In this document: one piece after another, positions 1-64,000 of the stretch
Layout: the number at the start of each line of letters is the position of its first letter
Position numbering within the stretch: position 1 is the first letter of the stretch
Assembly: GCF_000190755.2 (NCBI RefSeq)
Contig: NZ_JH109152.1
Span: 1,781,774-1,845,773, forward strand
Origin: Methylobacter tundripaludum SV96
Lineage (GTDB): Bacteria > Pseudomonadota > Gammaproteobacteria > Methylococcales > Methylomonadaceae
Direction: 5' to 3'
DNA length: 64,000 nt
Notes under the pieces: model-generated
Databases searched by the model: none
What the model was told of the DNA's origin: nothing
The model's input: only the letters and a program-made list of their open reading frames with translations
Made by a program: the position numbers and the translations under genes

Positions 1-3000
1 ATGTTCGCGCGGCCAGACATCCAGGTCGGACTTGCCGACCAACTCGTCCACGTTATGGGAGCAAGCAGCTGCCAAGGCCTGATTGACGACCAGAAATCGG
101 CTGTCCGTATCTTTAAGCCAGGCAAACATCGGCAGCGTATCGATCATTGTCCTCAAATAGCGCGTCTGCTGGCGTAGCTCTTCGGTACGTTCCAACACCC
201 GCAGCTCAAGGCTGGCATTGAGGGCGCAAAGTTCCTGCTCGCGGTTGGCCAGCGCTTCCTCCATGCGTTTGCGTTCGGTAATATCCCTGAAGATCGCGAT
301 CAAGCGGACAGGATCGGTATCCGGCACAACAGCGACGGAAGTCTCGTATTCGCGCCGTTCGCCGTTACCGGCAACCAAGCCCAGCTCATAATTGTTGGGC
401 GCCGCTTCACCCTTCATCCGGCTGACATGGTAGCCTATCACCCGCGCCCGGTCGTCAGGATGAACGAAATCGATGAACGAGGGATACCCATCAATGTCTT
501 CGTCGGTAAAACCGAACTTCCGTGCCAATAGCTGATTGCCGAAATGGATCATGCGGCCATTCTCGATCACTATCAGTTGCATGCCGACATCGCATACAGC
601 ATTTATTATTGTTTTCTGGAAATCGGCCTGGCTAAGCAGTTCGGTCTCCATGCGCTTGCGCTCGCTGATGTCTTTGCCGACAGTGATTACTCGGACAGGA
701 TCGGTGCCCGGTACGATAGCAACGGAAGTTTCGTATTCGCGCCGCTCGCCGTTGCGTGTGACCAAGCCCAGTTCATAGCTGGCGGAAACCGCTTCGCCAG
801 CCATCCTGCGAACGTGGTAATCAATTATCCGATCCCGGTCGTCGGGATGGATAATGTCGGCGAGTGCAGGGTGAGTGTCGATGTCTTCATCGGTAAACCC
901 AAACTCGTAGGCCAGCTTGCGATTGCCGACATGGATAATGCGGCCCTCTTCGATCATCATCACCTGCATACCGGCATCGGCTACGGCGTTCAGAATGGTT
1001 TGCTGGAAATCCGTCTGGCTAATCAGTTCGGCCTCCATGCGCTTGCGCTCGGTGATGTCCTGCACGGTGCCCAGCGAGTTCAGAGGCTTGCCGTCGTCGG
1101 CATAAGCGGTTTCGCAGCGTTCGAGGACATATTTGACCCGCCCGTCCGCCATCAGCAGACGGTGCTCGATTTCGTAAGGCTCCCGACTTTTCAGCGACTC
1201 GGTATAGGCGCGCTCTACCGCCGCACGGTCATAGGGATGAACGGCATTGAGAAAGGCCTCATAGGTTGCGCCGAACTGCTCCGGGTCAACCTCGAAGATG
1301 CGGAAAATCTCATCCGACCAACTGAGGACATTATCCACATGATCCATCTCCCAACTTCCGACATGAGCGATGCGCTGAGCCTCGGTCAGAATTTGCCGGT
1401 TTTTGCGCAAGGCGTCTTCCATTTGCTTGCGCTCGCTGATGTCGCGGGCCAAGGCCAAATTGTAGCCCTGCCCGTCGAATTCGAAGTAATTGGCGTTGAT
1501 CTCTACAGGAAAGATACGGCCGTCTTTTGTCCTGTGGCGGCTCTCAAAGGTCAGCGAACCGTTTGCCTTAAGGTCGCGCCAATGGTCGGGCCAATGGTCC
1601 TGCTGATAGACGGGATCGATATTAGGAACGCCTAAACCGAGCATTTCATCGTAACTGTATCCCAGAGTAGTGCAGGCTTCTTTATTGACATAATAAAAAT
1701 GCGCATCTTCGCCTGTCAGCAAGACCGTATCTTTGACATGGTCGAGAGCATAGTTCAACAGGGCGAGCTGCTTTTCGATGGCCTTACGCTCGGTAATATC
1801 CAGCGAGGTGCCGATGAAACGCACCGGTTTTCCCTGCGCGTCGTATTGCGGCTCGCCCCGCTCCAGAACATGTTTAACCCGTCCATCCGGGAACAGCAGG
1901 CGGTGCTCGACCTCGTAGAGCGAGCGGTTAATAACGGCTTCGTTGTAGGCCTGCGATACTCGATCCCTATCCTCCGGGTGCACCGTTTCGAGGAACGCCA
2001 CGAAGTCCGCTTTGAATTTCGTCTTGTCGATTTCCCAGATACGGAAGATCTCATCCGACCAGACCAGCTTATCGTTCACCATATCCACATCCCAACTGCC
2101 GACATGGGCGATACGCTGGGCTTCTTGCAGCATTTGCTCGCTGTCTTGAAGCGCGTTTTCTATGGCCTTGCGCTCGGTGACGTCATGATAAAAACCCATC
2201 CAGCGCGTACCGCCATCCGGCAGGCGTTGCGGCATGGAATTACACTCGATCCAGCGCAGCCCATTGCTCGGATGAATAATACGGTATTCGACATGGAAGG
2301 GCGTCAGATCTCGTTCCGATTCCTCGGTCTTGCGGAAAGTCATCTCTATATCGTCTGGGTGTGCCCGCGCCACTAGCGTCCCAATGTCCCGCATCACCTC
2401 CTCCGGCTCAAGGCCGAACAGCTCGCGGACACCGTCGCTGACGAAAGGCATGGCGTAGCAGCCATCCGCCCGATGTTCTATCGTCGAAAACAAACCGGGA
2501 GCCATCGCAAAATATTGCGTCTGCCGCTGTTGCAACGCGCGCGTTTCCGTGATGTCCCGCCCCAAGGCAAGCACCCCGATCACCTCGCCAAACGGCTCCC
2601 GCTCGGCGACCATCCGCACCCAGTGATAGCGGATGCCGTCGCCGGTATCCGGCAACACCACTTCAAGTTCGCTCACCTGCCCGCTTTCGATCACGCTCTT
2701 AATGGTTTGTTCATAGGCATCGAAGTCGCCGTCGGGATACAGCTCAGTTGATTTCTTGCCGATAGCCGCCCTGGCGGTCGCCTCGTCGAGGCCCAGCGCG
2801 GCATGCAATTGCGAATTCATATATTTTATCCGGCCGTCCCGATCATAACGGGCGATATTGTCCGGCGAGTTTTCCGCTAGGCTGCGAAACTCCTGTTCCC
2901 GCAGGCGCAGCAAATCTTCTATTAATTTGCGCTCGCCGATTTCTTCCAGCAACGAGCTATTGCTGGCACCCAGCTCAAAACTCTGTTCCTCCAGTTGCAG

Positions 3001-4437
3001 GTTTTGCTCTTCCAGCACTTGGTGCAAGGCGCGCAATTCCGCAGTACGCTCTTCTACGCGCTGTTCCAATGAATCGAACGAATGGTGCAGCTCGCCGATC
3101 ATGACATCGAACGCCCAGGCCAAATCGCCGATTTCGCCGGGCGCCTGGATAGCCAGCGGGCGCAAATTTTCAGCCGTCAACCGGTAATCGGACTGCCTGT
3201 CTCGCTCCAATCGGCTCACCAGTCCGATCGCCTTCACCGCATTCGTCAGTGCGATAATCGGATCGATAAAACGTCCGACCCAAAATATGCCGATACCGAT
3301 GCTAAGCGCCAATATCAGACTGGTAACCGTCAAAATAGCAGCCACCGTTTGCCGGATGTTTTGCAAGGTGCTGTCCTGCGAAGCCACCAAAGCCAGTACA
3401 AAACCCGGCTGCTGCTCGAATTGCCAAGGCAATGCCGCAGCATAAAACGAACCTTGTCCGGTGGATACGGTCTTCGCTTTAATCCCGGCTGAAGCCTTTG
3501 CAAGGTCCGGCAACAATTCCTGCAAGCTTAAATTTAACGGCCCCATCTGCCGGCTGTGTTGGCCGTCCGGCGAGAACAGCAGCGGCCACATGCCGGTTTT
3601 CCGTTCAACTGCCTGCAAAAAGTCCTGATCGACCCGTTTTTGGAAAACCACCACCGCGAACGGCGAGGGCGGCCGGTTTGTGGCGAATAGGGAAGGATCG
3701 CTTGCCGAACCGGCAATACCGGGATCGATCACCGAGAGCTCCGGCGGCTGCCCTTCACCTTGCTGCAGCGACTGTTCGATAACGCCTTCAACCGGCACCG
3801 CCACTTCGATTAACATGCTGTCCGCCGAAGGGTAAGTAAAGGCGACCTGCGGCCTATCGACCGACGCTAACGAGTCGACAACAGCGGGCGGCACCCCTTC
3901 TTCCCAAGCCGGCCAACTGCGGAGCGGCAGATTACCGTTGCCGTCTGCGGCCGCCTTAACCCACACCCGCGCGCCATTGCTCCGCTGCACGAACATCCCC
4001 ACTTCGGATACCGAAACCTGGTGGCTCAGCTTACCGTCGATATAAACCGCAATCGCCGAAAAACCGCCGGTACGCAACACCAGATGCAACCGATTCAGCG
4101 AAACCGACTTGCTGAAAGCCAGGGTTCTTGCCGCTTCTTTAACCTCCTTGTTCTTGTCCAAGGCATCGGCCAGTTTATATTCCAGTGCCGTGAGTACGGA
4201 TAACTGATTCAAGGCCACCGTTTCGCCGATCGCAGATAGCGCCACCGTGCGCATATGCACCGTTGTATCCTGCAATTCATCCTGCCAAGTCAGAAGATCG
4301 CGCTTGAGCGTGGCAAAAGCGGCATCCTGATTTTGCCGGTTGGTGAAATAAGAGGCCAGCAATGCATCCAGCACGGTCACCGCGACCAGTACGCCGATGA
4401 AGACTAATACTATTTTGCGCTTTAAACCCAGCTTCAT
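1..4437 (-). CDS. Giant membrane sensor kinase, dCache-like/HAMP/multi-PAS (partial, 3' end beyond window)
   Basis: The reading frame is open from an ATG at 4437 to base 1, 1479 codons with no stop, so the C-terminus lies outside the window. A first membrane helix (about residues 7-29) is followed by a periplasmic stretch of about 330 residues (probably a Cache-type sensor), a second helix near 363-389, HAMP and coiled coil. At least eight PAS/PAC units follow: about 516-640, 641-760, 765-885, 886-1000, 1010-1130, two nearly identical units from about 1140 to 1380, and the start of an eighth (WLKDTDSRFLVVNQ). Paired units repeat the phrase EAQRIAHVGSW, showing internal duplication. The end visible here closely matches the sixth PAS of the hybrid kinase at 32670-37949, where HisKA and HATPase follow, so I infer the same ending. 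It lies downstream, in transcription order, of two solute-binding proteins and a TonB receptor. The kinase output itself is not visible. Confidence 0.85.
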   Translation of the reverse strand, partial: MKLGLKRKIVLVFIGVLVAVTVLDALLASYFTNRQNQDAAFATLKRDLLTWQDELQDTTVHMRTVALSAIGETVALNQLSVLTALEYKLADALDKNKEVKEAARTLAFSKSVSLNRLHLVLRTGGFSAIAVYIDGKLSHQVSVSEVGMFVQRSNGARVWVKAAADGNGNLPLRSWPAWEEGVPPAVVDSLASVDRPQVAFTYPSADSMLIEVAVPVEGVIEQSLQQGEGQPPELSVIDPGIAGSASDPSLFATNRPPSPFAVVVFQKRVDQDFLQAVERKTGMWPLLFSPDGQHSRQMGPLNLSLQELLPDLAKASAGIKAKTVSTGQGSFYAAALPWQFEQQPGFVLALVASQDSTLQNIRQTVAAILTVTSLILALSIGIGIFWVGRFIDPIIALTNAVKAIGLVSRLERDRQSDYRLTAENLRPLAIQAPGEIGDLAWAFDVMIGELHHSFDSLEQRVEERTAELRALHQVLEEQNLQLEEQSFELGASNSSLLEEIGERKLIEDLLRLREQEFRSLAENSPDNIARYDRDGRIKYMNSQLHAALGLDEATARAAIGKKSTELYPDGDFDAYEQTIKSVIESGQVSELEVVLPDTGDGIRYHWVRMVAEREPFGEVIGVLALGRDITETRALQQRQTQYFAMAPGLFSTIEHRADGCYAMPFVSDGVRELFGLEPEEVMRDIGTLVARAHPDDIEMTFRKTEESERDLTPFHVEYRIIHPSNGLRWIECNSMPQRLPDGGTRWMGFYHDVTERKAIENALQDSEQMLQEAQRIAHVGSWDVDMVNDKLVWSDEIFRIWEIDKTKFKADFVAFLETVHPEDRDRVSQAYNEAVINRSLYEVEHRLLFPDGRVKHVLERGEPQYDAQGKPVRFIGTSLDITERKAIEKQLALLNYALDHVKDTVLLTGEDAHFYYVNKEACTTLGYSYDEMLGLGVPNIDPVYQQDHWPDHWRDLKANGSLTFESRHRTKDGRIFPVEINANYFEFDGQGYNLALARDISERKQMEDALRKNRQILTEAQRIAHVGSWEMDHVDNVLSWSDEIFRIFEVDPEQFGATYEAFLNAVHPYDRAAVERAYTESLKSREPYEIEHRLLMADGRVKYVLERCETAYADDGKPLNSLGTVQDITERKRMEAELISQTDFQQTILNAVADAGMQVMMIEEGRIIHVGNRKLAYEFGFTDEDIDTHPALADIIHPDDRDRIIDYHVRRMAGEAVSASYELGLVTRNGERREYETSVAIVPGTDPVRVITVGKDISERKRMETELLSQADFQKTIINAVCDVGMQLIVIENGRMIHFGNQLLARKFGFTDEDIDGYPSFIDFVHPDDRARVIGYHVSRMKGEAAPNNYELGLVAGNGERREYETSVAVVPDTDPVRLIAIFRDITERKRMEEALANREQELCALNASLELRVLERTEELRQQTRYLRTMIDTLPMFAWLKDTDSRFLVVNQALAAACSHNVDELVGKSDLDVWPREH

Positions 4438-4439
4438 GA

Positions 4440-4805
4440 TTTTGCCTTGCCGGGAAGATTAAAATGAGGAGTGCAAGCTTTGCTTGCGCCGGCAGGCAAA
4501 GCCTGCACTCCAGCAATTAGTCTCGTACTAGGGAGCGGCGGTAGAAAATGGTACGCACCGCGTACTCCACATGCCGGACGGGGTTTGCAACCCCGTCCGA
4601 AACGTTTAACGGACGAAGCAGTTGCAATAGTTACTGAAACGTTAGGAACGGGGTTGCAAACCCCGTCCCGCTCAGGAACCGCATTCCCACGCAGCGCGTG
4701 GGAACGAGAACAATGTCGCGGGCGCGGCCCGCTCCTACGGTCTCTTGTGCTGCTTAACTTACCCCTCGTTCCCACGCGCTGCGTGGGAACGATAACGAAC
4801 TGAAA
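4440..4805. repeat. Intergenic palindromic repeat cluster
   Basis: No gene is seen in this gap. It contains an inverted pair built on GGCAGGCAAAGCCTGCACTCC (4490-4512), half of a GTACGC-type palindrome (4541-4571), two facing copies of GACGGGGTTTGCAACCCCGTCC (about 4573-4598 and 4650-4672), and two copies of TTCCCACGC..GCGTGGGAACGA (4683-4710 and 4768-4792). The same families recur across the window. Small ORFs read here are translations of these repeats. Confidence 0.85.
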
Positions 4806-4816
4806 TACCATCTTTT

Positions 4817-6262
4817 CTAATACTCCGGATAACCGAGGTTTTTGGCAATATCTTGATCGATTAACACCGCCGCCCGGCTCAATTCGGTTTGCACATCGGC
4901 ACCGGCAATGATTGCCACGGCGGCGTTGGAGAACGCTTTACTGATCGTGCTGTAAGCCGGGGTTTGGGGACGCGGCACCGCCAAACCGGCATTGAGCTGT
5001 TGCGTATACAGCCTTAACGGCCCGCGCTCACCGTACAACGGCGACTTCGCCAAAACCGAACGCCGCCCCGGAACGGCTCCGTTGACATCGGTCATACGCC
5101 TTATCTCCTGCTCCGACATCAAAAAACTCAAAAAATCCGCAGCCGCCGCAGGATCGCTACAGGTGCTGGAAACAACAAAGCTCCACGAGCCCATGCCGGT
5201 TTTAATGCCGTGCCCGAAATCCGGCATCGGCAGTAGTATCAAATCCTTGCCCAGCTCCAGGCTATATCCGCGATACCGCCAATGCCCCATCCAGGACAAG
5301 GCTGTCTTGCCGTTGGCGAAATAGTCGGTAGCCAGCTGATCGAATCGACTCAAAACGACTTTGCGTTGGCCGTTAACCTCTGTTAATACGATATCCTGCT
5401 TGGCCCAGCCGTTCTTGAACCATTGCTGGAAATGCGTCAATGCCTGCACCGACTGCGGGCTGTCAAGCATGCCTTTTGCCGAACGATAGTGACTGCGCTC
5501 GATCAGGTCGCCGCCGAAACCTTGCAGAATCGGCGAAAAAGCGTAAGCATAAAACTCGCTGGAACTGGAGTACGTGCCCATTTCAATCGACGCGACGAGG
5601 CCCGGCAGTTTGCTGAGCTTGTCGAGAACCTGCTCGAATTCGGCCAACTTCCACGGCGCTTGCAATGTAGGGATACGTACACCGGCATTATTCAGCAAGC
5701 GACGATTACCCCACAGCGCCAGACCCGAATCGAACTGCCCAAGGCTATAAAGACGGCCTTCGTAATGTCCCTGAGCCAGGATCGACGGCAGCACATCGTC
5801 CAATAACGATTTCGGCAGCCATTGTTCGATAGGTTGCAAATAACCGCGCCATGCCAGCGTATACAGGTACGGCCCGTCGGCTTCCAGCAAACAAGGCAAC
5901 GAACCGTTCGCCGCCGCTTTGTTGACCTGGCCGTCATAATCAGTTTTATCGAATGCCTGAATCTCGATGCGATAACCGTGTCGATCTGCGTTGTATCGGG
6001 CCGCCGAGGCCTCAAGGACGGTATGTTCGCCGATAGTGGTGTCGGAATGCGTCCAGAGGGTGATGGTTTTTACGGCAGCTTTCGCCGGACGTTTTTCATT
6101 AGCGCTGTAGGCAGCGTCAACGTTCAAAACAAGCACAGCCAACATTAGGCTGAAAATACCGCGAATATGGATAAGCCGCGTAGAGTACACCGTGCGTACC
6201 TTTTGTCTAAGAAGTGACGATAAAAAAGGGTACGCACAGCGTACCCTACATGACTCAATCAT
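4817..6262 (-). CDS. Extracellular solute-binding protein, ABC sugar-type (copy 1)
   Basis: Periplasmic binding protein of the SBP_bac_1 (carbohydrate) type. After a signal peptide ending near DAAYSA, the mature protein begins with a beta strand VKTITLWTHSDTT. It has the family pattern of a central ALSWMGHW strand, the loop GIKTGMGSW and a C-terminal NGAVPGRRSVL segment. It is about 60-70 percent identical by eye to the next gene upstream, so the two are a tandem duplication. The ATG at 6262 overlaps the stop of copy 2 by eight bases, suggesting translational coupling. However, the first codons run through a 70-nt palindrome (6180-6249) before the hydrophobic core, so a later alternative start is possible. 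No permease or ATPase lies nearby. The neighbours are a multi-PAS kinase and a TonB receptor, so a role in sensing or in feeding a distant transporter is possible (inference). Confidence 0.8.
   Translation of the reverse strand: MIESCRVRCAYPFLSSLLRQKVRTVYSTRLIHIRGIFSLMLAVLVLNVDAAYSANEKRPAKAAVKTITLWTHSDTTIGEHTVLEASAARYNADRHGYRIEIQAFDKTDYDGQVNKAAANGSLPCLLEADGPYLYTLAWRGYLQPIEQWLPKSLLDDVLPSILAQGHYEGRLYSLGQFDSGLALWGNRRLLNNAGVRIPTLQAPWKLAEFEQVLDKLSKLPGLVASIEMGTYSSSSEFYAYAFSPILQGFGGDLIERSHYRSAKGMLDSPQSVQALTHFQQWFKNGWAKQDIVLTEVNGQRKVVLSRFDQLATDYFANGKTALSWMGHWRYRGYSLELGKDLILLPMPDFGHGIKTGMGSWSFVVSSTCSDPAAAADFLSFLMSEQEIRRMTDVNGAVPGRRSVLAKSPLYGERGPLRLYTQQLNAGLAVPRPQTPAYSTISKAFSNAAVAIIAGADVQTELSRAAVLIDQDIAKNLGYPEY
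6180..6249. repeat. 70-nt inverted repeat inside the signal-peptide region
   Basis: The arms GTAGAGTACACCGTGCGTACC and GGTACGCACAGCGTACCCTAC are inverted copies with three mismatches over 21 bases, separated by about 28 bases. The element sits between the possible ATG of solute-binding protein copy 1 (6262) and its signal-peptide core. A related half-copy lies at 4541-4571. Confidence 0.75.
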
Positions 6263-7661
6263 TCGAATAACCCCTATTTTCGATAATATCCTGGTCGATC
6301 AGCGCCGCCGCCCGGCTCAATTCGGTTTGCACATCGGCCCCGGCGATAATCGCTATGGCAGCGATGGAAAACACCTTACTGATCATTCTGTAAGCCGGGG
6401 TTTGGGGGCGAGGTATCGCCAGACCGGCATTCAGTTGCTGCGCATACAATCTTAACGGCCCGCGCTCGCCGTACAGCGGCGATTTCGCCAAAACCGAACG
6501 CCGCCCCGGAACGGCTCCGTTGGCAGCGGTCATACGCAGAATTTCCCGTTCCGACATTAAATAGCCCAAAAAATCCGCTGCGCCCTCAGGTTCTTTACAA
6601 GTGCTGGAAATAGCCCAACTCCACGAGCCCATGCCGGTCTTGATGCCGTGGCCGAAATCCGGCATCGGCAGCAGTACCAGATCCTTGCCCAGTTCCGCAC
6701 TGTACCAGGGATATTGCCAATGCCCAAACCAGGCCAAAGCCACCTTGCCGTTGACGAAATCGTCGGCTACCACCTCGCTCCTAAACCAACCTTTTTTCAG
6801 CCACTGCTGAAAATGGGTCATAGCCGCCACCGATTGCGGGCCGTCAAGCACGCCTTTTGCCGAACGGTAACTGTTACGCTCGATCAAATCGCCGCCGAAA
6901 CCTTGCAGGATCGGCGAATAGGCATAAGAGTAAAACTCGCCGCTACCCGAAAAAGCCCCCATATCAATCGCCGCGACCGCGCCCGGCAGCTTGCTGAGCT
7001 TGTCGAGAACCTGCTCGAATTCCGCCAGCGTCCACGGCGCTTGCAAAGTCGGGATACGAACCCCGGCTTTAACCAACAAGCGGCGATTGCCCCACAGCGC
7101 CAGACCGGAGTCGAACTGGCCAAGACTATACAGTCGGCCGTCGTAACGGCCCTGAGCCAGAATCGACGGCAGCACATCGTCCAGCAGCGGCTTCGGCATC
7201 AATTGCTCGATAGGCTGCAAATAGCCGCTCCAGGCCATGGCATACAAAAGCGACGCGTCGGCTTGCAGCAGACAAGGCAGCGCCCCGGTCTCCGCCGCGT
7301 CGTCAATATGCTCGTCGTAGCGTTTGAAGGTGGTAGGTAGCGCTTCGATGCGATAGCCGTGCCGACCGGCGTTGTAACGGTCTACCGATGCTTTGAGGGC
7401 CAAGTATTCGGCGGTATTGCTTCCTGAATACGACCATAGGCTGACGGTTTTTACGCCGCTATCCGCTACGGAGCGTTTTTCATTAGCGCTATACGCATCG
7501 TCAATACCCAAGGCGAACACAATCAAGATCAGACTGAAAATAAGGATGGAGTGCAGGCTTTGCCTGCTTGTTATGCGCCCCCCTCGTTCCCACGCGCTGC
7601 GTGGGAATGCAGTGCTGGACGCGCTGCGTCCTGTATACGCAAAACATTGTTCATGACTCAT
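6255..7661 (-). CDS. Extracellular solute-binding protein, ABC sugar-type (copy 2)
   Basis: Tandem paralogue of the gene at 4817-6262, with the same SBP_bac_1 features: VKTVSLWSYSGSNTAEY strand after a signal peptide ending DDAYSA, ALWGNRRLL, GIKTGMGSWSW, NGAVPGRRSVL. The frame is open up to 7760, but everything upstream of about 7560 is intergenic repeat sequence. The signal-peptide core (LIFSLILIVFALG) begins directly after a repeat, and no ATG with a ribosome site lies just before it. I give the ATG at 7661 as a working start. The start is the weakest part of the call. Function as a periplasmic sugar-type binding protein is inferred from the fold pattern; the ligand is unknown. Confidence 0.78.
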   Translation of the reverse strand: MSHEQCFAYTGRSASSTAFPRSAWERGGRITSRQSLHSILIFSLILIVFALGIDDAYSANEKRSVADSGVKTVSLWSYSGSNTAEYLALKASVDRYNAGRHGYRIEALPTTFKRYDEHIDDAAETGALPCLLQADASLLYAMAWSGYLQPIEQLMPKPLLDDVLPSILAQGRYDGRLYSLGQFDSGLALWGNRRLLVKAGVRIPTLQAPWTLAEFEQVLDKLSKLPGAVAAIDMGAFSGSGEFYSYAYSPILQGFGGDLIERNSYRSAKGVLDGPQSVAAMTHFQQWLKKGWFRSEVVADDFVNGKVALAWFGHWQYPWYSAELGKDLVLLPMPDFGHGIKTGMGSWSWAISSTCKEPEGAADFLGYLMSEREILRMTAANGAVPGRRSVLAKSPLYGERGPLRLYAQQLNAGLAIPRPQTPAYRMISKVFSIAAIAIIAGADVQTELSRAAALIDQDIIENRGYSND

Positions 7662-8070
7662 GCCGTAGCGCGCCCTTCGGCACAGCTCAGGACAGGCCTT
7701 GACCTCATTCCCACGCGGCGCGCTCATCGTTATACACAAGTGTCTACTGGCTGTCGTCATTCCGACAGTCCCTTACCTAGCGTTACGCTGGTTCCCAAGC
7801 TCCAGCTTGGGAACCCACTTAACGAAGCTCTAGCTTTGCGAGACGGGAAGCTAGAGCTTCCCTCACTGAATTCCCAAGCCGGAGCTTGGGAACTAGCGCA
7901 CAGGCGAGACGTTACCCCTCGTTCCCACGCGTTGCGTGGGAATGTAGTGCTGGACGCGCCGCGTCCTGTATACACAAGACGTTGAGTGTGACTCGCGGCG
8001 CAGCGCGCCTTGACTGCATTCCCACGCAGCGCGTGGGAACAAGGTAAAAGTGATTTCGGTTTATCAGTGC
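7545..8070. repeat. Palindromic repeat cluster between TonB receptor and binding proteins
   Basis: No independent gene is supported here. The stretch carries a GCAGGCTTTGCCTGC palindrome (7550-7570), several TTCCCACGCGCTGCGTGGGAA elements (7586-7612, 7918-7945, 8013-8040), and a composite of GTTCCCAAGCTCCAGCTTGGGAAC plus a TAGAGCTTCCC arm (7790-7900). It overlaps the 5' end of the binding-protein gene. Confidence 0.8.
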
Positions 8071-8088
8071 GCATCTGTATCTGAATAG

Positions 8089-10488
8089 TTAAAACGAGTA
8101 CCTGACCGTAGCGATAACAGTCCGGCCGTTAATCGACCGTGCCGCATTCAAGCCGTTGGCGGAAATGCCGCCGCTATTGGATATTTCAGTCAAACCGATA
8201 GTGTCGAACAGGTTATTGCCGTTGACCGACAGCCAAAGCCCTTTGACCGCTTCATAACCGGTAAAGGCATTGACCTGGACATAACCGGGATTGACCATCT
8301 TGCCGGTCGGCGCATCGCTGTTGCCGATAAAATTCAGCCCGGCGTTGAAATGCCTGATTTGGTAAGCAGGCGTAAACTGGTATATGAATTCGGGGCTGAT
8401 CGGGTCGCCGACATTGGCCGGGTTGATCTCATCCTTGACGATTTTGCTGCGGGTATAGGTCACGCCGCCGTTGAGACTGAAATCGCCCAAATAATAAGCC
8501 GTTTCCAGCTCCACGCCCTGAGCCTCGAAGTTGCGGTTGGTAAACCTGTACCCCCCGGAACCGGCGGTAATGTCCTGGTTGACTTCCGCAGTGGTGACAT
8601 GGAACAGGGTAGCGAACACGCTAAAATCATTGCCCCGCCACTTCAGGCCGCCCTCAACCTGCTGAACCTTGTTGACCGCGACCTTGGCGGCGATGCTGCC
8701 GTCGGTTCTGATGCCGCCGCCGAACAACATGCGTTCGGCATTGGCGTGGCCGCCCTCGCTGACGCGCGCGAACAGCGCCAGATTCGGATTCAGCAAGTAA
8801 TTACCGCCGAACGAATACGACAAATAACGCACCGTGTAATCGACCGGCAATGCCGAATTATTGTTAACCGCCGGCACCGTCTTTTCCGGCGTTTCGATCA
8901 CGCCGTTGCCGTTGACATCCAGCGTTTGCGTGCCGGTCGAACCGGCATAGCTGCCCGAAGCGTGGGCAATGTCGTAGCGCAAACTGCCGTCGAAATTGAA
9001 GTCGCCTTTTTGCCAGCCCAACGCCAGGTAAGGCGCATCGGTGTCGTAATACAGGTCATAGGAACGCACGCAACAGTTGCCCCAATACGATTCGCCATAG
9101 GCACTCAGGCCGTTTTGGGTGACCTTATTGCCGTTCGCGTCGATCACATCGAGCAATGCCGAATCCTTGCCCTTAACTTCCTGCAAGTAGGTATTCCAGT
9201 GCCAGTCCTGGACGATAGCCTGCCCCGACTTGAAATAACCGGCGGTGACGCGGGTGGCGCCGAAATTTTCGCTGTCGAAGGTTCGGGTCAGGTTCAGGTC
9301 GTTGGCGAAATTGCCGAGATCGTTGAGTTCGGTATTGAACAAATGCGTGCCGACCGCCAAGGCGTTGGGATCGCTAAGGGCTTGTCCAGACAACGGCCCG
9401 TTGGCATAGCGCAAGGTCGCGCCGGTTCCGCCGATTGATGTCGCCAGCGCTGCCGCGGTATCGACTTGCGCCGGATACGGCCCGACAAAACGCCCGGAGG
9501 TTGCGGCAATCCTGAACTTGTCGTTAATCTTCCAATTGTCCGCAGGCTCGAACATCGCCTCGCCGCCGATAACCTTGCTCGACGAGTAATAACCGTCGTC
9601 AATATTAGTCTTCACGACTTGGCCGTCTTTGTTGACCGCCAAATCGGTACGGAAATATTTCGACTGCATCGCGCCGTTGCGTATATCAAAACCGGGCAAG
9701 GATGCAACCTGCGGATTGCTGTTGGTTCCGGTGATCGAGACCGGTACCGGCAGATAAACAGGTGCCCTATCCTCCAGCACCTTGAAGTTGAGGCGGATGA
9801 AGCCCTTGTCGAAATCGCGGGTGATGTTGCTCTTGATCTGTCCGCCGTCTTCGGCGTCGTAGCCGACCGTCCTCGGCCCCTCCCCGCCCCGGTAAAAACC
9901 GCCGACATGGAAGCGCCATTGATCATTGATCGGACTGCCGTAATCGAAGTCGGCGCGGGTATGATCGAAGTCCAGGCCGCGACTGACGCCAACACTGCCG
10001 CCCTTGGTTGCGCCGGTCTTGCTGATAAAGTTGAACACCCCGCCCGGCGCATTGCTGGCAAAAGTCGCCGCCGCGCCCCCGCGTATCACTTCCAGCCGCT
10101 CCAGGTTATAGTCGGATCTGAGAAAGGTATCGGCGGTGGCAAAGTCGATATCGCCGAAATCGAACACCGGCAAACCGTCTTCCTGAAATTGCACGAACTT
10201 GGCGCCGCCGCCGATCGGCAGGCCGCGCACCGAAACATTGGCGTTGCCTTCGCCGCCGGAAGCCTGGGAAATGACGCCGGGCACATTGCGCAAAATATCG
10301 GCGGCGCTGCTCGGCGCGGATTGCTGTATTTGCTCCCAGTCCAGCGTGCTGACCGCAACGCTGGAGCGTATGCTGGAGAGCGGATTGGCAGTACTGGTAA
10401 CCACCAGGGTGTCGAGCGGCAGGGTTTCCGCCAACACCGACATTGGCGCCAGCGCTAAAATGCAGGTTTTAAGACTGTTTTTGTACAT
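8089..10488 (-). CDS. TonB-dependent outer-membrane receptor
   Basis: A 799-residue receptor that imports a ligand across the outer membrane using TonB energy. It has a cleavable signal peptide (residues 1-20, ending VLA), a TonB-box-like DTLVVTS at about 25-31, a plug domain (AADILRNVPGVIS, then a VSVRG strand, and LERLEVIRGGAAA with the usual RGG turn) and a 22-strand-type barrel ending in the canonical terminal aromatic residue (VRYSF). The ATG at 10488 is preceded by a weak GGGAC. Its 5' end is part of a 209-bp tandem duplication. The two solute-binding proteins downstream on the same strand suggest an organic, perhaps carbohydrate, substrate rather than iron, but nothing in the sequence fixes the ligand. 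It belongs to a different subfamily from the receptor at 37949-40555. Confidence 0.92.
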   Translation of the reverse strand: MYKNSLKTCILALAPMSVLAETLPLDTLVVTSTANPLSSIRSSVAVSTLDWEQIQQSAPSSAADILRNVPGVISQASGGEGNANVSVRGLPIGGGAKFVQFQEDGLPVFDFGDIDFATADTFLRSDYNLERLEVIRGGAAATFASNAPGGVFNFISKTGATKGGSVGVSRGLDFDHTRADFDYGSPINDQWRFHVGGFYRGGEGPRTVGYDAEDGGQIKSNITRDFDKGFIRLNFKVLEDRAPVYLPVPVSITGTNSNPQVASLPGFDIRNGAMQSKYFRTDLAVNKDGQVVKTNIDDGYYSSSKVIGGEAMFEPADNWKINDKFRIAATSGRFVGPYPAQVDTAAALATSIGGTGATLRYANGPLSGQALSDPNALAVGTHLFNTELNDLGNFANDLNLTRTFDSENFGATRVTAGYFKSGQAIVQDWHWNTYLQEVKGKDSALLDVIDANGNKVTQNGLSAYGESYWGNCCVRSYDLYYDTDAPYLALGWQKGDFNFDGSLRYDIAHASGSYAGSTGTQTLDVNGNGVIETPEKTVPAVNNNSALPVDYTVRYLSYSFGGNYLLNPNLALFARVSEGGHANAERMLFGGGIRTDGSIAAKVAVNKVQQVEGGLKWRGNDFSVFATLFHVTTAEVNQDITAGSGGYRFTNRNFEAQGVELETAYYLGDFSLNGGVTYTRSKIVKDEINPANVGDPISPEFIYQFTPAYQIRHFNAGLNFIGNSDAPTGKMVNPGYVQVNAFTGYEAVKGLWLSVNGNNLFDTIGLTEISNSGGISANGLNAARSINGRTVIATVRYSF

Positions 10489-10896
10489 TGATTGATTGTT
10501 GTCCCATTTTTTATTTTTTACCTCTCGTTCTCACCCGCTACGCTCGTCGTTATACACATCTCGACGTAGGCCGGAATAAGGCCACCCAAGCGTAGCGCGA
10601 GGTGGCGTTTCCGGCTTGTTCCGCAGTTTCGCCGGAAACACCCACCCTTGCTTACGCCAGGCGGGCTTATTCCGGCCTACGTCCTGTTTTTGTACATTGA
10701 TTAATTGTTGTCCCATTTTTTATTTTTTACCTCTCGTTCCCATCCGCTACGCTCGTCGTTATACACATCTCGACGTAGGCCGGAATAAGGCCACCCAAGC
10801 GTAGCGCGAGGTGGCGTTTCCGGCTTGTTCCGCAGTTTCGCCGGAAACACCCGCCCTTGCTTACGCCGGGCGGGCTTATTCCGGCCTACGTCCTGC
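10477..10896. repeat. 209-bp tandem duplication with REP elements, including the TonB-receptor start codon
   Basis: Bases from 10477 and from 10686 match almost perfectly for about 209 bp. Each copy holds the rightmost receptor codons (top strand GTTTTTGTACATTGATT), the leader, and an inverted REP composed of TAGGCCGGAATAAGGCCACC and its partner GGGCTTATTCCGGCCTA. The second copy therefore carries an orphan ATG (10697-10695) that opens a six-codon frame. The same REP family occurs near 30475-30535 and 63828-63945. Confidence 0.9.
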
Positions 10897-10925
10897 ATAT
10901 CGCGCCCCGCCCGCTGTAGGACAAA

Positions 10926-11999
10926 CTATCGTCCGCCGCCATAGGCCACAATCTCATAAGCAATCCGGCCCAGCGGCAGCTCCCTATCCACGGAACCTAG
11001 CTTTGCCGCCTCTTTCGGCATGCCGTACACCACACAGCTGTCTTCATCCTGCCCCACGGTGCGCGCGCCCATGTCGTGCATTTCCTTCAGGCCTTTGGCA
11101 CCGTCATCGCCCATCCCGGTCATGATGATGCCCAGTGCATTCTTGCCTGCGCATTTGGCGACAGACCGAAACAACACATCGACCGACGGACGATGGCGAC
11201 TGACCGGCGGCCCGTCCACGATCTCGACACGGTAGTGCGCGCCGCTGCGCTTGAGTAACATGTGCCGCCCGCCTTGCGCAATCAGTGCGAGTCCCGGCAA
11301 CACCCGGTCGCCATTAACGGCTTCGCGCACTTCAATTTGGCACAAGTTGTTCAAACGATCGGCGAAAGCCCCGGTAAACTTTTCCGGCATATGCTGCACG
11401 ATAACGATGCCGGGGCAGACGCGCGGCAAGGCGGTCAGCACCACTTCCAGCGCCTGCGTGCCGCCGGTGGAGGTGCCGATGGCGACAACCCGGTCGGTGG
11501 TTTCGGCCATCGCATGGCTACCGGCAGGGAGGATCGCATCGGCGGTTAATTTGGCCTGCACCGGCACGGCAACGGCTGATACGCCCAGTCGACGCAGGTT
11601 GGCGCGGGCGGCGGCTTTGACGGCGTTAACCAGGCTTTCCGAGTCGTCCTGCAAAAATTGCTTGAGCCCTACCTTGGGCTTGGTGACGATGCTTACCGCG
11701 CCCGCCGCCAGCGCCTGCATGGTGGTTTCCGCGCCTTTCTCGGTCAGCGTGGAACAGATGACCACCGGCGTGGGCCGTTCGGCCATCAGCTTTTTCAAAA
11801 AGGTGATGCCGTCCATGCGCGGCATTTCCACGTCCAACACGATCACATCCGGCCATTGCGCCGCCATCTTGGCCATGGCGAACACCGGGTCGGAAGCGGC
11901 CCCGATCACTTCAATACCCGGATCTTGCGACAGGTTTGCGGTCAACACCTGGCGCACCACGGCGGAATCATCCACGATCAGCACCTTGATCCTGGTCAT
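10926..11999 (-). CDS. cheB: Chemotaxis response regulator protein-glutamate methylesterase CheB
   Basis: Removes methyl groups from MCP glutamates, and deamidates glutamines, when phosphorylated by CheA. The receiver domain (about 1-120) has the acidic pair D10-D11, phosphoacceptor D56 in VIVLDVEMP, and a conserved KP near 108. A linker leads to the methylesterase domain with catalytic Ser in [10 protein letters not shown], His in IVQHMP and Asp in TGMGDDGA. The length of 357 residues is normal. It is the last gene of the chemotaxis run. Its ATG overlaps the end of cheD by four bases, so the two are probably translationally coupled. Confidence 0.97.
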
Positions 12000-12538
12000 C
12001 CTAACCTCCTGTTTAGCGGTTCAAGCCCGGCTATGGACACCACATTAGTGTGCTTAACCCAAACCTCGCCGCTCCACACCTCAAAAATCACGTTGCGATG
12101 TCCGATGTCGCCCAAGTGCTCGGCCACGCAGGTAAAACCGTGTTGTTTCGCCAGTCGCCGCGCCGCTTGCACATTCCTGCTGCCGACTTGGGACATCACA
12201 TTCATATTTTTATTCGTTTCGGGAAACATATTGCCGCCGCCAAATAACTTAACCTGATATTCCTTATGGGAAGCGCCGACCGCATCCATTTTCTTCATCA
12301 ACAAGGCAATCGCCTCATCGGCATAACGCCCGTCCGGCGCAGGCCAGTCGCCTTCCCTGCGTTCGCCGCCACGTTCCGGCAGCATGTAGTGACACATCCC
12401 CCCGACCAGAAGTTGAGGATGCCAAAAGGTCATTGACACACAAGATCCCAGTACGGTGCGGATACGAGTATCCCGGTCGGCAAAATAATGATCGCCGGGC
12501 TGGAGAAATATCTCTACAGGATGCAAAGGCCTTATCAT
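11996..12538 (-). CDS. cheD: Chemoreceptor glutamine deamidase CheD
   Basis: Deamidates glutamines on chemoreceptors and can also serve as an adaptation factor. The protein of 180 residues shows the family's catalytic Cys in [10 protein letters not shown], the His in [10 protein letters not shown], and the KLFGGGNMF segment. It lies one base after cheR and overlaps cheB by four bases, which places it in the adaptation sub-operon cheR-cheD-cheB. No CheC partner is visible in the window. Confidence 0.96.
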
Positions 12539-12539
12539 T

Positions 12540-13376
12540 TCAGGGTTTCCGGTAAACCGCCGGTTGCACCAGGCGTACGTCTTCGCTTATGCCGTTCAGC
12601 GTCTCGGAATGGCCGACCAGGAAATGTCCGCCGGGGCGCAGCAGCGACAGCAGGCGTGAGACTACCTGGCGTTTGGTATCCAGGTCGAAATAGATCATGA
12701 CGTTGCGCAGGAATATCACATCGAATTCGCCCAGTTTCGGCGGCGCTTCGGTGAGGTTATAGTGCATGAACTGCACCCGTTCGCGCAGCTTGCGCTCGAT
12801 CAGCAACGTTCCTTCCTGGGTGCCGGTGCCTTTAAGGCAGTAGTTTGACAAGTAATGCCGGGGGATTTCCGGCATCCGCCCGATAGGATAAAGGCCGGTG
12901 CGCGCCTTTTCCAACACCCGCGTGCTGAGGTCGGAGGCAACGATTTCCCACGGCGCTGTGCCTAACACCTCATCCAGCAGCATCGCAATGCTGTAGGGTT
13001 CCTCGCCGCTGGAGCAGGCGGCGCTCCAAATGCGCAGGGGTTTGCCGGGTTTCCGCGCCGACAAAACGCTTTGGCGCAGGAACTCGAAATGCTTGGGTTC
13101 CCGGAAGAAGTGCGTTTCGTTGGTGGTCAGCAAATCCACCGCCATTTGCAATTCCGTTTTGCCGTTGGCTGCGGTAATCATCTGGAAATACTCGCCGTAG
13201 CTTCCCAAGCCATGATGTTTAAGGCGTTTCGCCAAGCGACTGGTCACCAGCGGCTTCTTGGCGGGCGACATGCTGATGCCGGCGATGCGGTAGATCAGGT
13301 CGCGGAACTGTGCGAATTCCTTTTCGTGCAACACCACGGCGAGAAGATTGGGTTTGTTACTTGCGTATCCAGTCAT
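12540..13376 (-). CDS. cheR: Chemotaxis protein methyltransferase CheR
   Basis: SAM-dependent methyltransferase that methylates MCP glutamates. The N-terminal helical domain (about 10-75) is followed by the Rossmann domain with TTNETHFFREP, the SAM motif IWSAACSSGEEPYSIAM, and VIFLRNVMIYFD. I chose the ATG at 13376 because AAGGAG lies just upstream at the right spacing, and the resulting 278 residues match the family. The frame stays open to 13637 but only through intergenic repeats. Its product would act on the MCPs encoded upstream, whose tails end EFVRF. Confidence 0.95.
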   Translation of the reverse strand: MTGYASNKPNLLAVVLHEKEFAQFRDLIYRIAGISMSPAKKPLVTSRLAKRLKHHGLGSYGEYFQMITAANGKTELQMAVDLLTTNETHFFREPKHFEFLRQSVLSARKPGKPLRIWSAACSSGEEPYSIAMLLDEVLGTAPWEIVASDLSTRVLEKARTGLYPIGRMPEIPRHYLSNYCLKGTGTQEGTLLIERKLRERVQFMHYNLTEAPPKLGEFDVIFLRNVMIYFDLDTKRQVVSRLLSLLRPGGHFLVGHSETLNGISEDVRLVQPAVYRKP

Positions 13377-13683
13377 TTTGTTCACTCCTTTTATCGTTCC
13401 CGCGCTGCGGCGCTCATCAAGTGCAAGCTTATGTTCATCGTTATGTATTGAAGACGACTTATTGCAACGGGAGTGCAAGCTTCGCCTAAAGCGCCTACTT
13501 TGGGTGCCTGCACTCCCGCTGTCGGCGACTTCCTTAAAAATTCTTCGCTCTGGTTCCCAGGCTCCAGCTTCGCGAGACGGGAAGCTGGAGCTTCCCACAC
13601 CGAATTCCCAAGCTGGAGCTTGGGAACTAGCACTCACTAATTAATGGCACGTAGGAACAAGGCGAAATCACCGTTGCGTTGCT
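13377..13683. repeat. Palindromic repeats between the ODP-like gene and cheR
   Basis: Apart from the cheR ribosome site (13380-13392), the gap holds a GGGAGTGCAAGCTTCGCC / TGCACTCCC pair (about 13469-13520) and a composite element with GGGAAGCTGGAGCTTCCC (13578-13596) and AATTCCCAAGCTGGAGCTTGGGAA (13602-13626). No gene is supported. Confidence 0.75.
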
Positions 13684-14424
13684 TCATATCAACCCGGAAC
13701 CCACTTGCAACTCCGAAAACCAATTGATGAAACGCTCGACATCCGCGCCCTGATAAACCGCGCCGTGCTGCGGGCAGAGCATGTCGATTTCCATGGCGGC
13801 GGCGCGCTCGCACCACAGGCGCTTGGCTTCCGGCGAGCCCATAAAGCGGCGATGAAAGCCCTCCGCATACTGAATGTGTCGATCAAAATCCTTAACGAAT
13901 AAATCATTCATGTCGTCCGGCAGCATCGCCGCGCCAATATCGCCCGAGAACAATAGCCGCGCGGCTTCATCATATAGATGAAAATTTCCGGAAGAATGCA
14001 GGTAATGCGCAGGCACGGCTTGCAACTTCAACTTGCCGACCGCAATCGTCGAGCCCTCGTCAGGAATCCCTATAAAGGTTTCGTCAGTGCCGCCAAAATG
14101 CGGGACAAAGGTTGTCCACAAACGACTGAGATGACATTTGAGTTCCGGATTAAAATCCAGCCACAGCGACAGCGATGAGATAATGTCCGGGTCCTGATGG
14201 GACGCAAACAGCACGCCGATGTCCGCCGGATCGAACGCTTCACAAATAGCTGCAAACACCATTGAAAAGATTTCCGAACCGCCCGGATCGGTCAACAGTG
14301 CGGTATTGCCGTCGGTAATCAGGTATTCGTTGGTGTCGATCAAATAATTAGGCCGCTCCGGGTCCCGCGCTACGGCAATCCACTGGTGTTGCCCTGATTG
14401 ATAAATAATCGTCGCTTTTTTCAT
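13684..14424 (-). CDS. Di-iron metallo-beta-lactamase-fold protein, ODP-like candidate chemotaxis oxygen sensor
   Basis: A stand-alone flavodiiron-type metallo-beta-lactamase domain of 246 residues with no flavodoxin domain. The predicted iron ligands of that family are present: H76, D78 and D80 in SHQDPD, H140 or H143 in PAHYLHSSGN, D162 in FSGDIG, and H220 in PQHG. The HxDxD pattern, rather than HxExDH, is the form I recall for oxygen-binding di-iron proteins (ODP). Established knowledge: an ODP in Treponema denticola senses oxygen for chemotaxis through CheA. Here the gene sits between a short MCP-tip protein (two bases apart) and cheR in a chemotaxis operon, which supports the same role. 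It could instead be an NO or oxygen reductase. Confidence 0.85.
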   Translation of the reverse strand: MKKATIIYQSGQHQWIAVARDPERPNYLIDTNEYLITDGNTALLTDPGGSEIFSMVFAAICEAFDPADIGVLFASHQDPDIISSLSLWLDFNPELKCHLSRLWTTFVPHFGGTDETFIGIPDEGSTIAVGKLKLQAVPAHYLHSSGNFHLYDEAARLLFSGDIGAAMLPDDMNDLFVKDFDRHIQYAEGFHRRFMGSPEAKRLWCERAAAMEIDMLCPQHGAVYQGADVERFINWFSELQVGSGLI

Positions 14425-14426
14425 AA

Positions 14427-15005
14427 TCAGGTCTCTGTCAGTCGTGATTCAAGTTTCCTTACGCGCTCGGCGATATTGCCGACAACGTCCTCCACACCCT
14501 GCGCAATCTGGCGTAACACCGGCGTCATGGCGCCGCCGTGAGCCGCCTCAATACCGGCCGAACGGGCGATCACCAAGCCGGTTGCGCATTGCTTTGCGGT
14601 GCGCCTCATCGTAATCTGCAACTCGCGCAGCATGCCCGCGATAAGTCGCTCCATTTCATCCACATCGGCTTGGCTGCGTGCATAGGCCGGGGCGATACGG
14701 GCCTGCGCCAACTCGCCATAAGCTCCGGTCCGGGCGAACAGAACCACGCTGCGCGAGCGGTGACGCTTGCTTGCGGTGACCACCACCTGCCGGTAAATCA
14801 GCTTCGCTAGCTCTTGCATGGCGGCCGCCATCTTCTCGCTGAACATCCTCAGTTCGCGCGCGACCACGCTGAAGCCCACGGCATTGATACCCGCTTGCCT
14901 CGCGACCAGCATTCCATTGGTCGCAGTCAGGCTGATGTTTTCCGCCGCGTAAACAATGCTCTTGATTTCCTCATTGATTGCCGCAATAGCTTTTAATTCG
15001 TTCAT
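14427..15005 (-). CDS. Short cytosolic MCP-hairpin protein (copy 1)
   Basis: A 192-residue, entirely soluble protein. Residues about 8-65 align with the signalling hairpin of chemoreceptors: IKSIVYAAENISLTATNG parallels the usual [15 protein letters not shown], then ARQAGINAVGFSVVARELR parallels [22 protein letters not shown]. There is no membrane helix, HAMP or ligand domain. The C-terminal half is helical (two RRTAKQCATGLVIAR/QGVEDVVGNIAERVRKLE-type stretches) and probably returns to form an antiparallel coiled coil. It is followed after two bases by the ODP-like gene, so the pair may form a split receptor with the sensor on one chain and the CheA/CheW-binding tip on another (inference). 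The ATG at 15005 fits the paralogue. Confidence 0.75.
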   Translation of the reverse strand: MNELKAIAAINEEIKSIVYAAENISLTATNGMLVARQAGINAVGFSVVARELRMFSEKMAAAMQELAKLIYRQVVVTASKRHRSRSVVLFARTGAYGELAQARIAPAYARSQADVDEMERLIAGMLRELQITMRRTAKQCATGLVIARSAGIEAAHGGAMTPVLRQIAQGVEDVVGNIAERVRKLESRLTET

Positions 15006-15087
15006 ATGTCCACTTAACGATTTAATTTAAAAATATCACTGTAAAAACACCGGTTTAATGCCCTCAGGTAATTTGTAATAGCCCCGT

Positions 15088-15285
15088 TCATTCCCACATA
15101 ACATCAGCAATGTCTGCAAAACGATACGCCCCTCCTGCGTCAACATCGAACGCCTCACAGATTGCGGTAATATCTGCAAAAACTTCCTAGCCATCCAGAG
15201 GGTCAGTCAACAACGCCGCAGTACCGTCGATCATCCGGTATTCATCGGCGTTAACCGGATTAATAAATAATCGTTGTTTTTCCAT
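15088..15285 (-). pseudogene. Decayed second copy of the ODP-like di-iron gene
   Basis: Reading from an ATG at 15285, the translation begins MEKQRLFINPVNADEYRMID, then GTAALLTDPLDG, stop (15187-15189), then EVFADITAICEAFD, then a second stop near 15088. This matches the start of the intact gene at 14424 (TNEYLITDGNTALLTDPGG, FAAICEAFD). It lacks about 20 residues near the N-terminus, carries a nonsense codon, and is truncated before the metal ligands. The sequence at 15030-15090 instead matches the leader of the MCP-tip genes (compare 15845-15900). This is the remnant of a tandem duplication of the tip plus ODP pair. Confidence 0.85.
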
Positions 15286-15848
15286 AACCCCGCCTCTGCC
15301 AGTCGCGATTCAAGCTTCCTGACACTCAGGGCAATATTCCCGACGCGCTCTTCCACCTCTTGCGTAATCCGGCGCAATTCCAGTGTCATCGTGCCGCCGG
15401 GAGATGTCTCCATGTCGACCGATTGCGCAATCAGCAAGCCGGTTGCGCATTGCTTTGCGGTGCGCATCACCCTGATCTGCAACTCGCACACTTGACTCAC
15501 AATAAGTTGCTCGATTTCATCTCTATCAGCCTGGGCGTCAACACATGCCGGAGCGAAAAAATCCTTATTCCGCTCCGAGCCTGCGCTTACTTCTACCTGC
15601 CAGTCAATCAACCCGGATAGGCTTTGCATGGCCGTCGCCATATTCTCGCTAAACGTTCGCAGTTCGCGCGCGACCACGCTGAAGCCCACGGCATTGGTGC
15701 CCGCTTGCCTCGCGACCAGCATTGCATTGGTCGCAGTCAGGCTGATGTTTTCCGCCGCGTAAACAATGCTCTTGATTTCCTCATTGATTGCCGCGATAGC
15801 TTTTAATTCGTTCATGGGCGCTTTATGTTTAAGTAAGTTGAACGTCAC
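15231..15848 (-). CDS. Short cytosolic MCP-hairpin protein (copy 2)
   Basis: Paralogue of the 192-residue tip protein, 205 residues. The first 65 residues are nearly identical (MNELKAIAAINEEIKSIVYA), while the centre is diverged. Its natural end (KLESRL) is overrun. The stop codon found in copy 1 is missing, so the frame reads on for about 20 residues into the decayed ODP copy. The ORF can be extended upstream to 15848, but homology with copy 1 begins at the ATG at 15815, which is the likelier start. It presumably still reaches CheA/CheW through the hairpin, but it has lost its own ODP partner. Confidence 0.72.
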   Translation of the reverse strand: MTFNLLKHKAPMNELKAIAAINEEIKSIVYAAENISLTATNAMLVARQAGTNAVGFSVVARELRTFSENMATAMQSLSGLIDWQVEVSAGSERNKDFFAPACVDAQADRDEIEQLIVSQVCELQIRVMRTAKQCATGLLIAQSVDMETSPGGTMTLELRRITQEVEERVGNIALSVRKLESRLAEAGLWKNNDYLLIRLTPMNTG

Positions 15849-15925
15849 TGTAAAAAAACCTGTGCAATGCCGTCAGGCAATGGGTAATGGCCGTATTCCC
15901 CAGCAGGAATACAGAAGCGAAAAAC

Positions 15926-16756
15926 TCAGTCCCCCAACAACATCGTCATCCCTGTAAACAAACTCAAGTTCTGCGCGGTAGAGCCAACGCCCAGCGCAAA
16001 GCCGCCATCCAGCACGATTCGCGTGTTTAACGCATAACTCAGCGCGGCCAGAAACTGCGCGGTACCGCGCGTGCCCTGGCGATCCGCACCCGACATCTCG
16101 GCCGACACCGTCCAGCGTTCGGTCACCGGCTGCGCTATTGCGGCTGCCCACGTCACTTGATAACGGCTTTCGCCTTCGCCATACGCTCCCAGCCGAGTCA
16201 CGCCCAAGTTAATATCCACTGCCGCCGATCCTAAACGCGTACTGACGATGCCGTTGAGTGTTTCATCGGTTCTGCCGCTACCCAAGGCATACTTGGCAGA
16301 AGGCAGTTTGACGCTTGCTTCAAACCCCAACTCAAGATTTTCGAACACGTCATGATGGTGTTTGACGGTCAGCAGGGTGTCGCCAAAGCCATTCGCTTCT
16401 ATGCCGTCCAACGAAATGGCGCGATCGTAAAGGTCGGCTCCGGCCATGACGCCCCAATCGGCATTAAAAGCGTACTTGGCAAGAAACGGCACGCCGTCGC
16501 GTTGCTGTTCGGAGCCGCCGCTGGTATGCAACCCGCCCAGTTCGATTTCCGGCATACCCGGCACCGGCAAGGCCGCCGGGTTGGAAACCGTAGGCCGGTA
16601 AGGCGTGGCTTCCGGTTCTTCGGCTCCGGCAACACCTGCCGCCATCAACAGTCCGGCAGCGATTAAAAATCGATTTGCGCTAGTTGCCGGGAATTCGGCT
16701 TCCCGTCTCGCGAAGCCGAAGCTTCGTTTTCCGGGTTCCCTCGCTGGAGCTCTCAT
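15926..16756 (-). CDS. Secreted outer-membrane transporter-like protein (MetA-pathway type)
   Basis: A signal peptide (NRFLIAAGLLMAAGVAGA) precedes a mature part rich in alternating beta strands ending in MTMLLGD. This is typical of the small 'transporter' / phenol-degradation MetA-like outer-membrane family. The start is abnormal. In the partial copy at 22366-22681 the signal peptide begins ATGACAAATCGA, whereas here the same position reads AGCGCAAATCGA and is preceded by the end of a palindromic repeat (CTAGCGCAA). The native ATG has been lost and translation would have to begin upstream; I use the ATG at 16756, inside repeat-derived sequence. Expression is therefore uncertain. Its place among chemotaxis genes probably reflects the local duplication rather than function. 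Confidence 0.65.
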   Translation of the reverse strand: MRAPAREPGKRSFGFARREAEFPATSANRFLIAAGLLMAAGVAGAEEPEATPYRPTVSNPAALPVPGMPEIELGGLHTSGGSEQQRDGVPFLAKYAFNADWGVMAGADLYDRAISLDGIEANGFGDTLLTVKHHHDVFENLELGFEASVKLPSAKYALGSGRTDETLNGIVSTRLGSAAVDINLGVTRLGAYGEGESRYQVTWAAAIAQPVTERWTVSAEMSGADRQGTRGTAQFLAALSYALNTRIVLDGGFALGVGSTAQNLSLFTGMTMLLGD

Positions 16757-17037
16757 CTTTATATATAAGTGCCTATGGGATGCCGTCATCCGGTAAGAAT
16801 GACCGAGACGTCTCCGTTCCTGTGTAAGCCTATGTTCATCGTTACGACTGATTGCAACGGGAGTGCAAGCTTTGCTTGCGCTTGCAGGCGAAGCCTGCAC
16901 TCCAACGCTCGGCAACTTCCTTGACAATCCTTTGTGCTGATTCCCAGACTGGAGATTTAGGAACCGGAGCAAGATGTGTATAACGATGAGCGCTATAGCT
17001 TGGGAATCCGCGTAGACACAAATCAACCGTGTTGACA
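16684..17037. repeat. Palindromic repeats and duplicated 3' flank of cheW (copy 1)
   Basis: Contains a GAATTCGGCTTCCC/GGGTTCCC composite (16690-16742), a GGAGTGCAAGCTTTGCTTGCG / GCAGGCGAAGCCTGCACTCC pair (16860-16904), and a stretch from about 16925 to 17040 nearly identical to 19752-19870. That shared flank shows the cheW duplication extends beyond the gene. No additional gene is supported. Confidence 0.75.
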
Positions 17038-17595
17038 TCATCCCACCTGCACCAGCTCGGCAGACGGCGCAGAACCCGCCGTAGCCAATGCAGCCATGTC
17101 GTCCATCGACAGCACATGCTGGATGTTCAGGATGATCACGAACTTGCCGTTGATTTTGCCCATGCCGGCAATAAAGTCGGCGCGGATGTTGGTGCCGAAA
17201 GTCGGGGCCGGTTCGATCTCGTCGGCCGGAATCTCCAGCACTGCGTTGACAGCATCCACCATCACCCCGATATTCTGGGTTTCCTCTCCCATCATTACTT
17301 CGATAATGATGATGCAGTTGCGCCGACCTATCGCAGTGGGCTGCTTGCCGAAACGGGCGCTCAGGTCGATCACCGGCACCACCGCTCCCCTCAGGTTAAT
17401 GACGCCGCGGATGAAATCCGGCATCCTCGGCACTTCGGTCAGTTGGCCGTATTGGATGATCTCCTTGATGCGCAGGATGCCGATAGCATAGGTTTCACCG
17501 CTCAACATAAAGGTGAGATATTGCTGTTGTTCCTCAAGCGCCTGACTGTCGGCCGTGGCCGACAAGGTTTGTGCCGTTTGTGTGATTGCCTTCAT
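17038..17595 (-). CDS. cheW: Chemotaxis adaptor CheW (copy 1)
   Basis: Couples receptors to CheA. The 185-residue protein has a CheW fold: QQQYLTFMLSGETYAIGI, IREVIQ-like ILRIKEIIQ, the LRGAVVPVIDL strand, and a final domain around FIAGMGKINGKFVIILN. It follows the MCP at 17605-19482 by nine bases. It is almost identical to the cheW at 19871-20428, differing mainly in the first 20 residues and around residues 95-115. Two CheW copies, each paired with one MCP, are the result of a segmental duplication. Confidence 0.96.
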   Translation of the reverse strand: MKAITQTAQTLSATADSQALEEQQQYLTFMLSGETYAIGILRIKEIIQYGQLTEVPRMPDFIRGVINLRGAVVPVIDLSARFGKQPTAIGRRNCIIIIEVMMGEETQNIGVMVDAVNAVLEIPADEIEPAPTFGTNIRADFIAGMGKINGKFVIILNIQHVLSMDDMAALATAGSAPSAELVQVG

Positions 17596-17604
17596 GCCCG
17601 CCCC

Positions 17605-19482
17605 CTAGAATCTTACGAATTCGGCTTCGTTAGGCGCCTGTTTTGCGATCACTGCTTTTTTAATCGCAGGCTTGAAAGGCTTGACATTGGGCGCCTTAAA
17701 TAGCGCACCGGCACTATCGCCCACGGTAAAGAACGCCATCAGCTCCTGTAGTTGCGCCGCTTGTCCGCTCATCTCTTCCGAGGTGGCGGCCAACTCTTCC
17801 GATGAACTGGCATTCTGCTGGGTGATCTGGTTGAGCTGATCCATCGCGGTATTGATTTGGCCGACACCTGCCGACTGCTCTTCAGAGGCCGCGGCAATTT
17901 CCTGCACCAGGTCGGAGGTTTTCTTGATCGAAGGCACGATAGTATCCAGCAGCTTACCGGCACTTTCGGCCATATCGACACTGCTTTCCGCAAGCTCACC
18001 GATTTCCTGGGCGGCTATTTGGCTGCGTTCCGCCAGTTTGCGCACTTCGGCGGCGACTACCGCAAAGCCCCTGCCGTGTTCACCGGCCCGGGCGGCTTCA
18101 ATCGCCGCGTTCAAGGCCAGCAAATTGGTTTGGTAGGCGATGTCGTCGATGATGCCGATTTTTCCGGCGATGCTCTTCATCGCGCCCACGGTTTCTCTTA
18201 CCGCTTCGCCGCCTTGCACCGCTTCGCCACTGGCTTGGGTCGCCATGCCGTCGGTGACTTTGGCGTTTTCGGTGTTCTGGTTGATCGACGCCGACATCTG
18301 TTCGACCGAAGCGCTGGTTTCTTCAACCGATGCGGCCTGCTCGCTGGTTGCATGGCTCATGTTTTGGGCGGTGGCGCTGACTTCCTCGCTGGCTCCGGCG
18401 ATGTTGGAGGCGGCAGCGTTGACTTCGCCGATGACTTGCGACAGTTTGGCGATGGTGTTGTTGACGGTGTCCTTGAAGTCTTTGAGCTGGCCTTTGTAGT
18501 CGCCGTTGACGGTTTGGGTCAGGTTGCCCTGCTCCATTTCTTTCAGCACTTCAACCGCTTCGTTGACGGGGTCGATCACGCCGTCCAGGGTGTCGTTGAT
18601 GCCTTGAACCAGTTTGCGGAAGTCGCCTTGGTATTTGCTTGCATCGGCACGGGTATCAAGCGCGCCCTCGGCTGCGGCCTTGACCAGGACGTCGGTGTCG
18701 GCCAACAAGCCTTTCAGGGTGTCGCTCATGTTTTTCATTGCGGCAAATACGCTGGCGGTGTCGCCGGGTTTCAGGTGGATTTGGCTAGAAAGGTCGCCGA
18801 CTGCGATTTTATTGGCAATATCTGCGGCCTCATCCGGTTCGCCGCCCAACTGGTTCATCAAGTTGCGGGTAATAAAAAAGCCCATTACCGCAGTCATCAA
18901 GAATGCAGTTACGGCAATCGCCGCCGATTGGATCAAGGCCTTGCGTTTGATCTCAACGGCATCGTCGACGCTCTTCCGGGCAAGATCAATGTTGTATTTC
19001 ACCTGTGCATCCAGTGCATCTTGCAGCACTCTTCCGGTAGCGGTGAGTCCATTCAAGGCATCCTTCGCTTGGTCTTTCTTATTGGCGCGAGATAGCGCCA
19101 ACACCGGCTCGATGCCCGGCTCGTAAGCGGCCAAGGCTGCCTTGTTTGCATTGAATAAACGCCGGTCCTCGGCATCTGTAATGGTCGGCTCATACTCTTT
19201 CAACGCTGCCGCTAAGGCAGTGCGCGATGCATCAAGCTCTTTTTCATACGAAGCAATTTTAGTAGCGTCCGAATTGAGTACGTGCCGATACAACCGAACT
19301 CGCACTTGCCCGAAGTTTTTTACTGCCTTGTCTACAGCAATCAAAGCCGGAACGCTGTTTTCGCTGGCGAAATTAGCTGCCGTGAATACTCGTTCTATCT
19401 GGGAATAACTAAAAACAGTTAGCCCGGCTAAACCGAATAAAGCCGTACAAACCAACAATGCCATCTTTTTTGTTACAGTCAT
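17605..19482 (-). CDS. Methyl-accepting chemotaxis protein with periplasmic four-helix sensor (MCP 1)
   Basis: A transmembrane chemoreceptor of 625 residues. Membrane helix 1 lies at about 7-26, a helical periplasmic sensor (4HB-type) at about 30-185, and membrane helix 2 at about 187-209. HAMP comes next, with a second HAMP-like unit, and then the signalling domain. The hairpin tip contains [18 protein letters not shown] and [17 protein letters not shown]. The tail ends in EFVRF, which has the aromatic-x-x-Phe spacing of the CheR/CheB docking pentapeptide NWETF. From the phrase [11 protein letters not shown] onward it is almost identical to the MCP at 20438-22318, while the sensor domain is unrelated in detail. 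The ligand is unknown. Confidence 0.95.
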
Positions 19483-19870
19483 TTAATTTAATTTACCTCG
19501 TTTCTACGCAACGCATAAAAACCCAAAAAAAGTCGCTCGGCGCGCCCTACAATTACTCCGCCTACACCAAATCGGCAACCGGAACCGCCGATGAAGAACG
19601 CATCGAAACTGAGCAGGACGGGAGTTGCACCCCGTCCCCATCGTTTTTTCTCATTCCCACGGAGCCCGTGGGAATGCGAGCGACCCCGTCCGGCTCCAAG
19701 AACCGGCGTAAGCTAGACCTTACGCTAGTTCCCAAGCTCCTGCTTGGGAACTAGCGCAAACCCTTTGCGCTGATTCCCAGACTGGAGATTTAGGAACCGG
19801 CTCAAGATGAGTATAACGATAAGCGCTGAAGCTTGGGAACCCGCGTAGACACAAATCAACCGTGTTGACA
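19483..19870. repeat. Repeat-filled gap between cheW copy 2 and MCP 1
   Basis: No gene is supported. It holds the MCP 1 leader, a GACGGGAGTTGCACCCCGTCC palindrome (19618-19638), TTCCCACGGAGCCCGTGGGAATG (19653-19675), GTTCCCAAGCTCCTGCTTGGGAAC (19729-19752), and then the 3' flank that is duplicated downstream of cheW copy 1 (about 16925-17040). Confidence 0.75.
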
Positions 19871-20428
19871 TCACCCCGCCTGCACCAGCTCGGCAGACGG
19901 CGCAGAACCCGCCGTAGCCAATGCAGCCATGTCGTCCATCGACAGCACATGCTGGATGTTCAGGATGATCACGAACTTGCCGTTGATTTTGCCCATGCCG
20001 GCAATAAAGTCGGCGCGGATGTTGGTGCCGAACGTGGGCGCCGGTTCGATCTCGCTAGCCGGAATCTCCATCACCGCGTTGACCGCATCCACCATCACCC
20101 CGACACTCTGGGTTTCAGCCCCTAGCGCCACTTCGATGATGATGATGCAGTTGCGCCGCCCAATCGCCGTGGGCTGTTTGCCGAAACGCGCGCTCAGGTC
20201 GATCACCGGCACCACCGCCCCTCTCAGGTTGATAACCCCGCGGATAAAATCCGGCATCCGCGGCACTTCGGTCAGTTGGCCGTATTGGATGATCTCCTTG
20301 ATGCGCAGGATGCTGATCGCGTAAGTTTCACCGCTCAACATAAAGGTCAGGTATTGCTGCTGTTCCTCAAGTCCCTGACTTCCGTCCATAGCCGGGAGCG
20401 CCTGTGCTGCTTGTACGATTGCATTCAT
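19871..20428 (-). CDS. cheW: Chemotaxis adaptor CheW (copy 2)
   Basis: Second CheW adaptor, 185 residues, with the same motifs as the copy at 17038-17595 (FMLSGETYAISILRIKEIIQ, LRGAVVPVIDLSARF). A clear AGGAG ribosome site precedes the ATG at 20428, and it follows its MCP by nine bases. The very low divergence over most of the gene, set against a diverged first 20 residues, suggests either recent duplication or gene conversion. Confidence 0.96.
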   Translation of the reverse strand: MNAIVQAAQALPAMDGSQGLEEQQQYLTFMLSGETYAISILRIKEIIQYGQLTEVPRMPDFIRGVINLRGAVVPVIDLSARFGKQPTAIGRRNCIIIIEVALGAETQSVGVMVDAVNAVMEIPASEIEPAPTFGTNIRADFIAGMGKINGKFVIILNIQHVLSMDDMAALATAGSAPSAELVQAG

Positions 20429-20437
20429 GTCCGTCTC

Positions 20438-22318
20438 CTAAAACCTGACGAATTCGACTTCGTTAGTCGCCCGTTTTGCCGCCGCCGTTTTTTTAACCGC
20501 CGGTTTGGAAGACTTGTCAGTGAAAGACGCCGATGTAGCGCCGCCGCCACTCACGGTAAAGAACGCGATCAGTTCCTGTAGTTGCGCGGCCTGTCCGCTC
20601 ATCTCTTCCGAGGTGGCGGCCAACTCTTCCGACGAGCTGGCGTTCTGCTGGGTGATTTGGTTGAGCTGATCCATCGCCGTATTGATTTGACCTACGCCTG
20701 CCGACTGTTCTTCGGAGGCCGCAGCGATTTCCTGCACCAAGTCGGAGGTTTTCTTGATTGATGGCACGATGGTATCCAGCAGCTTACCGGCGCTTTCGGC
20801 CATATCGACGCTGCTTTCGGCCAGTTCGCCGATTTCCTGCGCGGCGATCTGGCTGCGTTCGGCTAATTTCCGCACTTCGGCGGCGACCACCGCAAAGCCC
20901 CGGCCGTGCTCGCCCGCCCGTGCCGCTTCAATCGCCGCGTTCAAGGCCAGCAAATTGGTTTGGTAGGCGATGTCGTCGATGATACCGATTTTTCCGGCGA
21001 TGCTCTTCATCGCGCTGACCGTCTCTTTAACCGCTTCGCCGCCTTGCACCGCTTCACCGCTGGCTTGGGCCGCCATGCCGTCGGTGACTTTGGCGTTTTC
21101 GGTGTTCTGGTTGATCGACGCCGACATCTGTTCGACGGAAGCGCTGGTTTCTTCAACCGATGCGGCCTGCTCGCTGGTTGCCTGGCTCATGCTCTGGGCG
21201 GTGGCGCTGACTTCCTCGCTGGCCCCGGCGATGTTGGAGGCGGCAGCGTTGACTTCGCCGATGACTTGCGACAGTTTGGCGATGGTGTTGTTGACGGTGT
21301 CCTTGAAGTCCTTGAGCTGGCCTTTGTAGTCGCCGTTGACGGTTTGGGTCAGGTTGCCTTGTTCCATCTCCTTGAGGACGTCGACCGCTTCGTTGACAGG
21401 ATTAACCACGCCGTCCAGCGTGTCGTTGATGCCTTGCACCAGCTTACGGAAGTCGCCTTGGTATTTGTTGGCATCGGCACGGGCGTCGAGCTCGCCTTCT
21501 GCCGCCGCCCTGACCAGGACGTCTGTGTCTGTCAGCAAGCCTTTCAGGGTGTCGCTCATGTTTTTCATCGCAGCGAGCAATTGGCCGGTTTCATCCGTAC
21601 TGGCAACCTGAATATTCGATGTCAGGTCGCCCTCGGCGATTTTTTGGGCGACATCCCTCGCCATGTTCAGCGGTAGCGTGATGGAGCGGGTCACCCAAAA
21701 AGCGATACCTATCCCCAAAACGATGGCTATTCCGCCCAGCGTGAACATCAAGTTGCGCGACTCGATATAAGCCTCCGCTGCATCCTTGGCATCATCTTTG
21801 TTATTCTCCGCCTGACGCTCCAGGTTTTCATCAAGAGCCTCCTGCCATTTAGCCACCAGTGGCGCAGCCGTGCCCATCAGCAAATGCACAGCTTCTGCAT
21901 CTTTGTTCTCAAGCGCCAATTCGAGGACCTTGTTGTTCACATCACGGGCTGCTGCCGCCCCTTCCTCGATAGCTTTGCGAATCGCCTTGCCTTTTTCACT
22001 GGCCGGGGTCTTTTCCAGATCGTCCCAAGCCTTGTTATAGGCGGCTCGCGCCTTATCCATCTTCGCCTTTTCCACCTGCATGGCAGCCTGATCATCCAAC
22101 AAAGTGATGGTACGTAAAATACGTGAAACAATGTGGACATTTTCGGACATGGTATTACTTAACGCGGTTTTATAGGCGTTTTCGTTAACGATTTGATCCA
22201 TCTTGTCATTCTGAGACGACATGGCACTGATGCCGCTGTAAATCACGGTAATCATTAACAGCAACACCACGCCAAAACCTAATCCGAGACGCATCCCGAC
22301 TTTCATATTTTTAAACAT
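20438..22318 (-). CDS. Methyl-accepting chemotaxis protein with four-helix periplasmic sensor (MCP 2)
   Basis: Transmembrane chemoreceptor of 626 residues: membrane helix 1 at about 10-32, a 4HB_MCP-type periplasmic domain with a long [20 protein letters not shown] helix, membrane helix 2 near 192-212 ([18 protein letters not shown]), HAMP ([16 protein letters not shown]), a second HAMP-like unit, and a signalling hairpin identical to MCP 1. The tail is NEVEFVRF, again with docking-pentapeptide spacing. A good ribosome site (AGAGGAA) precedes the ATG at 22318. Sensor and cytoplasmic halves have different histories, because only the latter matches MCP 1. Confidence 0.95.
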
Positions 22319-22365
22319 TTTTATTCCTCTTATGGATTTTCAAAATTTACCGCTATTTTTCACCG

Positions 22366-22681
22366 CAGCAGGGTGTCGCCAAAGCCGTTCGCTTCGATGC
22401 CGTCCTCCAACGAAATGGCGCGGGCATAAAAGATCGGCGCCGACCATTACGCCCCAATCGGAATTAAACGCGTACTTGGCAAGAAACGGCACGGGATCGC
22501 GCTGTTGCTCGGAGCCGCCGGCACTATGCATCCCGCCCAATTCGATTTCCGGCATACCCGGTACCGGCAAAACCGCCGGATTGGAAACGGTTGACCGGTA
22601 AGGCGTGACTTGCGGTTCTTCCGCTCCGGCAACACCTGTCGCCATGAACAGCCCGGCAACGGCTAAAAATCGATTTGTCAT
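22366..22681 (-). pseudogene. Truncated, frameshifted copy of the outer-membrane transporter gene
   Basis: Begins ATG with MTNRFLAVAGLFMATGVAG, matching the signal peptide of the gene at 15926-16756. It continues in register through GVMVGADL and then shifts frame: the bases encoding DRAISLDGIEANGFGDTLL are still present but out of frame. Homology stops abruptly near 22368, just before the MCP 2 leader. About two thirds of the gene is missing. It preserves the ancestral ATG that the full-length copy has lost. Confidence 0.85.
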
Positions 22682-22974
22682 GACAGATCGCCGTACAGTC
22701 TTGCCCGGAATGGGCTCCTCTCGTGCCGCAGGAGCAATGCGCCCATCATTCCGACACCCCGGCGTGGGCGCGATAAGCTCATCGCCTACAAAGTAATAAG
22801 TCATCTCAGTTTATCTCTCCAAATTCAGTCATGTAAGCAACGCTTATTCTCGAGCGGGACGGGGGTTGCAAACCCCGTCCCGCCCCAGTCCTGGGAACGC
22901 AGAGCCCCAGCTCGGCTTTTAATTTTCAACTTTCTGATTGTTTCGCGCCAAGCTAGGGCTTGGCGTTCCCGGAA
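22682..22974. repeat. Non-coding gap downstream of cheA with repeats
   Basis: Contains GGGACGGGGGTTGCAAACCCCGTCCCG (22857-22884) and an AAGCTAGGGCTTGGCGTTCC element (22951-22971). No gene is seen. The first 120 bases may be a further decayed leader of the transporter copy. Confidence 0.55.
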
Positions 22975-25197
22975 CTAATGCATTACCACGCCGGAGCGTG
23001 TGAACGGTACGACCTCCCCCGCCTCCCTTTCATGTTCTATCTGACCCATCAACCCCGGCACATCAACAATCAGCGCGACCTCTCCACTACCCAAAATAGT
23101 AAATCCGCCGATGCTCTTTTCGCTGCTGAACAACTTGCCCAGCGGTTTGATCACGGTTTGGAATTCGCCCATCAGTTTGTCCACGACCAAGCCGGCTTTG
23201 TGCTCGCCGTAGCGCACTACGACGACGTTCTCGCGCTGCACCATGTCGCCGTCTATGACAAAGTGGTCACGCAAACGTCGATACGGCAGCACTTCGCCGC
23301 GCAGGTTCAGGTATTGGCCATCCCCTTCGTCGCTGGCCCAGGCGTTTAATTCGACGCATTCGACCACCATATCCAGCGGGATGACGTAAGATGCGTTGCC
23401 GACGCCGACCATGAAGCCGTCGATGATGGCCAGGGTCAGCGGCAGGCGGATACGGATGGTGCTGCCCTGGCCTTCGATGCTGTCCAGGTCGACGCTGCCG
23501 CGCAGGGCCTGGATGTTGCGTTTCACCACGTCCATGCCGACGCCCCGGCCGGACAGGTTGCTGACCGCATCGGCGGTGGAGAAGCCGGCTTCGAAGATCA
23601 GGTTGTAGATTTCTTTGTCGCTCAGGTTTGCGCCCTCGGCGACCAAGCCGCGTTCGATGGCTTTGTTGAGGATTTTTTCTTTGTTCAGGCCGCCGCCGTC
23701 GTCGCTGACTTCGATCACGATGCTGCCCGCGTCGTGGTAGGCGTTGAGTCTGAGGGTGCCTTTGGCGGACTTGCCTCTGGCAAGACGCAGTTCGGCGGCT
23801 TCGATGCCGTGGTCCATGGAGTTGCGCACCAGGTGGGTCAGCGGGTCGCCGATTTTTTCGACGACGGTTTTGTCGAGTTCGGTATCCCCGCCGCTGATCA
23901 CCAGGTCGATGTCTTTGCCCAGTTCTTTGCTGACGTCGCGCACCACGCGGGTGAAGCGGTTGAAGGTGCCGCCGATCTGCACCATGCGCAACGCCAGTGC
24001 CGAATCGCGCACGTCTTCGACCAGCCTGGACAGCGTGGCGGTAGATTCCATCAGCTCGGCCATGCCCGCGCGCCGGGCGATCAGGTTGGTGCCGGCTCCG
24101 GCGATGATCAGTTCGCCGACCAAGTTGATCAGTTCGTCGAGTTTTTCGGCATCGACGCGGATCAGGCTGGCTTCGCTTTTTTTGTTGTCTTTGACCTGTT
24201 GTTGTTTTGCCAGTGCGGCTTCGACCACCGGCGAGCTGACCATCTGCTGTTCGACCAGCACTTCGCCGATCGGCCGTTGCGGGGCGTCGCCGTGCTGGGA
24301 TTGAAGGCGCAGGATGTTGTCCAGCTCTTCCGGAGTTAAGGTACCGCACTTGACCAGGATTTCGCCGAGGCGCATTTCCTGTTCCGGCAATTCCTGAATC
24401 AGGCGCTGGTATTCGGAGGCTTTGCTGCGCGGCGGCAGGATGCGGATGAAGCAGTCGCTGCGGACGAAGTTGAAGAGGCTGTCGATGGCGAGTTTGTCGG
24501 CATCGCTGCTGAAGCTGATTTCAAAGCCCAGGTAGCAGGATTCCGGGTCCATCTGTGCGGCGGCCGGGATGGCGTCGATGACGGTCACCAGTTCTTCGAT
24601 GCTGCCCAGCGAGGCCAGGCAGCGTACGAACGAAAACGGGTCCATGCCGTTCCTGAACACCTCGGGGCCAAAGCGTAACGATAGGTGCCACAGGTCGGTG
24701 CCGACCACGGCGTCGCTGTGTTCGCGCTCGACGTTGGCGGTCTGGATGACGGGCATTTCGCCGGAGTTGTCCGAGCTTCCCGAGTTGCCCGGTTGCTCCG
24801 CCGGGGTCTCGCCCAGATAGGCTTCCAGCCGGGCTATCAAGGTTTTACCGTGGTTGTCGGTTGCTTCGGCCGGGTGGCTGCCTTCGGCAACATGGCCGAT
24901 CAATTCTTTCAAATGGTCGTGCGCTTCGATGAATAAGGCCGCCAATACCGAAGTCATTGCTACCTCGCCGCTACGCACCCGGTCCAGCACGCTTTCCGCG
25001 GCATGGGTGAATTCGACGACGGGGTCGAGGCCGAACATGCCCGCCGAGCCTTTGATAGTATGCGCGGCCCGAAAGATGGCGTTGATGATTTCCGGGTCTT
25101 GTTCGGCCTGTTCTACGATGAGCAGGGCTTCTTCCATTTGTTCGAGCAGTTCTTTGCATTCGACAACAAAGGTTTGTAGATATTCGTCTGGGATCAT
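22975..25197 (-). CDS. cheA: Chemotaxis histidine kinase CheA with MshEN-like insert
   Basis: Central kinase of the array, 740 residues. The P1/Hpt domain (1-105) has phospho-accepting H46 in FRAAHTIKGSAGMF. A P2-like domain (about 165-255) follows. Residues 276-299 and 309-332 are two 24-residue repeats of the form (R)LGExLVxxG..Lxxx..LxxQ, the pattern of the c-di-GMP-binding MshEN domain; the first copy is a good match, while the second has Q in place of the second Gly. Then come P3 dimerisation (345-410), the P4 ATPase with HLVRNSMDHGIE, SDDGGGL and GRGVGMDVVK, and the P5 CheW-like domain. The next gene upstream is the STAS protein, 14 bases away. Kinase function is certain; nucleotide regulation is inference. 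Confidence 0.96.
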   Translation of the reverse strand: MIPDEYLQTFVVECKELLEQMEEALLIVEQAEQDPEIINAIFRAAHTIKGSAGMFGLDPVVEFTHAAESVLDRVRSGEVAMTSVLAALFIEAHDHLKELIGHVAEGSHPAEATDNHGKTLIARLEAYLGETPAEQPGNSGSSDNSGEMPVIQTANVEREHSDAVVGTDLWHLSLRFGPEVFRNGMDPFSFVRCLASLGSIEELVTVIDAIPAAAQMDPESCYLGFEISFSSDADKLAIDSLFNFVRSDCFIRILPPRSKASEYQRLIQELPEQEMRLGEILVKCGTLTPEELDNILRLQSQHGDAPQRPIGEVLVEQQMVSSPVVEAALAKQQQVKDNKKSEASLIRVDAEKLDELINLVGELIIAGAGTNLIARRAGMAELMESTATLSRLVEDVRDSALALRMVQIGGTFNRFTRVVRDVSKELGKDIDLVISGGDTELDKTVVEKIGDPLTHLVRNSMDHGIEAAELRLARGKSAKGTLRLNAYHDAGSIVIEVSDDGGGLNKEKILNKAIERGLVAEGANLSDKEIYNLIFEAGFSTADAVSNLSGRGVGMDVVKRNIQALRGSVDLDSIEGQGSTIRIRLPLTLAIIDGFMVGVGNASYVIPLDMVVECVELNAWASDEGDGQYLNLRGEVLPYRRLRDHFVIDGDMVQRENVVVVRYGEHKAGLVVDKLMGEFQTVIKPLGKLFSSEKSIGGFTILGSGEVALIVDVPGLMGQIEHEREAGEVVPFTRSGVVMH

Positions 25198-25211
25198 GTC
25201 GAGTTACCGGG

Positions 25212-25535
25212 TTATAGGGGCTTGCGGACGATCAGCAGCGGATCGCCGAAAAATCCGGCCAGGCCGGACAAATCCAGCAGATCCAGTACCACCGGGCTGT
25301 GGCCGGTGAAGCTGAGGGCTTTGCCGGACACTGCCGCCTGCTGTTTGATCATCACCAGCAGTTGCAATCCGGCGGCATCGATTTCGCCCACTTCGGATAA
25401 GTCCAGCTCCAGCTCTTCGGCCTCCGCCAGTCCTGTAAGCAATTGGTCTTTCAATTCCAGGGCGGTATAGATGGTCAGTTCGCCGGTTATGGCGATGCGG
25501 CCGGGCTGCTGTTTTTTGTTTTTCACGTTCGCCAT
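25212..25535 (-). CDS. STAS-domain protein (anti-sigma-factor-antagonist type)
   Basis: A single STAS domain of 107 residues: strand RIAITGELTIYTALELKDQL, helix, strand ELELDLSEVGEIDAAGLQLL, then a second beta-alpha unit. The usual phospho-acceptor Ser after the conserved Asp is Ala here (DAAG instead of DSSG), so kinase-driven switching by phosphorylation of that residue is unlikely. A CAGGAG ribosome site precedes the ATG. It lies between cheY and cheA, an arrangement I recall in other gammaproteobacterial chemosensory clusters. Its role there is not established; it may help assemble the array. Confidence 0.9.
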   Translation of the reverse strand: MANVKNKKQQPGRIAITGELTIYTALELKDQLLTGLAEAEELELDLSEVGEIDAAGLQLLVMIKQQAAVSGKALSFTGHSPVVLDLLDLSGLAGFFGDPLLIVRKPL

Positions 25536-25604
25536 CGATGGCTCCTGTTGTTTATGCTGAAAAAATCGTAACTACTCACTCTCGCAGGTTCCCGCCCCCT
25601 GTTT

Positions 25605-25670
25605 TGAACTCCAAAGCAAGCTTTGGTCGCTCTACAATTCGAGCGGGACGGGGTTTGCAACCCCGTCCGG
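25605..25670. repeat. Short palindromic repeats between cheY and the STAS gene
   Basis: Two elements: CCAAAGCAAGCTTTGG (25611-25626), also seen near 61160-61230, and GGGACGGGGTTTGCAACCCCGTCC (25644-25667). Confidence 0.75.
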
Positions 25671-25755
25671 CAGTAGGTTCATCCTATTCATCTGCGTTAT
25701 CCGCGTTCCATTTTTTCTGGTTCTTAACGGCTGAGTCGTTATGCTGTTTTTAGGT

Positions 25756-26124
25756 TTACGCCTGGATAAGCTGCGAAACCGCAGCCAGCAGTTGCGCGGG
25801 CTGAAAGGGCTTGACGATCCAGGCTTTGACGCCGGCCGCTTTGCCTTCGTTCATTTTGTCTTCCTGGGTTTCGGTGGTCAGCATGATGATCGGGGTGAAT
25901 TTGTAGGCGGGCAGTTGTTTGGCCTTTTTGACGAAGGTGAGGCCGTCCATGTTGGGCATGTTCACGTCGCTGATGATCAGGTGTATTTTGGTGCCGTCCA
26001 GTTTGCTCAAGGCGTCCTGGCCGTCGCTGGCCAGGACCACGTCGTAGCCTTCGCGGGTCAGGGTGCTGTTCATCACTTGCCTGACGGAGGCGGAGTCTTC
26101 TACAAATAATATTGTTTTGGCCAT
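25756..26124 (-). CDS. cheY: Single-domain response regulator CheY
   Basis: A receiver-only protein of 122 residues. It has the acidic pocket ED in FVEDSASVRQV, the phospho-acceptor Asp in LIISDVNMPNMDG, Thr in IIMLTTETQ, and Lys in WIVKPFQPAQ. I use the ATG at 26124, preceded by GAGGAA; the frame extends upstream to 26187 only by running back into the end of the MCP gene. It carries the CheA signal, probably to a motor or other output, and no CheZ, CheC or CheX phosphatase was recognised in the window. Confidence 0.95.
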   Translation of the reverse strand: MAKTILFVEDSASVRQVMNSTLTREGYDVVLASDGQDALSKLDGTKIHLIISDVNMPNMDGLTFVKKAKQLPAYKFTPIIMLTTETQEDKMNEGKAAGVKAWIVKPFQPAQLLAAVSQLIQA

Positions 26125-26134
26125 GTTGTGTTCC

Positions 26135-27613
26135 TCAAAAAAATGTAATGTTGGTTTGCGGGGTCTTGATCTCGGCCTTCGCGCCATCGTGGGCGGTAAG
26201 CTGTTCTTCCATGGTGTAGGTCATGGCCAGTTCTTCCAGCCATTGCTCTACATTGACTGAGCGGGGCGTCCCCTCGTCGCTTTGTTCGTTGTTAAGTGCG
26301 TTCAGATGCTGTTCGAGTTTGTTCAAGTCGTCGCAGACCAGCGCCAGTATCTGGCTGACCCGGTCCTGAAACTGCAGGGCGACAAATACGTCGGATATTT
26401 CGTAGTTGATGGCGTTGTTTTCGGTGCGCAGCAGTTCTTCGGAGTCGGACAATCCGGACGCGGCCCGGCTGAAGCGTCTCAATACCGAGGCGATGATCTG
26501 CTCGGCGTTGTTCAGGGTCTGTTCGTCTTGTTTGGCGAATTTCCGGGAGATGGTTAGGGTGTCTTCAATCGCTTCGCTGACCGAGTCGATGGTCTCGGTA
26601 ATCTTTTTGCCGACATCGCCGGACGAGCGCGATAATTTCCGCACTTCGTCGGCCACCACGGAAAAGCCGCGCCCGGCATCGCCGGCCCGTGCCGACTGGA
26701 TGGCGGCGTTCAGCGCCAGCAGGTTGGTCTGGGCGGCAATGCTGCTGACTTCCGAGGCCATTTTGCCCAGTTGTTCGGTAAAGCCGGACAAGCCCTCGAT
26801 GGCGTGCAGCAGTTTTTCCTTTTCTTCCAGCGAGGCGCCCAGCGCTTGGGTGATGCTGCCCAACTCCAGCTGGCTGTCCCGCAACAGCTCAACGATGCCG
26901 CCCGTCGATCCGTTATCGCCGCCGACGGTGTTTTGGGACGCCATAACGGCGGCATCGAGACGCTTTGACAGGGCGTCGAAACGCTGCGCCAGATCGGCGA
27001 TGGAGTCTTCGGTATGCACGCGGGCCATCTGGACCTGGCTTGACCAGATCGGCAGCACTTTTTGGCAGAGCGAGTCCAGTCCATTGATGCCGTGTTCCTG
27101 TTGTTCATCGCCGCTCGGCTGCTGGTCGAGATGGTTGAGCAAGGCATCGAAACGCTGCGCCAAACCGGTAATCTGCGCTTCGACCGATAAAGACATAGTC
27201 TCGGCTGGCTTAGTTTCTTCCTGCCCGCCGAGACGTTTGGGTAATGCGTCGAAACGGTGCGCCAGATCGGTGATTAAGGTCTTGAGATGCTTGCGCTCCG
27301 CCTCGACTTGATGGGCACCGGCCTGCAAAACGGCTTCATGATGCGCATCCTGCAAGGCTTTGATGGTTTCCTCGTTTTTCTGTTGCAATCCTTCAATTAA
27401 ACCCTGTTCGATAGCCTGCAACGACATCCGATAGCGGTTCCTGTTCCAGAAATACAATCCGGCAGTCACAACGCTCAAGACGGCCGCCATGACCAAGCCA
27501 ATCAGTGCAAAGCCGCTGGAAATGACGATGCCTAATACGCCGGCCAGGCCGGATACCCATAATGGAAACGCCGACCAATCGTCATTCCGATTAATTTTTA
27601 TCGGTTCTTTCAT
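26135..27613 (-). CDS. Methyl-accepting chemotaxis protein without periplasmic sensor (MCP 3)
   Basis: A 492-residue chemoreceptor with two adjacent membrane helices (about 15-35 and 38-58) and almost no periplasmic loop. A long coiled coil with three repeats of [13 protein letters not shown]/G (in the regions of residues 110-220) leads to a signalling tip, [20 protein letters not shown] and [20 protein letters not shown]. The C-terminal part has [19 protein letters not shown], typical of a distinct short-MCP family rather than of MCP 1 and 2, and it lacks their EFVRF tail. It is the first gene of the chemotaxis run and probably senses cytoplasmic or membrane state. Confidence 0.93.
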
Positions 27614-27731
27614 ATTGCAATTTTCTCAGTGATCCTTGATTAACAATGTTCATTTATGAGCGGTCGATACAACCGCCGCCAGTCGGAAATCTTGAGAAAA
27701 ATTCTAGCACCCCTATCGGGTCTGCCAATCC

Positions 27732-27777
27732 GGCTTAGCTATCCAATGGATAGCTAAGCCTGAACTTATCAGGCTTA
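27732..27777. terminator. Overlapping alternative hairpins upstream of the chemotaxis operon
   Basis: GGCTTAGCTATCC-AAT-GGATAGCTAAGCC (27732-27760) is a perfect 13-bp stem with a 3-base loop. TAAGCCTGA-ACTTA-TCAGGCTTA (27755-27777) is a second perfect 9-bp stem that shares TAAGCC with the first, so the two cannot form together. There is no U-tract, so simple intrinsic termination is not clear. It lies about 120 bases before the first chemotaxis gene and may act in its leader, or be a repeat. Confidence 0.5.
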
Positions 27778-27782
27778 GCCCA

Positions 27783-27866
27783 CAATCGGCGCGTCCCGAA
27801 TTTGAATAGGAATTGCCCTACAATAATGACAGAGAGCCTTATAGGAAATGGACTACATTGAAGCAA
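27783..27866. repeat. Imperfect direct repeat, left copy
   Basis: Shares CAATCGGCG, CCGAATTTGAATA, CCTACA and GGACTACA blocks in order with 28572-28656. The pair brackets the Bfd-like gene and the tRNA-like fragment. Confidence 0.6.
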
Positions 27867-28148
27867 TAATTTGCACAGCGAAGCGTTGGGCAGTGAACCC
27901 GGAACTTACGCTTTACTTTCAGGCACAGCCCAAGCAGGCCGCTGCAGTGGGCGCATGGATTCGAAACGCCGGATGCCCCCTGTAAGCTTGCTCATTCCTG
28001 CGGATGGATTTGCTTCACGCTCTAATGTGCCCGGCTTCCCAGCAGGAATAACGGACTTTATGTCGCCGTGAAACAGCTTGCTAATCGGATCGATTAAACA
28101 TTTTCTTCGATGGTTACCGGGGAGTTTTTTAACGCTGCCAGGCGCTGA
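27867..28148. other. Non-coding stretch, no gene recognised
   Basis: A 66-codon open frame (27871-28071) has no ribosome site and no recognisable pattern. I see no repeat or RNA structure I can support. Confidence 0.4.
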
Positions 28149-28343
28149 TTACAATGTGTGTAATGACCACAAGAAACTGCGGTTTTTTTGCTTCTCCAGG
28201 ATTTCCTCGATACGCCCAATACAGCCGCCGCAATGACTGCCAACCTGTAGTTGTTCAGACAGCTTTTCTATTGAATCGTAACCGTCTCTAATGGCCTTTT
28301 TTATTTCTGACTTGGAAACATCAAAACATAGACAAATGCACAT
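28149..28343 (-). CDS. BFD-like [2Fe-2S] protein (bacterioferritin-associated ferredoxin family)
   Basis: A 64-residue protein starting MCICLCFDVSK with the Bfd signature CxC near the N-terminus and CxxC about 33 residues later (SHCGGCIG). The start at 28343 gives the usual family length; the longer frame to 28448 has an N-terminus unlike the family. Bfd delivers electrons for release of iron from bacterioferritin; other small Bfd-type proteins serve elsewhere. No bacterioferritin gene is nearby. The gene stands alone between imperfect direct repeats (27783-27866 and 28572-28656). Confidence 0.85.
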   Translation of the reverse strand: MCICLCFDVSKSEIKKAIRDGYDSIEKLSEQLQVGSHCGGCIGRIEEILEKQKNRSFLWSLHTL

Positions 28344-28417
28344 GGTAATTCCTGACGAGTAAGGATTATTAACCGGACGATGCCAGTGCCATGCTTTAGC
28401 AAGGGGCAGGAAAAACA

Positions 28418-28476
28418 GAACAGGGGGATTCGAACCCACTACATGCAATCATGTGCAGATCCATTAAACCCTGTTC
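28418..28476 (-). other. tRNA-like fragment lacking a D arm
   Basis: On the minus strand an 8-bp closing stem GAACAGGG/CCCTGTTC encloses a small ACATG-ATTG-CATGT hairpin and a T-arm-like GTGGGTTCGAATCCCCC. Total length is 59 nt, with no D arm, no CCA and no normal anticodon arm. This looks like a decayed or truncated tRNA or an attachment-site remnant, not a working gene. Confidence 0.45.
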
Positions 28477-28571
28477 GATTTGCCCGAACACTTATCGCCC
28501 AAAACCTAAAGCGTTCCCGGTTGAACCGGTCGATTTAGGCGCGTTTAATTTGAACGATAGCGTCGGCAGTC

Positions 28572-28656
28572 GCAATCGGCGGATACCGAATTTGAATAAG
28601 GATTGGCCTACATTGAAACGCCTCAATGCTTATCAGGAATGGACTACAATAAGATG
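28572..28656. repeat. Imperfect direct repeat, right copy
   Basis: Partner of 27783-27866: CAATCGGCG, then CCGAATTTGAATA, GGATTGGCCTACA, and GGAATGGACTACAAT. Confidence 0.6.
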
Positions 28657-28728
28657 ATTTTTATAGCTAGAATGGCGCGCTACGCCGTGTAAAACCCGTA
28701 CGTGTAGCGCAAAAAGTTCCAGGTCTTG

Positions 28729-28894
28729 GCATTTTGCATTTTGCATTTTTGCATTTTTGCATTTTTGCATTTTTGCATTTTTGCATTTTTGCATTTTTGC
28801 ATTTTTGCATTTTTGCATTTTTGCATTTTTGCATTTTTGCATTTTTGCATTTTTGCATTTTTGCATTTTTGCATTTTTGCATTTTTGCATTTTT
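28729..28894. repeat. (GCATTTTT)n tandem array, about 20 units
   Basis: About 166 bp of an 8-bp unit GCATTTTT. The first two units are one base short (GCATTTT) and the rest are perfect. It is open in several frames on both strands (HFCIFAFL repeats on plus, MQKCKNAK repeats on minus). No gene is supported around it. Such a homogeneous array is expected to vary in copy number by slippage. Confidence 0.95.
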
Positions 28895-29084
28895 GAACAC
28901 AATAATGTGCTCCTTCCGGCTGTCAAGCACACTTACATTTTATTGTCCCAGCCCAGGAGGATAAGCAGGCTTTTTTGCCAACCGTTTCACGGTTAAACAT
29001 CGGTTGAACAAACCGCCTTTGGGAAACTGGGCCGATTTTTTATTGTGATATACTTTTGACCAAGAATTTACAACGGAAAAGTTC

Positions 29085-29368
29085 ATGCAATTTGAATGGG
29101 ACGAAAATAAAAATAAGCTAAATCAACAAAAGCACGGTGTCGCTTTTGAAGATGCAAAAACGTCTTCGATGATCCACTGCAAATCTCGAAATTAGATCAC
29201 AAATTTAGCTATTTTGAAGAAAGATGGATAACCATTGGGGCAACTCAAAATGCACACATTTTGGTTGTTGCTAATTTGTTTTTTACTGATGATGGCGAAG
29301 AAATAATCAGAATTATCTCAGCACGATATGCGAATCCAAAAGAGAGGGCAAATTATGAAAAATGTTGA
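29085..29368 (+). pseudogene. brnT: BrnT-family toxin gene with a single-base frameshift
   Basis: The frame from the ATG at 29085 reads MQFEWDENKNKLNQQKHGV, then AFEDAKT, and stops early near 29196. Dropping back one base at about 29160-29162 restores a BrnT-like protein: VFDDPLQ, HKFSYFEERWITIGAT, LVVANLFFTDDG, EEIIRIISARYANPKER, ending at TGA 29366-29368. BrnT is a ribosome-independent RNase toxin of the RelE fold; the WD, KHGV and ISAR segments match the family. The toxin end overlaps brnA by 14 bases, as in intact operons. The mutation would abolish toxin unless frameshifting or a sequencing error is involved (an A run lies at the site). Confidence 0.85.
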
Positions 29369-29588
29369 ACAAAGAGCTGAATTTGATGATTATGAACTAG
29401 AAGATAATTATGATTTTAGCGATGGCATTCGGGGGCGTTTTTACAAACCCAAAAAAATTCGCACGACGCTACAATTGGATAACGATATTTTGTTGTTTTT
29501 AAAAAAACAAGCGAGTGAAAAACACATCAAATATCAGGTATTGGTAAATAGCTTGCTTAGGGATTATATGAGTGAAGTTATTAAATGA
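29355..29588 (+). CDS. brnA: BrnA-family antitoxin
   Basis: A 77-residue antitoxin. The C-terminal half has the ribbon-helix-helix pattern TTLQLDNDILLFLKKQASEK, IKYQVLVNSLLRDYM, typical of BrnA/CopG-type DNA binding; the acidic N-terminal half would wrap the toxin. The ATG at 29355 lies inside the brnT end. With the toxin frameshifted, the antitoxin may persist as an orphan. The AT-rich composition of 29.0-29.7 kb differs from the flanks, consistent with acquisition. Confidence 0.85.
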   Translation: MKNVEQRAEFDDYELEDNYDFSDGIRGRFYKPKKIRTTLQLDNDILLFLKKQASEKHIKYQVLVNSLLRDYMSEVIK

Positions 29589-29625
29589 TAGAAAAAATGT
29601 AACTACTCAGCAGCAAAAATAAAAC

Positions 29626-29705
29626 GCCACAGATTCACATATTATAAAAATGACTCTTTTTATTACTTCTGAATATTTCATAAAGTTAATATGTGAATCT
29701 GTGGC
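29626..29705. repeat. 80-bp element with perfect 19-bp terminal inverted repeats
   Basis: GCCACAGATTCACATATTA at 29626-29644 is the exact reverse complement of 29687-29705, with a 42-base AT-rich centre. It lies between converging brnA and the response regulator, so it could be a small MITE-like element or a bidirectional terminator. Confidence 0.8.
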
Positions 29706-29713
29706 AACAAAAT

Positions 29714-30346
29714 TTATACCGTCATACCATGGGCGATGGTGTATTTCATGAGTTTGACATCGCTGTCGATATGCATTTTTTGCATTAAACGCGCCTTGTG
29801 GGTACTGACGGTCTTGCTGCTGATGTCGAGTTCCAAAGCAATTTCGCAGACCTTTTTGCCTTTAGCCAGCATGCGCAGGATGACCAGTTCCCGGCCGGAC
29901 AATAGTTCATGCAGAACCAGCGGCGCAGCAGTGCTGACTTCAAAAGCGATTTTTTCGGCAATATCGGCCGCGATGTATCGCCCCCCGGAAGCGACCTTGC
30001 GTATCGCCTCCAGCAGATTCTTTGGCGAGCTGTCCTTGGTGATGTAGCCGGAAGCGCCTGCTTTGAGCTTGCGTTTGGCGATCTGCGGTTCATTGTGCAT
30101 ACTCAACACCAGAATCGGCGGACTACTTGGACGCTCCCTGATTTTCGTTATCAGCTCTACGCCATGAATACCGGGAATGGTAATGTCGAGCAAAACCAAG
30201 TCAACCGTTTCATTTTGCAGCATTGTTAACGCTTCTTCGCCGTTACCGGCCTCCGCGCTGACCGCAATATCGCCTTCACCCTCGAAAAGCTGTTTAAGCC
30301 CTTCGCGCATCAGCGCATGATCGTCGACGATCAATAACCGTATCAT
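29714..30346 (-). CDS. NarL/FixJ-family response regulator
   Basis: Two-domain transcription regulator of about 210 residues. The receiver begins MIRLLIVDDHALMREGLKQL, with phospho-acceptor Asp in VDLVLLDITIPG and Lys in SGYITKDSSP. The LuxR-type HTH is GRELVILRMLAKGKKVCEIA, then LELDISSKTVSTHKARLMQK. The ATG at 30346 has GGAG eight bases upstream; an alternative ATG at 30361 adds five residues. It lies just downstream of the HisKA_3-type kinase at 30555-32534, its likely partner. Confidence 0.93.
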   Translation of the reverse strand: MIRLLIVDDHALMREGLKQLFEGEGDIAVSAEAGNGEEALTMLQNETVDLVLLDITIPGIHGVELITKIRERPSSPPILVLSMHNEPQIAKRKLKAGASGYITKDSSPKNLLEAIRKVASGGRYIAADIAEKIAFEVSTAAPLVLHELLSGRELVILRMLAKGKKVCEIALELDISSKTVSTHKARLMQKMHIDSDVKLMKYTIAHGMTV

Positions 30347-30408
30347 AATTGTTTGCTCCATCTGTTTTTCTTGTTTATAAAAAATGCCTAAGGAACGTGC
30401 ATGAAATT

Positions 30409-30441
30409 AGACCTTCCAGGTTTTAAAAACCTGGAAGGTCT
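30409..30441. repeat. Perfect 16-bp palindrome
   Basis: AGACCTTCCAGGTTTT, one base, then AAAACCTGGAAGGTCT. Stable hairpin between the kinase and its regulator; an attenuating hairpin or dispersed repeat. Confidence 0.7.
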
Positions 30442-30474
30442 GCCTATCGGCCTGTTTCCTACCTACATTATCCA

Positions 30475-30535
30475 ATTTCGCCGGAAACGCCACCTCGCGC
30501 TACGCGCTTGGATGGTCTTATTCCGGCCTACGCCC
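30475..30535. repeat. REP element (TTCCGGCCTACG family)
   Basis: CGCCGGAAACGCCACCTCGC through TTATTCCGGCCTACG; same family as 10566-10896 and 63828-63945. Confidence 0.75.
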
Positions 30536-30554
30536 GGCTCTTGGCCTTTAGCTT

Positions 30555-32534
30555 TTATTCAATCGGTATGCACAATTTCAATACCGTACCGCCCGCTTTC
30601 GCGTTCTCAATATCCATAGTCCCTTTCAATATCAGCGCGCGTTCGCGCATGCCGACAATACCGAAGGAATTGGGCTTGTCGACACGGTCTGGATCAAAAC
30701 CCTTGCCGTTATCGCGCACTTCCACTTCGCAGCTATCCGCTGTACTGCATAAGGTAATATCGACGCGATCCGCCCCGGAGTGACGCAGTACATTGGTCAG
30801 CGATTCCTGAACGATGCGGAATACCATCATTGCCCGGTCTTCATCAAGGGAAATTTCGTCGACAGGCAAATGTAAATCGCAAACAATGCCGGTGCTTTCG
30901 GCATATTCCTGCACCAACCATTCCAGGGCATAAACGATTCCGGCGCTCAACACCGCAGGTCGCAGGCGGGTGGCAAGGTTGCGTACCATCAGGATAGCTT
31001 GATCTATGGTGCCGACCATTTTATGGGTCTTATCGCGCAAATCGGCGTTAGCGTCGCCAAAGCGGAAATCGAGAGTGGTGACGTTAAGCCGCAGCACGTT
31101 AAGCAGTTGGCCCAACTCGTCGTGAATTTCACGGGCGATGCGTTTTCGCTCTTCTTCGCGGGCCTCTTCGCGCTTGGCGGTCAGCGTGCGCAACTGGGCA
31201 CGCGACTCTTCCAATCGCCGTTCGGTCGCCTTGAGTTCGGTAATGTTGTGGCCGATGACCAGCGCGCCGATGACTTGCCGCTCTTCGTCGTATTCCGCCA
31301 CCGCATGCATGTCATGACTGACCAGGTTGCCGTCCGGATCATGCCATTCAAGCAGGATACGATCCGGCTCTCCGCTCGCCATCACGCGATTAAGGCGAGC
31401 CATATATTCATCGGACGACATCAGCGGTTTCCAAATCTCGCTCGGCTTCTTGTTCCATGCCGTTTCCAGCGGGATCCCGGTTTGACGCTCGTAGGCCGGG
31501 TTGATATAGATACGACGACAGTCCCGGTCGTAACGCAGGATCATACCCGGCGAATTTTCCGCCAGCGTGCGAAATTCCAGTTCGCTTTTGCGCAGCATGG
31601 CCTCCATGCGCTTGATGCCGGTAACGTCGTGACTGATCGAAAGTACGCTCACTGCGCGGTTATCCTTGTCGAATTCCGGCACCAGAAACATGATGCGGTA
31701 AACCGGCTTACCCTCTGGATCAACCATTTCCGTCAGCAGTTCGTCCGTTTCGCCCGAATCCATCGCCTGCTGTAAACGCGCGATATACTCCTCGGCGGAA
31801 GGCAATGCCAGCCACCAGCAGTCCTGCGGCGTCTTGCCCAGTGCATCGACCGCCTCTATGCCCGCCGCTCTCATGTAAGCCCGGTTGAAGTAAATCCGCC
31901 GGTATTCCCGGTCATAACGCACGATCACGTCAGGAGAATTTTCAGCCAGGGTACGAAATTCGCGCTCGCGTAACGCCAGCGCCTCTTCCGTCCGTTTGCG
32001 CTCGTCGATTTCCTCGTGCAGCAAGCGGTTACTGATGCTCAGTTCGGCGGTACGCTGCATAACCCGCTGTTCCAGTTCTGCCTGATGCTGTTGCAATTGC
32101 GCGTTCTGTACTTGCAGTTGGCGTTGCATGGTTTTCAAGTTGAGATGCGTGCCCACCCGCGCGATGACTTCATCTATCTGCATGGGTTTGGTAATGTAAT
32201 CGACGCCGCCTACTTTGAAGCCGGTGATTTTATGTTCGGTCTCCGCAAGGGCCGTCATAAAAATCACCGGTATCTCGGCCGTGTCGGCATTAGCCTTTAA
32301 GTGACGGCAGACTTCAAAGCCGTCCATCCCCGGCATCATCACATCCAGCAGGATTAAATCCGGCTTTACGAAGGCGGCGCGTTGCAGGCCTTCCATGCCG
32401 TCCTGGGCAACCACCAACCGGTAGCCGCGGCTCTCCAGGCTTTCCACGACAACGCCCAGGTTGGTCGGGGTATCGTCGACAATTAAAATGGTGGGGTTAT
32501 TGAGTAACGCTTCATTGCTCACAGGTATATCCAT
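30555..32534 (-). CDS. Soluble REC-PAS-PAS sensor histidine kinase (NarX/HisKA_3 type)
   Basis: A 659-residue cytoplasmic kinase. An N-terminal receiver (about 12-130: ILIVDDTPTN, phospho-acceptor in LILLDVMMPGMDG, YITKPMQ) is followed by a coiled coil and two PAS units (REFRTLAENSPDVIVRYDRE at about 205 and a close copy at about 330). The HisKA_3 phospho-acceptor helix has RKRIAREIHDELGQLLNVLR. The HATPase has RIVQESLTNVLRHSGA, DNGKGFD and GIVGMRERALILKG. No membrane segment was seen. The next gene downstream is a NarL-type regulator, the usual partner of HisKA_3 kinases. The receiver suggests an extra input from another kinase, possibly one of the two giant kinases here. Confidence 0.95.
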   Translation of the reverse strand: MDIPVSNEALLNNPTILIVDDTPTNLGVVVESLESRGYRLVVAQDGMEGLQRAAFVKPDLILLDVMMPGMDGFEVCRHLKANADTAEIPVIFMTALAETEHKITGFKVGGVDYITKPMQIDEVIARVGTHLNLKTMQRQLQVQNAQLQQHQAELEQRVMQRTAELSISNRLLHEEIDERKRTEEALALREREFRTLAENSPDVIVRYDREYRRIYFNRAYMRAAGIEAVDALGKTPQDCWWLALPSAEEYIARLQQAMDSGETDELLTEMVDPEGKPVYRIMFLVPEFDKDNRAVSVLSISHDVTGIKRMEAMLRKSELEFRTLAENSPGMILRYDRDCRRIYINPAYERQTGIPLETAWNKKPSEIWKPLMSSDEYMARLNRVMASGEPDRILLEWHDPDGNLVSHDMHAVAEYDEERQVIGALVIGHNITELKATERRLEESRAQLRTLTAKREEAREEERKRIAREIHDELGQLLNVLRLNVTTLDFRFGDANADLRDKTHKMVGTIDQAILMVRNLATRLRPAVLSAGIVYALEWLVQEYAESTGIVCDLHLPVDEISLDEDRAMMVFRIVQESLTNVLRHSGADRVDITLCSTADSCEVEVRDNGKGFDPDRVDKPNSFGIVGMRERALILKGTMDIENAKAGGTVLKLCIPIE

Positions 32535-32669
32535 AAAAAATCGATTAAAAAAATTTTGCTCTCAGCGTGCATCCGTATCAATCTGCGGCTGAATCGTTGC
32601 ATCGTTCCCACGCTCCGGCGTGGGAACTATAAATGGATTATCCGTGTTTATCATAATCATCTGCGTCGC

Positions 32670-35600
32670 CTAGAGGCGCCTACTTTTGGCATCTGCGTTC
32701 CATTGAGAACGCTGAGTAGTTACGATACTGTCGATATAACCTTCCACCAAATCCAGGATAGCTTTGGATTGATAGTCTTGAGCTAAAGCGCGTAACTGCG
32801 CGGCAAACGGGCGATAGCTCTGATCCAGCCCCTCCAGATACGTGGTTTGGAGGATAATATCGCGCATACTGCCTTCCTGTGCCAGACGATGCAAAATAGC
32901 CATTTCCTCAAGCGGCGGCACAACCAGAGCCTCGTTAAGCCGCTGTCGCAGTGGTGCATCGGCTTCAGGCAGCGCGTAAATCCAGTCGAGCTTTAACAGA
33001 ACGGCGATTTGCACCATCAGTCTTTTTATATCGATAGGCTTGGACAGAAAGACGTTGACCCCGGCTTTCATGGCTTCGGTAACATCGCTACCGGAGGCGC
33101 TGGCCGAAACAGCGATAATCGGCGTTTGCCCGAACCCCTGCATACACCGCAGACGGCGCGTGGTTTCCAATCCATCCATCTCGGGCATGACCATATCCAG
33201 CAAAATAAGATCCGGCGTTTGGGCCTCAACGCTATCCAGACACGCCCTGCCGTTTGCCGCCTCGAAGGTTTCAAAGCCCAATCGACCGAGTATATCAATC
33301 AGCAATGTCCTGTTTTCATTGGCGTCATCCACCACCAGCACACGCCGTCGCAAGCCTTGGTATCCGACTATATGCTGTTCGGCAACCATGATGTCGTCAC
33401 AGACTTCAACAACCGTGACATCAAGATCGAACCAAAAGGTACTGCCCTCGTCAACTCGACTGGTGACATGAATATCGCTATCCATCATTCGAACAAGCTC
33501 GCGGCTGATCGGCAATCCAAGACCGGTGCCGCCGGTGCGATGCTGCCAGTCTCCGGCTTGCTCAAAAGCTTGGAAAATAGTGTCCAGCTGCCCGGTATCG
33601 ATACCAAGACCGCTATCCTGAACTTCAAAGCGTAATCGCCCCGGTTCCAATACGGTTACCTTCAGGCTAATCTGGCCTCGTTCGCTGTATTTGATGGCGT
33701 TGGACAGTAAATTGAGCAGTACCTGCCTTAGCCGCGTCTCGTCGGCGCGTATTCCCGCAGGCACATCGGCTGCAATATCGCAAACAAAAACCAACGCCTT
33801 CTGTTCCGCCTTGATAGTGATGATACTGGCGAGATTACGCAGGAAGCTCGGCAACTGAATATCGCTCAAGCTCAATTCCTGCTTGCCCGCCTCAATCTTG
33901 GCAAAATCCAGAATATCGTTGATCAGGTTTAGCAAATATTCGCCGCTTTGCTGTATGACGTTCAGCATCGCGCTCTGGCGTTCGTTCCCCCGGCTTTCTC
34001 CCAACAATATCTGGGCGTAACCCAAAATGCCGTTTAGCGGCGTACGCAGTTCGTGGCTCATCCGCGCCATAAATTCGCTACGCAGTCGAGCCAGCCGTTC
34101 CGCCTCGGCCAAAGCCGCTTCCCGTGCCATTTCCAGGGCTCTACGATCGCTGATGTCGAGGGCAATACCCACCGTTCCCAACACGCTGCCGTCCACATCC
34201 AAGACCGGCGCCTTGAAGGTTTCTACCCAGATGACGCCGTCATGCGCATCGAAAAAGGGTCCTTCCACGGTCTTGCGCCGACCGGTAGCCATCACCTCCG
34301 AATCGACGGCACGGTAAGACTCGGCATATTCGCGCGGCCAACAATCCAGGTCAGACTTACCGACCATTTCGTCCACACTAAGAGTGCAAGCCAATGCCAT
34401 CGTCTGATTGACGACCAGGAACCGGCTTTCCTTGTCTTTGAGCCAAGCCAACATCGGCAGCGTGTCGATGAGAGTGCGCAGATAGCGCGTCTGGAGCCGT
34501 AGCGCTTCGGTACGTTCCAGCACCCGTAGCTCCAGATCGGCATTGAGTGCGCGAACTTCATCCTCGACACGCTTGCGTTCGGTAATGTCTCGAACCAACG
34601 CGATACTGGTCGGTCGGCCTTCGTATTCGAAAACTTGGGCATTGATTTCCACCGGGAAGATGCGTCCGTCCTTGGTTTTATGGCGGCGCTCGAACACCGA
34701 CAGACTGCCGGCGTCTATCTCGCGTTGGAGGTTCTCCATGCCTTCGGAGTCGGCATCGGGATCTATGTCATAGATTGTGAGATCCAGCAATTCTTCGGTG
34801 CTGTAACCCAGAGCCCTGCTGGCTTCGGCGTTGACGTTCAGGAAGCGATGATCTTGCAGGTTGATGATATATACCGCTTCGCGGACCTGGTTCAGCGCAA
34901 AATCCACCAGCCACAGGCGCTGCTCGGCTTGTTTGCGTTGGGTAATATCGATAAAAGTGATTATGACCTGAGTTATTTTGCCGTCTTTTCCGAACACCGG
35001 GTCGGCATTGACCAGCACCCATACATCTTGTTGACGGCCGGGGCGATGCACACCTAAAACATAATTTTTGAGCGCTTTGCCCGATGCCAAAACTTTGTTT
35101 ACCGGATACTCGTCCGGAGATGCAGCGCAGCCATTTTCGTGGAAAAAATGCCAGACCGGATCAATCGCCGTTTTTCCATACAATTGGTCTTCCGAAAGTC
35201 CAAGTATTTCTTGTGCCACTAGATTGAATGTGAGGATTTGCGTATCGGCTCCATGCACAACCACTGCGGCCTGGATCTTCTGGATCAAAGTTCGGTATTT
35301 CTCTTCACTCTCCCGCAAGGCTTGTTCCGCCAATTTGCGCTCGGTGATGTCGCGGCCGATAGCTAGCACTCCAATGACTTCGCCGTTCTCATCGCACTCG
35401 GCAATCATGCGGATGCTGTGAACCAAATGCAAGTTGCTATACGGAGGTGTGACTATTTTTTCGATTTCGCCGATCTCCCCGCTGGTGAGAACGGCATCCA
35501 AAAGCTGTGCATAATCGTCGTACTCGCCATTGGGGAACCGTTCGCGGACTGTCGTGCCCAGCATTTTTGAAACGATGGTGCCTAAGGTTTTTTCGAGCAC

Positions 35601-37949
35601 CGGGTTGACGTAAATGACTCGTCCCTCCAGGTCGTAACGGACAATATTGTCCGGTAAACTTTCCGCGAGCGTGCGGAATTCACGCTCGCTGGCAGCCAGC
35701 GCTTCCGCGGCCTGCTTGCGTTCGGTGACGTCGCGGGCAATGGAAATCACGCCAACCACTTCGCCATGCGCATTGAACTCGGGCGCATAACGGTTATGGA
35801 AATAATGCAGCTGCCCGTCGGCGCCCAGACATTCCACCTCGCTCTCGGCAGGCCGGCCTGTCGCCTGCACTTGCCGAATCATCTGCATCAGCTTGTCGGC
35901 TTCACCGGCGCTGAGTATTTTCGCTTCCGACGGCGACATGTTCAGCAGGGCGTCAGCCCGCCGGCCAACGAGCCGCGCCACGGCCGGGTTGGTATAAATA
36001 CGGCGGCACTCTTTGTCGTAACGGAAGATCAAGTCCGGCGAGTTTTCGACCAGCACGCGAAACTCCTGTTCCCGTTGCAGCACTTGCGCTTCCATGTGCT
36101 TGCGCTCGGTGATATTGCGGGACAGCACGATAAGGTGTGCTTCTTCCTTATCGAGGGTAGGCTTGATCGCTACGGAAAGCTCAAACCAGAAGTCGCCGTG
36201 CGGTAGCGGCAATTGAAACTGTTTGCCGGTTGAAATGCCTTGGTCATGCGCTTCGCGCAAAGCTGACATGACGATTTTTGCCGCCTCGGCGGGCATTACA
36301 TCCGACACTGTTTTGCCGAGTAGGTCTTCGGCTGGGACTAATAATAGCTCGGTACACGGCGAATGATAATCATAATAGCGTCCGTCCAACCCTATTTCGA
36401 ACAATAGATCAGGGATCGTATCCAGCGTGGCTTGCAGTTTGTTCTTGGCTTGCAGCACTTGCGTATTGAGCGCTTCCAGCCGTCGGTGGGAACGCCGCAG
36501 GCGCACTAGGAAAAAAGCGGCGCCGGTCAACATGATGACGCTGCCGCCAAGCACGGTCCATAGCCACCGTTGTTCGAGGGTGCGATGCTTCAGTTCCGCA
36601 GCCTGTTGCTGGTTACGGCGGTTGAGTTTATCGATCTCGCGTTGCTTGCTTTCGGTTTGGTAGCGGCGCGTCAGCTGCAACATCCGCGTGGCGGCGGTGT
36701 CTTTTGCCGCCTTGGCCGCCGTGTCGCTCGCATCGAACATAAACCGGTAGGCTTGGCGGTAATCGCCTTTGGCGGCGGCGATTTCCGCCAGCCGTTTCGC
36801 ACTGTCGGTCAGATACAAGGGAACACCGATTTCCTTGGCCAGTTTATAAGCCTGTTCGACATCGCGGTGCGCGTCGGCAATATGACCCAACGCCATTTGG
36901 TGGGTGCTGCGAGCGTTCAGCACCCACCACAGGCCGATCTTGTTGGGATAGCGCTGATAACGCTCGATTACTTCGTCGAATATCGGCAAGGTTTCGGCAT
37001 AACGTTGCTGCTTGCGCAAGTTATCGGCGAGAGCGAACTGACTAAAATTGACGCTGAAAGGGACGTCGATGGCGTGGAACACCGCAACCGCCTCGCGAAT
37101 CAACGGCTCCGCGCTTTTCAAATCGCCACGATTGTTATGGGTATAGCCAAGCCCTAACAGCGCATAGGCTTCCATCAGTCTGGAACCGGCGATCCGGGCT
37201 TGCTCCAGCATTCGCTGATAATATTCGCCCGCTTCGCTAAAGTGGTCGCTCAGTTCGTAGGCAATTGCCAAGCCATGATAGGCGTAGACCAGCGCCAGCG
37301 GATTGTTGCTTTGCCGGGCAATATCCAACGATTGCATCGACATGGTGATCGATTCGTCGAGCTGGTCGGTGCGGCGGTACATCATTGCCATTCTTAACAG
37401 CGCTTCGCCGAGCAGATCCGGCCGGTCCACGCCGTCCAGCACGGCCAAACCGTGAATCGAGGCGGCGATGGCATCGTCGACCCGGGCCTGATTGATCGCG
37501 TTTAAGGTGGTATTGAGGTCGGCTTCGGCCTGCCCGACCGGGTCGTTATGTTGCTTGGCGAGCTCCATGGCATGCTGGATATGCGCTGCCGCTTTTTCGG
37601 TTTGCGCCTGATAAATTTCGATGCGCGCCAACAGATTCAACAGCCGCGCCCGATCGGCAGGACTAGCGTAGGCGGGGAAATCGGCCTGCAAACGCTCGGC
37701 TTCGGCATAGGCGCGTTGCGTATCATTTTCCGCCAGCATACGTATCTCGCCCGCTTTGCTGCGCCATTGTTCCAGTGCATTGTCGGCATGCGCCAATCCG
37801 CACAGTGCGAAAATCAGTATCACTATAGTTCCCACGCTCCGGCGTGGGAATTCAGTCAGCAACGCTCCAGCGTTGCGTGACGCTGGAGCGTCCTGCACGG
37901 CATTCCCACGCAGAGCGTGGGAACGATAAGAATTGCCCACCGTCGCCAT
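32670..37949 (-). CDS. Giant hybrid sensor kinase: secreted TPR domain, TM, six PAS, HisKA, HATPase, REC
   Basis: About 1759 residues. The ATG at 37949 overlaps the stop of the TonB receptor (TGATG), indicating coupling. A signal peptide (IVILIFALCGLAHA) leads to a periplasmic TPR region (about 55-430), a membrane helix (WLWTVLGGSVIMLTGAAFFL), then six PAS/PAC units, the last with WLKDKESRFLVVNQ. The HisKA box is FMARMSHELRTPLNGILGYA; a HATPase follows (NLLSNAIKYS, GTGLGLPISRELVRM). The receiver has phospho-acceptor Asp in LILLDMVMPEMDG, and a 90-residue helical tail follows. An Hpt domain is not evident. Between the first codons (MATVGNS) and the signal core, a palindromic repeat of about 100 bases is read in frame. 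Its link to the receptor suggests it responds to receptor cargo (inference). Confidence 0.93.
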   Translation of the reverse strand: MATVGNSYRSHALRGNAVQDAPASRNAGALLTEFPRRSVGTIVILIFALCGLAHADNALEQWRSKAGEIRMLAENDTQRAYAEAERLQADFPAYASPADRARLLNLLARIEIYQAQTEKAAAHIQHAMELAKQHNDPVGQAEADLNTTLNAINQARVDDAIAASIHGLAVLDGVDRPDLLGEALLRMAMMYRRTDQLDESITMSMQSLDIARQSNNPLALVYAYHGLAIAYELSDHFSEAGEYYQRMLEQARIAGSRLMEAYALLGLGYTHNNRGDLKSAEPLIREAVAVFHAIDVPFSVNFSQFALADNLRKQQRYAETLPIFDEVIERYQRYPNKIGLWWVLNARSTHQMALGHIADAHRDVEQAYKLAKEIGVPLYLTDSAKRLAEIAAAKGDYRQAYRFMFDASDTAAKAAKDTAATRMLQLTRRYQTESKQREIDKLNRRNQQQAAELKHRTLEQRWLWTVLGGSVIMLTGAAFFLVRLRRSHRRLEALNTQVLQAKNKLQATLDTIPDLLFEIGLDGRYYDYHSPCTELLLVPAEDLLGKTVSDVMPAEAAKIVMSALREAHDQGISTGKQFQLPLPHGDFWFELSVAIKPTLDKEEAHLIVLSRNITERKHMEAQVLQREQEFRVLVENSPDLIFRYDKECRRIYTNPAVARLVGRRADALLNMSPSEAKILSAGEADKLMQMIRQVQATGRPAESEVECLGADGQLHYFHNRYAPEFNAHGEVVGVISIARDVTERKQAAEALAASEREFRTLAESLPDNIVRYDLEGRVIYVNPVLEKTLGTIVSKMLGTTVRERFPNGEYDDYAQLLDAVLTSGEIGEIEKIVTPPYSNLHLVHSIRMIAECDENGEVIGVLAIGRDITERKLAEQALRESEEKYRTLIQKIQAAVVVHGADTQILTFNLVAQEILGLSEDQLYGKTAIDPVWHFFHENGCAASPDEYPVNKVLASGKALKNYVLGVHRPGRQQDVWVLVNADPVFGKDGKITQVIITFIDITQRKQAEQRLWLVDFALNQVREAVYIINLQDHRFLNVNAEASRALGYSTEELLDLTIYDIDPDADSEGMENLQREIDAGSLSVFERRHKTKDGRIFPVEINAQVFEYEGRPTSIALVRDITERKRVEDEVRALNADLELRVLERTEALRLQTRYLRTLIDTLPMLAWLKDKESRFLVVNQTMALACTLSVDEMVGKSDLDCWPREYAESYRAVDSEVMATGRRKTVEGPFFDAHDGVIWVETFKAPVLDVDGSVLGTVGIALDISDRRALEMAREAALAEAERLARLRSEFMARMSHELRTPLNGILGYAQILLGESRGNERQSAMLNVIQQSGEYLLNLINDILDFAKIEAGKQELSLSDIQLPSFLRNLASIITIKAEQKALVFVCDIAADVPAGIRADETRLRQVLLNLLSNAIKYSERGQISLKVTVLEPGRLRFEVQDSGLGIDTGQLDTIFQAFEQAGDWQHRTGGTGLGLPISRELVRMMDSDIHVTSRVDEGSTFWFDLDVTVVEVCDDIMVAEQHIVGYQGLRRRVLVVDDANENRTLLIDILGRLGFETFEAANGRACLDSVEAQTPDLILLDMVMPEMDGLETTRRLRCMQGFGQTPIIAVSASASGSDVTEAMKAGVNVFLSKPIDIKRLMVQIAVLLKLDWIYALPEADAPLRQRLNEALVVPPLEEMAILHRLAQEGSMRDIILQTTYLEGLDQSYRPFAAQLRALAQDYQSKAILDLVEGYIDSIVTTQRSQWNADAKSRRL
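37828..37926. repeat. Palindromic repeat read in frame inside the kinase N-terminus
   Basis: GTTCCCACGCTCCGGCGTGGGAA, an inner CAACGCTCCAGCGTTG / ACGCTGGAGCGTCC part, then TTCCCACGCAGAGCGTGGGAACG. Related copies lie near 32603-32630 and 57140-57243. Confidence 0.85.
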
Positions 37950-40555
37950 CACAACCGTACTGTCATCGTCGCGCCGACCTGGGTATCGTTGACCCAAACG
38001 CTCTGCGGCCGGGTTTCCACGCCGTAATAGGAGCTTCGCAACGTATTTAGCAGATTCATGCCTTCAATCGTGAAGGAAAAATGCTCGTTGATGCGATAGC
38101 CCACCGAGGCATCCAGCCAGCCGTAGCTATTCGTATAAATCGGTAATGCGCCGACCCCGACGATATTGGTAACGCCGCTCAGGAAGGTGTCGCGCCAATT
38201 GTAGGCGACCCGGGCCGAAAATGGGCCTTTCTCGTACATGCCGATCAGGTTGTAGCTGTGTTTGGAGAGGTTTTGCAGCGGGACTTTCTGGCCCAAAATG
38301 CTGCTCGGCGTTTCGCTGTCGATATAGGTGTAATTGGCCTGTGTGCCGAAACCGCTCAGCCAGCTCGGCAGGAAATCGTAAAACTGCTGGTAGCCGACCT
38401 CGAAGCCGTTGATGGTCGCGGTCGTGTCGTTTTGCGGGCGGCTGACCTGATAGGTAAAACCGTCGTGGACTTCCGCGTTGCTGACGTTGCTGACAAAACC
38501 GTCGACCTGTTTCAGAAAGCCGGTGATATAAACCGAGGTAGTCGGATTGAAGTATTTTTCCACCGCCAGATCGAAATTGTCGGAGCGGATCGGCTTCAAC
38601 TGAGGATTACCGGCGCCCCCCTGATTCAACGACGGGGTGACGGTATTGCGGATCAAGGTCAGCGACGGCGACAGCTGATCGAAATTCTGCCGAGTGATGG
38701 ATTTGGATATGCCGCCGCGCAGATACAAGCCTTTCATCAGCTGATAACGCAGATTCAGGCTGGGCAGATAGTCGATGTCGGTGCTGTCGATGTTAATGGG
38801 AAGAACCGCACCGGTGCTTGGCGCTGACTGGCTGCCGGTTACCGACTCCGACGTTTGCACTGCGCGCAGGCCGATGTTGCCGTCCAGGGGAAAGCCTGTA
38901 GCTTCGAATTTGCTCATCAAGTAGCCGGCTTGGGTTTCCTCGCTGATACCCCAAATACCCAGCGGGCTGCCGGCGGAGGGAATCGGCGCGGTAATGCCGA
39001 AAGCATTGCGCAATCCGGCCGCGCCGCGGGCGGAATCGAGGTTGCCGACGCTATAGCTGCCGATGCTGCCGCCTTCCCCGCCCAGGAAATTATCGGCGGG
39101 ATTGGCCATGATATAGCTTGGCCTGTCTGCCGCCGAAATACCGGTCACTGCGGCATCGGCAAAAATCAGGCCGGGAGCGTTGCCCGCTCTACGCTTGGCG
39201 TAACGGAACCCGGCGGAAACCGATTTGATGAAGCCACTGGACAGTTGGTAATCGCCGTCGAGCCGGGCCGTAGACAATTCGCCGTTAAACGGCCGGGTGC
39301 GGTAAGCCATGCTCGCATATTGAAAATTGGCGGGATTGAGCAAATCGGTTCCGCTAACGCTGGTAGTCGGAACCTGACCGGACAGATCCTGGTTAAATTG
39401 CGCGGCTCTGCCGCTAAATACCGGTCCTGAGAAAAACAGGCTGTTAAAGCTTTTGGTATAACTCAGGTCGGTTTTAAGCGTCAGTGCGCCGTTGTTCCAG
39501 CTGCCGCCGACCGCCGCCTGCTGGGTCCTGTCCACCGTGTCGCGGGCAAAGCTGAGAATGGAGATAGGCGCGTTGGTCCAACTGATGCTTTGCAGATCGT
39601 TGGTGCCCGGAAACAACCGTGGGCTACCGGCGACAAAGCTCGAAGACGGCGTGACGTTAATCTGGTAAGAATCCTGAAGGGTCTTTAACTCGGCATAGTT
39701 GCCTTCGGCATAGAGCTCAAGCGCATCCGACGGCCGCCATTGCAATACCAGGCTGCCGGCGCTGCGTTCGCGATGACCGAGACTGGTCGTTTCCGAGGTG
39801 CCGTTGGGCACGATGACAGACTGTCCGGGAATAATGTTGCTACGGGCAATGGGATTACCCGCGCTTTTCTGATCTTCCCGCCAGGCGCGCCGCTGATACG
39901 CAAAATTCACCAGCGCACCGAATTCGCCGACGCTTTCCGTTTTCCAGCGGTCGCTCAGCAAGGTAGAGAATTGCGGTTCCTCTTTGTCCACCAGATCGCC
40001 GTGGATTACCCGTGCGGAACCTAGTAGCTGACGACCGTCAAAGTCAAAAGGCCGGTGCGTCCGCAAATCGATGGTGCCGCCGACGCCGCCTTCGATGTGG
40101 TTGGCCGATGAGGTTTTATAAACATCAATGCCGCCCAGCATTTCGGAAGGGATGTCGGCAAAATCGAGCGTGCGCCCCGAACCGGCGGTAAAGACTTCCC
40201 GTCCGTTCAACAGTGTTTCCATCTGGGTAAGGCCGCGAATCGCCACACCGGCGCCCTCGCCGCGGTCGCGAAGAATCTGTACCCCGGTAATCCGGGACAG
40301 TGCGTCGGTGACGTTAATGTCGGGAAGTTTGTTGATGTCGTCGGCGACCACCGAATCGACGATTTCCATCTTGTCGCGCTTGATCTCTTGTGCTGAGACA
40401 AGGCTGGCGCGCTTGCCGACGACCAGAATGTCATCGAGAGCGACAGTTTCCGCATCGACGCCGGAATTATCAGTTCGGGCAAATGACGACGCCGACTCGG
40501 CGACAATCAAAGCCCAAACACCTAGCCGCGATAAATGTTTCAGTCTTGTCTGCAT
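37949..40555 (-). CDS. TonB-dependent receptor, carbohydrate-type subfamily
   Basis: An 868-residue outer-membrane receptor. The signal peptide is about 1-26, a TonB-box-like DDILVVGKR lies near 41, and the plug reads INKLPDINVTDALSRITGVQ, RGLTQMETLLNGREVFTA, then EGGVGGTIDLRT. This plug pattern is that of the TonB_rcpt_bac family known from Caulobacter and Xanthomonas carbohydrate uptake. The barrel ends in TVRL. The product is encoded directly before the TPR/PAS kinase (overlapping TGATG). Its promoter region contains a perfect 7-1-7 palindrome (40595-40609), and a divergent XRE regulator lies 313 bases away. Substrate is not shown by sequence. Confidence 0.92.
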   Translation of the reverse strand: MQTRLKHLSRLGVWALIVAESASSFARTDNSGVDAETVALDDILVVGKRASLVSAQEIKRDKMEIVDSVVADDINKLPDINVTDALSRITGVQILRDRGEGAGVAIRGLTQMETLLNGREVFTAGSGRTLDFADIPSEMLGGIDVYKTSSANHIEGGVGGTIDLRTHRPFDFDGRQLLGSARVIHGDLVDKEEPQFSTLLSDRWKTESVGEFGALVNFAYQRRAWREDQKSAGNPIARSNIIPGQSVIVPNGTSETTSLGHRERSAGSLVLQWRPSDALELYAEGNYAELKTLQDSYQINVTPSSSFVAGSPRLFPGTNDLQSISWTNAPISILSFARDTVDRTQQAAVGGSWNNGALTLKTDLSYTKSFNSLFFSGPVFSGRAAQFNQDLSGQVPTTSVSGTDLLNPANFQYASMAYRTRPFNGELSTARLDGDYQLSSGFIKSVSAGFRYAKRRAGNAPGLIFADAAVTGISAADRPSYIMANPADNFLGGEGGSIGSYSVGNLDSARGAAGLRNAFGITAPIPSAGSPLGIWGISEETQAGYLMSKFEATGFPLDGNIGLRAVQTSESVTGSQSAPSTGAVLPINIDSTDIDYLPSLNLRYQLMKGLYLRGGISKSITRQNFDQLSPSLTLIRNTVTPSLNQGGAGNPQLKPIRSDNFDLAVEKYFNPTTSVYITGFLKQVDGFVSNVSNAEVHDGFTYQVSRPQNDTTATINGFEVGYQQFYDFLPSWLSGFGTQANYTYIDSETPSSILGQKVPLQNLSKHSYNLIGMYEKGPFSARVAYNWRDTFLSGVTNIVGVGALPIYTNSYGWLDASVGYRINEHFSFTIEGMNLLNTLRSSYYGVETRPQSVWVNDTQVGATMTVRL

Positions 40556-40594
40556 TAATAAATGTTTTAATCCCGCTTGAAGGCGGCACTTTGT

Positions 40595-40609
40595 CGGTCA
40601 CTGTGACCG
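40595..40609. promoter_or_regulatory. Candidate operator palindrome upstream of the TonB receptor
   Basis: CGGTCAC-T-GTGACCG, a perfect inverted repeat 40 bases before the receptor ATG and in the shared region with the divergent XRE regulator. It could bind a dimeric repressor. The regulator is not known. The rest of 40610-40867 shows no gene. Confidence 0.45.
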
Positions 40610-40867
40610 GTTATAAGGGTGATTCCGGCAAAAAACCACAGCGGCGATTATACTGAACCGACTGTATACCGTCTCCACATAGGGTCTGCGGCGATTCTGA
40701 CCCCACAGCCGGTTACCTTCTGGATTTCAGATTAAGGGGCATCTCCGGCATGAGCTACCCCTTAACTCTGTAATTCAAAAATGAAAATGAATACTATAGA
40801 TTGTAGCCTTATAGGGTTCATTTTGGCTAGATATGCAGCCGCTTTACAATAAGAAGGATCGATAATA

Positions 40868-41146
40868 ATGAGAGTTGCATTTGCCAAGGCATTGAAAAAC
40901 GCCAGAAAATCGCGTGAATTAACCCAAGAAGACTTCTCCGGCGTTTCCAGCCGGACTTATCTGAGTTCACTGGAGAGAGGTCAAAAAAGTCCCACGCTGG
41001 ATAAACTCCAGACCCTTGCCCAAACCATCGGCATACATTGCCTGAGCCTGATAGCGCTAACTTATTTGTATAGCGAAAAGGAAAAAGATCTGGAGACGCT
41101 GCTGTTACGCATCAAAAATGAAGTCGAGAGTATCAAAAAGCATTGA
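40868..41146 (+). CDS. XRE-family helix-turn-helix regulator
   Basis: A 92-residue Cro/CI-type DNA-binding protein. The HTH covers about residues 5-60: ALKNARKSRELTQEDFSG, SSRTYLSSLERGQKSPTLDK, then LQTLAQTIGIH. The short C-terminal tail (EKEKDLETLLLRIKNEVESI) is a helix suited to dimerisation. It is transcribed divergently from the TonB receptor/kinase pair and may regulate it through the palindrome at 40595-40609 (inference). Confidence 0.9.
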   Translation: MRVAFAKALKNARKSRELTQEDFSGVSSRTYLSSLERGQKSPTLDKLQTLAQTIGIHCLSLIALTYLYSEKEKDLETLLLRIKNEVESIKKH

Positions 41147-41448
41147 AAATTTGCCTGTTTTGTCAGTACAGGGCGCCAAAGGTTTCCATCACTTATTTTT
41201 ATCTTATTACTGACGCTGAATGTAGAAAACATTCGATGCTGTTTTTCAGCAGGGTTCCCTGTTACAGCTTAAGGTATCCTCACTTCCAGCATGCGCTCTA
41301 CCGTACCGGCCTGCAGCAAATTTTGCGGCTAAAGTAGCTTTGAGGTTTTTGGAATCTTAGTCGGCTTGTTTTTTGTATTTAAGTCCTATCTCTGTAGAAC
41401 GTTTTCCCTGAAGCCTGCTGAAACGGCCGCTTAACTGGAGATGTAGTC
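41147..41448. other. Non-coding stretch, no gene supported
   Basis: A 64-codon open frame beginning at 41143 overlaps the regulator's end and has no ribosome site or recognisable pattern. No clear repeat is present. Confidence 0.4.
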
Positions 41449-41577
41449 ATGAAATCCCTAATTAGCGCTTTTTCCGCAGGTTGCGCATCTGTCGGCAGTG
41501 AGACCGACAATATAAAAAAACGCCGCGGCAAGATATTGCAACGGCGAATAGGCTGTGTGCTTATGATATTCCCCTAG
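41449..41577 (+). CDS. Possible small peptide gene (42 residues)
   Basis: ATG at 41449 with TGGAGATG a few bases upstream; stop TAG at 41575-41577. The peptide starts MKSLISAFSAGCASVGSETD, has a basic middle (KKRRGK, QRR) and a hydrophobic end (GCVLMIFP), with two cysteines. It is not recognised. Support is a start, a plausible ribosome site and isolation in a 660-base gap; nothing shows it is translated. The remainder of the gap to 41810 shows nothing. Confidence 0.25.
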   Translation: MKSLISAFSAGCASVGSETDNIKKRRGKILQRRIGCVLMIFP

Positions 41578-41810
41578 GATTAGGCGGCTGATCTTAAGGT
41601 ATTGCTGTGCTTTTTCATCCGCCAATGTCTAGGCTAACTACAAAACCAGAGGCAGTCGGTACGGTGGCGCACATAAAGCCGTTTTAGGTATTAGCACTTA
41701 TTGTTTGAATAAGCCGGACAACATATCCTTCAGGCCCACTGGCAAAGCGCCCCTTGTTCATGGTTGAGAGAGCTATTCATTCCCCAAATGATTGTGGCTT
41801 TCTTACAAAA

Positions 41811-42896
41811 TCACTTCGTTTCAGGGACGACCACGCATAAATTGTGCTGAGGACGACTGGTCTCAAACATGATAATTCGATTTACAATGTCATCGGCGCT
41901 GCTTTGTCCTATCGGACCGGCGGTGACCCGATCGGTAACTGCGCCAACCAAATGCACGTAACTATTGTGCGGCCCGCCCGCAAGGGTTGAGTTGATTAAC
42001 AACTCGGTTTCATCCTTCTCCAGCGTTTTTACCGGTGCCGCACTGCCCGGATTGCAGGCGCCGAAAAAAATCAAGCCGTCTGCCGTTACCAGCGAACTCA
42101 GGGATTTTGTGAAATGGAAGAACCGTTCCGCAGAGATCTCAACCGATGTCTTTTGCTCGAACAGCGGTTCGCGGCAAATGAGTTCGCAGAGATCGAGCCG
42201 GTATCCGCGCTGCTGTTCAGGGCTGGTAGCCAAACTCTCCTGCGAACAATAATTTTGAAAACAAGCATGATCCAGCGGCTGTATCTGTTTTTCCAGCCCC
42301 TTAAGCAGATGCCTGATATCGTCCGATTTCATCGGCGTCAGCTCCGGCCAGTGCGAGGCCATATAACCGCTGAATACGCGGTTTTTTTCGACATCATAGG
42401 TGATGGACAACACGTTCTTGAGTCCGGGTTGCGCCTCGGAGTACTGAAGCAATTCGCCTTTGCTCCCCGTTACTCGAAAGTTTTGCCAAAACACGGCATT
42501 TTTGAGTACCGGGCCGTCGAAACCGCCATGACTGATAAACATAACCCGATCGAAAGTGGGCGACTGCCGCACCAGTTGATCGACCTGCCGGTAATAATCC
42601 GTCCAGCTCCAGACATCCCGCAGTTGCGTAACGTCCGCATTGAACCGGTTCCGGTAAAAGGCTTCCAGAGTACGGGCGGGTTGCTCAGACCACCTTGGGC
42701 TCTCCGTCGTATGCGGATCCCTGCTCAGTAAAGGCACAAGCAGTACTCGCCGCGGCGGTTGCTGCACCTTCAAGTCGCCCAATGTCCTATAGAAGGAGCC
42801 GCACGCTATGAGGTGATTTTCATCACTGTAAACATCGGCTGCACACATCCACAGCAGCAAAGAAACCAAAAAACGGACACGCACGATATTTTTCAA
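41811..42896 (-). CDS. Secreted protein with caspase/CHAT-like His-Gly and Cys motifs
   Basis: A 361-residue protein with an N-terminal signal peptide (about 1-24, VSLLLWMCAADVYS). I do not recognise a named family. Visible pattern: a strand RVLLVPLL, later a hydrophobic strand DRVMFISHGGFDGPV placing H123-G124 at its end, and a second strand DGLIFFGACNPGSA placing C281 at its end, then a helix (KDETELLINSTLAGG). Strand-HG and strand-xxC is the catalytic arrangement of clan CD cysteine peptidases (caspases, CHAT, gingipain-like). Four further cysteines (C212, C217, C237, C241) may form disulfides. It stands alone, flanked by non-coding DNA. It could instead be an alpha/beta protein without catalysis. 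Confidence 0.6.
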   Translation of the reverse strand: MKNIVRVRFLVSLLLWMCAADVYSDENHLIACGSFYRTLGDLKVQQPPRRVLLVPLLSRDPHTTESPRWSEQPARTLEAFYRNRFNADVTQLRDVWSWTDYYRQVDQLVRQSPTFDRVMFISHGGFDGPVLKNAVFWQNFRVTGSKGELLQYSEAQPGLKNVLSITYDVEKNRVFSGYMASHWPELTPMKSDDIRHLLKGLEKQIQPLDHACFQNYCSQESLATSPEQQRGYRLDLCELICREPLFEQKTSVEISAERFFHFTKSLSSLVTADGLIFFGACNPGSAAPVKTLEKDETELLINSTLAGGPHNSYVHLVGAVTDRVTAGPIGQSSADDIVNRIIMFETSRPQHNLCVVVPETK

Positions 42897-43155
42897 GGTA
42901 AAGTTCCATTAACAATGGTTGTAATCAAGATCGAGTACAAATTCAGAATATTAGCAGAGCCCAATAAATGATGTGAACTCCCCGTCATATCTACATACTG
43001 CTGCGCTGTTACTATCTACCATTGCGAAGCACTAATTCAAGATAAATTATATCGCTCCCACGTAGCGCGTCACTGCCATTAAATTAAGGATTTTTCGGGA
43101 ATTTACGTGCCGGATGCTCTATCCAAAATTAAAAATACTTTTGAGAGTTTAAGAA

Positions 43156-43351
43156 ATGTTGCGATTTAAGATTAAAGAATTGATAGAAAAAAAGGAGTTT
43201 AGTGAGAACAGCCGAATCACAATTAATGAATTAGCGGATTCAACTGGAACTAATGATTAATCATTGGGGACACTGCACAGCGACAGACAACTTGGACAAG
43301 TTGCGTACTTATTTTGAATGCAAAATTGAAGAACAGAGAATAGCTAAATGA
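43156..43351 (+). pseudogene. Broken small XRE/Cro-type regulator
   Basis: The first part reads MLRFKIKELIEKKEFSENSR, then ITINELADSTGTND and a stop. A later segment in another frame reads TDNLDKLRTYFECKIEEQ, then RIAK and stop (43349-43351). In intact members of this family both parts are joined by the recognition helix (ATGIxRxTLSKI-type), here deleted. The gap from 42897 to 43155 shows no gene. Confidence 0.7.
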
Positions 43352-43470
43352 AGCCTGTCTTTAGTCGCCAAGGACTGAGGTCAGATTCTTCATTGAAGAA
43401 AATGCATCTAATAACGCTTGGTCACCAAACTTAGATTAGGCAAATATAAGGCGGGGGAAGTGGGGAAGAA

Positions 43471-43547
43471 TGGTGCGCCCGAGGGGATTCGAACCTCTGA
43501 CCACAGCCTTCGGAGGGCTGTACTCTATCCAGCTGAGCTACGGGCGC
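43471..43547 (-). tRNA. tRNA-Arg (anticodon CCG)
   Basis: Reading the minus strand: acceptor GCGCCCG, D arm GCTCAGCTGGATAGAGT, anticodon stem CAGCC/GGCTG with loop CTCCGAA (anticodon CCG, decodes CGG), T arm CAGAGGTTCGAATCCTCT, acceptor partner CGGGCGC, discriminator A and encoded CCA. 77 nt including CCA. It lies upstream of nothing obvious and 33 bases downstream of rep. Confidence 0.97.
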
Positions 43548-43579
43548 GTGGGGTGTATTCTAACCGATCGGCGCTGCAA

Positions 43580-45583
43580 TTACGACAACATTGTTTTCAA
43601 GTGCGCCAGGCTCGCCTTGCCGCGCTCTTTGATGACTTCCGGGTCCAGCTGTTTTTTGTTGACCCATTCCAGATCATCGGCGGGCAGTTCGCTTAAAAAC
43701 CGACTGGGCTCGCATTCGGCGACTTCACCGTAGCGTTTGCGATGGGTGCAGTAGCTGAACGTGCAGGTGCGCTGGGCGCGGGTGATGCCGACGTAGGCCA
43801 GACGGCGCTCTTCTTCGATGTTGTCGGTTTCGATGCTGTTTTGATGGGGCAGGATGTTTTCTTCGATGCCGATCAAAAACACATGCGGAAACTCCAGTCC
43901 CTTGGCGGCATGCAGAGTCATCAGGCTGACCTGGTCGCTGGCCTCGTCTTCCTGGTTGCGTTCCATGATGTCCATCAGCATGATTTTGGCGACGATTTCC
44001 GCCAGCGGTTTTTGACCGTCGGTTTCCTTGTCGGCGATGCGTCTCAGCCATTCAACCAGTTCGTAGACATTTTTTAGTTTGCGGTCGGCGGATTCCTTGG
44101 TTTTGCTTTCTTCCTGCAAATGCTGCGAATAACCGATTTGATCGATGAACTGTTCGATGACCGCGAAGGTATCGCCCCGATCGATGCGGTCTGCGGTGTC
44201 GATGACCCAGTCGCGGAATTTTTCCAGCCGGTGCATGGCTTTTTCGGACAGCTTTTGGCTCAGGCCGAACTCGGTGCTGGCCGCAAACAGGCTGATATGT
44301 CGCTCGTTGGCATACGCGCCGAGCTTTTCCAAAGTGCTCGGGCCGATTTCGCGCTTGGGCGTGTTGATGACGCGCAAAAACGCCGCGTCGTCGTCCTGGT
44401 TAACAAACAGGCGCAGGTAGCCGAGGATGTCCTTGATTTCCGAATAGGCAAAAAACGAGGTGCTGCCGCTGATGAAATACGGGATGTTGTTTTCCCGAAG
44501 GCCCTTCTCGAATAACCGGGACTGATGGTTGCCGCGATATAAAATCGCATAGTCCTGATAATTGCTGCCGGTCTTGAACTTGTGATGGATGATCTCGGAC
44601 ACAATCTGCTGGGCTTCTATCTGCTCGTCTTTATGGCTTAAAACCCGGAGCGGATCGCCGTAACCCAGCTCGCTCCACAGGCGTTTTTCAAAGGCATGGG
44701 GATTGTTGGCGATCAGCTGGTTAGCGACTTTCAGGATGCGCCCAGTGGAGCGGTAATTCTGCTCCAGTTTGATGACTTGCAGACGGGCATAGTCTTTTTG
44801 CAGTTGCGCCAAGTTTTCCGGCTGTGCGCCGCGCCAGGCATAAATGGATTGGTCGTCGTCGCCGACCACGGTAAACCGGCCCAGGTTACCGGCGATCAAG
44901 CGCACCAGCTGGTATTGGGTGATATTGGTGTCCTGGTATTCATCGACCAGTAAATAGCGGATCTTGTTTTGCCACTTTTCCAGAATGGCCGGATGTTGTT
45001 GAAACAGCAGCACCGGCAACAGAATCAGGTCGTCGAAATCGACGGCATTGTAGGCTTTTAGGCTGCGGGTGTAGTCCACGTAAAGATGCGCCGCCGGGTA
45101 TTCGGTGGCTGCCGCAATCGCTATGGATTGTTCCGGCGTGACAAAGGCATTTTTCCATTGCCCGATTTGCCGGGAATAGCTATCGATGTTGTCGATGTCG
45201 CAATCTTTTGCGCCGTGGCTGATCAGGTTACGCAGCAGCGTGTACTTGTCCTGCTCGTCGAACAGCGTAATTCCGGCTTTGTAGCCCAGCGTCTTGGACT
45301 CTGCCCGCAATATATCCAGGCCCAACGAATGGAAGGTAGAGACTCGTAGGCCGCGCTGTTGATTGTTATCCAATAGTTTGGATACCCGATTTTTCATTTC
45401 CCGCGCGGCTTTGTTGGTGAAAGTCACCGCCGCGATATGACGCGCAGGCAGGCCTTGCTTAACCAGGTAGGCGATTTTTTCGGTAATCACCCGCGTCTTG
45501 CCGCTGCCGGCTCCGGCCAGCACCAATAAGGGATGATCAATCGCTTTAACAGCGGCTTGTTGTTGGGGGTTTAGTTTGGACAT
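43580..45583 (-). CDS. rep: ATP-dependent DNA helicase Rep
   Basis: A 3'-5' SF1A helicase of 667 residues that clears replication-fork obstacles. Motif I is [16 protein letters not shown], Ia [92 protein letters not shown]. Motif V/VI spacing and length match Rep rather than UvrD (about 720 residues). ATG at 45583. Confidence 0.96.
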
Positions 45584-45595
45584 TGATGCCTATAA

Positions 45596-45775
45596 AAAAG
45601 TTCACCACGAAGACACGAAGAGCACGAAGTTTTATATTTTCCTTTATCTCCAAGCTGGACGGGGCATGTTGCCCCCGTCCTAGATGTTTTTCGTTGGCTA
45701 GGTGAGACTGCTGTACCGAAATATCGCGAAACGTTAGGGGTGGGGTTGCAAACCCCACCCCGCTTGGGAGTTTGC
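45596..45775. repeat. Repeat-filled gap between the Ntn-like gene and rep
   Basis: TTCACCACGAAGACACGAAG (45600-45619) of the chromosomal CACGAAG family, then GACGGGGCATGTTGCCCCCGTCC (45658-45680) and GGGGTGGGGTTGCAAACCCCACCCCG (45736-45763). Confidence 0.75.
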
Positions 45776-45791
45776 GAATTTAGTTGGTACC

Positions 45792-46634
45792 TCACTGTTC
45801 CCTACGAGCCAGCACTTCCCCTGCATCCTGCACTAATTGTGAGAAAGCTTGAAGATCCATGTTTTTGATCTTCCGAGCGTCATTATAATTCAATGGGTCG
45901 TATATATAACCAACATTAGATTGAGCGAGGTAAAAACCGATTATTGCTTGCCCTCGCTCAGCTGGTGCGCAGACATTGTATGTATAGCAATACATTCCTG
46001 TTTGATTCAGTTCCTGCCGTTTAACATAGTCATCTTGTCCTATGATAATCGTATCCCATGAAAACGCCCCTGCATGATCTTGATAGCAATGCCCAAACTC
46101 GGAACACAAACAGTTGATAACCACACCACCAACACCCTTGCACCGTCCATCCCTTATGTAGTTTAAAAAAGTATTTGTAAAAATAATTTCATTTTGACTC
46201 ATGTATTCCGGCAGATCATTGATTTCCACTTTTGGAATTTCTAATTTAGATAACTCCGAAACGGCTTGTCGGTTACCAATCCAGTGGAATTCTGCTCCTT
46301 CAAATATTTCCCCGCTGGAAATTTTAATTAGTCTGGCGGCGTTTTCATGGGAACAAAGTATAAAATCTAGATCATCGCCATGGTTACGAGAAGCCTCAGC
46401 AAGTATGTTTACAACTAATTCTGTAGAGATATTAGAAAGTTTTTTTATACCTCGAATTATATGGATTGCTTGATTAGACAGTCCAGCATACGAAATAGTT
46501 AACCACTTATTGATTACGATAGATTTAAGTCTGCCCGGAAGTATATTATCAGCACGATCTGTTGGATCAGAAATCATAGTGTCTGACATCACTAAGATGC
46601 GTTCGTCAAATTTCATAGCAACGACAATAGTCAT
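45792..46634 (-). CDS. Orphan proteasome/HslV-like Ntn-hydrolase candidate
   Basis: A 280-residue protein that begins MTIVVAMKFDERILVMSDTM. This resembles the start of HslV and proteasome beta subunits: a Thr directly after Met (nucleophile T1 if Met is removed), Asp at mature position 17 (D18 counting Met), a lysine at position 37 before a strand (GRLKSIVI, comparable with the catalytic Lys33 region) and then WLTISYAGLSNQAIHIIRGI, comparable with the AGxxxDA helix start. The rest (180 residues) is not recognised and longer than HslV (about 175). No hslU or other unfoldase is adjacent. The DNA is more AT-rich than its neighbours rep and comM, suggesting acquisition. Assignment is by eye; a non-proteolytic Ntn protein is equally possible. 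Confidence 0.55.
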   Translation of the reverse strand: MTIVVAMKFDERILVMSDTMISDPTDRADNILPGRLKSIVINKWLTISYAGLSNQAIHIIRGIKKLSNISTELVVNILAEASRNHGDDLDFILCSHENAARLIKISSGEIFEGAEFHWIGNRQAVSELSKLEIPKVEINDLPEYMSQNEIIFTNTFLNYIRDGRCKGVGGVVINCLCSEFGHCYQDHAGAFSWDTIIIGQDDYVKRQELNQTGMYCYTYNVCAPAERGQAIIGFYLAQSNVGYIYDPLNYNDARKIKNMDLQAFSQLVQDAGEVLARREQ

Positions 46635-46692
46635 TTATATATCTGCCTAACTGAAAAGTTTTATGTACGAATCCACAGTCCCTGCGAGTATT

Positions 46693-48204
46693 TTAAACAC
46701 TACGATCCAGCTTGCGATAACTAATCGCTTCGCTTAAATGCGCGGTTTCAATATTTTCCGATTGGGCAAGATCGGCAATGGTGCGCGCCAGTTTTAAAAT
46801 CCGGTGATAAGCCCGATGCGACAAACCGAATTTATCCATCGCCAGCTCTAAAATCTGATGGCTGGGTTCGGACAGTACGCACAGCTGCTTAACTTCCTTG
46901 GCCGTCAACGCCGAATTGGCCTTACCGCTACGCGCGACGGCCAAGTTGCGGGCCGCGACCACGCGCGCCCTGATTTGCTCGCTGCTTTCTTCGCCATCCG
47001 GCGAACCTTTGCGCAACACTTCATGCGATATTCTGGGTACTTCCAGATGCATGTCGATACGGTCCAGCAATGGCCCGGATACTCTGGCCCGGTAGCGCAT
47101 CACTTGCTCTGACGTGCAATGACAACGACCCGAAGCATCGCCCAGAAAGCCGCAAGGGCATGGATTCATCGCAGCAATCAACTGAAAGCGCGCCGGGAAA
47201 TCAACTTGCCTTGCAGCGCGGGAAATGGTGATGTGCCCGGTCTCCAGCGGTTCCCTTAACACTTCCAAAACCTTACGGTCGAATTCCGGAAGTTCGTCGA
47301 GAAACAGGGTGCCGTTATGCGCCAGCGAAATTTCGCCGGGTCTTGGATTGCTGCCTCCACCGACCAGAGCCGCTGCCGAGGCGGTATGATGCGGCGCGCG
47401 ATACGGCGGCTTGAGCCAATTGGCGACATCCAGCCCCTGATCGCTGATCGATGCAATCGCGGCAGTTTCCTGCGCCTGTTGCTCGGTCAACTGCGGCAGG
47501 ATGGTCGGCAAGCGCGATGCAATCATCGATTTGCCGGTGCCGGGCGGCCCCAGCATGATCAGGTTATGCGCACCGGCGGCGGCAATCTCGAAAGCCCGTT
47601 TGACGTGATATTGGCCGTGGACATCGGCAAAGTCTATATCGGCAATCGGTACGGCCTGCTCTTCCTGCTGAAACTCGATCTGTATCAGGTGCTGGCCAGT
47701 CAGATGGGCGCAGACTTCCAGCAAATGCATGGCCGGGATGATTTCAATATCCTTGACCAGCGCCGCTTCGGCGGTATTTTCCTTGGGCAGTATCAGTTTT
47801 CGGTGGTTGTTCCGGGCTTGTATGGCGATCGGCAAAACGCCGTTGATAGACCGCAGTTCGCCGCCCAGCGACAGCTCGCCGACACACTCGTAGTGATGAA
47901 GGTGAGCGATCGGAATCTGGCCGGATGCGGCCAAAATGCCCAACGCGATAGCCAAATCGAATCGCCCGCCTTCTTTGGGTAAGTCAGCAGGTGCCAGATT
48001 GACGGTGATGCGCTGCATCGGAAACTCAAACTTGGAGTTTAATATCGCTCCGCGAACGCGATCCTTGCTTTCCTTAACCGCCGTTTCCGGCAGGCCGACA
48101 ATATTGAGTGCAGGCAAGCCATTGGAAATGTGAACCTCAACGGTCACTAAAGGCGCTTCTATACCGGAGCGACCGCGGCTGTAAACAACCGCTAAAGAAG
48201 ACAT
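46693..48204 (-). CDS. comM: Mg-chelatase-like AAA+ helicase ComM (YifB)
   Basis: Branch-migration helicase used in natural transformation, 503 residues. An N-terminal Lon-protease-like domain (GIEAPLVTVEVHISNGLPAL, MQRITVNLAPADLPKEGGRF) is followed by the AAA+ core: Walker A GPPGTGKSMIASRLP, Walker B GTLFLDELPEF, and the zinc-type insertion MNPCPCGFLGD with a later RCHCT. The C-terminal helix reads FGLSHRAYHRILKLARTIAD. The gene is 19 bases downstream of ubiK, a common gammaproteobacterial pairing. Confidence 0.97.
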   Translation of the reverse strand: MSSLAVVYSRGRSGIEAPLVTVEVHISNGLPALNIVGLPETAVKESKDRVRGAILNSKFEFPMQRITVNLAPADLPKEGGRFDLAIALGILAASGQIPIAHLHHYECVGELSLGGELRSINGVLPIAIQARNNHRKLILPKENTAEAALVKDIEIIPAMHLLEVCAHLTGQHLIQIEFQQEEQAVPIADIDFADVHGQYHVKRAFEIAAAGAHNLIMLGPPGTGKSMIASRLPTILPQLTEQQAQETAAIASISDQGLDVANWLKPPYRAPHHTASAAALVGGGSNPRPGEISLAHNGTLFLDELPEFDRKVLEVLREPLETGHITISRAARQVDFPARFQLIAAMNPCPCGFLGDASGRCHCTSEQVMRYRARVSGPLLDRIDMHLEVPRISHEVLRKGSPDGEESSEQIRARVVAARNLAVARSGKANSALTAKEVKQLCVLSEPSHQILELAMDKFGLSHRAYHRILKLARTIADLAQSENIETAHLSEAISYRKLDRSV

Positions 48205-48223
48205 GGCGGCTTTATCCTAAAGC

Positions 48224-48484
48224 CTACATATCTTCTTTGCTTATCTGCTGCTGTTCCATCTCGGCGACGCGCTTTTCCAGGTCTTCGAGCTTTGAGCGGG
48301 TTTTTGCCAACACCAGCTTTTGCACTTCAAACTCTTCGCGGGTCACCAAATCGAGTTTGCTTAACGCACCCTGCAAAATGGCATGGAAACTTTTTTCAAG
48401 ATCGTCTTTCAGGCTGCTCAAGCCGGGAGGTATGGCGCCCGCCAAACGGTTGGCAATATCATCAAGGGATTTAGGATCAAACAT
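48224..48484 (-). CDS. ubiK: Ubiquinone biosynthesis accessory factor UbiK (BMFP family)
   Basis: A small coiled-coil protein of 86 residues that aids ubiquinone synthesis through UbiJ. Pattern: FDPKSLDDIANRLAGAIP, LEKSFHAILQGALSKLDLV, TREEFEVQKLVLAKTRSKLE, a trimeric coiled coil at the end (LEDLEKRVAEMEQQQ). Length and placement next to comM fit the family. Confidence 0.93.
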   Translation of the reverse strand: MFDPKSLDDIANRLAGAIPPGLSSLKDDLEKSFHAILQGALSKLDLVTREEFEVQKLVLAKTRSKLEDLEKRVAEMEQQQISKEDM

Positions 48485-48534
48485 TATGGCAATCTCATAG
48501 TAAAAGGGGTAACCGAGTAACCTAATAAAAGCAT

Positions 48535-48597
48535 CACCACGAAGACACGAAGAACACGAAGTTTTTTACTTTGCTTTTCTCCGTGTTCTTCGTGGTG
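48535..48597. repeat. CACGAAG-family inverted repeat
   Basis: CACCACGAAGACACGAAGAA and its inverted partner TTCTTCGTGGTG around a T-rich centre; family members at 45600, 50372-50409, 56924-57003 and 59606-59683. It could double as a terminator of speE. Confidence 0.8.
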
Positions 48598-48608
48598 AAA
48601 AAATCTAC

Positions 48609-49457
48609 TTATAAATTAAACGCTTTTTTAACAAACTCAGGCTGAGCCAAAGCTGCTTTGTGTATATCAACGTTGTAGTAAGTCGTGTCGAACGGCTTGT
48701 TCGCACTGTCCGATTCCCTGAACTTGCTCAGATCGCCTTTGCTGGCAATCGTAGCGCTCCACCAGCCTGACGGATATAGGCATTGCGGGAAGAACAAGGT
48801 TTGCAGATGACTTAAACCGGCATTGCTCATCGCGTCGCGCATTTCGCCGATCAGTTTCATGTGATACAGAGGCGACTCGCTTTGCTGCACGACCATGCCG
48901 TTTTCAGACAGACAGGCAAAACAGTCGCGGTAAAACTCTTCGCTGAACAAGCCTAAAGCCGGACCGACCGGGTCGGTGCTGTCGACGATGATAATATCCA
49001 CCGAATTCGGCTCGGCATCCTTTACCCATTTAATGCCGTCGATAAATTTCAAGTCGGCTCTGGGGTCGTTGTTGGATTCGCATAATTCGGGGAAATAAAT
49101 TTCCGCCAGACGCGTGACCCGCTCGTCGATGTCAATCTGCACGGCTTGTTCTACCGATGGATGCTTTAACACCTCTCTTAACGTGCCGCAGTCGCCGCCG
49201 CCGATAATCCACACCCTTTTTGGATCGGGGTGAGTGAATAACGCCGGATGGCTCATCATTTCATGATAAAAAAAGTTGTCGCGGGTTGATACCATCGTGC
49301 AACCGTCAATAATCATCAAATTACCGAAGGTTTCGGTTTCATAGATTTCAAGGTGTTGAAACTCGGATTGCTCCTCGTGCAGCTTTTGTTTAATTTTTAG
49401 CGAAAAGGCCGAGCCGGCGTCTGCGTGTTGCTCGGTAAACCATTCGGTTGGGTTCAT
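48609..49457 (-). CDS. speE: Polyamine aminopropyltransferase (spermidine synthase)
   Basis: Transfers aminopropyl from decarboxylated SAM to putrescine. 282 residues: N-terminal beta domain (WFTEQHADAGSAFSLKI), substrate-binding YHEMMSHPALFTHPDP, the cofactor motif VWIIGGGDCGTLREVLKHP, DIDERV, and the catalytic Asp region VDIIIVDSTDPVGPA. Complete and of normal length. It works with speA (50476-52302) on the opposite strand. The agmatinase or agmatine deiminase and SAM decarboxylase needed to link the two are not in this window. Confidence 0.96.
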   Translation of the reverse strand: MNPTEWFTEQHADAGSAFSLKIKQKLHEEQSEFQHLEIYETETFGNLMIIDGCTMVSTRDNFFYHEMMSHPALFTHPDPKRVWIIGGGDCGTLREVLKHPSVEQAVQIDIDERVTRLAEIYFPELCESNNDPRADLKFIDGIKWVKDAEPNSVDIIIVDSTDPVGPALGLFSEEFYRDCFACLSENGMVVQQSESPLYHMKLIGEMRDAMSNAGLSHLQTLFFPQCLYPSGWWSATIASKGDLSKFRESDSANKPFDTTYYNVDIHKAALAQPEFVKKAFNL

Positions 49458-50006
49458 GGTATAGGTTCCTGGAAAAATAAAGATTTGGGCATTATATTAG
49501 ATTTGGCAAGCCACGGCACAACGGATTGCGGCTATTGGCCGCAGCGCATATTCACAGCGCCATGTTTCATTATGCCGGAATCAAGTTACATGAATGTGAA
49601 GTAGTTGATTAGCAGCTTGCCCCGTTTCCGGCTTTTCAACGCCCCTCATTAAGCCGCTTTACCAGCAACCAACGCATTCCGATTAACCCCATCAATCAGC
49701 TTAATCACCTTAACTGCCCCCTATTTTATCAACCTGGCTTCTAAGTTCGCCCTTATCATGTTGTCCTTTGAGTTTGTAGCATTGTACTTACTGTGGTAAT
49801 GAAAATGTGTTCTATTGTCCCATTAAATTTACGCTGCCGAGGAAGTAATGCTTCTTTTGTAGGCGGGTTAGTCAACGCATCGCTGGAAGCTTGTTAGAAA
49901 GGAATGTTGTGTTTCGCGTTGAACAGCGACATGGGGAATTTGATTATCCTCATCCGTGACCGTACACAGTATAATTTAATGAAGCATTCATTATCAAAAT
50001 ACCATC
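49458..50006. other. Intergenic region with no supported gene
   Basis: About 550 bases of divergent promoter space between speE and the DUF2956 gene. On the minus strand near 49650-49730 a short open segment ends NRNALVAGKAA and stop, perhaps the tail of a lost gene, but I cannot identify it. A small plus-strand frame (49904-50143) is a shadow of the DUF2956 gene. Confidence 0.4.
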
Positions 50007-50339
50007 ATGACCAAAAACAGTTATCAAAAACCCTCACCGCAGACTCAAGAGGACGCGCTGAAAATAGCCCGAGGAACTCAGCGTCCCGCTCAAACCAAAG
50101 AGCAAACCAGGCTGATTGCTCAAGGCATTCAAAAAGGCATTGATCTCTATAAAAAACAGCAAAAAGAAAAAGCCAGGGACTTGAGCAGAAAGCTCAAGAA
50201 AGTATCAACTCAAAAGCAGCAATCGATAGAGTCGGATGATACTGAAATACAACAGAGTATAGTTTATCGACAGCACTGGCTTCCTTGGCTGCTACTGCTG
50301 CTGACATGGCTGGCCGCGGGCATTTACTTTCTCGTTTGA
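50007..50339 (+). CDS. DUF2956 family protein
   Basis: A 110-residue protein of unknown function found in gammaproteobacteria. Conserved N-terminal part: SPQTQEDALKIARGTQRPAQ, TKEQTRLIAQGIQKGIDLYK, then a lysine-rich helix (KKQQKEKARDLSRKLKKV). A single C-terminal membrane helix (WLPWLLLLLTWLAAGIYFLV) would anchor it with the charged part in the cytoplasm. ATG at 50007. Confidence 0.88.
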   Translation: MTKNSYQKPSPQTQEDALKIARGTQRPAQTKEQTRLIAQGIQKGIDLYKKQQKEKARDLSRKLKKVSTQKQQSIESDDTEIQQSIVYRQHWLPWLLLLLTWLAAGIYFLV

Positions 50340-50475
50340 ATTCCATAAGTCCGTGGAATTTGACCCTACATTAAGACACGAAGTTTATGTTTTGCTCTTC
50401 GTGGTGATGATCTTTTAATTTTTTAGCCGATGTTTTTTGTGAATTTCATAGTATTTACCCAAACGGAGATAAGCA

Positions 50476-52302
<1,827 letters not shown>

Positions 52303-52379
52303 AAGATTTCTTACTTTTACATGTTGCGCGAACGTGCCCTGCTCAACCCTATCCGGTCCAACAACAAGGGAGAAAACTG

Positions 52380-52643
52380 ATGCCCCTCTCACATGTATTC
52401 GACACTTACGCAAAAACCGCACAAGGCAAAAAACTGCATTTTAATGTGATATTGGATGAAGAGGACCAACAAAAAGCGCTTAGCTGTGCCAAACAATGGC
52501 TGGTCAGCATTGATCTGGAAGATGCCGTCGTGACCCCGGAAAACTGTTACTTCTATCACAGCCTCGAAGCCCCGGCCGATATGAGAGCGGACATCGACAA
52601 GAAGGGTTACGCCATTTATAAAATGGAAGGATGCCCCAAGTAA
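52380..52643 (+). CDS. DUF2024 family protein
   Basis: An 87-residue conserved protein of unknown function: HVFDTYAKTAQGKKLHFNVI, then LDEEDQQKALSCAKQWLVSI, and ENCYFYHSLEAP. The pattern beta-helix-beta suggests a small alpha/beta fold. ATG at 52380 with GGGAGAA just upstream. It sits between speA and a beta-hydroxyacid dehydrogenase and nothing links it functionally to either. Confidence 0.85.
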   Translation: MPLSHVFDTYAKTAQGKKLHFNVILDEEDQQKALSCAKQWLVSIDLEDAVVTPENCYFYHSLEAPADMRADIDKKGYAIYKMEGCPK

Positions 52644-52691
52644 TGCGAGTCAGTTAAACTGATCGTATTAAATAACCTTGGAGAAATAATT

Positions 52692-53549
52692 ATGAAAACA
52701 GGCATGATCGGTTTGGGTGCAATGGGCATCGGCATGGCGAGCAATATCACCAAGGCCGGATACTTAACCGGCGTTTATAACCGCACGACGGCAAAGGCGC
52801 AAAGTCTGGCCGAAGAATTGAATGTCACAGCCTTCGCTCAGCCGGAAGAGCTCGCCGCGAACGTCGATATAGTGCTGATTTGCGTCTCCGCCGATCAGGA
52901 TGTGCTGGCAATGGTTGAGGCGATAGCTCTTACCATCAAGCCCGGTTCCATCGTCGTCGATATGTCCACGGTCAGCAGCGATACCGCCAAGCAAGCCGCG
53001 GCTATATTGGCCGAAAAACAGGTCGCTTTTCTCGATGCCCCGGTATCCGGCGGCATTGAGGGCGCTAAAAACGGCACGCTGGCGATGATGGTCGGTGGAA
53101 ATTCAGCGGCACTGGAACAAGCCCGCCCGGTGCTGGAAACCATGACCCGCTGCATCATGCACATGGGCGCAACCGGCTCAGGTCAAGCCACCAAGGCGGT
53201 CAATCAAATCATGGGCGCGGGCATCAATCAGGCGGTGACTGAAGCGCTGGCTTTCGCACAGGCCCAGGGTTTGCCGATGGATAAGGTGATCGAGGTCATC
53301 TCCGGCGGCGCATCGGGCAACTGGTTTTTACAGCATCGCGGCTCCACGATGACAGGAGGCGTCTTTGCTCCGGGCTTTAAACTTGCACTGCACCATAAGG
53401 ACCTGAAAATCTGCCAACGTATGGCGAAACAATCCGGCGCATCGGCTACGCTGATCGACATGACCCTTGCCGATTACGAGCGGTTAATGGCGGAAGGTTA
53501 CGGCGATGAGGATATTTCGGCGCTATATAGATTGAAAGCTATCGACTAA
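52692..53549 (+). CDS. NAD(P)-dependent beta-hydroxyacid dehydrogenase (3-hydroxyisobutyrate dehydrogenase family)
   Basis: 285 residues. N-terminal Rossmann fingerprint MIGLGAMGIGMASNITKAGY; substrate-binding DAPVSGGIEGAKNGTLAMMV; catalytic Lys in GSGQATKAVNQIMGAG; cofactor motif HHKDLKICQRMAKQ. The family includes 3-hydroxyisobutyrate dehydrogenase, tartronate semialdehyde reductase and glyoxylate/succinic semialdehyde reductase. An arginine or serine choice of coenzyme is not decided here. Ribosome site TTGGAGAAA before the ATG. For a methylotroph, glyoxylate reductase or tartronate semialdehyde reductase would be plausible (inference). Confidence 0.88.
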   Translation: MKTGMIGLGAMGIGMASNITKAGYLTGVYNRTTAKAQSLAEELNVTAFAQPEELAANVDIVLICVSADQDVLAMVEAIALTIKPGSIVVDMSTVSSDTAKQAAAILAEKQVAFLDAPVSGGIEGAKNGTLAMMVGGNSAALEQARPVLETMTRCIMHMGATGSGQATKAVNQIMGAGINQAVTEALAFAQAQGLPMDKVIEVISGGASGNWFLQHRGSTMTGGVFAPGFKLALHHKDLKICQRMAKQSGASATLIDMTLADYERLMAEGYGDEDISALYRLKAID

Positions 53550-53641
53550 AAACTATCGACGGAAAGCTGTAGATTCGGATTGAAAATAAAACCAGACCTG
53601 TTAAAGTCAGGCGTGCTTTTAACACCAAATAAGGAATAATC

Positions 53642-53812
53642 ATGCCTGATTACAAAAAATACCAGTGCGGCACTTGCGGCCATATTTATGATGAAGCGGA
53701 AGGCGACCTGGATGCCGGTATTGCGCCGGGCACTTTATGGAAAGATATTCCCGATGATTGGCGTTGCCCCGAGTGCGGCGTAGAAAAAAGCGAATATGAT
53801 TTAATGGCTTAA
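53642..53812 (+). CDS. Rubredoxin
   Basis: A 56-residue iron protein for one-electron transfer. The four cysteine ligands are in [15 protein letters not shown] (CxxCG) and [13 protein letters not shown] (CPxCG), with the usual aromatic core. ATG at 53642 preceded by AAGGAA. It lies 22 bases before its likely reductase, so the two form an operon. Rubredoxin can serve alkane hydroxylases or oxygen/NO reductases; no such terminal enzyme is adjacent. Confidence 0.96.
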
Positions 53813-53834
53813 TCAATCCTTACCGGGGAACAAT

Positions 53835-54899
53835 ATGCAGACTGTTATAATCGGCTCAGGCATAGCCGGAGTCAGCTTTGCCGAAAAATACCGCGCATTA
53901 TCGGCCGATGATGACGAGATTACGCTGGTAACTCGGGAACATGACGGCTATTATTCGCGGCCGCTGCTGTCCCGCGGTTTTACCAAGACCGATATTGAAC
54001 AATCCATCATCCTCAAGCCCTTTGATAAGCTGCGCGAAAACAATATCAATGTGCTCTGCGGCGCCGAAGTAACGGCTATTAATTGTGCAGACAAATCCAT
54101 TGCGATCAACGGTTCCTGCCAGGAAAAAGAGCTGCAATACGATAAACTGATCATTGCACAAGGTTCTTCCGCGTTCATTCCGCCGCCCTTCAGGCCCTAT
54201 GACAAGCTGTTTTTTAGTCTGAACAGCCTTGTCGATTTGAAAGCCTTGCGACAATTTCGGCAAGATTTTTTAAGCCAAAACCAACAGCCTAACTGGGCGA
54301 TTGTCGGCGGCGGTTTAATCGGTTGCGAAGTAGCGTCCGATTTAGCCGCGGCGGGCGATAACGTGACCCTGTTTCATGCCATGGACCGGTTAATGGAGCG
54401 TCAACTGGTGGCCGAGGATTCGGCTTTGTTGCTTAAGGTATTGCAGGACTCCGGCGTTAAGGTACTGCTAAATCAGGCGGTACAGGAATTTATCAAGGAA
54501 GACGACTGCATGGATGCAGGAGGTAGAGCAACGCAGGGAGCAGTTGCCGGGGACAAGGTTTGCGTAAGAACCGAAGTGACGGCCGAGTTTGACGGACTGA
54601 TAGTCGCTTGCGGATTTAAACCGCGCACCGAGTTGGCGGAACTGGCCGGCCTCGAAATAGGTCGCGGCATCAAGGTTAACCCCTATTTGCAGACCAGTGA
54701 CGAATCCATTTACGCGCTGGGCGATGTGGCCGAATTGCCGAACGGAAAACTGTACGCCTTCATTTTGCCGATACGTAATCAGGCCTTGTGGCTGGCGGAA
54801 TTCCTGTCCGGACAAAAACAGGACAGCTGGACGCCGCCGGTCTTTACCACCAAAGCCAAAGTGCATGGTTTTGAGGCTGTTCATCCGTATAATGTTTGA
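53835..54899 (+). CDS. FAD-dependent NAD(P)H oxidoreductase (rubredoxin reductase type)
   Basis: 354 residues with the two-dinucleotide-binding fold. FAD motif IIGSGIAGVSFAEKYRAL, a second glycine motif VGGGLIGCEVASDLAAAG for NAD(P), and the late FAD motif YALGDVAEL. The position 22 bases after rubredoxin, without a gap in coding, strongly suggests it reduces that rubredoxin. There is a low-complexity insertion around residues 225-245 (DCMDAGGRATQGAVAGDK), which looks added relative to typical members. A strong hairpin follows the stop. Confidence 0.9.
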   Translation: MQTVIIGSGIAGVSFAEKYRALSADDDEITLVTREHDGYYSRPLLSRGFTKTDIEQSIILKPFDKLRENNINVLCGAEVTAINCADKSIAINGSCQEKELQYDKLIIAQGSSAFIPPPFRPYDKLFFSLNSLVDLKALRQFRQDFLSQNQQPNWAIVGGGLIGCEVASDLAAAGDNVTLFHAMDRLMERQLVAEDSALLLKVLQDSGVKVLLNQAVQEFIKEDDCMDAGGRATQGAVAGDKVCVRTEVTAEFDGLIVACGFKPRTELAELAGLEIGRGIKVNPYLQTSDESIYALGDVAELPNGKLYAFILPIRNQALWLAEFLSGQKQDSWTPPVFTTKAKVHGFEAVHPYNV

Positions 54900-54905
54900 T
54901 ACCAT

Positions 54906-54962
54906 CAGGCGAAAGGCGAAGGGCGAAAAAAACGCTTTTTGCCCTTCGCCTTTCGCCTTTTA
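54906..54962. terminator. Strong hairpin between rubredoxin reductase and bluB
   Basis: GGCGAAAGGCGAAGGGC pairs perfectly with GCCCTTCGCCTTTCGCC around an A/T-rich loop and is followed by TTTTA. It fits an intrinsic terminator but ends only nine bases before the bluB ATG. Similar sequence recurs near 56656-56712. Confidence 0.75.
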
Positions 54963-54970
54963 TCTATAAC

Positions 54971-55624
54971 ATGACCCAAAATCGCTACTCTGATGCGGAA
55001 TGCGCCGCCGTCTATCGCGCCATTTTTGAGCGTCGTGATATGCGCCATTTTTTGCCCGATCCCATCGATCCCGAGCTGTTACTCCGCCTGCTTAATGCCG
55101 CGCATCACGCTCCCAGCGTCGGCTTTATGCAGCCGTGGCGATTTATGCGCATCAGCTGCCCGGATCTTCGCAAAGCCATACACCTGTTGGTCGAACAGGA
55201 GCGTATCCGCACCGCCGAGGCTTTAGATGAACGCAAAGACGAGTTTATGAAGCTGAAAGTGGAAGGCATACTGGAATGCCCGGAAGTGCTGGTTGCCGCC
55301 TTGTGCGAGCAGCGGGAACAGTATATATTCGGCCGTCGCACCTTGCCGGAAATGGATTTGGCCTCACTGGCCTGCGCGATACAAAACATGTGGCTGGCGG
55401 CAAGAGCGGAAGGCATCGGCCTGGGCTGGGTGTCGATGTTCGAGCCGGAAGCCTTGAAAACCCTGTTAAACATGCCCGAAGATAGCCAGCCGTTCGCGGT
55501 TTTATGTCTCGGACATGTCGATAAATTCTACGACAAGCCGATGCTGGAACAAGAGCAATGGGCGGATCGTAAAGACCTTAAAGATTTGTTATTTGAAAAC
55601 GTTTGGAATACACCGTGCCGCTAA
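54971..55624 (+). CDS. bluB: 5,6-dimethylbenzimidazole synthase BluB
   Basis: Flavin-destroying nitroreductase-fold enzyme that makes the B12 lower ligand from FMNH2 and oxygen, 217 residues. Pattern: IFERRDMRHFLPDPIDPELL, AAHHAPSVGFMQPWRF, and FGRRTLPEMDLASLACAIQN, and EGIGLGWVSMFEPE. I chose ATG 54971; there is no Shine-Dalgarno before it, because the terminator-like repeat ends at 54962. The frame continues to 54896 through that repeat. First gene of the cobalamin run; overlaps cobT. Confidence 0.94.
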   Translation: MTQNRYSDAECAAVYRAIFERRDMRHFLPDPIDPELLLRLLNAAHHAPSVGFMQPWRFMRISCPDLRKAIHLLVEQERIRTAEALDERKDEFMKLKVEGILECPEVLVAALCEQREQYIFGRRTLPEMDLASLACAIQNMWLAARAEGIGLGWVSMFEPEALKTLLNMPEDSQPFAVLCLGHVDKFYDKPMLEQEQWADRKDLKDLLFENVWNTPCR

Positions 55625-56649
55625 ATTTTGTCATCCCTCAGCTCAACTCAACACTCCGCGCTGCTTTACAAACCAAAATCGACCAGAAAACCAAGCCGCT
55701 GGGTTCTCTGGGGCAATTGGAATCCCTGGCTTTACAGGTTGGATTGTGCCAAAACAGCCTGACCCCGCGTTTAAACAAGCCGTGCGTCCTTATTTTTGCC
55801 GGAGACCACGGCATTGTTGAATCCGGGGTCAGCGCTTATCCGCAAACCGTGACCGCGCAAATGGTCGCCAATTTTTTGGATGGCGGCGCGGCGATCAGCG
55901 TTTTCGCCCGTCAACACGACATAGAATTATTGATTGTCGATGCGGGAGTCAACGCTGATTTGAGCAGTCATCCAAAGCTGATTGATGCAAAGATCGACAA
56001 AGGCACTCGGAACTTCTTAACCCAGCCTGCGATGACCGCCGAAGAATGCACCAAAGCCATGCAAGCCGGTGCAGATCAGGTTTTTCGGCAATATGAAAGC
56101 GGCTGTAACTGCATCGGCTTTGGCGAAATGGGTATCGGTAACACCTCATCCGCAGCAATGCTGATGCATCGTTTAACCGGCCTGTCGTTAGTCCGCTGCG
56201 TAGGCCGCGGCACCGGCTTAAATGACGGGCAGTTGCAACATAAGCTGGTCGTATTGCAGCGGGCGCTAAATAAGCATAAAGACGCAACAGAGCCTTTAGA
56301 CGTGCTGGCCACATTCGGCGGTTTTGAAATCGCGATGATGGTCGGCGCTTATCTTAAAGCCGCCGAACTGGGCATGCTTATTTTAGTCGACGGCTTTATT
56401 GCCGGCACGGCACTGTTAGTCGCTAGCAAACTGCATCCTCACGTGCTGGATTATTGCGTATTCAGCCATGTTTCCAGCGAGCAGGGGCATCAGGCGTTGT
56501 TAAACCAGTTCAACGCCAAACCCTTGCTGAATCTGGAATTGCGCTTGGGCGAAGGTTCGGGCATTGCCTTGGCCTACCCGCTGCTGCAATCGGCAGTCGT
56601 GTTTTTGAACGAGATGGCTACGTTTGCTGAGGCTGGGGTTGATCATTAA
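55615..56649 (+). CDS. cobT: Nicotinate-nucleotide:dimethylbenzimidazole phosphoribosyltransferase
   Basis: Activates the lower ligand to alpha-ribazole phosphate, 344 residues from a GTG at 55615 (TGGAA six bases before). A TTG four codons earlier is also possible. Motifs: KTKPLGSLGQLESLA, IFAGDHGIVESGVSAYPQ, IGFGEMGIGNTSSAAML, GRGTGLNDGQLQHK, LATFGGFEIAMMVGA and catalytic Glu in RLGEGSGIALAYPLL. Starts inside the end of bluB, consistent with supply of its substrate by BluB. Confidence 0.95.
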   Translation: MPLNFVIPQLNSTLRAALQTKIDQKTKPLGSLGQLESLALQVGLCQNSLTPRLNKPCVLIFAGDHGIVESGVSAYPQTVTAQMVANFLDGGAAISVFARQHDIELLIVDAGVNADLSSHPKLIDAKIDKGTRNFLTQPAMTAEECTKAMQAGADQVFRQYESGCNCIGFGEMGIGNTSSAAMLMHRLTGLSLVRCVGRGTGLNDGQLQHKLVVLQRALNKHKDATEPLDVLATFGGFEIAMMVGAYLKAAELGMLILVDGFIAGTALLVASKLHPHVLDYCVFSHVSSEQGHQALLNQFNAKPLLNLELRLGEGSGIALAYPLLQSAVVFLNEMATFAEAGVDH

Positions 56650-56728
56650 AAAAGCAGGCGAAGGGCTCAAGGCGAAAGACGCAAGGCTTTTTACCTTGAA
56701 TCTTTCGCCTGCTTTAAAATCATTTGCC

Positions 56729-56857
56729 GATTTAGATACACCTAATCCTGGAATTGATGCCATCTGGCGTGAAGAAGCGCAAGAAAGATGGCAAGCCTAT
56801 AAGGCGGGTGAACTCAAAACGGTAAGTTATGAAGCGGTTATGCAAAAATACCTATGA
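56729..56857 (+). pseudogene. C-terminal remnant of an addiction-module antitoxin
   Basis: The last 40 codons of an open frame read DTPNPGIDAIWREEAQERWQ, then AYKAGELKTVSYEAVMQKYL. This resembles the C-terminus of the 'putative addiction module component' family (AxxRxxAYxxGxxxxxxxEEV). The N-terminal part is replaced by a GCAGGCGAA / TTCGCCTGC repeat, and no toxin gene follows. Best read as a relic. Confidence 0.55.
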
Positions 56858-57249
56858 AAATACCATCGTTCCCACGCTCCGGAGACTGTGAAAGTATTAT
56901 CCAAATTAGGCTAAAAACATTTTTCACCACGAAGGCACGAAGAACACGAAGTTTTCAATGTATTGAATTAAACAGATTGTTTTTCTTCGTGTCTTCGTGG
57001 TGCATTCTCTGTGGCTGGACGGGGTTTGCAACCCCGTCCGAAACGTTTGACGAATGAAGATATGGCAGTAATTATCGAAAATAGTAGGGACGGGGGTGCA
57101 AACCCCGTCTCGCTCGGGAGAGCAAAATGAAAATACCATCGTTCCCACGCTCCAGCGTGGGAATGCAGTTAGCGACGCTCCGGCGTCGCGTTTGGCAACG
57201 CTGGAGCGTTGCCGGATGCGTTCCCACGCCGGAGCGTGGGAACGATAAG
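56858..57249. repeat. Repeat-filled gap upstream of cobS
   Basis: CATCGTTCCCACGCTCC half-copy (56863-56880), a CACGAAG-family inverted pair (56924-57003), facing TTTGCAACCCCGTCC elements (57015-57042 and 57085-57113), and a TTCCCACGCTCCAGCGTGGGAA composite (57141-57243) that ends seven bases before the cobS ATG. The phrase ATGAAAATACCATCGTTCCCA occurs twice (56853 and 57127). No gene. Confidence 0.85.
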
Positions 57250-58032
57250 ATGCTATTTTTTCTAGCCCTCAGCTTTTACACCCGACTGCCAGGGATGGCG
57301 GAAGTGTCGCAAGCGGTAGGGAACCGATGCGACCGCCTGCCCCACCCTCAAGCATTGGATTACAAACGGTTGCCTCAGGCGGCTATCTATTTGCCGTTGA
57401 TCGGCTGGCTGGTTGGCGGCATCTGCGCCTTAGTATTTTATCTGGCGGATTTAGTTTGGCCGCAGGCTACGGCGGTGATCCTCGCGCTAATCACCGGCAT
57501 TTTGCTGACCGGCGCATTGCATGAAGACGGCTTTGCCGATGTCTGCGACGGTTTCGGCGGCGGCATGAATAAACAGCGCATCCTGGAAATCATGAAAGAC
57601 TCCCATATCGGGGTTTACGGATTGCTCGGGCTGCTGTTGATGCTGTTGTTGAAGATCAGCATGCTAGCCGAAATGCCTACCGCCATACCTTTAGTGTTAC
57701 TGTCCGGGCACAGCATCAGCCGCTTGTCGCCGCTGTTGCTGATGCAGCGCTATACTTATGCGCGTGGCAATGACAGCAAAGCCTCGGGCGCGGTTTATCA
57801 ACCCAGTTTCCGGGAATTGGCTTTTGCTACAGTGATAGCGTTGTTGCCGTTGGCCTTGTTGCCCGCCTTGTGTATGTTGGCAATCATCCCCGTATTGGTT
57901 GCAACCCTGCTTCTGGGACATTATTTTTACCGCCGTATCGACGGCTATACCGGCGATTGCCTGGGCGCAAGCCAGCAAGTTGCCGAGACTATTTTTTATT
58001 TAAGCGTGAGTGCCTTATGGATATTTATTTAA
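57250..58032 (+). CDS. cobS: Adenosylcobinamide-GDP ribazoletransferase (cobalamin synthase)
   Basis: Integral membrane enzyme that joins adenosylcobinamide-GDP and alpha-ribazole. 260 residues from ATG 57250, giving the normal MLFFLALSFYTRLPGM start. The frame extends upstream to 57127 only through repeats. Motifs: YLPLIGWLVGG, the catalytic LTGALHEDGFADVCDGFGGG and MKDSHIGVYG. About six membrane segments. No good ribosome site, since a repeat abuts the start (GAACGATAAG precedes). Confidence 0.94.
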   Translation: MLFFLALSFYTRLPGMAEVSQAVGNRCDRLPHPQALDYKRLPQAAIYLPLIGWLVGGICALVFYLADLVWPQATAVILALITGILLTGALHEDGFADVCDGFGGGMNKQRILEIMKDSHIGVYGLLGLLLMLLLKISMLAEMPTAIPLVLLSGHSISRLSPLLLMQRYTYARGNDSKASGAVYQPSFRELAFATVIALLPLALLPALCMLAIIPVLVATLLLGHYFYRRIDGYTGDCLGASQQVAETIFYLSVSALWIFI

Positions 58033-58580
58033 TTCGCCACACCCAAACCGCTACCGATCCGGGGCTGTGTTACGGGCAAAGCGATATTGCCCTGGCGGAC
58101 AGTTTTCCCAACGAGATGGCAAACCTGCACGACAAACTGCCCGAGTTCGACGACGACTGCACCGTTTTCAGCAGCCCGTTAACGCGCTGTTTGCAATTGG
58201 CCGAGACCTTTTCAGACACGGTGACTACCGATACCCGCTTGCAGGAACTTGATTTCGGCGAGTGGGAAGGCAAGCGTTTTGACGACATCGACGCCGCTGT
58301 TTTGCAGCATTGGACGAACAACTTTGTGACCGCCGCGCCGCCCAAAGGCGAAAATTTTGAGGATTTGTACCAGCGTGCGGGCAATTTTTGGCAGGACTTG
58401 TTGGCTACCGAAGCCGAGCAGGTTTTGGTGATAACTCATGCAGGCGTCATCCGCGCTTTGCTGGCGCGTGCGTTGAATCTGCCCTTAGCCAATTCGTTTC
58501 AACTGCGGATCGATTCAGGCTCCGTGCATAAACTGCGGCAGGCTGACGATTACCTTTACATCGAATACATCAATCTATAA
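58017..58580 (+). CDS. cobC: Alpha-ribazole phosphatase (histidine phosphatase family)
   Basis: Removes phosphate from alpha-ribazole phosphate, 187 residues. The phosphatase histidine is in YLIRHTQTATDPGLCYGQSD (Thr instead of the usual Gly after Arg-His), with SPLTRCLQLAE, the acid region LDFGEWEGKRFDDID and the second His in VLVITHAGVIRALLARAL. Starts 16 bases inside cobS. Assignment as CobC rests on context plus the CYGQSD feature of the family. Confidence 0.92.
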   Translation: MDIYLIRHTQTATDPGLCYGQSDIALADSFPNEMANLHDKLPEFDDDCTVFSSPLTRCLQLAETFSDTVTTDTRLQELDFGEWEGKRFDDIDAAVLQHWTNNFVTAAPPKGENFEDLYQRAGNFWQDLLATEAEQVLVITHAGVIRALLARALNLPLANSFQLRIDSGSVHKLRQADDYLYIEYINL

Positions 58581-59600
58581 ATGAACCACGGCGGCAATAT
58601 TTACCAGTTCGCCCGACGGCTCGGCTGCCTGCCGGAACAGGTGCTGGATTTTTCGGCCAACATCAACCCGAAGCAGGCGGTCGATTTAAATTGCCTGCAA
58701 GGCGTTCAGCTTACACCGTATGCCGATCCCGATTATGGCTTGTTAAAACAGGCGCTCGATCGGCGCTACCCGATTCCTGCGGGCGTTGATATTGAACTGT
58801 TTAATGGTGCAAGTGCGGCTATCTTCGCCCTGTTGCGCGGCTTGCAGCCGAAAGACCTGGTTTTGTATACGCCTTTGTACGGCGAATATGCGCATATTGC
58901 CGGGGAGCTGGGTTGCGCGGTACATAACATCAACCGGTTTAATCACTTACTGGCGGATGTTCCCGAACGCAGCACGGTGGTTTTTGTTAATCCGTCCACG
59001 CCGGACGGCCGGCTTTATGACCTGCAAGAGTTGTTGGCAGCATGGCAGGCGGCAGATTGCACTATTATCATCGATGAATCGTTCCTGGACTTCTGCTCAG
59101 CCGATTCGGTTGCAGAACGCATCGCGCATTACGATAAACTTTATGTGATCAAATCGTTAAGCAAGTTTTACGGCTGCGCCGGTATCCGCATCGGCTTTAT
59201 TCTGGCGGCAACAGCGGCGATAAAGGAGCTGCATCGTTTTGAACCGGCATGGAAATTATCCAGCCTGGACATGGCCTATATGCAGCAGGCGTTGGCAAAT
59301 AACGCGTTCATCGAACAGACCCTCGAGCAGACCGCGTATTTACGCGATTTGCTGTATCAATCGCTGCAAGGTTCCGGTTTGTTCGATAAGATTTATCCGG
59401 GACAGGCCAATTTTTTGCTGGCTCGCATGGCAAACGGCGGTGATGGTTACCGGTTACAAGCGCAATTGGAACCGTCGCGGATTTTAATCCGCGTCTGCGA
59501 CAATTTCGAGGGCCTGGATAAAAGCCATGTGCGTTTTGCGGTCAAGGATGAATTAACCATTTCCCAACTTGCTCACAGCTTTAAAAACGTTAAAAAATAA
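58581..59600 (+). CDS. cobD: Threonine-phosphate decarboxylase
   Basis: PLP class I/II aminotransferase-fold enzyme making aminopropanol phosphate for the nucleotide loop. 339 residues. Start NHGGNIYQFARRLG, then DFSANINPK, PLP Lys in IKSLSKFYGCAGIRIGFIL, and the final Arg in ILIRVCDNFEGL. The ATG follows the cobC stop with no gap. Equivalent to Pseudomonas cobC in other nomenclature. Confidence 0.94.
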   Translation: MNHGGNIYQFARRLGCLPEQVLDFSANINPKQAVDLNCLQGVQLTPYADPDYGLLKQALDRRYPIPAGVDIELFNGASAAIFALLRGLQPKDLVLYTPLYGEYAHIAGELGCAVHNINRFNHLLADVPERSTVVFVNPSTPDGRLYDLQELLAAWQAADCTIIIDESFLDFCSADSVAERIAHYDKLYVIKSLSKFYGCAGIRIGFILAATAAIKELHRFEPAWKLSSLDMAYMQQALANNAFIEQTLEQTAYLRDLLYQSLQGSGLFDKIYPGQANFLLARMANGGDGYRLQAQLEPSRILIRVCDNFEGLDKSHVRFAVKDELTISQLAHSFKNVKK

Positions 59601-59605
59601 AAAAT

Positions 59606-59683
59606 TCACCACGAAGGCACGAAGGACACGAAGTTTTTATATCTTTTCTTCGTGTCCTTCGTGCCTTCGTGGTGCATATATCT
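59606..59683. repeat. CACGAAG-family long inverted repeat
   Basis: CACCACGAAGGCACGAAGGA and TCCTTCGTGCCTTCGTGGTG form a near-perfect 28-bp stem around a T-rich centre, immediately before cobQ. The strong stem may act as a transcription attenuator or simply be a repeat. Confidence 0.85.
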
Positions 59684-59699
59684 AAATGAAACTAAAAAA

Positions 59700-61151
59700 A
59701 TGAAACCATTAGCCGTATTCGGCACCAGTTCAGATGCCGGAAAAACCACGCTGGTCATGGCCTTGTGCCGGATTTTTGCCGACCAAGGCTTGAAGGTCGC
59801 ACCGTTTAAGGCGCAAAACGTCTCCAATAATTCTGCGGTCACCAAAGAAGGCCGGGAGATTTCCAGGGCGCAATGCCTGCAAGCCGAAGCCGCGCGCGTC
59901 GAGCCGAGTTACCTGTTCAATCCGGTATTGCTTAAATCGCATGGCAACGGTTCGGTGCAGGTGATTGTGAACGGGCTGGTTTATCAAAACCAGTCGATTG
60001 CGGTCTATTACGCTGAAATCGACCGGTTGAAACAGCAGGTCAAACAGGCGTTTTCATTATTACAACAGGACTATGACCTGATAGTTGCGGAAGGCGCAGG
60101 CTCGCCGGTCGAGTTGAATTTGCTGAACAAGGATTTGTCCAATACCTTTGTCGCCAACAGTTTCAATACCAAAAATATCCTGGTCGCGGACATCGAGCGG
60201 GGCGGCGTGTTTGCATCGATTTACGGCACATTGGAACTGATGGATCCGGTCATGCGCAGCAACCTGATCGGGGTAGTGATCAACAAATTTCGCGGCGACC
60301 GGCGTTTTTTTGACGAAGGCGAAAAAATCATCGCCGAGCGTTTCGGCGTTCCTGTCTTAGGCGTTCTGCCGTTTAAGCCGTTGAATATCGACATGGAAGA
60401 TTCCCAGTCGTTGCGCAATTACCGGCAACGACTGATTGATGCCAAAATCCGCGTTGCGGTGATCGCCTATCCGGGCCTCAGCAATTATAACGACCTCGAT
60501 GTGTTGATGGGCGACCCCGAACTTTATGTCGAGCTGATCCACGATTACCGTCCGCTGGAAAGCTTCGATATGGTGCTGTTGCCGGGCAGCAAGACCGTGA
60601 TTCGCGATTTGCAATGGCTGAAAAATCAGGGCTTGTTCGAGGAGATTTTGCAATTCAACAAGCCGGTGTTCGGTATCTGCGGCGGCTATCAAATGCTCTG
60701 CCAAAGTTTGCACGATCCTGATGCGATTGAACATGAATCCGCGATTGTGGAAACCGGCTTGAGTTTTATCGACGATACGGTGCTTTACCAAAGCCCAAAA
60801 ATACTGGCGCGAGGACATTACCAACTGTTTACATACGCCGGGATCAGCGGCTATGAAATCCATTGCGGCCGCATGGACAAATACCCGCTGTATTATCAGG
60901 GCGGCCTGTTCGGTCGCATCGATTCCCTATCGATTGCGACACTTCCGCCATCCCTGGCAGTCGCCGGAACCCATGTGCATGGGGTTTTCGATCACGATGA
61001 GTTCCGCACCGATTACTTTAAAACCATCAATCCGCAGTATCAGGGCTATGCCTATGCGCATTATCGCGAAGCCGAAATTCAGGGCTTTGCCGATATGGTC
61101 GCGGAAAATCTGGATATAGCCGCCATTTTGCAAGCGTTACAGGCGAGCTGA
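59700..61151 (+). CDS. cobQ: Cobyric acid synthase
   Basis: Glutamine-dependent amidation of the corrin side chains, 483 residues. The N-terminal ATPase domain has GTSSDAGKTTLVMALCRIF, KAQNVSNNSAVT and DIERGGVFASIYGTLEL. The C-terminal glutaminase has nucleophile Cys in VFGICGGYQMLCQ and His in HVHGVFDHDEF. ATG at 59700; the frame upstream to 59652 is repeat. No clear Shine-Dalgarno (AAACTAAAAAA), so translation may be weak or coupled. It amidates adenosylcobyric acid, so corrin is either made from genes elsewhere or salvaged. Confidence 0.95.
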   Translation: MKPLAVFGTSSDAGKTTLVMALCRIFADQGLKVAPFKAQNVSNNSAVTKEGREISRAQCLQAEAARVEPSYLFNPVLLKSHGNGSVQVIVNGLVYQNQSIAVYYAEIDRLKQQVKQAFSLLQQDYDLIVAEGAGSPVELNLLNKDLSNTFVANSFNTKNILVADIERGGVFASIYGTLELMDPVMRSNLIGVVINKFRGDRRFFDEGEKIIAERFGVPVLGVLPFKPLNIDMEDSQSLRNYRQRLIDAKIRVAVIAYPGLSNYNDLDVLMGDPELYVELIHDYRPLESFDMVLLPGSKTVIRDLQWLKNQGLFEEILQFNKPVFGICGGYQMLCQSLHDPDAIEHESAIVETGLSFIDDTVLYQSPKILARGHYQLFTYAGISGYEIHCGRMDKYPLYYQGGLFGRIDSLSIATLPPSLAVAGTHVHGVFDHDEFRTDYFKTINPQYQGYAYAHYREAEIQGFADMVAENLDIAAILQALQAS

Positions 61152-61159
61152 TGTTTAGA

Positions 61160-61235
61160 ATCACAAACTTCAAAGCAAGCTTTGAACTCCTGACTCTGTG
61201 TTTTTTGGAGTCCAAAGCTTGCTTTGGTCGTTTAA
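61160..61235. repeat. AAGCAAGCTTTG palindromes between cobQ and cbiB
   Basis: CAAAGCAAGCTTTGAACTCC (61171-61190) and GGAGTCCAAAGCTTGCTTTGG (61206-61226) are inverted with respect to each other. Same family as 25611-25626. No gene in the 147-base gap. Confidence 0.75.
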
Positions 61236-61298
61236 ATCCGGCTTTACGGTTTAACGGTATGGACAGCTACACAGCATGAGAAGGACTGAATAGTTACA

Positions 61299-62195
61299 AT
61301 GTTTTTTGAATTGGCAGCTTTGGCATATCTTGTCGATATGATTTTTGGCGAATTCCCCTGCAAACACCCGGTAGTATTGATGGGCGATTTCATTAATGGG
61401 TTTGAACGGCGGTTTTACAGCGACCGGATATTGCCCGGCGCGCTATTGGTGGTCGGTTTAATCACATTGGCCTTATTGGTCAGCACCACCCTGGTTTACC
61501 TGTGCGGCCTTTTGCCGACGTGGCTGTCGCTGATAGTTTTGGCGATATTCGCTTCCACCGGGCTGGCCATGAATATGTTGCACGACAGCGTCGCCGCACT
61601 GTTAACCGCAGAGCAACCCAAGCAGGCGTTAAGCTATCTGGTCAGCCGCGATACCAAAGACATGACCGAAACCGAAGTCTATAAAGCAGGCCTTGAAACC
61701 TGGGCGGAAAATCTCAGCGACGGCGTTATCGCGCCGCTGTTTTACCTGCTGCTGTTCGGCTTGCCGGGGATTGCCGTGTATAAAGCCATCAACACCATGG
61801 ATTCGATGATTGCCTATAAAACCGAGCGCTATTTTTATTTCGGCAAAACCGCTGCAATAGTCGATGATATTGCCAATTACATTCCTGCCCGACTGACCGC
61901 CTTGCTGATTGTCGCATTGGCAAAAGACAAGCAACGCGCCTGGCAGTGCCTATGGCGCGACGGTAATAAACTGGAAAGCCCCAACGCCGGCTTCCCGATT
62001 GCGGCAATGGCCGGTGCCTTGGGCGTTGCGTTGGGCGGCGACGCCAGTTACCACGGACAAATCAAACATAAACCGACACTGGGCTTGCCTCTCAATCCGG
62101 TCGATAAATCGACATTAACCCGAGCATTGCAAATGAAAACAGGCATTAACCTGATCGTTCTGGGTCTATTAACAATCGGAGCCGTATTGTCATGA
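61299..62195 (+). CDS. cbiB: Adenosylcobinamide-phosphate synthase
   Basis: Membrane enzyme joining adenosylcobyric acid with aminopropanol phosphate. 298 residues. Motifs: LAYLVDMIFGEFPCKHPVVL, LVSRDTKDMTETEVYKAGLE, ENLSDGVIAPLFYLLLFG, NTMDSMIAYKTERY and ESPNAGFPIAAMAGALGVAL. About five membrane segments. Overlaps cobU by four bases. Works between CobD/CobQ and CobU products. Confidence 0.95.
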   Translation: MFFELAALAYLVDMIFGEFPCKHPVVLMGDFINGFERRFYSDRILPGALLVVGLITLALLVSTTLVYLCGLLPTWLSLIVLAIFASTGLAMNMLHDSVAALLTAEQPKQALSYLVSRDTKDMTETEVYKAGLETWAENLSDGVIAPLFYLLLFGLPGIAVYKAINTMDSMIAYKTERYFYFGKTAAIVDDIANYIPARLTALLIVALAKDKQRAWQCLWRDGNKLESPNAGFPIAAMAGALGVALGGDASYHGQIKHKPTLGLPLNPVDKSTLTRALQMKTGINLIVLGLLTIGAVLS

Positions 62196-62689
62196 AAACA
62201 CTGTTTATAGGCGGCATCAAAAGCGGCAAATCCCGGCTGGCGGAAGCGTATATTTTAGAGCAAGCGGCAACGGATAAGCCGTACTATCTGGCGACTACCG
62301 AGTTTTTTGATGACGAGATGCAGACGCGCATCCTGATTCATCAACAACGCCGCCAAGATTTATTTGTCACTATCGAAGAACCCGTTAAACTATTTGAAGC
62401 GTTGCAGAAATGCCGGGGGCCGGTATTGGTTGAATGCATATCGATGTGGCTAAACAACCAGCTTTATCACCAAATCCCCGAAACGGACATTTTGCAAGAA
62501 CTGGAAGCGGTGCTACAGTTATCTTGCGACATGGTGCTGGTGCATAATGAAGTCGGTCTGAGTGTAATCGCCGACAATCGCTTGGCTAGGCAGTTTGTCG
62601 ACCTGTCCGGCAAAGCCGCTCAATTGATGGGCCGGCATTGCGATCAGGTGTTTTTTTGCAGTGCAGGCTTAAAGATGCAAATGAAATAG
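62192..62689 (+). CDS. cobU: Adenosylcobinamide kinase / adenosylcobinamide-phosphate guanylyltransferase
   Basis: Bifunctional enzyme that phosphorylates and guanylylates adenosylcobinamide. 165 residues, slightly short for the family (about 180). P-loop LFIGGIKSGKSRLAEAYI, YYLATTEFFDDEMQTRILIH (with the guanylyl His in HQQRR), LVECISMWLNN, and MVLVHNEVGLSVIADNRLAR. The ATG overlaps cbiB by four bases (ATGA). Last gene of the cobalamin run. Confidence 0.94.
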   Translation: MKTLFIGGIKSGKSRLAEAYILEQAATDKPYYLATTEFFDDEMQTRILIHQQRRQDLFVTIEEPVKLFEALQKCRGPVLVECISMWLNNQLYHQIPETDILQELEAVLQLSCDMVLVHNEVGLSVIADNRLARQFVDLSGKAAQLMGRHCDQVFFCSAGLKMQMK

Positions 62690-62757
62690 ATGCTCGTGGT
62701 GCAGAGCGCATATTAACTTCCGAATAATCGATGTACGTTTAATAACAAGAGACAACC

Positions 62758-63756
62758 GTGAAAAACACAGGCTATAAACGCTTATTTAAACTGGCTTTGG
62801 CATTAGCGCTTACCGGCTGCGCCGGCAATCCGGCGGTCAAAACCGACGCGCCGTATCCCAATAATACCGCCACTATCCACGATCATGCCCCTGAATATCA
62901 AACACAGAGTTTAGGTTTAACCGGAACTTACGCCAACTCGTTGGCTGTGCAGAACTTTATCCGACACATGGTGCTTGAACACCACTTTTCGGAAAGCTAT
63001 TTAAACAGCTTGTTTTCCAAGGCTAAGCGTTTGGATTACGTCATCCGTCTGGAAAACCCACCACCAGACTTCGGCCCCAAGCCTGCTCACCCCAAGTCGG
63101 GAGGCTGGACGCGCTACCGCCAGCAATTCATTACCGAGGCGCATATCAATAATGGCGTAGCCTTTTGGAGCAACAATGCGGACGCTATCCAAAAAGCCAG
63201 CGTGACTTACGGCGTCGATCCCGAATATATCGTTGCGATTATCGGCGTGGAAACTTTTTTCGGCCGCAATGTCGGGAAAACGCGCATTTTAGATGCCCTG
63301 ACTACGCTGGCATTCGACACCCAACGGCGCGCCAAGTTTTTTACTACAGAACTGGAAAATTATTTGCTGATGACCCGCGAAGAAGGTTACGAGCCGCTGC
63401 AACCGGTGGGCTCCTGGGCGGGCGCAATGGGTTTAGGCCAGTTCATGCCCAGCAGTTTCCGCCGCTTGGCGGTCGATTTCAACAACGACGGCCATCGCAA
63501 CCTTTGGGATCAATGCGATGCGGTCGGCAGCGTAGCGCATTATTTTGCGCGTAACGGTTGGCAACGCAACATGCCGGTAGCGGAACCGACCAGAGGCTAT
63601 AGCGGCGAATCGACTATTGAACTGGGCGCAACTAACGGCAGTGAATACTGGCGCGTCCATCCCAATTTTAAGGTGATCAAGAAATACAATAACAGCGACA
63701 AGTATGCGATGGCGGTGCATCAGTTGGCGCTGGCTATTAAGCAGCGGCATTTGTAA
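62758..63756 (+). CDS. mltB: Membrane-bound lytic murein transglycosylase B
   Basis: Peptidoglycan lytic transglycosylase, 332 residues, anchored in the outer membrane. The lipoprotein signal has the lipobox LTGC at residues about 18-21. Catalytic Glu in IIGVETFFGRNVGKTRILDA; SLT-like features: LTTLAFDTQRRAKFFTTELE, GSWAGAMGLGQFMPSSFRR and DFNNDGHRNLWDQCDAVGS. Starts at GTG 62758. Not linked in function to the cobalamin genes. Confidence 0.95.
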   Translation: MKNTGYKRLFKLALALALTGCAGNPAVKTDAPYPNNTATIHDHAPEYQTQSLGLTGTYANSLAVQNFIRHMVLEHHFSESYLNSLFSKAKRLDYVIRLENPPPDFGPKPAHPKSGGWTRYRQQFITEAHINNGVAFWSNNADAIQKASVTYGVDPEYIVAIIGVETFFGRNVGKTRILDALTTLAFDTQRRAKFFTTELENYLLMTREEGYEPLQPVGSWAGAMGLGQFMPSSFRRLAVDFNNDGHRNLWDQCDAVGSVAHYFARNGWQRNMPVAEPTRGYSGESTIELGATNGSEYWRVHPNFKVIKKYNNSDKYAMAVHQLALAIKQRHL

Positions 63757-63827
63757 GTTAAGAGTTTTTACTACGAAGAACTCGAAGGAAAAGCCAAAGA
63801 TACCGCGCTGAAAAATATTCAGTCATG

Positions 63828-63945
63828 TAGGCCGGAATAAGCCTGTTCGAGCGTCAGCAAGAACGGGCGTTTCCGGCAATACGCTGCTCAACAAGCCGGA
63901 AACGCGACCTCGCGCTACGCTTGGGTAGCCTTATTCCGGCCTACG
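63828..63945. repeat. REP element (TTCCGGCCTACG family)
   Basis: TAGGCCGGAATAAGCCTGTT ... AACGGGCGTTTCCGGC, then GCCGGAAACGCGACCTCGCG ... TTATTCCGGCCTA. Same family as 10566-10896 and 30475-30535. A CACGAAG-like trace lies before it (63775-63790). Confidence 0.85.
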
Positions 63946-64000
63946 CAGTTTTTAATGCGCAACATCATGATGCCATTTCGGCATCATGATAATACAGTTA

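Follow-up and report, generated by a model that had tools for sequence, protein, structure and literature searches.

The oxygen-binding di-iron protein (ODP) of Treponema denticola (TDE2498) is genetically coupled to TDE2496, an MCP homologue that has neither transmembrane nor sensing modules and can modulate CheA, according to the available part of PMC7666581. Operons that combine ODPs with MCP genes, in either of two orders, are described in the accessible text of PMC7319448, and ODP has been presented as an auxiliary sensory subunit of soluble receptors (PMC6978683, in the portion available); PMC9665402, in the part available, only lists ODP as one of several oxygen sensors. Two MCP signalling tips in one chain are described, in the available sections of PMC7534058, for DosM of the cytoplasmic F9 arrays of V. 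cholerae, an extended rod that bears one signalling domain at either end. Here we report, from Methylobacter tundripaludum SV96, an ODP gene directly preceded by a short gene for a sensor-less MCP-like partner that appears, from family profiles, to carry two tips, and we propose that the two products would form one soluble receptor. An earlier sequence-only reading had held that a bare MCP partner co-encoded with ODP was undescribed; that claim falls in outline, because an ODP beside a sensor-less MCP homologue is already in print (PMC7666581), as are ODP-MCP operons (PMC7319448, both in the parts available).

The window, that is, the whole stretch of DNA that was analysed, comprises 64,000 nucleotides (NZ_JH109152.1, positions 1,781,774 to 1,845,773). 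The features on which the following relies are listed below; the names cheA, cheW, cheR, cheD and cheB are presumed from the sequences.

13684..14424, minus strand: ODP, oxygen-binding di-iron protein, 246 aa from ATG, identified by PF19583, PDB 6qrq/6qnm and ligand residues
14427..15005, minus strand: two-tip MCP-like partner, 192 aa from ATG, no sensor domain matched in Pfam
14781..14993, minus strand: first hairpin of the partner, residues about 5-75, with N30 as the Asn381 equivalent (hhalign E=1.5e-19, residue counts)
14442..14663, minus strand: putative second, diverged hairpin of the partner, residues about 115-188, with E153 as the Glu385 equivalent (hhalign E=1.4e-8, column shuffles)
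15231..15815, minus strand: second copy of the two-tip gene, in tandem; 194 aa when counted from ATG (the ORF list gives a GTG start at 15848)
15145..15285, minus strand: decayed ODP remnant of the second copy, matching the intact ODP by blastn in two pieces (1.2e-6 and 1.4e-5)
10926..11999, minus strand: cheB, presumed name
11996..12538, minus strand: cheD, presumed name
12540..13637, minus strand: cheR, presumed name, listed start probably too far upstream
17038..17595, minus strand: cheW, presumed name
17605..19482, minus strand: MCP, 625 aa, canonical MCP tip motif found
22975..25197, minus strand: cheA, 740 aa, presumed name

The partner gene and the ODP gene are separated by two bases (joined as TGA TT ATG on the minus strand), and the pair lies inside a che cluster that is transcribed in the order cheA, MCP, cheW, MCP, cheW, second tip copy, tip, ODP, cheR, cheD, cheB; other ORFs are interspersed. 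Part of an MCP together with cheW is duplicated (16926-18744 versus 19759-21574, 89% identity) and a flanking fragment is repeated (16370-16677 versus 22366-22677, 86% identity), pointing to a cluster shaped by segmental duplication. A short repeat between cluster genes (13421-13563 versus 16822-16950, 72% identical) extends over the 5' end given for the cheR ORF, and cheR probably starts further in. Downstream of cheB, a repeat of about 120-190 bases occurs in tandem (10501-10686 and 10710-10895, 98%) and in dispersed form (63827-63945, 85-87%).

The stretch 14385-15083 is 74% identical to 15247-15892, and the second copy looks like a duplication of the module that has lost its ODP. The second tip copy, with a pN/pS of 0.60 against the second tip of locus L064, looks less constrained. 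A similar tandem second tip is found in L064 itself (3431-4057).

The identity of the ODP was established by a match to the full length of PF19583 (residues 29-221 on profile positions 1-194 of 194; 242 bits against a cut-off of 27.2, E=6.1e-72) and by matches to the solved oxygen-binding di-iron proteins 6qrq (E=2.5e-65) and 6qnm (E=2.9e-60); its closest relatives, 89-93% identical, come from five Methylobacter MAGs. PF19583 and Lactamase_B were the only Pfam matches in the 246 residues, and no flavodoxin domain was found among them. All six ODP ligand positions are occupied (H76, D78, D80, H143, D162 and H220, in the pattern H-x-D-x-D, H, D, H), and these residues are identical in 132/132 other aligned ODPs; the position that follows D80 holds Ile in the window's protein and, in nearly all other ODPs, Ile or Val. 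Muok et al. 2019 are said to have described these six positions as iron ligands, together with the oxygen chemistry of ODP. By family knowledge the window's ODP would thus bind iron and oxygen, and oxygen rather than NO would be the ligand expected from its membership in the ODP family. A metallo-beta-lactamase-type di-iron domain is shared with flavodiiron proteins (PDB 1e5d, 1ycf and 4dik, E=1.5e-6 to 2e-4), from which the ODP differs in having no flavodoxin domain; in the H-x-E/D motif it carries Asp where 4dik carries Glu.

ODPs also occur in other settings. Another ODP of the window's genome (G000:C2:92674-93255, locus L048) has no tip or MCP neighbour detectable by profile, and ODPs like it are found in L039-L046 and L049-L051; at some of these loci the upstream ORFs resemble, by eye, a membrane protein. 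The ODP domain is further embedded in long open frames, at L110 (358-2193) and, with 555-719 aa, at L195, L196, L197, L201 and L202. The first 379 residues of the 612-aa ORF of L110 had no Pfam family match, and such long-frame ODPs possibly represent other ODP output modules.

Taken alone, the partner protein of the window matched the Pfam MCPsignal family only over residues 8-72, with 22.1 bits against a cut-off of 34.6 (E=1.5e-4), and gave no Pfam match in its second half; no transmembrane segment was seen by eye in its 192 residues. Its tip motif occupies residues 22-52 of the 192, and a second tip-like segment follows about 120 residues further on. We turned to profiles, using an alignment of 65 partner sequences (39 representatives below 60% identity) and, on the MCP side, 34 non-redundant receptors, with each hhalign E-value referring to one single comparison. 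Conservation in the 65 partners is concentrated in two segments, around N30 and around E153 in the numbering of the window. The first half of the family matched the MCP tip with E=1.5e-19, so that the MCP signalling hairpin tip, though below the curated Pfam cut-off, is present by family profile and the hairpin assignment made in the sequence-only reading is secure.

The second half of the family also matched the MCP tip (E=1.4e-8), in register with the 11-residue motif, and fitted the post-tip arm (1.6e-3) and the pre-tip arm (0.02) far less well. Against an earlier MCP set its score was 31.4, a value reached by 0/100 column shuffles (maximum 15.3) and well above the reversed control (11.0). 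The two halves also resemble each other, with E=1.6e-6 and a score of 33.4 where shuffles reached 12.9 at most, but reversal still gave 18.0 (E=0.0033). In one of the cross-group comparisons, N_C with C_A (the first half of one group with the second half of the other), the true score of 19.1 was below the reversed control of 19.5. The resemblance between the halves is therefore due in part to helix composition, a weakness of which the match between the second half and the MCP tip is free. The second-half signal is uneven, reaching 1.4e-8 in the IEASQAGE group and only 8.8e-5 in the window's group, and with a first profile of 19 sequences, before the family was enlarged, it was weak (E=0.017).

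Pfam gave a sparser picture. Among 10 partners scanned, MCPsignal was found in the second half of two at most. L059 had two stretches, the best at profile positions 32-92 and in the first half, and L166 had its best stretch in the second half (residues 162-221 on profile positions 33-92, the tip region, below the cut-off with E=0.051); L113 had no match at all, and in the other scanned partners the best stretch begins in the first half. Adding the window's two partners to these ten, 10/12 were under the MCPsignal cut-off or unmatched, and no dedicated NCBIfam model appeared among the 21 families listed for 20 members.

The distance from tip to tip is 121 residues in 14/17 representatives of one group and 117-121 in 19/22 of the other, insertions per column amount to 0.03 and 0.06 sequences in the hairpins and 0.50 in the linker, and the four arms have a hydrophobic period of 3.35-3.60 residues. 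Spacing, insertions and periodicity would fit two hairpins in tandem whose arms are about 30-40 residues long, and the one long symmetric antiparallel hairpin with a central tip that characterises MCPs was not found in the partner. Judging from these alignments, the partner appears to be a tandem protein in which a first MCP tip is followed by a second, diverged one. The earlier description of a bare MCP tip is right in that the protein has an MCP hairpin and no sensor, and needs correcting in that the family carries a second, diverged tip rather than a single one.

The two tips differ in the contact residues that they retain. Receptor residues aligned with five Tsr positions were chosen as trimer contacts in PMC8466855, as far as its available text goes. 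Across the 65 partners, the first tip has the equivalent of N381 in 65/65, of R388 in 51/65 and of G395 in 60/65, and that of E385 in 0/65; the second tip has E385 in 62/65, N381 in 25/65 and R388 in 7/65. We take the five Tsr positions, by our own alignment, to be F373, N381, E385, R388 and V398. The Asn of the first tip and the Glu of the second occur together in 62/65 partners, and Glu385 and Arg388 occur together in the second tip in 7/65; the split is not absolute, since 4/65 second tips combine N381, E385 and R388. A first tip without the Glu385 equivalent may not join ordinary trimers of dimers, and the two hairpins would, to different degrees, divide between them the two roles shared in an MCP dimer by its identical subunits.

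To place the pair among its relatives, we collected 132 distinct ODPs with their flanks (loci L031-L203) using our own ODP profile at 1e-30; 4 duplicates were dropped, from the search of relatives the 30 places given as loci were taken, and loci L001-L030 and more divergent ODP fusions lie outside this set. The profile scores fell into two non-overlapping groups, 67 ODPs at 294 or more and 65 at 256 or less, a split that is partly built in for loci L061-L080, from which the 19 ODPs of the profile were drawn. A two-tip gene lies directly upstream on the same strand in 65/67 high-scoring ODPs, and the two misses, L065 and L187, have 138 and 0 bases upstream at contig ends; it lies upstream of 0/65 low-scoring ODPs, 3/65 of which have less than 650 bases upstream. 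When L061-L080 are left aside, the tip gene stands beside 46/47 high-scoring ODPs (one of the 46, L081, entered via the tip profile and not via ODP), the miss being L187 at its contig start. Lack of conservation of the pair, which the sequence-only reading had named as grounds for giving up its proposal, is thus not what we found: within the subfamily, the pair is broken only where contigs end.

A search of the window genome and 60 relatives gave the same picture from the side of the partner. Among the matches listed there were 46 short tip genes (matched in one row across 140 residues or more, in a frame no longer than 280 aa), and in 43 of them ODP is the next gene. Of the three exceptions, one lies at a contig end (G017:C120) and the others are tandem second tips (G010:C120:16282 and G007:C10:3431). 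The window's own second tip, which was matched in two rows and is outside the 46, is a further case without an intact ODP. Three paralogous pairs per genome were present in G020, G001 and G006, and in G020 (C123, C208 and C221) each tip stands beside its own ODP. Tip-linked ODPs occur in the window's class and in the spirochaete phylum; at E<=1e-40, ODP was detected in 51/274 genomes of the former and in 23/149 genomes of the phylum of L080's genome.

Both genes of the pair are under purifying selection: in comparisons with five Methylobacter relatives, dN/dS lies at about 0.07-0.27 for the tip gene and at 0.04-0.07 for ODP, a sixth comparison being saturated, and the second half of the tip gene is less constrained than the first in each comparison. 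Tip-linked ODPs have a signature of their own that includes W15, D30, E51 and L87. Each of these is present in 26/26 members that share less than 70% identity, against no more than a quarter of 38 other ODPs, and they are candidate contact positions. Tip and ODP distances are strongly correlated (Mantel r=0.86, 65 pairs, permutation maximum 0.12); on its own this is no evidence of contact, because shared ancestry gives the same correlation.

Across 33 loci longer than 8 kb (all such loci, 20 of them, L204-L223, chosen by hand), che genes were found in 20/33 and the order CheW-[tip-ODP]-CheR in 7; with the window's own Che proteins as queries, none were found in the other 13/33. At two loci, L070 and L215, ODP is followed in the same direction by an additional short MCP (380 and 424 aa), besides the upstream two-tip gene. 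The A1 profile, run on 398 Pseudomonadota genomes, was unspecific because ordinary MCPs match its first half, and among the matches listed only the window's own genome and G410 exceeded 100 bits.

How the partner acts can be read in several ways. It could be an ordinary sensor-less cytoplasmic MCP shortened at its N terminus, with one tip and a long descending arm, that forms a homodimer like Tm14 or TDE2496; positions 15-186 of the A1 profile match the tip and following arm of the MCP chain 2ch7_B (E=4.6e-8), and in the window's group the second half by itself gives a weak match (E=8.8e-5). We nevertheless hold this to be unlikely: the preference of the second half for the MCP tip over the post-tip arm (1.4e-8 versus 1.6e-3) led us to reject a plain descending arm, from which neither the near-fixed spacing nor the Glu at E153 (62/65) would be expected, and the roughly 30-40 residues before the tip make a symmetric hairpin impossible. 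A role outside chemotaxis, for instance as a helical scaffold or maturation factor for an ODP engaged in iron or oxygen protection, would agree with the 13/33 long loci in which the window's Che proteins found no che gene, but seems improbable given the che genes in 20/33 and an MCP tip whose residues are kept in the first hairpin over large distances (N381 65/65, G395 60/65).

The two-tip protein might instead act as an adaptor or inhibitor, removing transmembrane MCPs or CheW from signalling by binding them, with ODP controlling its availability. Trimer contacts do look altered, in that the first tip is without Glu385 and Glu385 and Arg388 come together in a single hairpin, the second, in 7/65 only; the MCP homologue linked to ODP in T. 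denticola, on the other hand, is reported to modulate CheA (PMC7666581, in its available part), and we regard the adaptor or inhibitor as conceivable though not likely. It overlaps in architecture with the explanation that we prefer, so the odds of the two are not exclusive.

Collectively, we favour, at a probability of about 0.68, one soluble two-protein receptor in which ODP would sense iron or oxygen and the two-tip partner would couple it to CheA/CheW; what the analysis shows is the pairing, the cluster, the ligand residues, the two profile-level tips and the purifying selection, and the fold, the complex and the signalling are predicted. As for the predicted fold, two hairpins in one chain would most simply form a parallel four-helix bundle and in this way mimic a dimeric MCP tip, with a first hairpin close to a normal MCP tip and a diverged second one bearing another subset of contact residues. 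The best solved matches of the partner family, 3ur1_C and 4jpb_B (MCP chains of 85 and 90 residues, E about 1e-9), cover the first half only, and we take both to be fragments of Tm14 in complexes with CheA P4-P5 and CheW. If so, a short tip on its own would suffice for docking, on which ground we propose that the partner would dock by its first hairpin into the CheA/CheW baseplate of its own che cluster, where it would replace one receptor dimer. In the proposed signalling step, the iron or oxygen state of ODP would change the partner's hold on CheA/CheW, by analogy with T. denticola ODP and TDE2496. The split cytosolic receptor of the sequence-only reading is compatible with the conserved pair and the hairpin profile, with the amendment that its partner is a two-tip protein and not a single tip.

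A more specific version of the two-protein receptor, which we put forward tentatively and hold to be somewhat less probable than its negation, is that the partner is a single-chain asymmetric pseudo-dimer, that is, a fused and subfunctionalised receptor dimer. One hairpin would mainly provide the Asn381/Arg388 side and the other the Glu385 side, the chain would sit in a fixed orientation at one dimer place of the array, and ODP would serve as its detachable oxygen or iron sensor.

The closest systems each share part of this arrangement. Tm14 of Thermotoga maritima, presumably the soluble receptor behind PDB 3g6b, 3g67, 3ur1 and 4jpb, is likewise a sensor-less MCP chain of similar length (213 aa), and its fragments are the partner's best sequence matches among solved structures; its matched segment, however, begins at residue 72 and has the tip near the middle, and no second tip was reported in the matches. 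What the T. denticola pair has in common is that its ODP, too, stands next to an MCP homologue devoid of transmembrane and sensor modules. TDE2496 was compared by its description, and the single-hairpin downstream arrangement is taken from 8/65 low-scoring ODPs, all from the spirochaete-phylum search, in which an MCP of 279-348 aa lies downstream; L179, the one of these eight MCPs that was scanned, gave a single strong MCPsignal match. In the window, by contrast, the partner has about 200 aa, lies upstream, carries two putative tips and belongs with a different ODP subfamily.

The ODP-MCP operons of PMC7319448 probably include the window's gene order, and the accessible parts of that paper are silent on the architecture of the MCP-like partner. 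DosM would share two signalling tips in one chain and the cytoplasmic array (PMC7534058, in the sections available), but is a long rod; in the 192-aa, ODP-linked partner, two putative tips per chain, on short arms, are indicated by profile at family level. Two further candidates for prior art were set aside: the available text of PMC7184735, on F7-cluster accessory proteins, mentions neither ODP nor lactamase, and PMC10653840, in the part available, concerns CheWS, a SAM sensor of another family. Searches on pseudo-dimer or two-signalling-domain chemoreceptors and on ODP with soluble receptors did not turn up the two-tip architecture in the accessible portions of the literature, although Muok et al. 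2019 may describe it; as far as these searches show, the two-tip ODP partner would be an undescribed variant.

Such partners are easily missed, given that 10/12 fall below the MCPsignal cut-off or go unmatched and that those listed have no dedicated NCBIfam model. Normal MCP dimers are symmetric in sequence, and the subunit roles of trimer contact and of CheA/CheW contact therefore cannot be separated by simple mutation; two joined and diverged tips would make these roles directly testable. If the partner is a pseudo-dimer, it would amount to a minimal plug-in receptor and offer a natural means of distinguishing the two dimer subunits. For Proteobacteria, including methane oxidisers, the pair would provide a compact oxygen or iron input to chemotaxis that needs no membrane receptor.
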